Position numbers and translations under genes: made by a program
The notes under the pieces: generated by a model
Database searches by the model: none
What the model was told of the DNA's origin: nothing
The model's input: the letters and a program-made list of their open reading frames with translations, nothing else
DNA from: a virus
Length of the DNA stretch: 32,666 nt
Reading direction: 5' to 3' (one strand)
Virus record (IMG/VR): IMGVR_UViG_3300032086_002243
Span: 1 to 32,666 of that record
Part shown: one piece after another, positions 1-32,666 of the stretch
Position numbering within the stretch: the first letter of the stretch is position 1
Layout of the letters: each line of letters begins with the position of its first letter

Positions 1-637
1 GGTATTTGGGTCGAGCATTGGTGTGATTACTTTCTTGAACCATTCACGAACTGCGTCCATAGTCATGTCGCCCATTTCTGCGAGAACATCATCGAGTGCG
101 ACTACTGCGGGGTGTTCTCCACGAATAGCAGACCCTACACCAGTCGCTTGAATCCACGCACCGTTTGTGAACTGGATTCTTTGCTTGTTTGATTTACGCT
201 CATCAAGATACTTTCTTAGTTCGGGGTGTCGCCTCATATCTGTTTTGATTTCCTCAAGACGATTTGTTGCTTGTCGAATACTGGCGGAGAATAACCATAT
301 CTCCATAGGTTTGTTGTTGCGTTGCTCAAACAAAGCCATGTGCAGTAATTTGACACGGAGAGTAGCAGATTTAGAATGGGAACGGGGTGCGATGATGCAG
401 ACACGGTGAACTGATGCACCTTGCCTATCACCATACATATTGACCCATTCTTCGATATGTTCTCCCCATTTGTATTCGGGGGATAACCATTCGTAAAAAT
501 GGCGTATGTCGTGTTTTGACCTTTGAAAATTAAAGTTTGGAATTACCAAATAATCGCCACCGCTTACGGAATATTTTGTTCTGCTCTTTTTGTTGAGCCA
601 TAACTTCTTCTACATATTTTTCTAACTGCTTATCCAT
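1..637 (-). CDS. terL: Terminase large subunit, ATPase part (partial; apparent frameshift near 587-591)
   Basis: This is the packaging motor ATPase that drives viral DNA into preformed capsids. The reading frame that runs off the left edge contains a Walker-A-like APRSHSKSA followed by a Walker B VVALDD, preceded by GVGSAIRGEHP, the usual spacing and setting in large terminases. Only the N-terminal ATPase region is present; the nuclease domain lies outside the window. The best initiation site is the ATG at 635-637, which overlaps the stop of the upstream mini-gene (ATGGATAA). That frame, however, stops after 35 codons at 530-532. The ATPase frame is open only from about 618 and has no good start of its own. 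Removing one base from the A-run (T-run 587-591 on the given strand) joins the frames smoothly (MDKQLEKYVEEVMAQQKSRT then KYSVSGGDYLVIPNF). The family call is firm; whether the shift is a sequencing error or programmed is unknown. Confidence 0.85.
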
Positions 638-779
638 TTTTTACCACTCTCATATATCCGCAATATACTGGTCTACCTTCTTCGGCATTCCATACTTTGT
701 GATTGTTATATCTGCATTCGGCAGTATAGCCGCAGTTTTGACACTGCCTAAGATTTCTATACATTAAATGCCCTGTCAT
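630..779 (-). CDS. Small zinc-binding-type protein, 49 aa
   Basis: Unrecognised mini-protein sandwiched between the metallophosphoesterase (2 nt upstream) and the terminase (overlapping start). It has CQNC at residues 13-16, a further Cys at 22 and Cys 40, which could form one zinc site. It begins at the ATG 777-779 immediately after the upstream stop, so translation is probably coupled. The tight packing and the cysteine pattern argue that it is real. No function can be assigned; a small DNA- or protein-binding accessory of packaging is a guess from position only. Confidence 0.6.
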   Translation of the reverse strand: MTGHLMYRNLRQCQNCGYTAECRYNNHKVWNAEEGRPVYCGYMRVVKNG

Positions 780-781
780 GT

Positions 782-2149
782 TTAGTCCTCATGCGAAACT
801 GGTGCAAAGAATGAGCCGATGTAACCTTCTCTTTTGTCAATCATGTATGCCGCTAAACCTGCGGTGCTTGTAGTGTAACCTGCTCTTGCGTGGTATCTAT
901 CGTGACCTGCGAGGGACGGCATTTGAATAATCAAACAACCATCACGCTCAGTAAGTCTTTGGTGGTGAAGGTGTCCGTGAAACCACACTCTATGGTCGGT
1001 TATACCCCATTCTCTCTTAGCCTCAACGGACATAAGAGCAGGTAGGCTGATTTTCTTAGACAATCCATCACCGTGAGTGAATCCGAGCAAGGTGTCGCCA
1101 TACACAAAGTATCTGCGGTTGTTCGGGCTGATTGTGATTGTTACATCTTCGACACCTTCGTATGCCGCAGATAAATACATCATGAGGGCTATGGTGGAAT
1201 GACGGTCATGGTTGCCTGCCATCATCACAACTTCGACAGGTGCTACTTGGCGGAGAAGGTCAATATGTTCTCGTGCCAGTTGACAACCTGTGATTAGAAT
1301 TTGAGCAGGGCTACCGCACATATCTTGTGCAGTCCCCTTTGTTGTAGTTCCGTAGTCGTTATCTACATGAAACCAGTCCGAACCTGCACCGACATAGATT
1401 TTTTCGGGTGCTACGGCAATTCTCTCTACGAGTTTTTCTGTTTTTTCCATGAGTCGCTTACGAGCCTCTTCAAAGTTGTATGTTTCGCCTACTTCGTCCG
1501 ACCAACCATGCTTACCCCAGTGAAAATCGGTAGGGCAAACTACAAGGGCGTATGGGGAACGGGACGCAGGCAGTTTGAGTTTGGGGACAGTCTTTGGTGC
1601 TTTTTCAAGTGTGCCTTTGAGTTCATCGAGTTGCTTCTCAAGTTCTCGCCACTTGATAGCGTCTTTTTCAATCAAGGCGTATCTTTTTTGAACTTCGAGG
1701 GTTGCGATTTTAACTCTACGACGCATAGCGATAGTTTCTAAACTGTCCTCGTCGCTAAGTTCAAACAGTTCTTCGCTCGCAAGGGGGATAGAGCCACGAG
1801 TGATTGAGTGGGTTCGTCGCCTGTAGGAAATAAAATCAATGGGGAGGTCGTGAGTGACCGCCATAGTTTCGACACGCATACCGTTTGTATAGTTGGTAAT
1901 CATGCTTCGGTGCTTTTCGCCTGTAATCTCAAGTCGGCTTTTAGCCCAATTGTAAACATACAAATCTTCTTCTGCATTGTAGCGGTATTTGTTTTTATCA
2001 TTCGCTTGGCGGATAAGAGTCATCTCCCAACCTTTGATTGATTTTTCGGGGTGCTTTTCGTGTAAAAATCGAGCAAACTCTAATCTGCTCGAAAAATCTT
2101 CTTCATCATACTGGTCAATTATGTCGTCCATTGGTAAGGAACAACTCAC
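782..2149 (-). CDS. Calcineurin-like metallophosphoesterase, 455 aa
   Basis: A dimetal phosphoesterase. The C-terminal domain shows the full motif series in order: PTDFH (Asp208, His210), GSDWFH (Asp258), GNHD (312-315), THGDG (His359) and GHLHH (392-396). Residues about 1-190 form a charged, helix-rich extension, with a possible coiled coil at 145-185. Similar proteins occur beside terminases in phages, where they are predicted nucleases or phosphatases; the substrate here is unknown. The frame starts with GTG at 2149; there is no SD, but an AT-rich TTTTAAA lies about 28 nt upstream, fitting a leaderless start. The ATG six codons later (MDDIID) is the alternative start. It is the first gene of the unit with the mini-protein and terminase. 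Confidence 0.88.
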   Translation of the reverse strand: MSCSLPMDDIIDQYDEEDFSSRLEFARFLHEKHPEKSIKGWEMTLIRQANDKNKYRYNAEEDLYVYNWAKSRLEITGEKHRSMITNYTNGMRVETMAVTHDLPIDFISYRRRTHSITRGSIPLASEELFELSDEDSLETIAMRRRVKIATLEVQKRYALIEKDAIKWRELEKQLDELKGTLEKAPKTVPKLKLPASRSPYALVVCPTDFHWGKHGWSDEVGETYNFEEARKRLMEKTEKLVERIAVAPEKIYVGAGSDWFHVDNDYGTTTKGTAQDMCGSPAQILITGCQLAREHIDLLRQVAPVEVVMMAGNHDRHSTIALMMYLSAAYEGVEDVTITISPNNRRYFVYGDTLLGFTHGDGLSKKISLPALMSVEAKREWGITDHRVWFHGHLHHQRLTERDGCLIIQMPSLAGHDRYHARAGYTTSTAGLAAYMIDKREGYIGSFFAPVSHED

Positions 2150-2354
2150 GCCAGTTTAAGAATGTTTTGTTTTAAAAAAAATTTACTCAAAAAAATTCGT
2201 GGGACTGGGCTGTGTTGCATATGCCTAAAAACTGAATTTTTGGCGGCAGTCAAATAAATTCTGCCAAAGAAAGAAGAAAAAATTACATCACTATCACGCT
2301 ATCTTGTAGCACTCCTTGAGCCTCCTGTGTGTTCGTCTGTGTCATGTTACTCAC
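2150..2354. other. Intergenic: minus-strand promoter, T-run and a TG-rich repeat copy
   Basis: No gene seen. It holds the AT-rich promoter of the metallophosphoesterase operon (about 2169-2180, read on the minus strand). An A6 run at 2277-2282 would be a U-run at the 3' end of the transcript arriving from 2355. A TG-rich block at 2321-2342 recurs at 15716-15735. Confidence 0.5.
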
Positions 2355-2594
2355 TCAATTGTCTGCTAATTTTTTATCGTAATGGAAAGCATACCATTCG
2401 ACAGATACTCTTGTTTCTTTTATCTCTAAGTATCTGTCAAGCATACAAGTTGCACACACGCATACATCAGTATCATTGTTGATTATCCTCAACATAACTT
2501 CATTCAAATGTAGTATGCCTTTTGCAGTGTTCACAACTCTAAACAACACATACGATTTCTTTTCGTGTTCCCATTCTCCTATTTCTACTGTCAT
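2355..2594 (-). CDS. Hypothetical protein with CxCxxC, 79 aa
   Basis: Unrecognised. A perfect SD (AGGAGGT) precedes the ATG at 2594. The protein is small and mixed alpha/beta in composition, with three clustered cysteines (Cys45, 47, 50: CVCATC) in the middle that could bind a metal. It is the last gene of the minus-strand unit starting at 2983 and ends before a likely U-run terminator. No transmembrane segment or signal peptide is seen. Confidence 0.6.
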   Translation of the reverse strand: MTVEIGEWEHEKKSYVLFRVVNTAKGILHLNEVMLRIINNDTDVCVCATCMLDRYLEIKETRVSVEWYAFHYDKKLADN

Positions 2595-2639
2595 TCTTTT
2601 TCTTACCTCCTGTTTTACTCACTTTCTGTCCTTGGACTA

Positions 2640-2771
2640 TCATTCCTCTACATTCTCGATGAACACGCATTCATCAGTTTCAATTTGAATTTTGATTTCT
2701 TGTTCATCGCAGACTCTCATATGTTGCCAATGGTTTACTTGATAACCACACTTGATACATCGCTTATTCAT
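2640..2771 (-). CDS. Small zinc-finger-like protein, 43 aa
   Basis: Starts at ATG 2771, overlapping the stop of the upstream gene by 4 nt (ATGA), so it is translationally coupled. CIKC at residues 5-8 followed by His14, His17 and Cys21 resembles a single zinc knuckle. The C-terminal half is acidic. Function unknown. The overlap and cysteine pattern are the support. Confidence 0.55.
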   Translation of the reverse strand: MNKRCIKCGYQVNHWQHMRVCDEQEIKIQIETDECVFIENVEE

Positions 2772-2983
2772 ATCAACCACTTCCACATATCCACACTCAT
2801 TCGTATGAAACAAATGCCGTCTTCATCGTATTCAAAATATACCTCTTTGTCACATATTGCACACTCGTAGCCGCTTGAACCATCATCATAGTATGATGAG
2901 ATTCTAACAGGCTCACAATCTTCACAATCGCAATACCTTGACATAAGTTTCACCAGTTGTTGTTTTCTATCCATGCTTCGCAT
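2768..2983 (-). CDS. Small cysteine-rich protein, 71 aa, leaderless
   Basis: Unrecognised. Cysteines are grouped as CDCEDC (residues 18-23) and CAIC (41-44), a plausible zinc ribbon, followed by an acidic patch (YFEYDEDG). The ATG at 2983 lies 29 nt from the first T of TTATATC (3012 on the minus strand), the same spacing as the leaderless genes of the replication module, so this start is preferred. ATGs at 2988 (a 12-codon ORF in another frame) and 2974 are alternatives. It heads a three-gene minus-strand unit. Confidence 0.6.
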   Translation of the reverse strand: MRSMDRKQQLVKLMSRYCDCEDCEPVRISSYYDDGSSGYECAICDKEVYFEYDEDGICFIRMSVDMWKWLI

Positions 2984-2995
2984 GTCATAGCGTAG

Positions 2996-3013
2996 GGGTC
3001 ACTGGGATATAAA
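2996..3013 (-). promoter_or_regulatory. TATA promoter for the 2983 unit
   Basis: On the minus strand TTTATATCCCAGTGACC, with the ATG 29 nt downstream of TTATATC. It resembles the TTATATCC boxes at 9198, 12745 and 14029. Confidence 0.55.
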
Positions 3014-3144
3014 CCCTTTGTGCTTTTGCATCATGATTTTGATGATTTTTCATGAGCCGAGCGTGTTCCAGTGAGCAGGGCGGAGGTCGGACGAAATAAT
3101 ACATAATTAACAAGTAGTCTTGTATTAGGAACGAACTGTTGGGC

Positions 3145-3172
3145 GAAAGAGAGAGAGAAAGAGAGAGAGAGG
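3145..3172. repeat. GA-rich tract 1
   Basis: Almost pure alternating GA with occasional extra A. It lies in the 356-nt non-coding gap 2984-3339, upstream of a minus-strand promoter. It belongs to the set at 3787, 4467, 4548, 7955, 8683, 8764 and 8821. Confidence 0.8.
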
Positions 3173-3263
3173 TTCACCCACTGGATTGATTGAAGGGGGC
3201 GTGATGGCGGGAGGTTCAAACCTTCAACCGCCACCACTTCAAGAAGTTGGGTGTGTTGGGGGG

Positions 3264-3295
3264 GCTTGGAAGGGGGACGAATCCCCCAACCAAGC
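3264..3295 (-). terminator. Two-step hairpin with TTCG loop on the minus strand
   Basis: GCTTGG, AA, GGGGGA, CGAA, TCCCCC, AA, CCAAGC: two 6-bp stems separated by a symmetric AA/AA internal loop. Read on the minus strand the loop is UUCG. It sits downstream of the 3340-3639 gene, so a transcript end or stabiliser is likely. No U-run follows. The rest of 2984-3339 shows no supportable gene. Confidence 0.5.
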
Positions 3296-3339
3296 GACGA
3301 CGGATTTTAACCGAGTTCAGCAAATCCAATAATCAAAAC

Positions 3340-3639
3340 TCAAAGTTTGCCTGTGGGGTTTGCTATGCCGTTTTGTTGGCATTCTTTCTTAGTTCCTTTT
3401 CTTTCGTTGAAATAAACTAACTTGGCGATGTCGTGTTTGTGCATATGAACGCTCAAAACCAAAGCGTCAATACTGCCGATGACCGTATCTCTTGGGTGTG
3501 AACCATACCCGTATTGAAACGGACTGACAAACAATAACTTCATGCTCATGTCGTAAACTCTCGCACTGAAATATGAATTGCCGTTTCTCCTGTCAAACCA
3601 TGTTACTATTTCAGCGATGAATTTCTTTTCTTTACTCAT
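3340..3639 (-). CDS. Conserved-looking phage-type hypothetical protein, 99 aa
   Basis: A strong SD (AGGAGGTGA) precedes ATG 3639; the upstream in-frame GTG lies inside the SD and is rejected as the start. The sequence (EIVTWFDRRNGNSYFSARV, then FQYGYGSH) resembles, from memory, small hypothetical proteins found in many marine phages, but I cannot name a function. No membrane segment. It is a single-gene unit between hairpin-bearing gaps, with a TATA box (TTATATA at 3708-3714, minus strand) 75 nt upstream. Confidence 0.7.
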   Translation of the reverse strand: MSKEKKFIAEIVTWFDRRNGNSYFSARVYDMSMKLLFVSPFQYGYGSHPRDTVIGSIDALVLSVHMHKHDIAKLVYFNERKGTKKECQQNGIANPTGKL

Positions 3640-3706
3640 TTTTCTCACCTCCTAAGCCGTGACCGTTTCATCTTATCTGTTGCTCAAACCTTCCGACGCT
3701 TATCAA

Positions 3707-3714
3707 GTATATAA
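3707..3714 (-). promoter_or_regulatory. TATA box for the 3639 gene
   Basis: TTATATAC on the minus strand, followed by TTGATAAG. The ATG is 75 nt away, leaving a leader of about 45-50 nt that carries the SD. Confidence 0.5.
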
Positions 3715-3786
3715 TATGAACTGAGTGGCGTTCTCCCGCATATTATCTACTTATTCTATACCTATTATATTTTATTAAGTCATAGT

Positions 3787-3826
3787 AGAGAGAGAGAGAA
3801 AAAAAAGAAAGAGAGAGAGAGAAAAA
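3787..3826. repeat. GA/A-rich tract 2
   Basis: Two GA runs joined by an A-rich linker, placed between the terminator hairpin of the 4336 gene and the promoter of the 3639 gene. TTATTAAGTC lies just before it, as at other GA tracts. Confidence 0.8.
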
Positions 3827-3864
3827 TGGGGGGCTTGCCGACCCGCCTAAGCGAGCCGACAAGC
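3822..3864 (-). terminator. Hairpin plus U-run terminator, minus strand
   Basis: On the minus strand GCTTGTCG (3857-3864) pairs with CGGCAAGC (3833-3840; 8 bp, one wobble), then CCCCCCATTTTT. It is placed about 50 nt after the stop of the 3911-4336 gene. A second small hairpin (CTCC TTGC GGAG, about 3870-3881) precedes it. Confidence 0.55.
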
Positions 3865-3910
3865 GACAACTCCTTGCGGAGAATTCAGAACCAGTGATTC
3901 AGTTCAACAC

Positions 3911-4336
3911 TCAGTAGTCGAAGTTGACTTCTTCTGTGTTATCTTCGGGAACGACCCAAGCACTGTGGTAGTCATCACCATGTCGGAAAGCCGCATGGTC
4001 ACTTGTCCTTGGTAGGTTATCAACGGCTGTGATGCCACTTATCCGATATTCGTATTTTCCAGTCTCCAAGTTGCGTATTCTTCGTCGTGTTGTGTTTTCC
4101 TGAGACATGGTAATCAATCGGTTTAGGGTTTTTTCTCCCATGTTCATAATGAAGAACTCAGTGTTGTTTTCCTGTGCCGCATTCATCACATCAGCCAATT
4201 CTTTGACTGACCAGTTGAACAGTTGCCCGATGGCATACCATTGTTTTGTGTTCGTTTGTTTCAACGCTTCGATGAGCGACTGAATGAACAGTCGCAACAT
4301 CACAAGCGAGGTTGCTGTGTATGGGGTTTTTCTCAT
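3911..4336 (-). CDS. Hypothetical protein, 141 aa
   Basis: Unrecognised. The SD AGGAGG precedes ATG 4336. The N-terminal 70 residues look helical, the middle carries a basic RRRIRN segment (about residues 84-89), and the C-terminus is acidic. There is no cysteine cluster and no clear membrane span, although residues 8-25 are fairly hydrophobic. A monocistronic unit with its own terminator, it is the rightmost minus-strand gene before the large control region. Confidence 0.65.
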   Translation of the reverse strand: MRKTPYTATSLVMLRLFIQSLIEALKQTNTKQWYAIGQLFNWSVKELADVMNAAQENNTEFFIMNMGEKTLNRLITMSQENTTRRRIRNLETGKYEYRISGITAVDNLPRTSDHAAFRHGDDYHSAWVVPEDNTEEVNFDY

Positions 4337-4466
4337 ATTTTTTGCCTCCTGTCCTGTTCGGACAATTACTGCTAATCAGCCCGACCTATATGAACTTAAC
4401 TCACTGGCATTCTCCTTTTATTTCCAGTAGACCTCACCTGCTTCCCAACAAGTATAGTATTAGTAT

Positions 4467-4503
4467 GGGAGAGAGAGAAAGTGCTTGTGGGAGAAAGAGA
4501 AGA
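4467..4503. repeat. GA-rich tract 3
   Basis: GGGAGAGAGAGAAA and a second purine run at 4488-4503, upstream of the 4336 gene. TTATTAAGTC follows at 4511. Confidence 0.75.
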
Positions 4504-4526
4504 TAATTACTTATTAAGTCTTATAT

Positions 4527-4542
4527 CTGCGACGGCTCGCAG
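4527..4542. other. Perfect 6-bp hairpin between GA tracts
   Basis: CTGCGA, CGGC, TCGCAG. It is flanked by AAGTCTTA and AGTCTTAGG, motifs that recur beside other GA tracts. Confidence 0.5.
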
Positions 4543-4547
4543 TCTTA

Positions 4548-4567
4548 GGAGAGAGAGAGAGAGAGAA
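4548..4567. repeat. GA-rich tract 4
   Basis: Uninterrupted GA alternation of about 20 nt, immediately left of the phased A-tract region of the first shared promoter. Confidence 0.8.
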
Positions 4568-4585
4568 CCCTATCATGACAGGTTC

Positions 4586-4642
4586 AAAATGTTATTTTTT
4601 CGACTTTGGGCGGGTCAAAATCGGCTCAAAATGGGGGGAAAA
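4586..4642. other. Phased A/T-tracts upstream of the 4734 promoter
   Basis: A4 runs at 4586-4589, 4617-4620, 4628-4631 and 4639-4642, and T-runs near 4595-4600 and 4605-4607, recur at about 10-12 nt. This predicts intrinsic bending. The same architecture, more regular, lies at 8907-8983. Confidence 0.5.
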
Positions 4643-4686
4643 TTCGCCCACTACTGAACCATAGGTTGTATAGTCAAATCAGCCTT

Positions 4687-4752
4687 CAATGGCTTGCAGT
4701 ATCACGGTTTTACGGGAGAATGCCACTTGGAAACCTTTATACTGTCGTGGGT
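4687..4752 (+). promoter_or_regulatory. Promoter with upstream element GCAGTATCAC and TATA box
   Basis: Upstream element GGCTTGCAGTATCACGGTTT (from 4691) with CCTTTATACTGTCG starting at 4734. The element-to-TATA spacing is 38 nt; at 9147-9212 the same element sits 39 nt before CCTTTATATCC. It would start transcription near 4762-4766 and drive the 5144 gene through a long leader. Confidence 0.65.
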
Positions 4753-4764
4753 TATCAGCAAAAC

Positions 4765-5143
4765 GCTATCGGAACAAACAACTTACCCCACTCCGATAAG
4801 CCGACTGGGGAATTTCGCTACCTCCGACCTGTATGACGGGTCGGGCAGGGAGACTGGGTAGCATCAACCAAGACCTGCCACTGAAGGCAGTCACGATTCA
4901 CGGTCAAGGTATGCTGAGAACTTTCAGTTCAATGACGCACACCAAGACTCCAATGATGAACGAACGGATACCATGACAACGAATAGGCACTTGTGCCGAA
5001 TTCTCTCAACTCAAAAACCGTTTTTAGTGACTGGAATAGGGCAACTGGCAGGTCGTTTTCGATATACACGGTAGGCATTGTTTGAGCCTACCCTATCACA
5101 GTCCACCCTTGAATTAGGGAGACAACAAATGGAGGAATGAAAA
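4765..5143 (+). other. Long structured 5' leader of the 5144 gene (about 380 nt)
   Basis: No convincing ORF. Hairpins visible: CCGACC/GGTCGG with a 9-nt loop (4824-4844), CTGCC/GGCAG (4875-4890), GGCA/TGCC (4986-4997) and GGTAGGC/GCCTACC with a 9-nt loop (5070-5092). The SD GGAGGAA follows at about 5131. It could be a regulatory leader or hold an unrecognised small RNA; no known riboswitch class was recognised. Confidence 0.45.
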
Positions 5144-7438
5144 ATGAATAACATAACCCAAACAAGCGAAGATGTCGCTTACTTCATGGGCTTATTATGG
5201 GTCTTAGGACTCATGTTAGCCTGTGTGGTAGCGTATATCGGGAACAAACGAACAAACAACCTATACGGCAACCCAAAGCAACGACGAGTTGGCTTTGAGA
5301 TTGAGACAGTTGACCCCACCTATGATGTGAATAGGTCACGCCTCGCTCAATGGCTTACTCGTAAGTTCGGTCTACGAACTGAGGACATGAACTACACTCA
5401 TGAAGTTGTAGAACATACCAAACTTGTGACCGACGGCTCGCTAAGTGGTGGAACTGGAGTCGAAATCGTCTCTCCACCACTACATCAGCATGAGATTAGG
5501 TCTTACCTATCCAAGTTGACAAGCGGGATTCGTGGTATCATGGGTGTCAACCGTAGCACTGGACTTCATGTTCATGTTGAGATAATTGGCGATGAACAAG
5601 ACGGCAGTAACATTGGCGACGAATCACGAGTCGTAGGGGCTGTCGCAGTGGCTTACGGCTACTTTCAAGATGCTATCAACAAGATGGTCTCAAGGAGTCG
5701 TCGTAACAATGGGTCATACTGTGGTGAGATGGGATACGCTTACAATTATTTCAAAGCGTATCGCAGTGGTGGTTTAGCCTTTGAGCGAATGCCACTACGA
5801 GATGCTCTCAAGAATGTGTTTAACATCATGCACGATTATGACTATCATCGCATGAGTGAACATCGCTACCAAGCCGTAAACCCCACATCACTGCGAAAGT
5901 ATGGAACTGTTGAGTTCCGTCAACACCAAGGAACGACGAACCCGACCAAGATTGATGCTTGGTCACAATTCGTTATTCTGTTGACAGAACGATGCACTGA
6001 TTTCACATCACTTGAGACTCTTACAAACTTCAAGCGTGATGACATCGGGCAAATGTTCCGTTGGATAGGACTCAGCCCACAAGCGAGCCTTGTCCGATAC
6101 TACAAGAAGCGAAGTCAAGTGCTTGAAACTGGAGTCGTGACTGGTGTAAACGGTCAATGCAAAACCTGTAACTCAAACCGATGTGCTGGTGACTGCGTGA
6201 CTCAAGAATCATACTCAGTTGATGACCTACGAGAGTGGGCTACCAATGAATATGGTATGATGGGATTCGTAGGACTGTTGTTTAGCCTGTCGCCTTTGGT
6301 GGTAGCCATCGCACTCATCGTAGGGTGCGGAATTGGTGCGATTCACAATGCGGGTGCGAAGAAGTTCAAACACAAGAACCGAGCAGTCGCACTGTGGAAC
6401 AAACTCGCCATTCGTGGTGGTCAAGCATCGGGTGTGGCATGGCGTGACGGTCAAGGTAAACTGTGGTTCATCAAAAGCCCAGTTTCAAGCCGTCAACTAT
6501 CACACAACCTACGAAAGCAATTGGACGAGGACGCATCAGTCGTTATCATGCACACAAGGTATGCGACACATGGTGTAAACAACAAAGCCAATGCACACCC
6601 ACACTGGAGTTCATGCAACCGAATATGTCTTGTTCACAATGGCGTGGTTCACAACCACGACGATGTGTGGAAGGCTCTCGGACGAAAGCCAACTGGTGAT
6701 GTGGATTCAATGGCAGTTGCCGAGGCACTTGCCGTTGGTGGCATCGAAGAGGTTGTCAAGCACTGTGAAGGCTCAATGTCTCTCATATGGCTTGACCGTG
6801 ACCACAAGCATGACCTCAAGTTTTGGACGAATGGCGGTAATCCACTGGCATTCGGACGGCTTGACCACAAGACAAAGGGTGCGGTAGTCGTGGCTTCCAC
6901 GATGGACATACTCAAGTCCACCATGGGTAAGCGGCTCAAATCAGCCTACGAGTGTGTTGTAGGTCGTGAATACACTGTCACAAAGGACGGCTCAATCACA
7001 AGCCGTGACATCGAAGGCAGTGAGGCAACGGCTCGCACTTTCTATGACTGGCGAACTTGGAGTCGTGGTTCATACTACGATGATTGGCAACCGACCAAGC
7101 CACTCAAGGCAACTGGTAACGCTGACAACTGCTCACTACCTGCCAAGACAACCTCGGTTGAATACCCAGAGGACGATATGCCTAACGAAGATGTGATTCA
7201 CTTTTGGACTGAGATTCTTAGAGCAACTGTGAACGGCATTTACGATTGGCAACCTTGGAAGTCAATTGTTGATGAGAAGGTCACATACCACGGTTATGAC
7301 GGCTTCACCAATGAAGGCATTAGACCCGACGGCACGATGTATGAGTGTCCTCATGTGGTTCAATACGAACACGCATCAAGCCCAGTGCTTGAGAGGTTGC
7401 TCTACGGTCACTATGACCCATTGACTGCCGAAGTTTGA
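5144..7438 (+). CDS. Membrane-anchored amidoligase fused to class II glutamine amidotransferase, 764 aa
   Basis: Predicted to form an amide bond between a carboxylate and an amine, with ammonia from glutamine available from the second domain. Order of parts: transmembrane segment at about 12-33; glutamine-synthetase-fold amidoligase at about 45-320 (GFEIET 50-55, DGSL 97-100, EIVSPP 107-112, GLHVHV 140-145, VEFRQHQGT 256-264); a cysteine cluster CKTCNSNRCAGDC (339-351); a second hydrophobic segment (about 372-394); then an Ntn-type amidotransferase starting CGIGAI (Cys395) with HTRYATHG (470-477), HNG (498-500) and GDVDS (518-522), as in GlmS/PurF; then about 120 unassigned residues. The nucleophile Cys395 would have to be freed by cleavage to act as an N-terminal cysteine. 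The basic stretch after TM1 suggests the ligase is cytoplasmic. SD GGAGGAA precedes the ATG. Domain calls are by motif; the fusion and topology are inference. Confidence 0.85.
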   Translation: MNNITQTSEDVAYFMGLLWVLGLMLACVVAYIGNKRTNNLYGNPKQRRVGFEIETVDPTYDVNRSRLAQWLTRKFGLRTEDMNYTHEVVEHTKLVTDGSLSGGTGVEIVSPPLHQHEIRSYLSKLTSGIRGIMGVNRSTGLHVHVEIIGDEQDGSNIGDESRVVGAVAVAYGYFQDAINKMVSRSRRNNGSYCGEMGYAYNYFKAYRSGGLAFERMPLRDALKNVFNIMHDYDYHRMSEHRYQAVNPTSLRKYGTVEFRQHQGTTNPTKIDAWSQFVILLTERCTDFTSLETLTNFKRDDIGQMFRWIGLSPQASLVRYYKKRSQVLETGVVTGVNGQCKTCNSNRCAGDCVTQESYSVDDLREWATNEYGMMGFVGLLFSLSPLVVAIALIVGCGIGAIHNAGAKKFKHKNRAVALWNKLAIRGGQASGVAWRDGQGKLWFIKSPVSSRQLSHNLRKQLDEDASVVIMHTRYATHGVNNKANAHPHWSSCNRICLVHNGVVHNHDDVWKALGRKPTGDVDSMAVAEALAVGGIEEVVKHCEGSMSLIWLDRDHKHDLKFWTNGGNPLAFGRLDHKTKGAVVVASTMDILKSTMGKRLKSAYECVVGREYTVTKDGSITSRDIEGSEATARTFYDWRTWSRGSYYDDWQPTKPLKATGNADNCSLPAKTTSVEYPEDDMPNEDVIHFWTEILRATVNGIYDWQPWKSIVDEKVTYHGYDGFTNEGIRPDGTMYECPHVVQYEHASSPVLERLLYGHYDPLTAEV

Positions 7439-7473
7439 GTTAGTTCGTTTGATTCCCAAACAAACAACCAGTT

Positions 7474-7585
7474 AGTGACTTAGATGTCACTTTGTTCGAC
7501 CGTTTTGTGCCTCGGCACAATCCACTAAATGAGGGGCTTGGTCGCCCCCACCCTTCAAACAGTCAAGCACACATCTTGAGTGTGC
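7474..7585 (+). other. Hairpin-rich spacer between 5144 gene and the zinc mini-gene
   Basis: Four consecutive perfect hairpins: AGTGAC/GTCACT (7474-7491), TTGTGC/GCACAA (7505-7520), GGGGC/GCCCC (7533-7548) and GCACAC/GTGTGC (7567-7585). The last is 5 nt before the SD of the next gene. No U-run follows, so these look like RNA-processing or translation-control structures rather than terminators. Confidence 0.5.
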
Positions 7586-7604
7586 GAGACTGGGAGGAAT
7601 ACAA

Positions 7605-7766
7605 ATGACAAAAATACAGTGGAAGCACTGTGAGAAGTGTGGTAAGAACACACGCCATGAATATGACCATGGAAGCCAAGCGTTTGAATGCACAACCGAG
7701 GCTTGTGAGGTCGGTTTAGTGGCAGTGTGGAAAACCAAGCAACTTGCAGGCAAAACACAATATTGA
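7605..7766 (+). CDS. Zinc-ribbon-like protein, 53 aa
   Basis: SD GGGAGGAA then ATG 7605. CEKC (residues 9-12) and CTTEAC (29-34) give a two-knuckle zinc ribbon, followed by a strand-like GLVAVW. It closely parallels the 65-aa product at 9242 in size and layout, so both may be viral regulators. It lies downstream of the amidoligase fusion and is probably co-transcribed with it. Function unknown. Confidence 0.65.
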   Translation: MTKIQWKHCEKCGKNTRHEYDHGSQAFECTTEACEVGLVAVWKTKQLAGKTQY

Positions 7767-7811
7767 GTGGCGGGTCGAACCGTCACAACTTAGCAAAGCA
7801 AACGAACAAAC

Positions 7812-7849
7812 GGGAGAGGCAGGCAAGGAGGTGAAACGCCTGCCCTCCC
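7812..7849 (+). ncRNA. Hairpin presenting a perfect SD sequence in its loop
   Basis: GGGAG(A)GGCAGGC at 7812-7824 pairs with GCCTGCCCTCCC at 7838-7849: 12 bp with one bulged A. The 13-nt loop AAGGAGGTGAAAC carries AGGAGGTGA, fully complementary to the 3' end of archaeal 16S rRNA. No sensible ORF follows; the only open frame runs into the terminator at 7869. It could be a small RNA or the 3' end of the operon mRNA. Confidence 0.45.
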
Positions 7850-7868
7850 ACCCGTTTTCCACGAGCGA

Positions 7869-7902
7869 GCCATCTGCCGATGTAGGCAGGTGGCTTTTTT
7901 TT
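7869..7902 (+). terminator. Strong hairpin plus T8 terminator
   Basis: GCCATCTGCC, GATGTA, GGCAGGTGGC (10 bp, one G-U) followed by eight T. It closes the plus-strand unit 5144-7766. Confidence 0.8.
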
Positions 7903-7954
7903 ATCGAAAAATTTTTTCACAAGTAGTCTAACAGTTATGTAAGACTAAAGACTT

Positions 7955-7996
7955 AGAAGAGAGAGAGAGAGAGAAGAGAGAGAGAAAGAGAGAGAC
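7955..7996. repeat. GA-rich tract 5
   Basis: The longest GA tract (about 42 nt). It is preceded by GTAAGACTAAAGACTTAGAA and lies between the plus-strand terminator and the end of the minus-strand cluster 8071-8575. The rest of 7997-8070 shows nothing. Confidence 0.85.
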
Positions 7997-8070
7997 AAAG
8001 ACTCCGCCCATGCAAACCAACCCACCCACCCCTCTCTCGTGAGAGAAAACTCAATCACTCAACAGTCCCA

Positions 8071-8184
8071 TCAATCAAGCGGCACTTCTTTGTGCTTACC
8101 ACATACCAAACAATCATACACTGAAACTGGTTGCTCACCCTCGAAATCCAAGTAGATGTGCCAATTGTGTGAGCAATTGTTCAT
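8071..8184 (-). CDS. Small zinc-binding-type protein, 37 aa
   Basis: ATG 8184 overlaps the upstream stop (ATGA) and follows the SD AGGAGGCGAC that lies inside the upstream coding end. Cys4, His6, His9 and CLVC (25-28) suggest a single zinc site. Function unknown; it is the last gene of a three-gene minus-strand cluster. Confidence 0.55.
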   Translation of the reverse strand: MNNCSHNWHIYLDFEGEQPVSVYDCLVCGKHKEVPLD

Positions 8185-8405
8185 TCTTGTCGCCTCCTAC
8201 CGAATACAAAATCCACCTTTCCTGTCATGCCCTCTATGGCAATTGAAACAACAATGAATTCGTAGTGAGGGTAATCTTCCCGAAATATCTCAACGGTAGA
8301 AGTTTTAGTGCCTTTCTCATTTCTTCCGAACGAGTAGTAAGTTTTACCGTCCACCTCGACTTCCAACCCCCTGTTGTTTCTAAACACCATGTCTGTTTTG
8401 CTCAT
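8181..8405 (-). CDS. Hypothetical protein, 74 aa
   Basis: Unrecognised, no cysteines, likely beta-rich (VEVDGKTYYSFGRNEKG). ATG 8405 overlaps the stop of the 57-aa gene by 4 nt and uses the SD AGGAGGCGA. Its C-terminal RRRQE is encoded by the SD cassette of the next gene, exactly as in its upstream neighbour. Confidence 0.6.
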   Translation of the reverse strand: MSKTDMVFRNNRGLEVEVDGKTYYSFGRNEKGTKTSTVEIFREDYPHYEFIVVSIAIEGMTGKVDFVFGRRRQE

Positions 8406-8575
8406 TCTTGTCGCCTCCTGTTAATCCAACCTACCTCTACCATGTCGTCAATCTGCACTGAGCATTGATAACAGTAGCCAAGATGTAGGGTTTTTTTCTT
8501 CGTTTCGTCCTTATTCGTAATGGTGATTACTTGCTCGTAGTTGCCGCAATCACCACATATACATTTGTTAGCCAT
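8402..8575 (-). CDS. Zinc-ribbon-like protein, 57 aa
   Basis: Start chosen at ATG 8575, preceded by SD GGAGGCGAC; the longer frame upstream crosses the TATA box and is rejected. CICGDC (residues 5-10) and CYQC (35-38) form a plausible zinc ribbon. It is the first gene of the cluster, with the TATA box 41 nt upstream of the start. The protein ends in RRRQE, encoded by the downstream SD. Confidence 0.65.
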   Translation of the reverse strand: MANKCICGDCGNYEQVITITNKDETKKKTLHLGYCYQCSVQIDDMVEVGWINRRRQE

Positions 8576-8607
8576 ATAGTCGCCTCCAATCAATCCTAAC
8601 AGGTGGT

Positions 8608-8616
8608 AGTATATAA
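8608..8616 (-). promoter_or_regulatory. TATA box for the 8575 cluster
   Basis: TTATATACT on the minus strand; the start codon is 41 nt from its first T. This matches the leadered promoter class (40-44 nt). Confidence 0.6.
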
Positions 8617-8682
8617 GCAGTTGGGTGTCCCATTTTGGCGATGCCAATACCTATCATATATTAAGACATTAAGACTTAACAC

Positions 8683-8718
8683 GAGAGAGAGAGAGAGAAC
8701 GGGAAGAGAGAGAGAGAA
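8683..8718. repeat. GA-rich tract 6 with TTAAGACTTAA neighbours
   Basis: Two GA runs (8683-8699 and 8704-8718). They are flanked by TATATTAAGACATTAAGACT on the left and TTATTAAGACTTAAGACTTG on the right, the clearest copies of the AAGACTTA motif that accompanies these tracts. Confidence 0.8.
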
Positions 8719-8763
8719 ACTTTATTAAGACTTAAGACTTGGAGGGGCGAGGCGGGGCAGGTA

Positions 8764-8778
8764 AGAGAGAGAGAGAGA
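8764..8778. repeat. GA-rich tract 7
   Basis: Short pure GA run just before the first copy of the 27-bp repeat at 8785. A further remnant lies at 8821-8829. Confidence 0.75.
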
Positions 8779-8784
8779 TAAGAC

Positions 8785-8880
8785 TATAAACTGTCAGCCC
8801 ACCTGCGTTGGAGTTCGGGCGAGAGAGAGGGCAAATTTGCAGTCCACAATGTTTATAGACCGACATATTACCTGCGTTGG
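8785..8880. repeat. 27-bp imperfect direct repeat, copies 69 bp apart
   Basis: Copies at 8785-8811 and 8854-8880 match at 20 of 27 positions. Both begin with TATARAC and end in the identical ACCTGCGTTGG. They could be protein-binding iterons of an origin, or TATA-containing promoters on the plus strand. Confidence 0.55.
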
Positions 8881-8897
8881 CGAGCGAGGGGTGTATA

Positions 8898-8985
8898 AAC
8901 TACGGCAAAATCACGGCAAAACGGCACAAAAACGGCACGAAACGACGAAAAGCGGGGCAAAATGCCGATAAAATGTCGAAAAAGT
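8898..8985. other. Eight helically phased A-tracts (CGGCAAAA-type units)
   Basis: A-runs centred near 8908, 8919, 8930, 8941, 8949, 8960, 8971 and 8981, mostly 10-11 nt apart and separated by CGGC/CGAC/GCCG blocks. This should be strongly bent DNA. It lies about 250 nt upstream of the 9195 TATA box and right of the 27-bp repeats; between it and 9147 nothing else is seen. Confidence 0.65.
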
Positions 8986-9146
8986 GTGCGTGTGGGTAGG
9001 TTTCCCGTCGGTTTTCGGCAACATACTACCATATTCCGACCATCAATCTTGAAGTATCGCCCTCCGCCCAGTCCGTTCACCTGCCGTCGCCCTGCACGAC
9101 GCACTCATAGGGGGACGAGAACTGCAAATCTGTGGTTGCCCCGTCG

Positions 9147-9212
9147 AAATGCCTCGCAGTATCACAGTTTATGTATCAAACTCCGCCTACCAACCCTTTA
9201 TATCCTATGACT
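9147..9212 (+). promoter_or_regulatory. Promoter with the same upstream element as 4687, for the 9242 operon
   Basis: CTCGCAGTATCACAGTTT (from 9153), then CCTTTATATCC from 9195. TTATATC at 9198 is 44 nt from the ATG at 9242, leaving a short leader with SD GGAGGAA. Confidence 0.7.
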
Positions 9213-9241
9213 TACTCGTTGATTTTGTCGGAGGAATAACA

Positions 9242-9439
9242 ATGACGAATTTGAAAATGGAAACATATTGTAACAGATGCGAGAAAACAACAGAAGTAGA
9301 GCCACACTACCCTCATGGTGCGAAGTTTTGCGTATGCGGGACTGGGCTTGCCATCATCGTTGATGGCTACAAACTCGGTAGCGGCAACAGAACACCACAA
9401 CACATAGAGGACTTCATGCGAAGCCTAAAAACATGGTAA
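9242..9439 (+). CDS. Zinc-ribbon-like protein, 65 aa
   Basis: SD GGAGGAA before ATG 9242. CNRC (residues 10-13) and CVC (30-32) make a probable zinc ribbon, followed by GLAIIVDGYKL. It is the first gene of the plus-strand operon that runs to 12742. It resembles the 53-aa product at 7605 in layout. Function unknown; first position in the operon would suit a regulator. Confidence 0.65.
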   Translation: MTNLKMETYCNRCEKTTEVEPHYPHGAKFCVCGTGLAIIVDGYKLGSGNRTPQHIEDFMRSLKTW

Positions 9440-9451
9440 GGAGGAATCACA

Positions 9452-10240
9452 ATGAGTGGGTATCACATGCAACAAACAGGAATATGGATTAAGGACAAAC
9501 AGACGGATAAAACGGTAGCCGAATGGGTAGGTGCTTTGCACTACCTCGATGAAGCAAAGGGTCGCATTGACATGATGCGAACGAGGGCAGAATGGTGGGA
9601 GGACATAGAGGGGCTTGACGAGTGGCTCAGCGACATGACCTACGACTTCGACCCCGACCACAAGGGAGTCGGCTTCAAGTGGCTCTTTAGTGATGATAAC
9701 CGCCTAATCATTGTGGTGTGCGACACTAACATTGACCGAGAGGTAGAGTCACCCGTAGAAAACAAATCGGTGCTTGTGGAGGACAGTAGAAGCCTAAGCA
9801 AAGCCATACTGCACATTTGCAGAACGGGTAAGAAGGGACAATACTACACCCTGTATCACGAGGGAATCATCGAAAACGGGCATCTACGCAACTACTTCTG
9901 TGATTACAACGGCAACCTCTCGCTTGACTTGGAGAAGGCATACGACAAGGCACTCGAACGGTTTGAGGACATGGTGAACTCCAAGTTCTACCGTGTGGTC
10001 GAACTGCAATACTGGGAAACGCCCCGCCAAATCTACAACAAGATGGAGGCGTTCGGCACTGAGTTCAAGACCGCCAAATCGGGTAAGGTCATGTGGGCTA
10101 ACGCCACCCAAGAGTTTTGGACGCTATGGCGTGAGAAGAAAGCCGAAATCAAAGAGGCGGGCTTTTGGGTCAAGAGAACCGACAGTGGCGACTGGCTCGT
10201 GTTTGTCAAGTGCGACCCCGAATTCGCCAACCATCGTTGA
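9452..10240 (+). CDS. Hypothetical protein, 262 aa
   Basis: Unrecognised. SD GGAGGAA and ATG 9452, 12 nt after the zinc-ribbon gene. It is rich in Trp/Tyr and acidic residues (WWEDIEGLDEWLSDMTYDFD at about 48-67). It looks soluble, with no membrane span or nucleotide-binding motif. Similarly Trp/Asp-rich proteins follow in the operon. Confidence 0.7.
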   Translation: MSGYHMQQTGIWIKDKQTDKTVAEWVGALHYLDEAKGRIDMMRTRAEWWEDIEGLDEWLSDMTYDFDPDHKGVGFKWLFSDDNRLIIVVCDTNIDREVESPVENKSVLVEDSRSLSKAILHICRTGKKGQYYTLYHEGIIENGHLRNYFCDYNGNLSLDLEKAYDKALERFEDMVNSKFYRVVELQYWETPRQIYNKMEAFGTEFKTAKSGKVMWANATQEFWTLWREKKAEIKEAGFWVKRTDSGDWLVFVKCDPEFANHR

Positions 10241-10246
10241 GGGCAG

Positions 10247-10267
10247 AAGGGTTGATATAGGAGTGAC
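10247..10267 (+). promoter_or_regulatory. Possible promoter/regulatory box AAGGGTTGATATAG
   Basis: The 14-mer at 10247-10260 recurs exactly at 11387-11400. Each precedes a gene with SD GGAGGAATAC (10299 and 11459). TGATATAG could serve as a weak TATA box. Confidence 0.35.
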
Positions 10268-10298
10268 ACTTAGCATAGAATGAAACGGAGGAATACCA

Positions 10299-10484
10299 AT
10301 GGACGAAAAAGAAATGAAACTGATACACAACTACAAGATACTACGAACCGCACAGCGAATCGTAGAGGACATGAAGATAGCGAACTTGTTCGGGGATAGC
10401 AAGGAGAGTTTTCTCTACGCTACCGTGAGCGAAGGACTGGCTATCTTGGTGCGAGAAATGAATGAAAGGAGATTGAAAAAATGA
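10299..10484 (+). CDS. Hypothetical helical protein, 61 aa
   Basis: SD GGAGGAA then ATG 10299. It is largely helical in composition and charged, with no motif recognised. It overlaps the next gene by 4 nt (ATGA). Confidence 0.6.
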   Translation: MDEKEMKLIHNYKILRTAQRIVEDMKIANLFGDSKESFLYATVSEGLAILVREMNERRLKK

Positions 10485-10648
10485 AATACCAAGAAGAATA
10501 CGACGAATACCTTGACGAACAACCCGATGTCATCATCGGTAGCCTGTCATACGCACCCTCAAGAGTGCTGAAACTGGTTGACCCAATCGCATACAGATGT
10601 GGCTACGATGACTTCGTAGACTGGTTCAAAGGAGGCGAAGAAGAATGA
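10481..10648 (+). CDS. Hypothetical acidic protein, 55 aa
   Basis: Starts at ATG 10481 overlapping the previous stop, and itself overlaps the 10645 gene by 4 nt. It is very acidic at both ends (EEYDEYLDEQ; GGEEE). The terminal GGEEE is encoded by the SD (AAAGGAGGCGAAG) of the next gene. Function unknown. Confidence 0.6.
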   Translation: MKYQEEYDEYLDEQPDVIIGSLSYAPSRVLKLVDPIAYRCGYDDFVDWFKGGEEE

Positions 10649-11202
10649 ATTGGTGCGAAATTGGAAACAAGAAAAAGGGCTACGAAGAAAACCCAAGGCA
10701 TATGTCGTTTTACGACTGGGGCTACGACGAATGCCCGATATGTGCCAAGAGGATTCTGCCATCGGGAGAAGAACACAAAGAGCAAATCACGAAACTGGAA
10801 CAGGAATTTCTACGAGAAATCACATACAGCGACCACTCGACAGACGGGAACGGATTCTGTATGTGGCTCAGTAGCGACGACTACCCTAAAGAGTGGCTCA
10901 CCCGAATGCGAGGCGTGATGACCTCTCTACAAAAGAAGGGCATCATCGGAGTAGACAACTCGATGCTCTATCAAGAGCCGAGGGCGACATGGATTTGGAT
11001 TAACGGAGACTATCAAGAAAGGGTGTCCGAAGAGGAATACGACGCTCTCGCTGAGCCGTTTAGACTACCGCCCGAAGAACTCAAATGTGGGGGAACTATC
11101 GTCGGACGCACGGACTGGGTGGCTCTACGACAGGCTGAGTACGACACTCAAACCGTCGTTTCGACAGGACACCGCTTGAAGAACTTGGAGGTGGCAGAAT
11201 GA
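10645..11202 (+). CDS. Hypothetical protein with CPIC knuckle, 185 aa
   Basis: Unrecognised. Coupled start (ATGA overlap) with SD GGAGGCGA. CPIC at residues 30-33 suggests one half of a zinc site. Residues 45-110 could hold a winged-helix-like fold (LEQEFLREI to LQKKGIIGVD), which is a weak guess. It overlaps the 11199 gene by 4 nt. Confidence 0.65.
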   Translation: MNWCEIGNKKKGYEENPRHMSFYDWGYDECPICAKRILPSGEEHKEQITKLEQEFLREITYSDHSTDGNGFCMWLSSDDYPKEWLTRMRGVMTSLQKKGIIGVDNSMLYQEPRATWIWINGDYQERVSEEEYDALAEPFRLPPEELKCGGTIVGRTDWVALRQAEYDTQTVVSTGHRLKNLEVAE

Positions 11203-11462
11203 AACACCGAAGTAACGGACAGGGTAGTGGAATATACATGACGAAGTATTATCGTCACATCGAAACAGGCGTGATTCACAAAGTCAAGGACGAGCGATGG
11301 CTCGTTAGAACGCACGACAAGAAACTCATGCCATACGACGAACACACACTCGCCACTCAGTATTATGAGTGCGACCATAACGGACAAAGGGTTGATATAG
11401 TAGTAACCCCTCGTCTAAATCAAGGGGGCGACCCCGACTCAACAAAGGAGGAATACAAATGA
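11199..11462 (+). CDS. Hypothetical protein, 87 aa
   Basis: SD GGAGGTGG before ATG 11199, overlapping the previous stop. It is basic in the N-terminal half and probably a small beta-rich fold. Its final KEEYK is encoded by the SD cassette of the 11459 gene, and it carries the second copy of the 14-mer AAGGGTTGATATAG inside its coding sequence. An internal ATG at 11238 is a less likely start. Confidence 0.6.
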   Translation: MKHRSNGQGSGIYMTKYYRHIETGVIHKVKDERWLVRTHDKKLMPYDEHTLATQYYECDHNGQRVDIVVTPRLNQGGDPDSTKEEYK

Positions 11463-12742
11463 AGAAGAAAATAGTAAAAAGGAACAAAATGTGGACAGAA
11501 AAATTGAACAAGGCTTGTCAAGGGACAGGCTCGATGGTCGAGGTTGGTAGACTCATTACCATACTCGACAGTGGGTTTAACTGCTTTGCACCCAATTACT
11601 CAAACTACGAGTGGTTGCCAAATGCAGTAGCAAAAGCAGATGAGCAGGTCATCGAGGCGATTAAGTCGGACGAACAGGAGATTGTTAAAATGAACCGTTG
11701 GTTGTCAGCCCATCAACAATTCTACGGAGAACTTAGCGATAGGGTCTATGTTGCCGAAGCAATAAGATACCGATACAACTATCGCACAAATGGTAATCAA
11801 ACGGATTTGAAGAAACTGTGGAGTGACACTTTCAGTAGTGAACAACCCGACATTCCCGAAGATACCCCGCATATCATCAAGACTGAATTGATGCACATCA
11901 AATATTCAAGCGTTTGGCATAGCCTGTCAGGTAAAGCCAACTTTATACGAAGCGGCTCTCATGCCCCAAAAAACTACAATTTGCCCGATATAACTCTAAG
12001 AAGGGTAATAAACGATTTTGAAAGATACGGACGAGGCGAGTATGAAGGGTCGTTGAGTCACATGATGACCTCACTAAAAAATGCGATTACTGGTGTCAAG
12101 CAGGTAAAGAGCCTTTTCAAAGTCATGGATAGAATGCTACGCAGTGTTAGTTCGCACGAAAAAATCTACATCACTTCTCGCAAAAAATGGAATAACGATG
12201 AGGCATATGTCTACATTATTGACGACCCGAACACACAAAGACTACCCAAGCATTACCGACGATACAACCTCAGCGAGAGGCGTGATGCGTTCGGTAGTGA
12301 CTGGGGCGGATTGTGGCTACAAGATATGGATAAATTGTTGTCGAAGGCTCAAATCTTGGTCACGAAATACACAATGGACGCTGAGATTGTTCGACTCCAA
12401 AACCAACAAGCCAGTATCGAACATAACCTTCAATCGCAAAAATCAATGCTCAAAACCTACAACATTGACTACGAGGCTAACACCAGTGACGAAGCCAATG
12501 AATTGAGACAAATGATTGATTCATTCAACTCAAAGATACTAAAAGCGGATTCGAGGAACACACCATTCAAATACAATAATGTTATTGTTGTTGGTAACAT
12601 TCTCTTGAAAGGCTCACAAGGACTGGATAACTTGAAAGCCAGTATCGTATACGCACAAGACCGTATCGAGAAGTTGAACGGAGAATTGCACACAGTTCAA
12701 GAGCAACTCACCGCATACGGTGTCATCTCGGAGGAAGAGTAA
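11459..12742 (+). CDS. Hypothetical protein with C-terminal coiled coil, 427 aa
   Basis: Unrecognised large protein; SD GGAGGAA and ATG 11459, overlapping the previous stop. Residues about 300-350 and 385-425 are Gln/Glu/Leu-rich (AEIVRLQNQQASIEHNLQSQ) and predict coiled coils; the N-terminal two thirds are mixed. There is no Walker motif, cysteine cluster or membrane segment. It ends the operon that started at 9242; a new promoter follows within 5 nt. Confidence 0.75.
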   Translation: MKKKIVKRNKMWTEKLNKACQGTGSMVEVGRLITILDSGFNCFAPNYSNYEWLPNAVAKADEQVIEAIKSDEQEIVKMNRWLSAHQQFYGELSDRVYVAEAIRYRYNYRTNGNQTDLKKLWSDTFSSEQPDIPEDTPHIIKTELMHIKYSSVWHSLSGKANFIRSGSHAPKNYNLPDITLRRVINDFERYGRGEYEGSLSHMMTSLKNAITGVKQVKSLFKVMDRMLRSVSSHEKIYITSRKKWNNDEAYVYIIDDPNTQRLPKHYRRYNLSERRDAFGSDWGGLWLQDMDKLLSKAQILVTKYTMDAEIVRLQNQQASIEHNLQSQKSMLKTYNIDYEANTSDEANELRQMIDSFNSKILKADSRNTPFKYNNVIVVGNILLKGSQGLDNLKASIVYAQDRIEKLNGELHTVQEQLTAYGVISEEE

Positions 12743-12743
12743 G

Positions 12744-12765
12744 TTTATATCCGATGACTAAGTGG
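12744..12765 (+). promoter_or_regulatory. TATA promoter TTTATATCCGATGACTAAG
   Basis: TTATATC starts at 12745, 40 nt from the ATG of the 12785 gene. It is one of three near-identical TTATATCCKATGRCT boxes (also 9198 and 14029). Confidence 0.7.
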
Positions 12766-12784
12766 ATTAAATTGAGGGATAACC

Positions 12785-13045
12785 ATGAAAACCTACAAAG
12801 AATACCTACAAGGAATATACGAACCGATGACACAAGAGGACATTGATGCCTTGCACGAGGCACTCGATGACGGAGTGGACGAGCAACTGCTCACGGAGAT
12901 TCGCTACCTGCGTTCTCTACTGGCAGAAGCATACTGGTGGATTGGACGCAAAGCACCACCCAACAGTTCCATGCCGAAGCGATACCGCCACCTCATGCAA
13001 GAGGCGAACCGAATCAAGACTGAAATCAAGGAGGCGAAACAATGA
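12785..13045 (+). CDS. Hypothetical helical protein, 86 aa
   Basis: GAGGGA serves as SD for ATG 12785. The protein is almost entirely helical (LHEALDDGVDEQLLTEIRYL), ending in a basic helix. No known family is recognised. It overlaps the 13042 gene by 4 nt, and its last codons form that gene's SD (AAGGAGGCGA). Confidence 0.65.
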   Translation: MKTYKEYLQGIYEPMTQEDIDALHEALDDGVDEQLLTEIRYLRSLLAEAYWWIGRKAPPNSSMPKRYRHLMQEANRIKTEIKEAKQ

Positions 13046-13719
13046 ACATTTTCGTCCTTGACCAAAACCCGATTCGTGCGGCTCGAATGTTGGCAGACCA
13101 GCACTGCTCTAAGATGCTTGTCGAATCAACACAGATGCTTGCGGGTGCGTTGCTAAAGAACGGTTGCCCGTCCGATGAGATGCCCCTCACACAAAAGGGG
13201 ACTCACTACAAGGGTGCTTATCCGAATCACCCCTGTTCGATTTGGGCGGCAGAATCAACCGAGAACTTTGCATGGCTATGGAGTCACGCTATTGCGATTC
13301 TACAAGAATACAAGAAGCGATACGACAAGACAACGCATGGTTGCGAGAAACCACTCATGCAGATGCTTGACTTGGCTTCAATCTACATGGAAGATGTCGG
13401 TTGTGGCATGACACCGTTTGTTCGTGCCTTGAACCAAAGCAAAGGTGAGAACCTCGACCTGCTCGATGAGAGCATTGACACCGTGACCGCATATAGAGAA
13501 TTCTACATTCGTGACAAATCACGATTCGCTACATGGGAACGAGGCACATTCGCACCGTCATGGTGGCGTTGGGGATATGTCAAGGGCAGTGAACCACAAG
13601 TCACCGAGACTCGCACTGCGAGACAAGTATTCATGGAAGATGTCGTGGGTTCAATAACGGTGGAGGTTCAGCCTGCTGATGACTGGGACGACTGGGTGGG
13701 GGATTTGCTCGATGAGTAG
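13042..13719 (+). CDS. Conserved marine-phage-type protein of unknown function, 225 aa
   Basis: The N-terminus (MNIFVLDQNPIRAARMLADQ, then HCSKMLVESTQML), the middle (YKGAYPNHPCSIW) and a late FATWERGTFAPSWW segment match, from memory, a family widespread in T4-like and other marine phages where it is annotated only as hypothetical. The conserved Asp, His and Trp residues suggest an enzyme, but no activity is established to my knowledge. Strong SD, ATG overlapping the previous stop. Its presence here in an archaeal-type virus points to exchange among marine viruses or ancient sharing. Confidence 0.75.
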   Translation: MNIFVLDQNPIRAARMLADQHCSKMLVESTQMLAGALLKNGCPSDEMPLTQKGTHYKGAYPNHPCSIWAAESTENFAWLWSHAIAILQEYKKRYDKTTHGCEKPLMQMLDLASIYMEDVGCGMTPFVRALNQSKGENLDLLDESIDTVTAYREFYIRDKSRFATWERGTFAPSWWRWGYVKGSEPQVTETRTARQVFMEDVVGSITVEVQPADDWDDWVGDLLDE

Positions 13720-14026
13720 TCAAGAATTTCTCGTGTTTCAGCCGATGGCATCTAAGTATGCCGAGCAACACATGATATTCGATTGGTCACAAGACAAAAT
13801 CATATCCAAGGTTTGCGAGATGCTCGACGCACAGGTAGTAGAAGAATACCCAATTGAGACTGAGGACATAACAGACATTAGAATCTACACAAAGACACAG
13901 GACGATAGTTCGGAGGACTACAATGAATGGATTGCCAAGACCTTCATGTATCAATATGACACTGCGATTGCTCTCAAGGGCGACTGCGTGATTCATGTTC
14001 GATTGAAGGACTTGAACGCCCGATGA
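13712..14026 (+). CDS. Hypothetical protein, 104 aa
   Basis: Start set at ATG 13712, overlapping the previous stop by 8 nt, with GGGGGA upstream. It contains an acidic middle (IETEDITDIRIYTKTQDDSS) and a beta-like ending (CVIHVRLKDL). Function unknown. It ends 3 nt before the next promoter. Confidence 0.6.
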   Translation: MSSQEFLVFQPMASKYAEQHMIFDWSQDKIISKVCEMLDAQVVEEYPIETEDITDIRIYTKTQDDSSEDYNEWIAKTFMYQYDTAIALKGDCVIHVRLKDLNAR

Positions 14027-14027
14027 C

Positions 14028-14050
14028 TTTATATCCTATGGCTTCGTGGC
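14028..14050 (+). promoter_or_regulatory. TATA promoter TTTATATCCTATGGCTTCG
   Basis: TTATATC starts at 14029, 42 nt from ATG 14071. It is nearly identical to the boxes at 9198 and 12745. Confidence 0.7.
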
Positions 14051-14070
14051 TTTAATTGGGAGGAACGAAA

Positions 14071-14310
14071 ATGAAAACCAAACAACTACAATTTGATAAC
14101 GGAGTAGCGGAGTTCCGCTACGAACAGAACTATGTCCTGTGTGTGTTGCACCCCAACCCACACCCGAACATAAACGACTTTGACATGACCATACCACTGT
14201 ATGCAGAAGTCAAGGAGTGGCTAAGGGAACAGAACCACAGGAGATACTCGACACTAAGATATGTTGATGGTGAAACTGGTTTCATCATCTATTCAAAAAA
14301 GGAGGATTAA
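14071..14310 (+). CDS. Hypothetical protein, 79 aa
   Basis: ATG 14071 follows SD GGGAGGAA; a longer frame from 14056 would start inside the SD. Beta-rich composition (QLQFDNGVAEFRYEQNYVLC). It is first in the 14071-15627 operon, ahead of the run of zinc mini-genes. Function unknown. Confidence 0.65.
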   Translation: MKTKQLQFDNGVAEFRYEQNYVLCVLHPNPHPNINDFDMTIPLYAEVKEWLREQNHRRYSTLRYVDGETGFIIYSKKED

Positions 14311-14312
14311 AA

Positions 14313-14441
14313 ATGAGTAAAAAAATAGTAGAATGTCCAGTGTGCTATGACCCAATCATAGTCACCTTTGAAAACGGATTCGCAAGGGTTTTCAAAACCT
14401 GCGATTGTAAGACAGGAGATGTGACAGATGATACCAATTAG
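14313..14441 (+). CDS. Zinc-ribbon mini-protein 1, 42 aa
   Basis: SD AAGGAGGATTAA and ATG 14313. CPVC (8-11) and CDC (30-32) suggest a zinc ribbon. It overlaps the next gene in another frame. Function unknown. Confidence 0.6.
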   Translation: MSKKIVECPVCYDPIIVTFENGFARVFKTCDCKTGDVTDDTN

Positions 14442-14532
14442 ATGCAAAGAATGTAACTGTAAGGTTGCTCTTTCACCGCACTGTTTGACACCGAGAGTAG
14501 TCATTTACTGCTTGGGGTGTGGTCAACAATGA
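14428..14532 (+). CDS. Zinc-ribbon mini-protein 2, 34 aa
   Basis: Starts inside the previous gene (14-nt overlap) after SD AGGAGATGTGAC. CKECNC (6-11) and CLGC (28-31) with Cys19 are dense for a 34-residue protein, and selection for cysteines in this frame supports it. Overlaps the next gene by 4 nt. Confidence 0.55.
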   Translation: MIPIRCKECNCKVALSPHCLTPRVVIYCLGCGQQ

Positions 14533-14738
14533 GCCACCCTAAGCAAGACTGTGGTTGCGAATGCCATGACGATAAGAAGCACGACACAACCTGTGTCCTG
14601 TGCTACGCAGACATGGACGAATGCCCTTCGTGTGAGGGGCTTGATTTCGAGGACACGGACGGACTTTGCATGGAATGTAAAAGGGAATACGCAGGTGAGA
14701 CTGCCATGCGTAACGAAATACGATGGAGTAGATTGTAA
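14529..14738 (+). CDS. Double zinc-knuckle protein 3, 69 aa
   Basis: ATG 14529, overlapping the previous stop. Ten cysteines: CGCEC (8-12), CVLC (22-25), CPSC (32-35) and CMEC (47-50), enough for two zinc sites as in a treble-clef or tandem ribbon. The C-terminus is basic/aromatic (RNEIRWSRL). Function unknown, perhaps nucleic-acid or protein binding. Confidence 0.65.
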   Translation: MSHPKQDCGCECHDDKKHDTTCVLCYADMDECPSCEGLDFEDTDGLCMECKREYAGETAMRNEIRWSRL

Positions 14739-14827
14739 TGAAAGAACAAGATAAAATAAACGAGATGAAAAAACAGACAGACCCACTAATCGAAGCGATT
14801 AGAAAATTCTTGGGGGTGACAGAATGA
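14738..14827 (+). CDS. Very small helical protein, 29 aa
   Basis: ATG 14738 shares a base with the previous stop, and the ORF overlaps the next gene by 4 nt (ATGA). It is charged and helical, the only member of this run without cysteines. It may be real or just a coupling segment. Confidence 0.4.
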   Translation: MKEQDKINEMKKQTDPLIEAIRKFLGVTE

Positions 14828-15027
14828 GAAAAACCTATGTCAAGGATTGCGTGGTGGCAGGTTGCTTTCAACAAGTAGAAGTGACCACTGCCTATGGCAT
14901 CAACCGATGCGGTAAGCATGGTGGTAAAACATACAAGTTGAACAACACGGTCAAAAGAAAACAAAAGAAAAAGCCGAAGGTAGATAATCTCATCTACGAA
15001 CAGAAGGTTGCAGTGGAGGGTTGGTGA
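14824..15027 (+). CDS. Basic zinc-binding-type protein 5, 67 aa
   Basis: Start overlaps the previous stop; GGGGGTGA acts as SD. Cys9, Cys14, Cys29 and His32 suggest a zinc site, followed by a strongly basic tail (KRKQKKKPK at about 45-53) suited to nucleic-acid binding. Function unknown. Confidence 0.6.
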   Translation: MRKTYVKDCVVAGCFQQVEVTTAYGINRCGKHGGKTYKLNNTVKRKQKKKPKVDNLIYEQKVAVEGW

Positions 15028-15161
15028 TGCAGACAAACAAGAAAGTCATTCGTAAGGTGGTTATCAAACCTCCCGAATTGACCGAGGACGAGAAGGCTGA
15101 CATCATTGTAGCCTTGTGGCAAGAGGACTACGAACTAATGCTTAGGCAGGTGATGGAATGA
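15027..15161 (+). CDS. Small protein 6, 44 aa
   Basis: ATG 15027 shares one base with the previous stop (TGATG), with SD GGAGGG. Basic N-terminus then an acidic helix (ELTEDEKADIIVALWQEDYE). No cysteines. Overlaps the next gene by 4 nt. Function unknown. Confidence 0.55.
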   Translation: MQTNKKVIRKVVIKPPELTEDEKADIIVALWQEDYELMLRQVME

Positions 15162-15307
15162 GGCGTATGGCACTTGAATGTCATCAGTGTCTTGGAAGGG
15201 ATTTTAGACCGACCTTGTTACTCGATAGAACCAATAGAAAAGCGATGGAAGTCAAATGCCTCGCTTGTGGTTCAAAGCGTCTTTTTGCGATAGGTGATAA
15301 GAAGTGA
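15158..15307 (+). CDS. Zinc-ribbon mini-protein 7, 49 aa
   Basis: Coupled start at ATG 15158. CHQC (8-11) and CLAC (34-37) separated by about 22 residues, the classic zinc-ribbon spacing, with GSKRLF after the second knuckle as in many viral ribbons. Overlaps the next gene (GTGA). Confidence 0.6.
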   Translation: MRRMALECHQCLGRDFRPTLLLDRTNRKAMEVKCLACGSKRLFAIGDKK

Positions 15308-15627
15308 CAGTGATAACATTCGTTAATCCGATTGGACTTTTTAGGGGCAAGTTCGACTACGAGAAACCTGCGGGTCTATACACTCAGCCATTGGGATTGT
15401 GTGGGCTGTGCGGTTGCACTGGTGTTCTTGCAGACCTAAAAAAAGAATACGAGATTGGCGACCCCTACACTTTCGATATGAGTCGGGGCAGTTTGTTGCC
15501 GACGATTCACTATCTTGAAACCAAAGATGGTAAGAGGTATGATTTCCTGTGTATTGATTGCACAGATACAGTCTACAAGCCATCTAAAGAATCGAAAGAC
15601 GGGAATACAAAGGAGGACTGGACTTAA
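15304..15627 (+). CDS. Zinc-binding-type protein 8, 107 aa (GTG start)
   Basis: GTG 15304 overlaps the previous stop and has SD AGGTGATA. CGLCGC (33-38) and CIDC (83-86) form a likely zinc site with a beta-rich segment between. It is last in the run; a TATA-like box follows immediately. Function unknown. Confidence 0.6.
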   Translation: MTVITFVNPIGLFRGKFDYEKPAGLYTQPLGLCGLCGCTGVLADLKKEYEIGDPYTFDMSRGSLLPTIHYLETKDGKRYDFLCIDCTDTVYKPSKESKDGNTKEDWT

Positions 15628-15630
15628 ACA

Positions 15631-15648
15631 TTTAAGTAGTGCCGAGCA
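15631..15648 (+). promoter_or_regulatory. TATA-type box TTTAAGTAGTGCCGAGC
   Basis: It matches the box at 22293 (TTTAAGTAGTGAAGAT) and the CTGNCGA-type family. The predicted start near 15660 would leave a leader of about 130 nt before ATG 15794. That leader contains the TG-rich block at 15716-15735, which recurs at 2321-2342. Confidence 0.5.
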
Positions 15649-15793
15649 TACAGGATATAACGGGGGCGGGGTTGAAGTAAATCACTTTGTTCGTTTCGTG
15701 ATTATTTCTCCATATCCTCCTGTGTGCGTCTGTGTTCCCCTCACAAATCAACACCCGCCCCCACCCACTTTCAAAAAAATAGGAGGACTAAAC

Positions 15794-16063
15794 ATGAGTA
15801 AAATATTTGAACAAAGAGTAATAAAACTAATGATGCAACACCCCGAAGGCTTGTCGTCGTATGAAATCTACAACAAGTTGGCTGATGAACCGAGAAACTC
15901 CCGATGGTTGCCGAGTAGGAATACCATTGGGTCGAAGTTGGCAGGTATCGTCGGGCTTGACAAGATTGATACTGCGACAGGCTACACTTCTGTTCTAAGC
16001 AGAAGCGTTGCGGTGTGGCAACTTGACATACAAAGATACAATACTTGGAGGGGTATCGAATGA
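15794..16063 (+). CDS. Winged-helix-like DNA-binding protein A, 89 aa
   Basis: SD AGGAGGA before ATG 15794; a longer frame upstream crosses the leader and is rejected. The sequence HPEGLSSYEIYNKLADEP, then LPSRNTIGSKLAGIVGLDKI, looks like a winged helix-turn-helix. It shares the P-S-x-N-x-hydrophobic-S/G pattern with the proteins at 19238, 19500 and 21889. Likely a small viral regulator or DNA-end/replication cofactor. The overlapping neighbour follows. Confidence 0.6.
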   Translation: MSKIFEQRVIKLMMQHPEGLSSYEIYNKLADEPRNSRWLPSRNTIGSKLAGIVGLDKIDTATGYTSVLSRSVAVWQLDIQRYNTWRGIE

Positions 16064-16830
16064 AACCCAACATCGTATCTACCAAGAACATGAAAGTAAT
16101 ATCAGCAAGACCATACTCTCGCAATCACAAGGGGGTTCTCGTGCAGAATCCATCAATCGAGATTGAAGAGGGCGGTAACACATATTACTTGACTGGTAAA
16201 AAGATGATGTGGCATTTCATTGATACGCTTTTCAATGAACGGCTACCTCGATACGCTTTCGAGGACGACATCTTTGCACCCAAGACAGATACGCCTTCGA
16301 TGTGGGCTTTGCTTAACGACTTCGTTAAAGATGCTTACCAAGAGGGTAATGAGTATCTAATCTTTTATACTGGCGAGGACAATCCGATAGTGCAAGGAAT
16401 ACACAACCTAAGTGGTCGTGCGTTGTTGACTGAATTGGAGACCGTAGGTTCTTACATTGAATACTTCACGAGACAACAAGGAGAGCGTGGGTTCTTTGCG
16501 TATAGAGATTCTAACGGTTGGGCTATTCGCCAATCAATCAAGTATCGAATCGGTCACGCTACGGCTGAACTAATTGACTTGGGTAAGAATGTCATTTATG
16601 TGCGTATGTATGGTCGTTCTGCCGACGGAATCACCGAAGGGGTAGATTACCCAAGGACAATCAAAAAATCGTGGAGTGAAGGTGCTAAGAGGGGCGAGAT
16701 TCGTGTCATCTTGGAGAAGTGCGAGAAGTATTATCCCAGTGCCGACTCATGTAAGTTTGAATTGGAACAGGGCAATATGCTGACAGTTGAATACGACCAG
16801 TTGCTTTACCGAAGGAGGATTGGAATTTAG
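16060..16830 (+). CDS. Hypothetical protein, 256 aa
   Basis: Start at ATG 16060 (SD GGAGGGG), overlapping the winged-helix gene by 4 nt. A soluble mixed alpha/beta protein with no cysteine cluster and no Walker motif. The C-terminus ends in basic RRRIGI. Not recognised. It closes the accessory half of the window before the AT-rich gap. Confidence 0.65.
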   Translation: MKPNIVSTKNMKVISARPYSRNHKGVLVQNPSIEIEEGGNTYYLTGKKMMWHFIDTLFNERLPRYAFEDDIFAPKTDTPSMWALLNDFVKDAYQEGNEYLIFYTGEDNPIVQGIHNLSGRALLTELETVGSYIEYFTRQQGERGFFAYRDSNGWAIRQSIKYRIGHATAELIDLGKNVIYVRMYGRSADGITEGVDYPRTIKKSWSEGAKRGEIRVILEKCEKYYPSADSCKFELEQGNMLTVEYDQLLYRRRIGI

Positions 16831-17097
16831 ATTATAATACTTTGGGAATTAAGTTGAATAATTTAGTTGTTACTGAAAAAATAAAACCGATGGACTGACA
16901 AGCGATTCAAGGGAATTAAGTTTTTTCTTCATAAGGTTTAGAAATAAAAGACCACCTTACTACTACTTACTATACCTATTACTTATTATTTAATTTAAAA
17001 CTCTAAAGGGAAAAAAACTAATTCAGCAAAATGCGGAACAGTATTGCGTTTAATTTTTTTTCTTCAAACAAAATTATTCAACTTAATTACATAAGTA
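16831..17097. other. AT-rich gap with 18-bp perfect inverted repeat (origin candidate)
   Basis: No ORF. The repeat AATTAAGTTGAATAATTT at 16847-16864 has its exact reverse complement at 17071-17088, 206 bp apart. A related GGGAATTAAGTTTTTTCTTC occurs at 16911-16930 and a similar T-rich block near 17049-17066. It is strongly AT-rich compared with its flanks and sits directly upstream of the replication genes. Confidence 0.6.
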
Positions 17098-17113
17098 TTA
17101 TATACTGACGATG
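17098..17113 (+). promoter_or_regulatory. TATA box plus CTGACGAT element
   Basis: TTATATACTGACGATG; the start codon at 17128 is 30 nt from the first T, so the mRNA should be leaderless. Type example of the replication-module promoter. Confidence 0.75.
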
Positions 17114-17127
17114 GAAGTAAGATTATT

Positions 17128-17931
17128 ATGATAACACAACACGGAACAATTGACATATATGCCACGGAACAATCGCTTACTCACATCAAAGACAATGTGA
17201 AGCAAGCAATCATCTATGTGGAGAATGAATATGGTGGTGCTACAAGCATCGCCATAGAAAGTATCGGTGCAGAACCAACAGGTTATATTGCTACTCATTT
17301 GATTAGCAATATGGTTTTCAACCAAACCGCAGAATACGATTCATTCGGGTGGAAGATTTCGACTTACGATGATAAAATCATCATCAACATAAACGAATAC
17401 CCCAATACACCAATCTATCCGCTTGAAGAAGCAAGAGGCACTTGGATTTACGCATACCCTCCGATTCGTGACTTGATTACATGGCTTCAATCAAACGGAA
17501 TAGAGGACATCACATACCTTGCCGCTACTACTATTCACGAACTGGTAGAAGGCGACCCGTTTAGACAACGAGAGCAACACGAAATACAAGTTGTTGATTT
17601 TGTAAGCGATGATTTTTCCGAGATAGAAGAAGGTAATCATCTCTTCATGAATCCGCCAGTTTGGATTGTGCTTGAAATCGCAAAGAGACTTTTGTTCAAG
17701 ACTGCCAAAGGTGTGTTTGTAGGATTCGACAAGGACGAGAAAGTAAATGTCGGTGGTGCTGAGGCTATCGCCAACTATCTACAAGACAACCTCGGCATTT
17801 CCTACACGAACGATAGCATGGAAAAAGCAATTGAAAAATTGAAAGAACAGATAAAAGCAGGGGAAGATATGAGGGCTGAAATCGAAGCCCTTATGAACAC
17901 GAAGCCTGCGAACAATACAATGTGGGGCTGA
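17128..17931 (+). CDS. Hypothetical protein at head of replication module, 267 aa
   Basis: Leaderless start at ATG 17128. The protein appears alpha/beta (IVLEIAKRLLFKTAKGVFVG) with a C-terminal coiled coil (about 225-255: MEKAIEKLKEQIKAGEDMRA). No nucleotide-binding motif. I could not place it in a family; a weak resemblance to PAC2-type proteasome-assembly chaperones is not strong enough to use. The next gene starts 2 nt after its stop. Confidence 0.65.
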   Translation: MITQHGTIDIYATEQSLTHIKDNVKQAIIYVENEYGGATSIAIESIGAEPTGYIATHLISNMVFNQTAEYDSFGWKISTYDDKIIININEYPNTPIYPLEEARGTWIYAYPPIRDLITWLQSNGIEDITYLAATTIHELVEGDPFRQREQHEIQVVDFVSDDFSEIEEGNHLFMNPPVWIVLEIAKRLLFKTAKGVFVGFDKDEKVNVGGAEAIANYLQDNLGISYTNDSMEKAIEKLKEQIKAGEDMRAEIEALMNTKPANNTMWG

Positions 17932-17933
17932 AT

Positions 17934-19241
17934 ATGAATATTTTCAAGACTATGGAAGAGTATGTTAATCGAAATCATTACATTGATGTCGAGGATAAAG
18001 TGCCTGTGTTTATTTGTTCAATTGGAACACACATCTTCAACGGGCTGAATAAGTGCGGGACTTGTCCCTTTGAGCCGACAGAAGATTTGGAAGGGTTCGC
18101 AATTGATTCCTGTATTCTACGGCATGACAAAGCACCCATCTATACACCGATGAGCCATGTCGCTGATACAAGGCTACACATTATTATGCGTGGTGTCAAA
18201 GGTTCGGGTAAATCTATCCTCATCAATCTGTTTCTCAGTGAAAAAACTGGGCTACTAAACAATAAGGAAAACGCAGAACTGGGTATCGGTTTTAGAACTG
18301 ACATCGGGGCTAACTCGATTACAGAAGCAGGTATGTTCGGTTCGGTCAATGAAGATGGCGAAGTAGTCGGTAGACCGCTTGCTCGTGAAATGTGTGGTGG
18401 ATTCCTCGGCTTTGAAGAATTCTCATCACTGATTGATGCAGGTAAGAAGGAACATAGCACTGACATGACTAACCAACTCTTGACTTCCACCGACAACGGC
18501 AGGGTCAAGAAAGTAATGAAGTCGGGTTGGGTAGAATACACTACCCGATACACTCTATGGGCGGGAACTCAACCTTCTCGATTTGAAATGGAGTCGGGTC
18601 TTGACCGAAGGTTCTTTGTCATTGACATTGACATGACTCCCGACAAGGAACTCAAATACAAACAGGCTCAAGCAAGACAATCATCAATGAGTCCAAGCGA
18701 GCGAGCAGAACTCGTCGCTATGGCTGAGAAGATTCGTAACTTCTTTACCGAGAGGGCTATGGAGGTCATCATGAACCCTCCGAAGTCAATCTACTTTGAA
18801 GATGGATTCAATGAATGGTTGTTCCGTCCCGAAGTGCGAAGCCACGAGGCTGATTTGTTTCGTCGTTTGGCTCTCGGATATGCTATCATGTCCGAGGACT
18901 ACGACGGTGGAGATGTGCTTCACATCTCTATGACAGATGAACTACGAGATATTCTCGACAGGTGTTTGCAGATGCGTAGAAATGTCATGGATTCCGACTT
19001 GAATCTAATCAAGACTGCGTTTTGGAATACTCAAATGAGCCGTTCCCAACTTATCAAAGAGGTAAGTCGCATGATTACTGGTGGCGACTACCAATCAGCG
19101 AAGCGATGGATTAGTGACAACCTACTCCACCAATCGTGGTATTCGGAGGAAAAGTCCGATAACGCAGGGCGTGGTCGAAAAGGTGTCGCTATCTACATCG
19201 GCAACAAACCAGTAGAGGCAACCAAGGAGTTGATACAATGA
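17934..19241 (+). CDS. AAA+ ATPase, likely replicative helicase (MCM-like) candidate, 435 aa
   Basis: Walker A GVKGSGKS (87-94), Walker B-like FLGFEEF (157-163), a sensor-1-like region LWAGTQPS (208-215) and arginine-finger-like LDRRFF (223-228) define a P-loop AAA+ ATPase. Upstream, Cys28, Cys41, Cys44 and Cys60 could bind zinc, as in MCM N-terminal domains. The C-terminal about 70 residues (QLIKEVSRMITGGDYQSAKR) look like a winged helix, again MCM-like. Helicase role is inferred from the replisome context; a packaging or remodelling ATPase is the alternative. Starts at ATG 17934; SD is weak. Confidence 0.7.
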   Translation: MNIFKTMEEYVNRNHYIDVEDKVPVFICSIGTHIFNGLNKCGTCPFEPTEDLEGFAIDSCILRHDKAPIYTPMSHVADTRLHIIMRGVKGSGKSILINLFLSEKTGLLNNKENAELGIGFRTDIGANSITEAGMFGSVNEDGEVVGRPLAREMCGGFLGFEEFSSLIDAGKKEHSTDMTNQLLTSTDNGRVKKVMKSGWVEYTTRYTLWAGTQPSRFEMESGLDRRFFVIDIDMTPDKELKYKQAQARQSSMSPSERAELVAMAEKIRNFFTERAMEVIMNPPKSIYFEDGFNEWLFRPEVRSHEADLFRRLALGYAIMSEDYDGGDVLHISMTDELRDILDRCLQMRRNVMDSDLNLIKTAFWNTQMSRSQLIKEVSRMITGGDYQSAKRWISDNLLHQSWYSEEKSDNAGRGRKGVAIYIGNKPVEATKELIQ

Positions 19242-19516
19242 CAAGAATGAAGAAAAAAATATGGAAAGACTGGCTACACGAACACTTGACTGAGACTGGT
19301 GGCGAAATGAATGTTCACGAAATCGTGAACTATTTGCTTACAGTTAGAACCAAACGCACTAACACCCCTTTGCGTGAGATACCGAGCAAAAACCAAGTGA
19401 GTCAAAAGTTGAAAGGCGACAAGCGGTTCATGTATGAGTGGAAAAGAATAAATTCTTTTGAAGTAGGTGGCTACGAAATAATGGTTTGGAGGTCTAACGA
19501 TGCCTTTCAAAATTAA
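19238..19516 (+). CDS. Winged-helix-like protein B, 92 aa
   Basis: ATGA overlap with the AAA+ gene, SD AAGGAG. MNVHEIVNYLL and then IPSKNQVSQKLKGDKRFMYE follow the same pattern as proteins A, C and D: helix, linker, P-S-x-N recognition-like helix, strand. Basic N-terminus. Probably DNA binding, perhaps a helicase accessory given its position. Confidence 0.6.
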   Translation: MTRMKKKIWKDWLHEHLTETGGEMNVHEIVNYLLTVRTKRTNTPLREIPSKNQVSQKLKGDKRFMYEWKRINSFEVGGYEIMVWRSNDAFQN

Positions 19517-19757
19517 GTTTCGACTCGCTCGTGACAAAGCCTACGAAATACTCAAGGACTCGGAAGAGCCTATGAGATGTAGCACCATTCTTGAACAACT
19601 ACAAACGCACTACACTAAACGATGTCCCTCAAACACTAATCAGTTGAGCAATCTTTTGAGGCTCGATGATAGGTTTGAGAGCGTGAAAATATATCAATAC
19701 GACCCCGAAACCGCACAGGGAGGACTATATGACTTTTGGAGGATTACCGATGAGTGA
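19500..19757 (+). CDS. Winged-helix-like protein C, 85 aa
   Basis: SD GGAGGTC, ATG 19500 inside the end of the previous gene (17-nt overlap). RCSTILEQLQTHYTKRCPSN, then QLSNLLRLDDRFESVKIYQY, is a clear paralogue of protein B, with which it is adjacent; tandem duplication is likely. Confidence 0.6.
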   Translation: MPFKIKFRLARDKAYEILKDSEEPMRCSTILEQLQTHYTKRCPSNTNQLSNLLRLDDRFESVKIYQYDPETAQGGLYDFWRITDE

Positions 19758-20301
19758 CTGTCCCGTATGCAACTTGGCTAATCGTCGTGAAGTTGAAATC
19801 AAACTTCATCGAGGCGAAATATCGGGAACTTTCTTGGAGACTAAATACCGTTGGAATTGGGGCGTTGTGTCAACTCACATGGAGGAACATTTAGAATACG
19901 ACCCAGTTGAAGCGAATCGTATTGAGAAGTTGCGTGATGAATCTATCAGCACTCTTAATGTAGCCGAGAATCTCGTGCAAAGGCTCGTGGGTTGGGTAGA
20001 CGAACTCGAAGAACGAAAGGCAGAAGAAGGGTTGACTACTGAAATCATTGGTGATGCCACCAAACTTTTCTCACAGGCTCAAGGGTTCTTGAAACTCATC
20101 GGTCAATTGAAGAAGGAGATTGGTGTTGATTCGCAGTTGCTCTTGGCAGATAAGAAGGTAGACATGGTAATGGGTATTCTTGTAGAAGTTCTTAGGAACG
20201 AACCAGTGTATCTTGACCAAATTCAATTGCGGTTGGCTACGCTACAAGCACCTACGCACATCATTGACGACGCAGACTTTGAGGTAGTTGATGAAGATTA
20301 G
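19750..20301 (+). CDS. CxxC/HTH protein with coiled coil, possible terminase-small-subunit-like, 183 aa
   Basis: SD GGAGGATT and ATG 19750. The N-terminus CPVC (residues 4-7), REVEIKLHRGEISGTFLETK and VVSTHMEEHL (His residues) resemble phage proteins with a CxxC...H..H knuckle around a homeodomain-like HTH. Such proteins often bind DNA and some are predicted small terminase subunits. The remainder is helical with coiled-coil character (55-135), suitable for oligomerisation. Here it sits in the replication module far from TerL, so a replication or regulatory role is equally possible. Confidence 0.6.
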   Translation: MSDCPVCNLANRREVEIKLHRGEISGTFLETKYRWNWGVVSTHMEEHLEYDPVEANRIEKLRDESISTLNVAENLVQRLVGWVDELEERKAEEGLTTEIIGDATKLFSQAQGFLKLIGQLKKEIGVDSQLLLADKKVDMVMGILVEVLRNEPVYLDQIQLRLATLQAPTHIIDDADFEVVDED

Positions 20302-20443
20302 ATGTTTGACCTGCAAGGCTCAGTTGACAAATCCTCAAGCGAGGTTTTGCTCAATCTGTATCAGTAGGCAGGCACTTTTAAATTCATTTTATGAAAGGAT
20401 ATGGAGAGGATATATTGGTTCGAGATTGGAGGAACAAGAGTAG
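20291..20443 (+). CDS. Zinc-ribbon mini-protein, 50 aa
   Basis: ATG 20291 overlaps the previous stop. CLTC (5-8) and CSIC (20-23) form a short ribbon, then a basic/aromatic helix. Its last 53 nt overlap the frame of the next gene, so either its C-terminus or the next gene's start is misjudged. Confidence 0.5.
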   Translation: MKIRCLTCKAQLTNPQARFCSICISRQALLNSFYERIWRGYIGSRLEEQE

Positions 20444-20684
20444 ACGAACTCTACATACAAGACCTATTTATACTGACGAATTCCCATCTTTAGCGAAGGC
20501 TATGTGTGAGGACGGATTAACTCTTAGGCTTGTGAATAAAGGTAATGGTTATGAGTGGCTTGTTGCTGATTACAAACTCCCGACAAGTAGTGTGCGTGAT
20601 GTGTGGGATTTAACGCCCCATCAAATGCGACGATTTATTGATTGGGCTATCGAAAATGATTCGGAGTTGATTTCATGGGAGTAA
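20391..20684 (+). CDS. Hypothetical protein, 97 aa (start uncertain)
   Basis: ATG 20391 lacks an SD; the TATA-like TTTTAAAT lies only about 14 nt upstream, too close for a leaderless start there. TTG 20415, preceded by GGAGAGGATATA, or ATG 20502, 36 nt downstream of a TTTATACTGACGAA box at 20467, are alternatives. Trp/Asp-rich C-terminus (WDLTPHQMRRFIDWAIENDS). Function unknown. Confidence 0.5.
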   Translation: MKGYGEDILVRDWRNKSRRTLHTRPIYTDEFPSLAKAMCEDGLTLRLVNKGNGYEWLVADYKLPTSSVRDVWDLTPHQMRRFIDWAIENDSELISWE

Positions 20685-21343
20685 TTATTTTTACAGATGA
20701 CGATACAAAATATCGAAAGGGCGATTACATTTCTATGTATGGCGAAATGACAATCTCTCCCACCGCACCCAATACTACATTTATCTACCACCCAAGGCAG
20801 ACTTTTACTGAGAAGGACGCTATTTACTGGGCTGATGTAGTCCCGTTCCGAATGGTAGTCGTGACAAACAAACTACCTAAGTTGACTGATAAGAGCAAAC
20901 ATTGTGTCATTGTAGACCAACAACTCAAGGTCAAGCAAGACTTGTATCGAATGACTCGTGCGGTTCTTTGTTGGGCTGATAGGGACAGGGCATTCAAGAT
21001 GATGGGTCAACTACCTATCCCTTATGTCAACGCCTTTCTCAAAGCCAATGTGAACGACATCGAGTTCGGTAGAATTCTCGCTCGATGCAAGTTTACTCTT
21101 GCAGATGATTACACGAGAGCAGTTATTTCCTACGGTGTCAAGCCAGTCAAGGAGTTCAAGAACCCACAGAAGAAGTCGAGCAACGATTATATACTGCCGA
21201 GCGATGTTAGACAAACAGACAAGCACATGGAAATCATCATCAATAATGATGTTGTGGTTTCAAACGCCATAAGGCGTGACGAACCCGAAGTGCTTCCGTC
21301 TAAACTCCCTAAGAGGAAACAGAAGGTGATAGAATGGATATGA
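20675..21343 (+). CDS. Hypothetical protein, possible degenerate clamp-loader partner, 222 aa
   Basis: Overlaps the previous gene by 10 nt. The first 100 residues read like an alpha/beta nucleotide-binding fold without a Walker A (FRMVVVTNKLPKLTDKSKHC, VIVDQQ), followed by a helical part and a basic tail (KLPKRKQK). Position three genes before the RFC small subunit, which has no large-subunit partner in the window, makes a second clamp-loader subunit conceivable. No motif proves this. A TTATATACTGCCGA box lies inside it at 21187. Confidence 0.5.
   Translation: MGVIIFTDDDTKYRKGDYISMYGEMTISPTAPNTTFIYHPRQTFTEKDAIYWADVVPFRMVVVTNKLPKLTDKSKHCVIVDQQLKVKQDLYRMTRAVLCWADRDRAFKMMGQLPIPYVNAFLKANVNDIEFGRILARCKFTLADDYTRAVISYGVKPVKEFKNPQKKSSNDYILPSDVRQTDKHMEIIINNDVVVSNAIRRDEPEVLPSKLPKRKQKVIEWI
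21187..21200 (+). promoter_or_regulatory. Possible internal promoter TTATATACTGCCGA
   Basis: Full match to the replication-module promoter family, but inside the 20675-21343 coding sequence (DYILPSD). It could drive the cyclotransferase gene at 21334 with a leader of about 115 nt, or be coincidence. Confidence 0.35.
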
Positions 21344-21702
21344 AATACTTGTTTGTATATGGAACGCTAAAGAATGGAAAGTCTAATCACAATGCGTTCT
21401 TAAGTGACGCTAAGTTGGTTGGAGAAGCAAAGACTGATAAGCAGTGGGGCTTGGTGGATTTGGGTCATTACCCTGCCATGATTATGAGCCATAAGTCTGT
21501 CGAAGGTGAATTGTATGAGATAGATGAGCAGATTCTTGCTCGTATTGACAGGCTTGAGGGTGTTGATGTGTTCGGAATGTATAGCCGACAACTCATACCA
21601 GTGTTTGTAGATGGCGTAGAATATCCCGCATGGACTTACATTATGTTCCGCAGGGATTTCCACCGACCAATAACAGAAAACGAAATCACATCGAGTTGGT
21701 AA
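21334..21702 (+). CDS. Gamma-glutamylcyclotransferase/AIG2-like protein, 122 aa
   Basis: FVYGTLKNG (7-15), DLGHYPAM (42-49), VEGELYEID (56-64) and IDRLEGVDVFGMYSR (71-85) are the signature of the GGCT/AIG2 fold; Glu75 in RLEG is the expected catalytic acid. Such enzymes release 5-oxoproline from gamma-glutamyl amines. Length is typical of the single-domain family. Phage members are predicted partners of amidoligases and glutamine amidotransferases, and the window has that pair fused at 5144. It overlaps the preceding gene; ATG 21340 is an alternative start. Biochemical role here is inference. Confidence 0.85.
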   Translation: MDMKYLFVYGTLKNGKSNHNAFLSDAKLVGEAKTDKQWGLVDLGHYPAMIMSHKSVEGELYEIDEQILARIDRLEGVDVFGMYSRQLIPVFVDGVEYPAWTYIMFRRDFHRPITENEITSSW

Positions 21703-21703
21703 T

Positions 21704-21856
21704 ATGTTTTTGGCGATAATCATTATATTTTTTATTTACCCAGTGATTTACGCTATTTTTAGCCCACCACCGCCACCTATCGAGCCTAATCCTAATTTCA
21801 AAGATTACAAAGGTGACTTTGCTCACGCTCTTATGTTTTTGAGCATGGAAGAGTAG
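21704..21856 (+). CDS. Small single-span membrane protein, 50 aa
   Basis: Begins 1 nt after the cyclotransferase stop. Residues 2-19 are a hydrophobic span (FLAIIIIFFIYPVIYAIF), then PPPPP and a short polar tail. Probably co-translated with the cyclotransferase and could localise it or its substrate at the membrane, where the 5144 product is also predicted to be. Function unknown. Confidence 0.6.
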   Translation: MFLAIIIIFFIYPVIYAIFSPPPPPIEPNPNFKDYKGDFAHALMFLSMEE

Positions 21857-21860
21857 GTCT

Positions 21861-21875
21861 TTTAAAGACAATGCT
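21861..21875 (+). promoter_or_regulatory. TATA-like box TTTAAAGACAATGC
   Basis: The GTG start at 21889 is about 27 nt downstream, suggesting leaderless expression of the regulator. Confidence 0.5.
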
Positions 21876-21888
21876 TATAGCATAGAAT

Positions 21889-22311
21889 GTGTCAGCCAAT
21901 AACAACAACAAGCGAGTGCGTAGAGCAATCGTAGAATTGTTGTTTGAACACGGTGCTTGCACTCGTGAACAGATTGCAGAACACCTGCAAAATTACAAAG
22001 GTGTGAAGAATGTTCCTTCCCCCAATAGCATTTCGGCTCTTATGTCAAAAAATCCGCAAGTGGTTATCGTCGGACGGGAAAAAGTCGAAATGACAAATGG
22101 AATAAACACCCATCATTTTCAATTTGATATTGACCGTGAAGTAATCAAGGACAAGGAGGATTTGATATTCACACGACCAATTTCGGTTATGACACCACGA
22201 GAACGCAAGATGGCTATACAGTGTGAGCGTTGCGGTAGAACAAGAATACTACCCGAAAACCAACAACCGTGTCTCTCCTGTCGCAGAAAGGGTTTAAGTA
22301 GTGAAGATTAG
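21889..22311 (+). CDS. Winged-helix plus zinc-ribbon regulator D, 140 aa (GTG start)
   Basis: N-terminal winged helix (REQIAEHLQNYKG, then PSPNSISALMSKNPQVVIVG) related to proteins A-C, joined to a C-terminal zinc ribbon CERC (113-116) and CLSC (130-133). The architecture recalls archaeal transcription factors such as TFE but is too short for a confident match. No SD; GTG 21889 fits the leaderless rule. Likely DNA-binding regulator of the replication module. A promoter for the RFC gene lies in its last codons. Confidence 0.65.
   Translation: MSANNNNKRVRRAIVELLFEHGACTREQIAEHLQNYKGVKNVPSPNSISALMSKNPQVVIVGREKVEMTNGINTHHFQFDIDREVIKDKEDLIFTRPISVMTPRERKMAIQCERCGRTRILPENQQPCLSCRRKGLSSED
22293..22308 (+). 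promoter_or_regulatory. TATA-type box TTTAAGTAGTGAAGAT inside the regulator gene
   Basis: TTAAGTA starts 29 nt before ATG 22323, giving a leaderless RFC mRNA. Confidence 0.6.
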
Positions 22312-22322
22312 AACTATATTTC

Positions 22323-23222
22323 ATGGACGAAGTATGGGCGGTTAAACACAGACCTACAACTCTTGATGAATTCAAGGGTCAAGATAGAATCAAGAACGAG
22401 TTCGCTCGCATTCTTGATGGCGAAGCACCGATGCAACATTATATCTTTCATTCTATGGAAGCAGGCACAGGCAAAACTTCTCTCGCTCATATCATAGCAA
22501 ACACACTGGGTTATGCTATCCACAAATACAATGCTTCAAGCAAGCGTCAGCGTGGTATCGAATTCGTTGAGGAAATAGCACTGATGACACGGCTTGGTCA
22601 ATATGAAACTATTTTCTTTTTGGACGAAGCAGACCAGTTGACCGAAGCGGCACAGTCCTCTCTCAAAGGTGTCATCGAAGATGCACAGGGTTTCTTTATC
22701 TTGACTTGTAATGATTTGTCAAAGGTTTCTCCTTGGCTTCAATCTCGATGCCAAGTGCGAACATTCGCACCGATTGACGAAAAACAAATGATGCAAAGGC
22801 TTGAAACAATTGAAAGTAAGGAGGGAGTTGAATCTAACCCCGACCACTTCGGTATCATAGCAAGTTCTAACCAAGGTGACTTGAGGAATGCTATCAATAC
22901 ACTACAAGCATATCACTCACTACCTGTCGAAGATAGAACAGATTTTATTCTCTCGCTTCAAGAACCGCCACTGAATAGTCACAGGGTTCTCAAGTTGCTT
23001 TTCAAGGAGAAGCAGGTCGAAGAAGCAGTTAAAATGATTGAAGGCGAATACAATCTACGCAAGACGATAGATGCGATATTCCGCTATGGTATAGATTCCT
23101 CCGCAGAACCACATAACAAAATGAGACTTGTTGATGCGTCAACACAGGCTCACCGTGATTTGATTATGGGTGTCGAACCGCATTATGTGGTTTGGGATTT
23201 TTGTAGAAGGTTGGCGGAGTGA
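22323..23222 (+). CDS. rfcS: Clamp loader, RFC small subunit-like, 299 aa
   Basis: Loads the sliding clamp at primer ends. The VWAVKHRPTTLDEFKGQDRI start is the RFC box; Walker A is SMEAGTGKTS (44-53, the usual GPPGTGKT replaced at the front), Walker B FFLDEAD (98-104), sensor 1 TCND (128-131) and SRC arginine motif (141-143), followed by GDLRNAINTLQ (sensor 2). Length is about right for RFC-S. No RFC-L is present, so the virus may use a homomeric loader, a divergent partner (20675 gene) or a host subunit. Leaderless start. Confidence 0.9.
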   Translation: MDEVWAVKHRPTTLDEFKGQDRIKNEFARILDGEAPMQHYIFHSMEAGTGKTSLAHIIANTLGYAIHKYNASSKRQRGIEFVEEIALMTRLGQYETIFFLDEADQLTEAAQSSLKGVIEDAQGFFILTCNDLSKVSPWLQSRCQVRTFAPIDEKQMMQRLETIESKEGVESNPDHFGIIASSNQGDLRNAINTLQAYHSLPVEDRTDFILSLQEPPLNSHRVLKLLFKEKQVEEAVKMIEGEYNLRKTIDAIFRYGIDSSAEPHNKMRLVDASTQAHRDLIMGVEPHYVVWDFCRRLAE

Positions 23223-23227
23223 AACAG

Positions 23228-23244
23228 TTTATATACTGGCGATA
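23228..23244 (+). promoter_or_regulatory. TATA box plus CTGGCGAT element
   Basis: TTTATATACTGGCGATA. ATG 23271 is 42 nt from TTATATA, with GAGGTAA as SD in the short leader. Confidence 0.7.
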
Positions 23245-23270
23245 TAGAAGGTAAAAATGAGGTAATAACT

Positions 23271-24464
23271 ATGGTTGATATAGATACTATGATTGGTAAA
23301 ATTAGTAAGAATATTGGTTGCACAGAAGATGCACTCCGTTCACGAATGGAGTCCTTCCTTGCAGAACAAAGGAACACATGGCTTGACAGTGGACTGTCGG
23401 AAGAGGATTGTAACATCAAGGCTCTACGAATGGTTGGTCGTCAAATCAAATCGGAAAACGACAGACTATCCCGAAGCGGTGCTACTGTCTACGAAGGTAT
23501 GTTCCTTAGCGTTCCAAGATACAAGGACTGGGCTGAACTTGCTTACAAGAAAATGGCTACACAAATTGCGAATGCACCCGAAGAAGTGATTGATGGATTG
23601 GTTGAACAAGGCATTGTTACTCTTTACGAAGATAACAATGACGGCACATTCACCAAGAAATACAACGGCTATCTTGCTCGTGGTGAGGACTTTGACACCG
23701 ATGTTTCTTCAACAGAAATTGCGGCACTACCAAAGAACACTTACGAAGCAACAGACGGAATTCATTTCCACTTGGTTTGGGACAAAGTAAGCCCGACATT
23801 CCCATCGGGAGACAAGAACTTCAAATACGGCAACGCTCGACCTTTGAGCGAGAAAGACCGTTCCTGTATGTTCTTGGGTCGTGCTAATGGCGGTGAAGTC
23901 GGACTTCACACATTCCGTTTCAGTGGCACTCTTGCAGAAGAACAATTCCCTGCATTCGTAGCAGGTAGAATTGCTATGCGAAGTGGACGAGGTGATGTCG
24001 CATGGGGTAAAGCAGGTGTCTCTACTTTCTACCGTGACGACTCTATCCAACAAATTTTCAGCGATGCACCCGACACTATCATTCAAGGAGTTGATGGTAT
24101 CGAGTTCCTCAGCGAAGGTCTACAACAGATTCGTTCCTATGTAGAAACTCTTGATGACAAAACACGATGGGACGCACTTGCTTCTGCCCTTACAGAAGTA
24201 GTCCACATTGACCCAAGAGACAACGGAGGTTACATTGTGACCGTAGGCGACCTTGATATTATGTCTACTGCGGGAACTGTTGACATCTATGTGCCTGCTT
24301 CTCATGAGCAGTATGTGGACTTCTCGGTTGGTAGCACACTGCTTGTTGTAGGACAACCTTACATCAGCCGTGACGATGAAGCACGACTCTCAATCACTGG
24401 TTGGTGGTGTGCAGAATCTATGGCACTATCAAGCCCACAAACCGATGACGGAGGTTGGGACTGA
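23271..24464 (+). CDS. RPA-like single-stranded DNA-binding protein candidate, 397 aa
   Basis: C-terminal region (about 350-390: VGSTLLVVGQPYISRDDEAR, LSITGWW) has the look of an OB-fold, and a second beta-rich region lies at about 205-260. The order of genes (RFC, this gene, RecA-like ATPase, PCNA, polymerase) and the acidic C-terminal tail (DDGGWD) fit a single-strand binding protein. There is no zinc finger. Evidence is fold impression plus context, so moderate confidence; an OB-fold protein of another role is possible. The first gene of the 23271-27119 operon. Confidence 0.5.
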   Translation: MVDIDTMIGKISKNIGCTEDALRSRMESFLAEQRNTWLDSGLSEEDCNIKALRMVGRQIKSENDRLSRSGATVYEGMFLSVPRYKDWAELAYKKMATQIANAPEEVIDGLVEQGIVTLYEDNNDGTFTKKYNGYLARGEDFDTDVSSTEIAALPKNTYEATDGIHFHLVWDKVSPTFPSGDKNFKYGNARPLSEKDRSCMFLGRANGGEVGLHTFRFSGTLAEEQFPAFVAGRIAMRSGRGDVAWGKAGVSTFYRDDSIQQIFSDAPDTIIQGVDGIEFLSEGLQQIRSYVETLDDKTRWDALASALTEVVHIDPRDNGGYIVTVGDLDIMSTAGTVDIYVPASHEQYVDFSVGSTLLVVGQPYISRDDEARLSITGWWCAESMALSSPQTDDGGWD

Positions 24465-25387
24465 TGGCGTGGGCTAACTCCAAGCAAGCGGTAGAGCAGT
24501 CAACCGTAGTCAAATACGGTGCTGACTACTACCGTGAGCAGTTCAACAAAAAAAGGCAGAACCATGCCCCAATCCGAATGGCGTTGGTCGGCAAGGAAAA
24601 CACCACTAAGACTGGGACTGCCTGTGACCTCGCTTTGAAGCACACTGATAAGCGAATCATTATCATTGACTGTGACAACTCGGCTCAAAACACGGTGGAT
24701 TACTTGCTATCCTCCAAGGTAAAAAATGCTGACAAAATCGAAGTCATTCCCATGATTGACGAACTCGATGAGGCGATGTGGGACGAAGAAAACAACTGCA
24801 ACTGGAATGCAGTAGTTGACAAACTTGAATGGTTCATCTCGATTATCGGTGAGCAAAGTGACGACATCGGGGCAGTCATCTTTGATGGTGGCTCTACATT
24901 CCTCAAGTGGTGCGAGTTCATTATGACCGAGCGACTCATCAACCGAGGCGTGATTCAAGAAGAAGGTGACAACTTCAATCAAAAAGAGTGGCGTGAGCGA
25001 AACAAGATTTTCAAGAGCGTTCTCAACCGATTGACTGCTCTACCTATCCCCTATGTGTTCTTTACTTTCCACTTGAAAGACAAGAAGCAATACATGGATA
25101 TTGGTAACGGCACTAAGGCTATGATGAAAGTAGGCGAGGTAGTTGACTGGGTGGATAGCACTCAGCGATTCGTAAGTCAACAGATTTTCTTGACCCGATA
25201 CACCAAGAAAGGTGACAAGGCGGCAGGCGTTGAAGCCGACAAGAACTTGGCAGAAGGCGAGTTCGTTATCCGTGGCGTAGTCGAAGAAATGAAAGGTAAG
25301 AACATGGAACATCTCGGCAAATCCTACGACATTCTTAGAGTCAAGGGCGAGAAGGTTGAATGGAACGGTATTCCGTTGGAGTGGTGA
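24464..25387 (+). CDS. RecA/RadA-like ATPase (Sak4/AAA_24-type), 307 aa
   Basis: ALVGKENTTKTGTA (40-53) occupies the Walker A position; the usual Gly before Lys is Thr, giving GxxxxTKT. Walker B is AVIFDGG (137-143). The later YVFFTFHLKDKKQYMD resembles motif 3 of phage Sak4 single-strand annealing/recombination ATPases, which often neighbour SSB and polymerase genes. Likely role: recombination or repair during replication. Start at ATG 24464, sharing one base with the previous stop; GGAGG lies upstream. Confidence 0.7.
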   Translation: MAWANSKQAVEQSTVVKYGADYYREQFNKKRQNHAPIRMALVGKENTTKTGTACDLALKHTDKRIIIIDCDNSAQNTVDYLLSSKVKNADKIEVIPMIDELDEAMWDEENNCNWNAVVDKLEWFISIIGEQSDDIGAVIFDGGSTFLKWCEFIMTERLINRGVIQEEGDNFNQKEWRERNKIFKSVLNRLTALPIPYVFFTFHLKDKKQYMDIGNGTKAMMKVGEVVDWVDSTQRFVSQQIFLTRYTKKGDKAAGVEADKNLAEGEFVIRGVVEEMKGKNMEHLGKSYDILRVKGEKVEWNGIPLEW

Positions 25388-25389
25388 GC

Positions 25390-25620
25390 ATGGACACACT
25401 ACAATTAGCAGAAGCGGTTGTTAAGCAATCGGAGTTAATCATCTCCACTTTCGAGGCGATTACTAAAAGGCTTGAAGAATTGGAGTCAAGAATTGCCGAC
25501 ACTGAAAACGCTCTCGATGATGTTGACGATAATGGGAAGTTGTATAAGGCAGTTGTCGAACTACAAGACGAAGTAGCAAAAATGAATCCCGATGCGATGC
25601 TGATACACAGAATGTGGTGA
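25390..25620 (+). CDS. Small coiled-coil protein, 76 aa
   Basis: ATG 25390 follows GGAGTGGTGAGC. Residues about 10-60 form a heptad-like helix (FEAITKRLEELESRIADTEN). No other feature. It lies between the RecA-like ATPase and the clamp and could be an oligomerising accessory factor. Confidence 0.55.
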   Translation: MDTLQLAEAVVKQSELIISTFEAITKRLEELESRIADTENALDDVDDNGKLYKAVVELQDEVAKMNPDAMLIHRMW

Positions 25621-25625
25621 GTCTC

Positions 25626-26432
25626 ATGAAGGTGAATAATAAGATACTGAGTCATCTGTTATCTGCCACTTCAAGAGAACAATTCATCAACGGTAAAAAT
25701 CAACAACAGGTTAGTAGTTGTGTATTGAATCTAAAAGATTCAGTCCTCCAAACTATCTGCATAGTCAAGGACGGCAAGACCAGTCTCTCAAGATTCTCAT
25801 GCAAAGTGGACGAGCAGAAAGACGATACTATCCCTGTTCCCGATATTGATAGACTAAATGGTGTTCTCAAGTATCATGGAGAGACAGTGACACTGACTTT
25901 CAACAAAGAAAAAGACTCAGTGCTTGTCAAGTCCTCTAACAAACAGACTACTCTTGTTGGTGGTTTCAACTCCAAGGCTTACGAGAACAGTAGAGATACT
26001 CTCGCCCAAAGAGAAGAACAGGCTATCGAAAGGTCTAAACAAATCAAAGGCGACACTTACATTGTTAAAGACGGTGAGCAAATCAATCCGTTCTTTACTG
26101 CTGAGATAGAATCTTCGGTGCTTTGGGACGCTCTTAGGTGCGATGGAATCAACGGGCAGAAGTTAAACCGATACAGATTTGACTTCGACGGTAGCGAGTT
26201 ATCTGTTTCTGTTGGCGACCATTTCAAAGGTATGACCACCAGTATTCTGTGCGACGAGTATTCGGGTGATGACTTTACTGCTGAGTTTGAAGGTGGATTA
26301 GAAAACATCATCAAGCATTACAGTGGTAAGGTTAAACTGTCATTCCTTGACTTCTCGGAATACAATCAAGGGACTCGACTGATACTGAGTTTTACTAACG
26401 GTGACTGGGTATTTCAAGCGGGGGTATTGTGA
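25626..26432 (+). CDS. PCNA-like sliding clamp, 268 aa
   Basis: Processivity clamp for the polymerase. Recognised from overall pattern: paired beta-alpha-beta repeats, VTLTFNKEKDSVLVKSSNKQ in the first half, and a C-terminal FEGGLENIIKHY, KVKLSFLDF, TRLILSFTNGDWVF series like PCNA domain 2. Length fits PCNA (about 250). Divergent, with no obvious interdomain-loop motif. The ATG at 25626 has GGTGA as SD; an ATG 12 nt earlier is possible. Flanked by RecA-like ATPase and polymerase genes. Confidence 0.65.
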   Translation: MKVNNKILSHLLSATSREQFINGKNQQQVSSCVLNLKDSVLQTICIVKDGKTSLSRFSCKVDEQKDDTIPVPDIDRLNGVLKYHGETVTLTFNKEKDSVLVKSSNKQTTLVGGFNSKAYENSRDTLAQREEQAIERSKQIKGDTYIVKDGEQINPFFTAEIESSVLWDALRCDGINGQKLNRYRFDFDGSELSVSVGDHFKGMTTSILCDEYSGDDFTAEFEGGLENIIKHYSGKVKLSFLDFSEYNQGTRLILSFTNGDWVFQAGVL

Positions 26433-26818
26433 CGAATCGAGATAATGACTTTCATGTTTTCAAAAACATACCTTCGTTTACTGTCGAAGAAGTAGAAGCA
26501 GTGATTCGTGGTCATGTCCTTGAAGATTGGCTCTACTCCAACAGGAGAAAGGGTCAACTATACTGGAAAATAACCATGTTATGCGTTTTGCATTACGACT
26601 TTGAAGAAGGTGAGAAGTTTACCAATCACGACATAAAAGATTGTGTAGTGAGAAGAAACGGTAGAGTTCTTAGAGTATCTAACGAAAGGATTGCGGCATT
26701 TATGAAGTTCATTTGTGCCAAAGACCCAAACTACGAGAAACTCGGTAGATATGTTTTGGGAGAAAGCGGAGTCGCACAAACAGTGTATTTGAAGAAAGGT
26801 GAAGAAGATGAGATATGA
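26429..26818 (+). CDS. Hypothetical protein, 129 aa (GTG start)
   Basis: GTG 26429 overlaps the clamp stop (GTGA), with GGGGG upstream. Probably a small alpha-rich or winged-helix fold (FTNHDIKDCVVRRNGRVLRV, then NERIAAFMKFI). Function unknown. Confidence 0.6.
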   Translation: MTNRDNDFHVFKNIPSFTVEEVEAVIRGHVLEDWLYSNRRKGQLYWKITMLCVLHYDFEEGEKFTNHDIKDCVVRRNGRVLRVSNERIAAFMKFICAKDPNYEKLGRYVLGESGVAQTVYLKKGEEDEI

Positions 26819-27119
26819 ATGTATGGATTGTGGTCATGTAGGATTTATTGTTCTTGGTAGTAATTCTATTATCAAGGCAGAACCTACTAAGATAAACACG
26901 ACTTGTCCCCAGTGCAGTTGGGTCAATCAAATAGTAATGCAAATCAAGTGTAGAAATGAGTCATATCGTGACAAGAAGTGGCTTCAACAAAAGTATGAGA
27001 AAGACGGACTTTCCATGCAGACTATTGGGGACTATTGCGGTGTGAGTGCTATGACTATCCACATTTGGTTAAACAAGCATGGTATTGAGACTCGAAAGCG
27101 TGGTTACAACAAGAACTAA
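26808..27119 (+). CDS. Zinc-ribbon plus HTH protein, 103 aa
   Basis: Start at ATG 26808 overlapping the previous stop. CMDC (5-8) and CPQC (33-36) form the zinc ribbon; LQQKYEKDGLSMQTIGDYCG, then VSAMTIHIWLNKHGIETR, is a classic helix-turn-helix as in resolvase/homeodomain-like regulators. Probable DNA-binding regulator. The polymerase promoter sits across its stop codon. Confidence 0.7.
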   Translation: MRYECMDCGHVGFIVLGSNSIIKAEPTKINTTCPQCSWVNQIVMQIKCRNESYRDKKWLQQKYEKDGLSMQTIGDYCGVSAMTIHIWLNKHGIETRKRGYNKN

Positions 27120-27132
27120 ATACTGACGATAA
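27115..27132 (+). promoter_or_regulatory. TATA-type box ACTAAATACTGACGATAA
   Basis: CTAAATA starts 30 nt before ATG 27146; leaderless polymerase mRNA expected. Confidence 0.7.
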
Positions 27133-27145
27133 TAGATTGTTTGAT

Positions 27146-29407
27146 ATGATTGTTTCACACAAGAATGGCAGAACAATATCGGTAAGGTATCGTGACCCCG
27201 AAACGCTTGAGCGTAAAGAGGAACTGATTACTCGACACCCCTACTGTTTTGTTGACAAGAAACCTTCCGATACCTACGGTATCATCGTAGATGATGAGAA
27301 ATACGAAGGTGTTTACGGAGAGGAATTGACGAAGGTTTCATTCCGAACCGATTATGATAGGTCGGAATGGGTCAAGCATTACAGGGGTTCGACATGGGAG
27401 GCTTCAATGCCTTTCGCTAATCAAATACTCAATGATAGAATCCTTGAAGGAGAAGAACCATTCCCCAACTACGAGCATAGGGTTTGGTATCTTGACGGTG
27501 AATGGAAACAGGAATCGGGTGAGATAACTATACTTACTGCTTTGGATTCATATACAGGCAAAACATACACATGGCTCACCCACCCCGAAGTCAAAGCGGG
27601 AATGGTGAATTCTATACCATGTAAAAATCACCCCGATGGGTTACAAGAAGTTGTCTTTGACCCTCCCGCTAAAGCATTTGCTAACGAGAGGCAACTACTT
27701 GCTGATTTTGCGGCTCACATGAAGAAACAAGACCCCGACATCATAGCAGGTTGGTATGTTGTTGACGCAGATATTTACCAAATCTGCACGAGAATGCGTA
27801 GGAATGGACTGAAACCCGAATCACTATCCCCTCTCAACAAACACATCTACAAATACAACTGGTCGGACAAGCGTTGGAATCAACCCATCGTAGCCCGTAT
27901 CTGTTTTGATTTGATGGTGGCGTTCAAGAAACTGTGGACGATAAAGAACGGGCAACTCGCAGGGCAGAAACTCGATGACATAGCAGATTTTGTTTTGGGA
28001 GAACGCAAAGTTCCTCTTGAGGACGGTCATGACACCTACTACACTGACATAGGAACTTATGTGGACTACAATCGCCAAGATGTGAGGCTTCTGCCTAAAC
28101 TTGACGAAGTAGTAAATGCCACTGGGTATTTTACATCACTGCAACATCTAATTCAATGCGAAATAGAGACTACTCCTTTGACTACACTACCTGCTTCTTG
28201 CTTGTTCATTCAAGACCAAGAATTTGACCTACGAATACCCGACAAACCAAAGTTTGCTAAGGTTGATTATACGGGTGCTGATGTGCAAGATGTCGAGGCA
28301 GGCATCTATCACAACATGGCTATCATGGATATTAAAGCGATGTATCACTCAAATGTGAAACTACACAATATTTCGTGGGACACGATAGATGAGAACGGTA
28401 TTGATTGCGGCAACGGAACTAAATTCACAAAGGATAGAAGCGGGTTGCTCGGCAGGGCTATGGATAAATTGACTGTCAAGCGTAACGAATACAAAGCGTT
28501 GATGAAGCAGGCTCTTGCAGATGGCGACATGAAGGCTTACAAGAAGTATGACGGTAGCCAGTTTGCTACTAAGTCAATGGTCGCCTCCCTCTACGGTGTG
28601 GCAGGCGATTCTAAGTATGGTATGTATCACCCCGACATCGCTTCTGCTATCACATTCACATCGAGACAAACACTATATCGTCTGCGTGATGAGTGCAACA
28701 GTCGAGGCTACCCAGTGAGATACGGGCATACCGATTCTATCTTTTGTGAAGTCCCTACTGCCGAAGAGGGTCTTGAGTTGGTAGCCGAAATCAACAAGGC
28801 TATGCACCCTATCGAAACTGAGTTTGAAAAGTGGTGCGAATCAATGATTCTCAAGGCTAAGAATCGCTACGCAGGTAAAGTCACATGGACTGATGGCAGA
28901 TACCATGACCCCGACTACTACTACAAAGGCTTGGAACTCAAACAGGCACGAATGCCGAAGGCTATGAAGCAAAGTATGGATAGCATACTTCGTGCAATCC
29001 TCGACGGTAAACACCAAAATGAGATTGATGATTTGGTTTGTTCTCTAATTAGACAAGGTGTTGACGGGGATATGGGCGAAGATTTGCTAATGATTGGCAA
29101 ACTCAAGCGTCCACTTTCTTCATACAAGACACTAAGCGGTGCTACCGCAGGCGTGGTGTGGGCTAAGAAACATCTCAACCGTTCTTATGAGGTTGATGAA
29201 GCATTCCTAACTGCCGTGAACAAGCAAGGGCAGTTCATGGCTTTCGATTCGCTCGATTCAATCAAGGGCGTAAGCGAAGTTGATTGGTCGGAGATGACTG
29301 AAAGATACATTGTCAAGAAGGCTTGTGATATTTACGAACTGGTCAATTGGGACACACAAGTTTTATGGAACGCCCACCGAGGCATAAGGAATGTGGAATG
29401 GATTTAA
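27146..29407 (+). CDS. polB: Family B DNA polymerase with 3'-5' exonuclease, 753 aa
   Basis: Replicative polymerase. Exonuclease motifs: YLDGEW (Exo I, Asp117/Glu119), an Exo II region GWYVVDADIYQ (about 202-212) and YVDYNRQD (Exo III, near 305-312). Polymerase motifs: A MDIKAMYHSN (394-403), B KSMVASLYG (476-484), C YGHTDS (526-531). The usual motif C YGDTDS has His in place of the first Asp, while the second Asp is kept. Start at ATG 27146 follows the leaderless rule; TTG 27137 is an alternative. Length is normal for archaeal/viral PolB. Confidence 0.93.
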   Translation: MIVSHKNGRTISVRYRDPETLERKEELITRHPYCFVDKKPSDTYGIIVDDEKYEGVYGEELTKVSFRTDYDRSEWVKHYRGSTWEASMPFANQILNDRILEGEEPFPNYEHRVWYLDGEWKQESGEITILTALDSYTGKTYTWLTHPEVKAGMVNSIPCKNHPDGLQEVVFDPPAKAFANERQLLADFAAHMKKQDPDIIAGWYVVDADIYQICTRMRRNGLKPESLSPLNKHIYKYNWSDKRWNQPIVARICFDLMVAFKKLWTIKNGQLAGQKLDDIADFVLGERKVPLEDGHDTYYTDIGTYVDYNRQDVRLLPKLDEVVNATGYFTSLQHLIQCEIETTPLTTLPASCLFIQDQEFDLRIPDKPKFAKVDYTGADVQDVEAGIYHNMAIMDIKAMYHSNVKLHNISWDTIDENGIDCGNGTKFTKDRSGLLGRAMDKLTVKRNEYKALMKQALADGDMKAYKKYDGSQFATKSMVASLYGVAGDSKYGMYHPDIASAITFTSRQTLYRLRDECNSRGYPVRYGHTDSIFCEVPTAEEGLELVAEINKAMHPIETEFEKWCESMILKAKNRYAGKVTWTDGRYHDPDYYYKGLELKQARMPKAMKQSMDSILRAILDGKHQNEIDDLVCSLIRQGVDGDMGEDLLMIGKLKRPLSSYKTLSGATAGVVWAKKHLNRSYEVDEAFLTAVNKQGQFMAFDSLDSIKGVSEVDWSEMTERYIVKKACDIYELVNWDTQVLWNAHRGIRNVEWI

Positions 29408-29419
29408 ATACTGGCGTGA
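29403..29419 (+). promoter_or_regulatory. TATA box TTTAAATACTGGCGTGA
   Basis: Starts within the polymerase stop region. TTAAATA is 29 nt from ATG 29433. Confidence 0.7.
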
Positions 29420-29432
29420 TAGGTGTTTAAGT

Positions 29433-29714
29433 ATGGCAAACAAAAGAAAGATGACAGGAATGGAATTGACACAGGCAGTAGCACAACTCGGTGCGTCTGT
29501 TCAAGCATTGGGGCAAGCAGTTGCTCAAGATATGGGGCAGATTATGGGCGTGTTGTCGGGCTTACTACAACACATGGGCTTGATTGAAGAGTTCAAGTGC
29601 GGTTCATGTGGCAGTGATTTGAGTTATCCTAAACTCGAAGGTATCACTGCCCCTACCAAGTGTCCCCATTGTCAAAGCGATTTGACAGAAGATATTCCAA
29701 GAGAAGAAGAATGA
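29433..29714 (+). CDS. Zinc-ribbon protein with helical N-terminus, 93 aa
   Basis: Leaderless ATG 29433. Residues 8-50 form a Gln/Ala/Met-rich amphipathic helix or coiled coil; CGSC (56-59) and CPHC (76-79) form a zinc ribbon; acidic tail. Could be an oligomeric replication or transcription accessory protein; no family recognised. Confidence 0.65.
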   Translation: MANKRKMTGMELTQAVAQLGASVQALGQAVAQDMGQIMGVLSGLLQHMGLIEEFKCGSCGSDLSYPKLEGITAPTKCPHCQSDLTEDIPREEE

Positions 29715-29728
29715 TTATTAAACAAACG
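29715..29728 (+). promoter_or_regulatory. TATA-type box TTATTAAACAAACG
   Basis: 30 nt from ATG 29745. Directly follows the previous stop. Confidence 0.55.
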
Positions 29729-29744
29729 GTGCGTGGTGTTGAAC

Positions 29745-30050
29745 ATGGTTAGAGTTTTACTACTTAAGGACGATGAAAAACTCGTTGAAGAGGCTCTTAC
29801 CCACACAGGTAAGAGGGACATCTATCTCGCTATGGACGAGAATGTCGAAAACAGATTCCGAATCGAAGCACTCGGTCTTGACCGATACGCTCTCGTCGGT
29901 GCTGATGTAGACCATTCAGCATACGATGTAGTTCTCGGAGGCTCAAAACCCGCACCAAAGAAAACATACGGCAAGAAATCTAAGAAAGAGGAACTTGCCG
30001 CAGAAGTTGAGGCGGTAGCAGATGAGTCAAGTGAAGAAATACTCGAATGA
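29745..30050 (+). CDS. Hypothetical protein with basic then acidic tail, 101 aa
   Basis: Leaderless ATG 29745. The first 70 residues look like a compact alpha/beta domain; then a lysine-rich PAPKKTYGKKSKKEE and an Ala/Glu-rich acidic tail. Its last 29 nt overlap the nuclease gene. Function unknown; the tail resembles interaction segments. Confidence 0.6.
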   Translation: MVRVLLLKDDEKLVEEALTHTGKRDIYLAMDENVENRFRIEALGLDRYALVGADVDHSAYDVVLGGSKPAPKKTYGKKSKKEELAAEVEAVADESSEEILE

Positions 30051-30987
30051 GTGGTATAAGATACACGGTCAAGAATTCGGGCATACAAACCCGATAAAAG
30101 CGGCACAGGGAGGCTACCCTGTTCGTTTGTCTAAATCATCGTTTATTCAATACGATTCTTGTCCCCGTAAATACTGGTGGAATGCCGTAGCAGAAATTAG
30201 AGAACCCCCTACTCATTACATGGTTCACGGAACTGCGGTGCATAGAGCATTGGAAAATGCTTATGGTAACTGGGATAAAGAGGACGAGAAACCTACTGAA
30301 CTGTTGCCACTCGCCCTAAAGGATTGGGAGGCTGACGGTCATCATGTCCCCCATCAACATTGGGACGATGACCAAAAGACTACCTATGAGATGTCTGTCG
30401 AGGCTTTGATGGAACTTGAAGAAGAACGACTTAAGCGTTGGGGATTAGAAGGCTTCTCCCCAGTGGAGTTTGAAGTAAAGCATACTATCAAACACCCCGA
30501 ACATAATGTCATTTTGGTAGGTATGATTGACGGTGTGCTTCGACACCCCGACGGCTCTCTTGTTATTGCTGAATTGAAAACTGGTAAGGCTACCAAGGGT
30601 AAATTGACAAAGACTCGCAAAGAACTGTGCTACTATCGGTATATGCTTTCGCTTCTTGGTTACGAAGAAGCAGTTTATTTCTACTATTTGTTCCCCGAAT
30701 GCACTAACACGGACTTGTATCATGAGTTAGATGGTAAGAAAGGAACAGAAGTGTGGTTGGGTAATTTGCAGGGTATGGCGGTTCTTGAGAAGGTCAACAC
30801 CCGTAGTGTGAATGCTATGCACAAATCCTTAAACAAGGCTTGTGAAGGTATCACTAATGGCGTTTGGGACATGAAGTGGAATGACTACTTCTGCACCGAA
30901 TGGTGCGGGTTCAACCTGTCCTGTGAAAGTCAACTGCTTGGTCTTGAAGGCGACCCAACACTTTCATATACTGCCGATGGAGAGTGA
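30022..30987 (+). CDS. Cas4/RecB-type PD-(D/E)XK exonuclease with Fe-S cysteines, 321 aa
   Basis: DNA exonuclease or helicase-nuclease type. Core: His74 in HGTAVHRALE, Asp170 in VGMIDG, and Glu184-Leu-Lys186 in IAELKTG, the D...ExK signature, then the CYYRYMLSLLGY QxxxY-like helix. Cys47 (SCPRK) and Cys291, Cys295 and Cys301 near the C-terminus match the four-cysteine Fe-S cluster of Cas4/AddB. Not a CRISPR Cas4: no array or other cas gene is near. Likely recombination, end processing or host DNA degradation. Overlaps the previous gene. Confidence 0.85.
   Translation: MSQVKKYSNEWYKIHGQEFGHTNPIKAAQGGYPVRLSKSSFIQYDSCPRKYWWNAVAEIREPPTHYMVHGTAVHRALENAYGNWDKEDEKPTELLPLALKDWEADGHHVPHQHWDDDQKTTYEMSVEALMELEEERLKRWGLEGFSPVEFEVKHTIKHPEHNVILVGMIDGVLRHPDGSLVIAELKTGKATKGKLTKTRKELCYYRYMLSLLGYEEAVYFYYLFPECTNTDLYHELDGKKGTEVWLGNLQGMAVLEKVNTRSVNAMHKSLNKACEGITNGVWDMKWNDYFCTEWCGFNLSCESQLLGLEGDPTLSYTADGE
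30964..30980 (+). promoter_or_regulatory. TATA box plus CTGCCGAT element
   Basis: TCATATACTGCCGATGG at the end of the nuclease gene; 30 nt from ATG 30994. Confidence 0.65.
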
Positions 30988-30993
30988 TTAAAC

Positions 30994-31143
30994 ATGGAAT
31001 GTCCAAAATGCAAAGGAAAGGAATATGAAACTGATGCTATGATGTTGGTCATGGGTCAAGAGGGTGCAGACGAAAAAATGCTTGTGGTTCACACTTGTAA
31101 AGCAGAAGGTTGTGGGGAAAAATGGAGAGGCAAAGCCTATTGA
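30994..31143 (+). CDS. TFS/TFIIS-like zinc ribbon, 49 aa
   Basis: CPKC (3-6) and CKAEGC (35-40) flank a hairpin containing GADEKM (24-29), which aligns by eye with the RSADEPM/ADE loop of TFIIS and archaeal TFS, whose Asp-Glu pair enters the RNA polymerase active site. GEKWR after the last Cys matches CGHxWR. Only the C-terminal ribbon is present; the TFS N-terminal ribbon is absent. The second knuckle has four residues between cysteines instead of two. Could stimulate transcript cleavage or inhibit host RNA polymerase. Leaderless; overlaps the primase gene. Confidence 0.6.
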   Translation: MECPKCKGKEYETDAMMLVMGQEGADEKMLVVHTCKAEGCGEKWRGKAY

Positions 31144-32156
31144 AGTTCCCAAGAGAGATAGGGCTAAAGAGAGCATTGGTGAATCAAAAACCAGTCTACG
31201 AAAACTATGTTCGCAAACTCGGTAGGTTGTCATCATGCTACACAAGTCTATACGCTTTCAAGAATGTGGACGAAGAGGGCAAGCCCGATTACAGAACCGC
31301 TATCATAGACCGAGCGTGGTGGGACTTTGACGCAGGGGAACGGGGAGGAATCGAACTTGTCAAGCAAGATGTCGCTAAACTTATCGGGCGATTGGTGGGA
31401 GATGTGCGACTGGTCGCAACTGGACGAGGCTTCCATATCCACCAAATTTTCTCGGAATCAGTCGTAGGCGAAGAGTATCGTCTGCCGCTTGAACACTATC
31501 AACGCAGAATGGCAAGAGGGCTTGTCACTCTCGATGGCGTAGGCTTCCCCGAAAAGATGACGAGAATCCCCTCAACATACAATCCAAAAAGAAATAGGTG
31601 GGCGGTGATTATTGATGCACAGGAGTTTGCCAAAAACCCCGAAAACTATCACATACCTACCACTCCTTCCCCGAAATACGAACATTTAGACCCCTTTGGT
31701 GACTGTGATACGGAAAATGGCTTTGATTTTGTATCTTGGGTAGCAGATTACAAACCTATCAAAGATGACTACACGGTAGTTGAAAGCGTAGAACTTGAAG
31801 AGGGGTTCTTGAACGCAGGCACAGTTCCACTGATGCCCTGTCTCGCTCACGCAGTCAATCAAGATAACCCGCCCCATCATGTCCGTGTTGCTCTTGTTCA
31901 GCACATGGCTGATACCTTAAGAGATTTTGCAGACCCACAGGCTATCAGTCCCGAACAAAAAAAACTCATCGAAGATGAAATTTTTGATTACATAAAGAGT
32001 TTGCATTGGTCAAATTGGAATCCTACTGTGTCAAGAAAGGGAATCAAGACGACTATGAAATACAAGAGAACACCGTCATGTGCATGGTTCGTAGCAAGAA
32101 ATATGTGTGCAGGTAAGTGTTGGAGATACGATGGGACGGTAGAAACGCCTAACTAA
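31122..32156 (+). CDS. AEP primase with fused PriL-like Fe-S C-terminal domain, 344 aa
   Basis: Makes primers for the polymerase. Catalytic core: WDFD (Asp68, Asp70), the TGRGFHIH motif (100-107) and a motif III region MTRIPSTYNPKRNRW (146-160). The C-terminal 110 residues carry Cys240, Cys320, Cys329 and Cys333 (MPC; SCAW; NMCAGKCW), the spacing style of the 4Fe-4S domain of the primase large subunit PriL. One protein thus combines PriS- and PriL-type parts. ATG 31122 overlaps the TFS-like gene by 22 nt. An upstream TTG (31110) is less likely. Confidence 0.85.
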   Translation: MERQSLLKFPREIGLKRALVNQKPVYENYVRKLGRLSSCYTSLYAFKNVDEEGKPDYRTAIIDRAWWDFDAGERGGIELVKQDVAKLIGRLVGDVRLVATGRGFHIHQIFSESVVGEEYRLPLEHYQRRMARGLVTLDGVGFPEKMTRIPSTYNPKRNRWAVIIDAQEFAKNPENYHIPTTPSPKYEHLDPFGDCDTENGFDFVSWVADYKPIKDDYTVVESVELEEGFLNAGTVPLMPCLAHAVNQDNPPHHVRVALVQHMADTLRDFADPQAISPEQKKLIEDEIFDYIKSLHWSNWNPTVSRKGIKTTMKYKRTPSCAWFVARNMCAGKCWRYDGTVETPN

Positions 32157-32167
32157 TCTGCGTTGTC

Positions 32168-32181
32168 TTATTAAAGAGACA
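32168..32181 (+). promoter_or_regulatory. TATA-type box TTATTAAAGAGACA
   Basis: 29 nt from ATG 32187; resembles the box at 29715. Confidence 0.55.
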
Positions 32182-32186
32182 CAGAT

Positions 32187-32666
32187 ATGGGTATATCAAT
32201 GCTGATAGTAGACGATAGAGAGAACGACCTTTTGATACACAAACTGTATTCTGTTATGGGTAAGAAGGAGAATGGCGGTCATGTTTTTGTCAAGCGTCTT
32301 ATTTCTGCGGATTATATCATGGGTGAAATCGGCATTGAAGCAAAAGAGATAAACGACCTGTATCATTCTATTTTGGGTCATGGTCGAAGCAGAACAATTA
32401 TGGGTCAACTAACAGACCTTGTGAATAACTTTGAAAGACCTATGCTTGTTGTCTATGGGACGAAACTCAAGCCGTATGTTAGAGGTGGAGGACGAGTCGC
32501 AATCGCAAGAGAGATGAAAAAGATGATGGCGGTTATCAAAAAGTTCAAACAAAATCTATATCTTGCATTCCCCCAAATTCAATACATGGAACTATCCAGT
32601 ATGGACGAAATGGTAGATTGGTTATCCTCGATGCACCATAACATGAGAGTTAGAGGTGTCAGCACT
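32187..32666 (+). CDS. ERCC4/XPF-type nuclease (partial, runs off the right edge)
   Basis: Structure-specific endonuclease family (XPF/Mus81/Hef). MLIVDDREN (5-13) gives the conserved DxRE start, YIMGEIGIEAKE (43-54) is the GDYVIGD...ERK motif with Ala for the Arg of ERK, and ILGHGRSRTIMGQL (62-75) followed by FERPMLVVYG (82-91) completes the fold. At least 160 residues are present; no stop in the window. It would resolve branched replication or recombination intermediates. Leaderless ATG. Confidence 0.82.
   Translation, partial: MGISMLIVDDRENDLLIHKLYSVMGKKENGGHVFVKRLISADYIMGEIGIEAKEINDLYHSILGHGRSRTIMGQLTDLVNNFERPMLVVYGTKLKPYVRGGGRVAIAREMKKMMAVIKKFKQNLYLAFPQIQYMELSSMDEMVDWLSSMHHNMRVRGVST

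Follow-up and report, generated by a model that had tools for sequence, protein, structure and literature searches.

The window, by which we mean the whole stretch of 32,666 nucleotides analysed, carries an ORF of 764 amino acids in which an amidoligase is followed by a class II glutamine amidotransferase (GATase), and this leads to the question how a glutaminase of this class can work when its catalytic cysteine is residue 395 of the chain. In class II amidotransferases the nucleophile is an N-terminal Cys, which is exposed by loss of Met or by autocatalytic removal of a short peptide (PMC9140057). The ORF starts with ATG, and its parts are as follows.

5131..5135, plus strand: Shine-Dalgarno sequence GGAGG, 8 nt before the ATG; most homologues have GGAGG at their own start
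5144..7438, plus strand: fusion ORF, comprising a first transmembrane segment, amidoligase, four-Cys cluster, hydrophobic segment 2, class II glutamine amidotransferase and a C-terminal extension
5183..5239, plus strand: hydrophobic segment 1, aa 14-32
5276..6133, plus strand: Amidoligase_2 domain, glutamine synthetase (GS) fold, aa 45-330
6158..6196, plus strand: four-Cys cluster C339-x2-C342-x4-C347-x3-C351, a putative metal site
6266..6322, plus strand: hydrophobic segment 2, aa 375-393
6320..6328, plus strand: junction V393-G394|C395 followed by G-I-G, the proposed processing site
6326..7063, plus strand: class II (Ntn) glutamine amidotransferase domain, aa 395-640

A preliminary description, made from the sequence alone, had read this ORF as a membrane amidoligase fused to an Ntn glutamine amidotransferase, and profile searches placed each half in the family named for it, above the curated cut-offs. 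Among the Pfam profiles, Amidoligase_2 (PF12224) matched aa 45-277 with an E-value of 5.9e-24 and 85.7 bits against a curated cut-off of 22, and GATase_6 (PF13522) matched aa 463-578 with an E-value of 9.4e-16, above its cut-off, with GATase_7 and GATase_4 matching as well; the PHROG amidoligase and GATase families were both matched by the fusion protein. Both folds were also found in an AlphaFold2 model made from 21 homologues, in which pLDDT is mostly 80-94 in the two domains and poor at aa 358-392. When aa 45-336 of the model were compared with known structures, the Z-scores were 12.9 for YbdK (1r8g), 13.2 for the YbdK-type ligase 1tt4 and 12.4-12.6 for glutamine synthetases, and for aa 395-640 they were 25-27 for PurF and GlmS, with residue 395 superposed on the Cys1 of both; the best solved relative of the amidotransferase half in the PDB is the GlmS glutaminase 1xff. 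The fusion protein has the fold (Z about 13) and the Amidoligase_2 profile in common with GS-fold amidoligases and YbdK carboxylate-amine ligases but, unlike these, it adds a membrane segment N-terminally and a Cys cluster and a glutaminase C-terminally.

The catalytic residues are conserved in both halves. In the alignment of 21 homologues the amidoligase motifs GxExE, DxS, HxH and ExR, whose acidic, His and Arg residues may form its metal or ATP sites, are invariant, as are the individual residues G50, E52, E54, D97, S99, E107, H142, H144, R241, E257, R259 and H261. The Arg, Asn-Gly and Asp that accompany the Ntn fold in glutaminases are present as R472, N499-G500 and D521, and these together with C395-G-I-G are likewise invariant. 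The Cys cluster, which had been noticed earlier, is at least 90% conserved. L091, L092, L093 and other long fused members have, between the amidoligase and hydrophobic segment 2, a second Cys-rich zinc-ribbon-like insert that is missing in the window protein.

The two hydrophobic segments of the preliminary description are present in all 21 homologues; the best Kyte-Doolittle window of both is 2.0-2.9 in 21/21 and no other region exceeds 1.53. Segment 2 has a Pro in its middle in 20/21, ends one residue before the nucleophile and is modelled with pLDDT <50. The mean flank charges before and after are -1.7 and +2.0 for segment 1, and -2.8 and +4.6 for segment 2. By the positive-inside rule segment 1 would be N-out/C-in, which fits an amidoligase placed in the cytoplasm. 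Since each segment is acidic before and basic after, this rule predicts that they cannot both be simple spans with both enzymes cytoplasmic, and segment 2 may be re-entrant, cut first, or outside the membrane.

Viral contigs other than the window were then the basis for deciding whether the fusion is real. Both domains were present in seven of the 50 searched records of PolB relatives, in a single frame in all seven, and an alignment scan of viral contigs gave 20 fused loci besides the window, all with the single-ORF architecture, which rules out a frame error or a chance fusion in this contig. The first search had been seeded on VGCGIG, but this did not bias the result, as the same 20 loci came back when only the glutaminase domain was scanned for, with seeds off the junction. 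In the tree the 21 fused proteins and a split relative, L119, form one clade with support of 0.93-0.99, and in six homologue pairs dN/dS is well below 1 in the amidoligase, the linker and the glutaminase, that is, all three are under purifying selection. One scan of cellular genomes, of limited reach, gave three partial relatives, two of which are separate pairs in Planctomycetes-type MAGs, and a plasmid scan of limited reach gave single-domain matches only. The ORF is thus a genuine fusion, conserved and specific to one clade, of two known enzymes, an Amidoligase_2 protein and a class II (Ntn) glutamine amidotransferase.

The following other genes of the window were noted.

1-549, minus strand: large-terminase-like protein, N-terminal 183 aa, running off the contig and related to TerL of relatives
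782-2149, minus strand: metallophosphoesterase / DNA-repair exonuclease-like gene, 455 aa (PHROG 704, 3.1e-58)
13042-13719, plus strand: pyrimidine dimer DNA glycosylase-like gene (PF03013, 1.3e-6; PHROG 624, 7.4e-51)
17922-19241, plus strand: 439-aa gene, unmatched in Pfam, NCBIfam and phage searches, with the P-loop-like motif GVKGSGKS; it may encode a helicase or packaging ATPase
21334..21702, plus strand: gamma-glutamylamine cyclotransferase (GGACT/AIG2-like; PF06094, 1.4e-26), a candidate pathway partner of the fusion
25614-26432, plus strand: sliding clamp, with no convincing Pfam match but an AlphaFold model of PCNA fold (pLDDT 92)

The window is identified as a piece of a tailed virus by the terminase fragment at its left end. 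The claim that the virus is archaeal, probably infecting marine archaea, stands as a likelihood: the host is probably archaeal because the window has an RFC small subunit (profile match 2.1e-37), the PCNA-fold clamp and a PolB whose matches in a phage collection are headed by haloarchaeal tailed viruses at 22-23% identity, but this falls short of proof, as the clamp model matches Haloferax PCNA with Z 19 and T4 gp45 ties with it at 18.0. The matches of TerL, the MCP and the 439-aa gene, searched to assign a host, were weak or absent; no tRNA genes were found in the window, and no amidoligase is mentioned in the papers on magroviruses and haloarchaeal tailed viruses. The fusion gene lies at a divergent boundary, with the minus-strand phosphoesterase about 3-5 kb upstream in most loci. 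In 13 relatives (L100:8851-9270 and 12 other loci) a small conserved ORF of about 80-170 aa as called follows the fusion immediately; it was not found in the window. The fusion had been called the largest gene outside the replisome, and it is the longest ORF of this fragment (PolB has 756 aa), but this does not extend to the whole genome, as a related 60-kb record has ORFs of 1315 and 2287 aa in its structural region. The elaborate promoter and leader once ascribed to it dwindled to a 7-bp hairpin at 5070-5092: when a conserved leader RNA or riboswitch was sought upstream of the fusion, Rfam gave no match and the hairpin was absent from relatives.

Pairs of amidoligase and GATase as separate phage genes, to which the preliminary description had alluded, do occur in Arthrobacter phages and OM43 phages (PMC10580990), and such pairs are discussed in PMC5513430 as well as in PMC10580990. 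The proteins of Arthrobacter phages Kovu, Ottawa and Wheelbite and of OM43 phages belong to the same two families, in the same order, with about 30% identity to the fusion. Unlike in the fusion, the phage genes are separate, those tested encode no hydrophobic segments, and the GATase begins with Met-Cys. In Kovu, genes for a GGCT, the amidoligase and the GATase are separate and adjacent. All three enzymes, amidoligase, GATase and GGCT/GGACT, are encoded in the window genome too, but here the pair is fused and GGACT is about 14 kb downstream of the fusion end; GGACT, which the preliminary description had overlooked, is the third member of a set that bacterial phages are known to carry as separate genes. 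It is present in the window, in eight of nine fused records >43 kb, the ninth of which appears not to cover its position, and in six more window-clade records whose contigs stop short of the fusion, and it is absent from all 16 records of the sister PolB clade. This co-occurrence could reflect only the common descent of one virus clade. In G008, G013, G036 and others, of 55-63 kb, GGACT lies about 16-19 kb from the fusion; for G008 and G036 this distance holds only when it is counted from one contig end on to the other, and this suggests circularly permuted genomes of about 60 kb among them.

Two purposes have been proposed for such genes. In PMC10580990, which cites earlier work, the pair is suggested to change the cell wall against superinfection. 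For the amidoligase, GATase and GGCT genes of Phage-ZRK32 a role in nitrogen metabolism has been proposed (PMC10945688), and by analogy the fusion could supply the infected cell with glutamine-derived metabolites as an auxiliary function with no surface modification. We regard this, which concerns purpose and not mechanism, as rather unlikely, because the evidence in Phage-ZRK32 consists of growth effects and such a role would not call for membrane tethering.

Among 58 non-fused viral homologues, 57 have their start codon immediately in front of the catalytic Cys and the remaining one is truncated; in all 21 fused proteins the Cys is internal with no start codon immediately before it. An internal translation start yielding an N-terminal Cys is ruled out, as 0/21 have a start there and GGAGG, which stands before the true starts, is missing from almost all internal ones. 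The preliminary description was right about both families, their covalent fusion, the hydrophobic segments and the conserved catalytic residues, and had missed that the class II nucleophile is internal. The fold, the active-site residues and the position of Cys1 are like those of PurF/GlmS-type amidotransferases, including propeptide-bearing PurF, some of which need the residues before Cys removed; in the fusion, in contrast, the glutaminase sits C-terminal to another enzyme, and 394 aa with two hydrophobic segments, not a Met or a short propeptide, precede the Cys. As Cys395 is internal, the fusion as drawn should, by analogy with these enzymes, be inactive as a glutaminase until it is cut before Cys395. 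The chain might instead stay uncleaved, with the glutaminase half a structural or regulatory relic, or weakly active with an amide-linked Cys, and the amidoligase using free ammonia or another amine. That all members except L119 keep both halves in one frame agrees with this, but a relic would not retain glutaminase motifs that are all invariant in a domain under purifying selection, and class II GATases use an N-terminal Cys (PMC9140057), so that we consider an uncleaved chain unlikely.

Because all the glutaminase residues stay invariant, we infer that the fused chain is cut at Gly394|Cys395. The junction reads V-G-C-G-I-G in 20 of the 21 fused proteins and V-N-C-G-I-G in L113, the Val and CGIG being invariant. 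Gly at position -1 matches the self-processing Ntn precursors, which are cut immediately before the nucleophile, typically after Gly; the proteasome, another Ntn hydrolase, self-cleaves at Gly(-1)|Thr1 (PMC4792962), and some class II GATases carry a few residues before Cys that are removed autocatalytically (PMC9140057). One point against the proposal is that this Gly is replaced by Asn in L113 and L119. A host protease, for example a signal-peptidase-like or a rhomboid-type intramembrane one, could also cut at segment 2 and free a soluble glutaminase, and the place of the proposed cut, where a hydrophobic segment has just ended and after the small residues V-G, would suit it. However, the invariant residues extend into the Ntn side of the junction, Gly(-1) fits self-cleavage, and a cut at the outer face would part the glutaminase from the ATP-dependent ligase, which makes a host protease distinctly unlikely. 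Lipoprotein-like processing, with [LIVT]-V-G-C as a lipobox, a lipid-modified Cys395 and the glutaminase anchored outside the cell, is barely conceivable, for although the residues before the Cys are lipobox-like in most members, lipoboxes end N-terminal signal peptides and the motif here, at residues 392-395, lies behind an enzyme domain with its Cys following residue 394, and lipidation would destroy as a catalyst a Cys that aligns with the catalytic Cys1 of GlmS/PurF.

Self-cleavage at Gly394|Cys395 can also be viewed from L119, which is the sister of the fused L113 and is nested in the fused clade. In L119 the amidoligase and the glutaminase are two overlapping ORFs, and the glutaminase ORF has its own GGAGG and retains a 16-residue hydrophobic leader, MLMLLSLLLPLAILVN|CGIG. 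The split could be a sequencing indel; the GGAGG of the second ORF argues against this. As the separate glutaminase of L119 keeps the leader before CGIG, the leader is part of the glutaminase module.

A probable explanation, to which we give a probability of about 0.6, is that the ORF encodes a membrane-tethered glutamine-dependent amidoligase that is made as a single-chain precursor, the glutaminase being freed by cleavage at Gly394|Cys395 and its ammonia feeding the amidoligase. The observed architecture, predicted folds, conserved active sites and junction, and co-occurrence with GGACT are its basis, and from these we infer cleavage, autocatalysis, topology, ammonia transfer, activity and substrate. 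Segment 1 would anchor the GS-fold amidoligase at the cytoplasmic face, where ATP is, and in the newly made glutaminase the 394 preceding residues would block the nucleophile Cys395. The catalytic alpha-amine would become free once the chain is cut at Gly394|Cys395, for which an N-to-S acyl shift carried out by the Ntn domain itself is the most likely means, and the junction would act like the propeptide of PurF-type amidotransferases, but a far larger one. The hydrophobic segments and the Cys cluster would keep the cut halves in contact, and the freed glutaminase would release ammonia from glutamine and hand it to the amidoligase, which would activate a carboxylate with ATP and then amidate it. 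The group to be amidated is probably a gamma-glutamyl or another acidic one, carried by a small molecule, a peptide or an envelope component, and the cyclotransferase about 14 kb downstream may recycle or remove gamma-glutamyl products. We propose more tentatively, at somewhat less than even odds, that this is a self-activating membrane polyprotein, in which the 394-residue 'propeptide' of an Ntn glutaminase is the very ligase that it serves and a single autocatalytic cut where a hydrophobic segment ends would turn the inactive chain into a coupled two-subunit amidating enzyme. In the literature searched, no description was found of such a ligase-as-propeptide arrangement for class II amidotransferases.

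The noteworthy feature is an Ntn nucleophile buried in the chain where a hydrophobic segment ends, and not the pairing of the enzymes, which is already known from phages. Amidoligase-amidotransferase pairs recur in many phages, and with the fusion the two activities, the way they are coupled and the activating cut can all be tested on a single protein. The host of this virus probably has no peptidoglycan, and a fused, membrane-bound form in such a virus speaks against a role confined to peptidoglycan. If the proposed processing is true, the fusion would stand out among class II amidotransferases by a nucleophile far inside the chain, and it would test how far Ntn self-processing stretches.

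Follow-up and report, generated by a model that had tools for sequence, protein, structure and literature searches.

A cysteine that corresponds to the nucleophile of class II glutamine amidotransferases (GATs) lies deep inside a viral protein, behind a whole amidoligase and directly behind a hydrophobic segment, and this buried cysteine is a real feature that is conserved across a clade of related viruses. The protein is encoded in the window, by which we mean the whole stretch of 32,666 nucleotides that was analysed (IMG/VR record IMGVR_UViG_3300032086_002243). With somewhat better than even confidence, based on sequence and analogy, we propose that the precursor is cut at the Gly394-Cys395 bond, most likely by the Ntn domain itself, which would yield an active GAT. 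The features of the gene are given below.

5144-7438, plus strand: fused amidoligase–class II GAT gene; 764 aa plus stop in a single open frame
5174-5239, plus strand: N-terminal hydrophobic segment, residues about 11-32, predicted membrane helix 1; Kyte-Doolittle 2.41 for the 19-mer 14-32
5276-5974, plus strand: amidoligase domain (glutamine-synthetase-like), residues 45-277; Pfam Amidoligase_2, 5.9e-24
6158-6196, plus strand: four-cysteine motif C339-x2-C342-x4-C347-x3-C351 between the ligase and the second hydrophobic segment; nearly invariant in the clade alignment
6260-6325, plus strand: second hydrophobic segment, residues about 373-394, ending I-V-G, with Pro384 inside; Kyte-Doolittle 2.65
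6323-6328, plus strand: Gly394-Cys395, proposed cleavage site, with Cys395 as the proposed Ntn nucleophile, from conservation and structural alignment
6326-7054, plus strand: core of the class II GAT (Ntn) domain, residues 395 to about 637; Pfam GATase_6/7/4 and catalytic motifs

The reading frame starts behind a strong ribosome-binding-site match (duplex energy -9.3), and its product carries, in this order, a hydrophobic N-terminus, the Amidoligase_2 domain, a hydrophobic segment and the GAT. The profile of Amidoligase_2 (PF12224) matched with 85.7 bits, above the curated cut-off of 22, and by family the domain is a predicted ATP-dependent ligase. The ligase part of the structural model resembled 1tt4 (Z 13.5), YbdK (1r8g, 13.1) and glutamine synthetases (12.4-12.5), middling values (12-13.5) that are to be taken together with the Pfam match. 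A helix was modelled at residues 8-40, and the other fused members have a similar N-terminal segment. The four-cysteine motif may be a metal site or zinc knuckle. The 19-mer 375-393 is the hydrophobicity maximum of the protein, the next separate peak being the one at 14-32, and codon 395, TGC (6326-6328), follows directly after ATC GTA GGG. In the GAT, GATase_6 matched residues 463-578, GATase_7 and GATase_4 likewise scored above their cut-offs, and the catalytic motifs read RGG, HTRYATHG, HNG and VDS. The initial annotation, which placed CGIGAI directly behind a hydrophobic stretch ending IVG and after a whole enzyme, thus described the layout correctly.

As judged from sequence profiles and from the predicted structure, Cys395 is homologous to the Ntn nucleophile, as had been presumed for residue 395. 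Position 2 of the phrog_14519 (glutamine amidotransferase) profile aligned to this residue. In an AlphaFold2 model built from a 53-row alignment (mean pLDDT 81, pTM 0.49), the GAT core at 400-620 was mostly above pLDDT 90 and a strand at 396-401 began right after Cys395, while the helix at 369-391 before it was of low confidence (pLDDT 49-55 over 361-390) and insecure in shape. When the model was compared with folds ranked high by Foldseek, VIA-align superimposed Cys395 on the first residue of E. coli PurF (1ecb; Z 27.1, rmsd 2.3, 225 residues aligned), of GlmS (2j6h, Z 26.1; 1xff, Z 25.6), of mature B. subtilis PurF (1gph, Z 22.2) and of asparagine synthetase (AsnB, 1ct9, Z 21.5). In Arabidopsis GPRAT2 (6lbp, Z 23.0), its counterpart was Cys87. 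The alpha-beta-beta-alpha arrangement of the Ntn fold with the Cys as residue 1 was found, with Z of 27.1-21.5 to PurF, GlmS and AsnB. The parts of the literature available to us agree with the premise of the initial annotation that this family needs an N-terminal Cys and can remove a propeptide: class II GATs are described as requiring a free N-terminal Cys, with preceding residues cleaved autocatalytically (PMC9140057), and removal of the GPRAT2 propeptide is described as exposing Cys87 (PMC7056826).

A scan of IMG/VR recovered 21 loci (L171-L191), all with the Cys, which together with the window make a clade of 22 members; they are 37-45% identical to the window across the ligase-amidotransferase. 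Two kinds of search word were used, WTNG[GE]NP, which is independent of the Cys and is carried by 18 of the 22, and one word that contains the Cys; L174, L181, L183 and L185 were found only by the latter and are not independent evidence for conservation of the Cys. L175 and L177 are near-copies in the tree, so that n = 22 is slightly inflated. When viral contigs were first scanned with this protein alone as query, no confirmed relative came up, and a scan of GTDB gave two loci with matches covering the ligase part only. Only L190 has the GAT as a separate gene; in the other 21 of the 22 members it is fused to the end of the ligase.

Counting the Cys as +1, Val-2, Cys+1, Gly+2, Ile+3, Gly+4 and His+7 were invariant in all 22 members. 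Position -1 was Gly in 20 and Asn in two (L189 and L190), position +5 was Ala in 20 and Leu in two, and the codon before the Cys was GGN or AAC throughout. The initial annotation had named an invariant and always internal Cys-Gly-Ile as the pattern to look for: the invariance was found without exception, no homologue lacking the Cys being recovered, and the internal position was found in 21 of the 22, L190 having a separate gene that keeps the hydrophobic segment as a leader. His+7 corresponds to His401 in the window (6344-6346); it occurred in none of the 16 split rows of the tree set, in which Gly+4 occurred in two (L103 and L105). His+7 was considered as a catalytic residue for cleavage and dropped because it lies six residues along the strand from the Cys. 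The RG, HTRxxTHG, HNG and DS motifs were kept in 22/22 clade members (the RG motif of L180 was missed by the pattern and read by eye as RGAQATG) and were also invariant when the split relatives were set alongside. With all four catalytic motifs kept, the GAT domain of the clade appears, from its sequence, to be selected as an active glutaminase.

Across all loci, 66 distinct GAT domains with an aligned N-terminus remained once we had set aside profile matches that began beyond position 3 and domains duplicated in their first 150 residues, and every one of them had Cys at position 1. The residue before it was Met in 41 and Ile or Val in three (L008, L006 and L067), the remaining 22 being the clade. 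In a maximum-likelihood tree built from 38 GAT domains, 22 from the clade and 16 from split loci, a single branch (99/93; present in 98% of 200 bootstrap trees) set the clade apart, beside the split pair L103/L105, the outgroup order being unsure owing to the long rows L094, L085, L068 and L184 and to long branches that meet. The fused L189 and the split L190 were sisters (100/99); either L190 may have lost the fusion or other lines may have gained it twice. Two amidoligase-like ORFs (4746-5981 and 8448-10178) were seen in L081, a single 10.5-kb locus of a 244-kb contig.

The top hydrophobic 19-mer near the Cys ended 0 or 1 residue before position -1 or the Cys in 21/21 fused members, and such a peak abutting the Cys, together with residues invariant in 22/22, is more than chance would give. 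From position -22 to +6, over all 22 rows, D, E, K, R, H, N or Q occupied only four cells (two at -10 and the two Asn at -1), and Pro was present at -11, -8 or -7 in every member except L184. The mean charge of the flanks of this second segment was -3.0 on the N-side and +3.9 on the C-side, the C-side being the more positive in 21/21. The first hydrophobic segment followed the same trend in 17/21, a count in which the script took a weak segment of L187 (0.88) where another analysis found one of 2.35. Membrane insertion of both segments is predicted from their hydrophobicity and flanking charge. By the positive-inside rule, the flank charges favour N-out/C-in for both helices, which cannot hold for a simple two-span protein and counts against our best explanation. 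A re-entrant hairpin around the conserved Pro, or early cutting, would resolve this conflict.

In named phages, the amidoligase and GAT domains are encoded by separate neighbouring genes. The GAT starts with Met-Cys in Ottawa, Kovu, Shrooms, Proteus 3H10_20, Cronobacter 009 and JB8, and as annotated with Val-Cys in ctOsX528 and Ile-Cys in Bas87; in the chosen split control loci, an ATG stood immediately before the Cys in 27/27. The separate GAT of L190 is built differently, with 16 hydrophobic residues followed by Cys17, and its ligase retains a hydrophobic N-terminus of its own. On its contig (coordinates of L203), the ligase, which ends in TGA at 11057-11059, overlaps the GAT, which starts with ATG at 11053 right behind an in-frame stop (11050-11052) and has its own ribosome-binding-site match (duplex with the 16S tail, -9.5). 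Since the L190 GAT retains the hydrophobic leader, the second hydrophobic segment is a feature of the GAT side, serving as its leader. As its sequence reads, this GAT cannot gain an N-terminal Cys through removal of the initiator Met alone. A sequencing frameshift behind the split is unlikely, because the error would be confined to 11053-11056 and yet would have created a start codon and a ribosome-binding site. An intein at the Asn-Cys junction of L189 and L190 was also rejected, L189 being one 721-aa frame with no extra domain seen between ligase and GAT.

We favour a precursor in which a membrane-anchored amidoligase would be joined through the hydrophobic segment to a class II GAT that stays inactive until cleavage of the Gly394-Cys395 bond releases the amino group of Cys395. 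The Ntn domain would most likely cut its own chain, as with the short propeptides of Bacillus-type PurF. Two chains would result: the ligase, flanked on both sides by hydrophobic segments, and the GAT, with Cys as its first residue. They would probably remain associated, with the GAT feeding glutamine-derived ammonia to the ligase at the inner face of the membrane. Asn at -1 fits self-cleavage better than it fits signal peptidases. We know of no close precedent for hydrophobic residues directly against an Ntn scissile bond, and this counts against the proposal. Cleavage could be simple maturation with both chains remaining together, and a role as a regulatory switch is speculation. A more specific version, in which the precursor inserts through the Pro-containing segment as a re-entrant element, folds against it and cuts itself at the membrane surface, is put forward tentatively and is rather improbable in that full form.

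Other explanations were weighed. A host membrane protease, either signal-peptidase-like or intramembrane, could cut before Cys395 and leave the same mature GAT; a hydrophobic segment does end at this site, position -1 is a small residue in 20/22, and the L190 segment is an N-terminal leader. We nevertheless consider this unlikely, since Asn stands at -1 in L189 and L190, the flanks are acidic on the N-side and basic on the C-side in 21/21, opposite to secretory signal peptides, and known class II GAT propeptides are, in the parts of the two accounts available to us, removed autocatalytically (PMC9140057, PMC7056826). Lipid attachment to Cys395, which would turn the GAT into a lipoprotein, had been suggested by the initial annotation from IVGC and proved weak enough that we give it very little credence. 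The I-V-G-C of the window does fit [LVI][ASTVI][GAS]C, with the same small residue at -1 in 20/22; against this, the other two members have Asn there, the segment is internal in 21/22 rather than N-terminal, and lipidation would block a nucleophile whose catalytic partners are all conserved. A lipoprotein signal requires a basic N-side, the reverse of the pattern seen here, in which the flank charges are inverted in 21/21 and the basic n-region of a signal peptide is missing.

An internal start in or before the hydrophobic segment would produce a separate GAT with a short hydrophobic leader beside the long fusion. The window offers ATG ATG at residues 372-373, the L190 GAT with its 16-aa leader exists as a gene in its own right, L183 has an internal TTG with a good ribosome-binding-site match (-10.1), and the best internal candidate does at least as well as the N-terminal start in L172, L176, L183 and L186, where the first start codon is perhaps misjudged. 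Over the 21 fused genes, however, the best candidate within the 30 codons before the Cys averaged -5.0, the same as the background of best-of-four random internal start codons (-5.2, s.d. 1.9), whereas the best N-terminal start codon had a mean duplex energy of -7.8 over all 22. Candidate positions were not common to the members, and the leader would still need to be removed, so that we hold this explanation to be improbable. About as doubtful is the idea that the chain is never cut and that the GAT is a relic with a binding or structural role, like the N-terminal domain of beta-lactam synthetase, which has lost the nucleophile. That enzyme is among the structural matches (Z 14.6), and the Cys is not N-terminal in the precursor; a relic would nonetheless be expected to lose the Cys and the catalytic motifs, all of which are invariant over 22 divergent proteins.

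Among characterized systems, Bacillus-type PurF (GPRATase) and Arabidopsis GPRAT2 share the Ntn GAT fold and, according to the part of the source at hand, autocatalytic removal of the leader before the Cys (PMC7056826). They differ in having the GAT as first domain and in losing a propeptide or transit region, whereas in the window protein a whole ligase and a hydrophobic segment precede it. GlmS enzymes are the closest solved sequence relatives of the window GAT (1xff, 1.1e-9), with a structural Z of 26.1 (2j6h), but in them the GAT is first and without a leader. GlmS was rejected as the function of the whole protein, which had no sugar-isomerase match and scored 72.1 bits against TIGR01135, with a cut-off of 418.05. 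The same two domains are neighbours in Arthrobacter phages Kovu, Ottawa and Shrooms, in Privateervirus and in E. coli phage Bas87, but there as two genes, with a GAT that starts Met-Cys (Ile-Cys in the Bas87 record) and no hydrophobic leader. Penicillin acylase, glycosylasparaginase and gamma-glutamyltranspeptidase expose an internal nucleophile by cutting a precursor into two chains; they are of different families, and the chain upstream of their nucleophile belongs to the same enzyme rather than being a separate ligase set off by a hydrophobic segment. The usual class II architecture was not what we found, the GAT being C-terminal to the ligase in 21/22. In the class II amidotransferases known to us the GAT comes first, because the nucleophile must be residue 1, an order that is usual and not strictly defining. 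In the titles and abstract openings of the open-licence literature searched, we found no description of a class II GAT that follows a ligase or a hydrophobic segment in its chain.

The window likely belongs to an archaeal tailed virus, as judged from sequence matches: the PolB matched best to haloarchaeal tailed viruses (about 23%), and the clamp loader was closest to the archaeal RFC small subunit (the archaeal structures 2chq and 1iqp). Positions 22323-32156 form a replication block with an RFC-like clamp loader, PolB and a PD-(D/E)XK nuclease. By eye, the ORFs at 25614 and 31110 resemble a sliding clamp and a primase; the clamp candidate (25614-26432) had no PDB match and the putative primase no phage match. 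The PolB (27137-29407) is 64-74% identical to that of clade relatives, compared with 37-45% for the ligase-amidotransferase (5144-7438), indicating that the latter gene evolves much faster. Behind it, positions 7440-9450 are about 2 kb without an ORF of at least 100 aa, with a short purine-rich GA repeat near 7960-8000. In the parts available to us, GlmS-type genes are reported in magroviruses (PMC10160649) and a class II GAT in haloarchaeal phiCh1 and ChaoS9 (PMC8651126).

A gamma-glutamyl cyclotransferase (GGACT, 93.9 bits) is encoded at 21334-21702 on the plus strand. The same gene was present in 8/21 clade records, most of the others being fragments, and in 8/9 of the records that hold PolB; in Arthrobacter phage Kovu it adjoins the ligase and GAT genes. 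Ligase, GAT and gamma-glutamyl cyclotransferase probably form one pathway that would make and trim gamma-glutamyl or similar amides. The gene-neighbourhood idea is reportedly that of Iyer and co-workers (2009).

The clade places the GAT last, behind an enzyme and a hydrophobic segment, an arrangement kept over divergent viruses (21/22), and the surprising part is this inverted domain order with a membrane-type segment before the nucleophile, retained across a virus clade. The natural split in L190 makes the cleavage idea directly testable. The class II amidotransferase family is, to our knowledge, known only as soluble. If the cut is real, this domain order would be made possible only by proteolysis, possibly with an activation step coupled to the membrane. 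If self-cleavage at the membrane surface were true, activation would go hand in hand with insertion into the membrane, and ammonia production would be confined to the sites of ligase anchoring.
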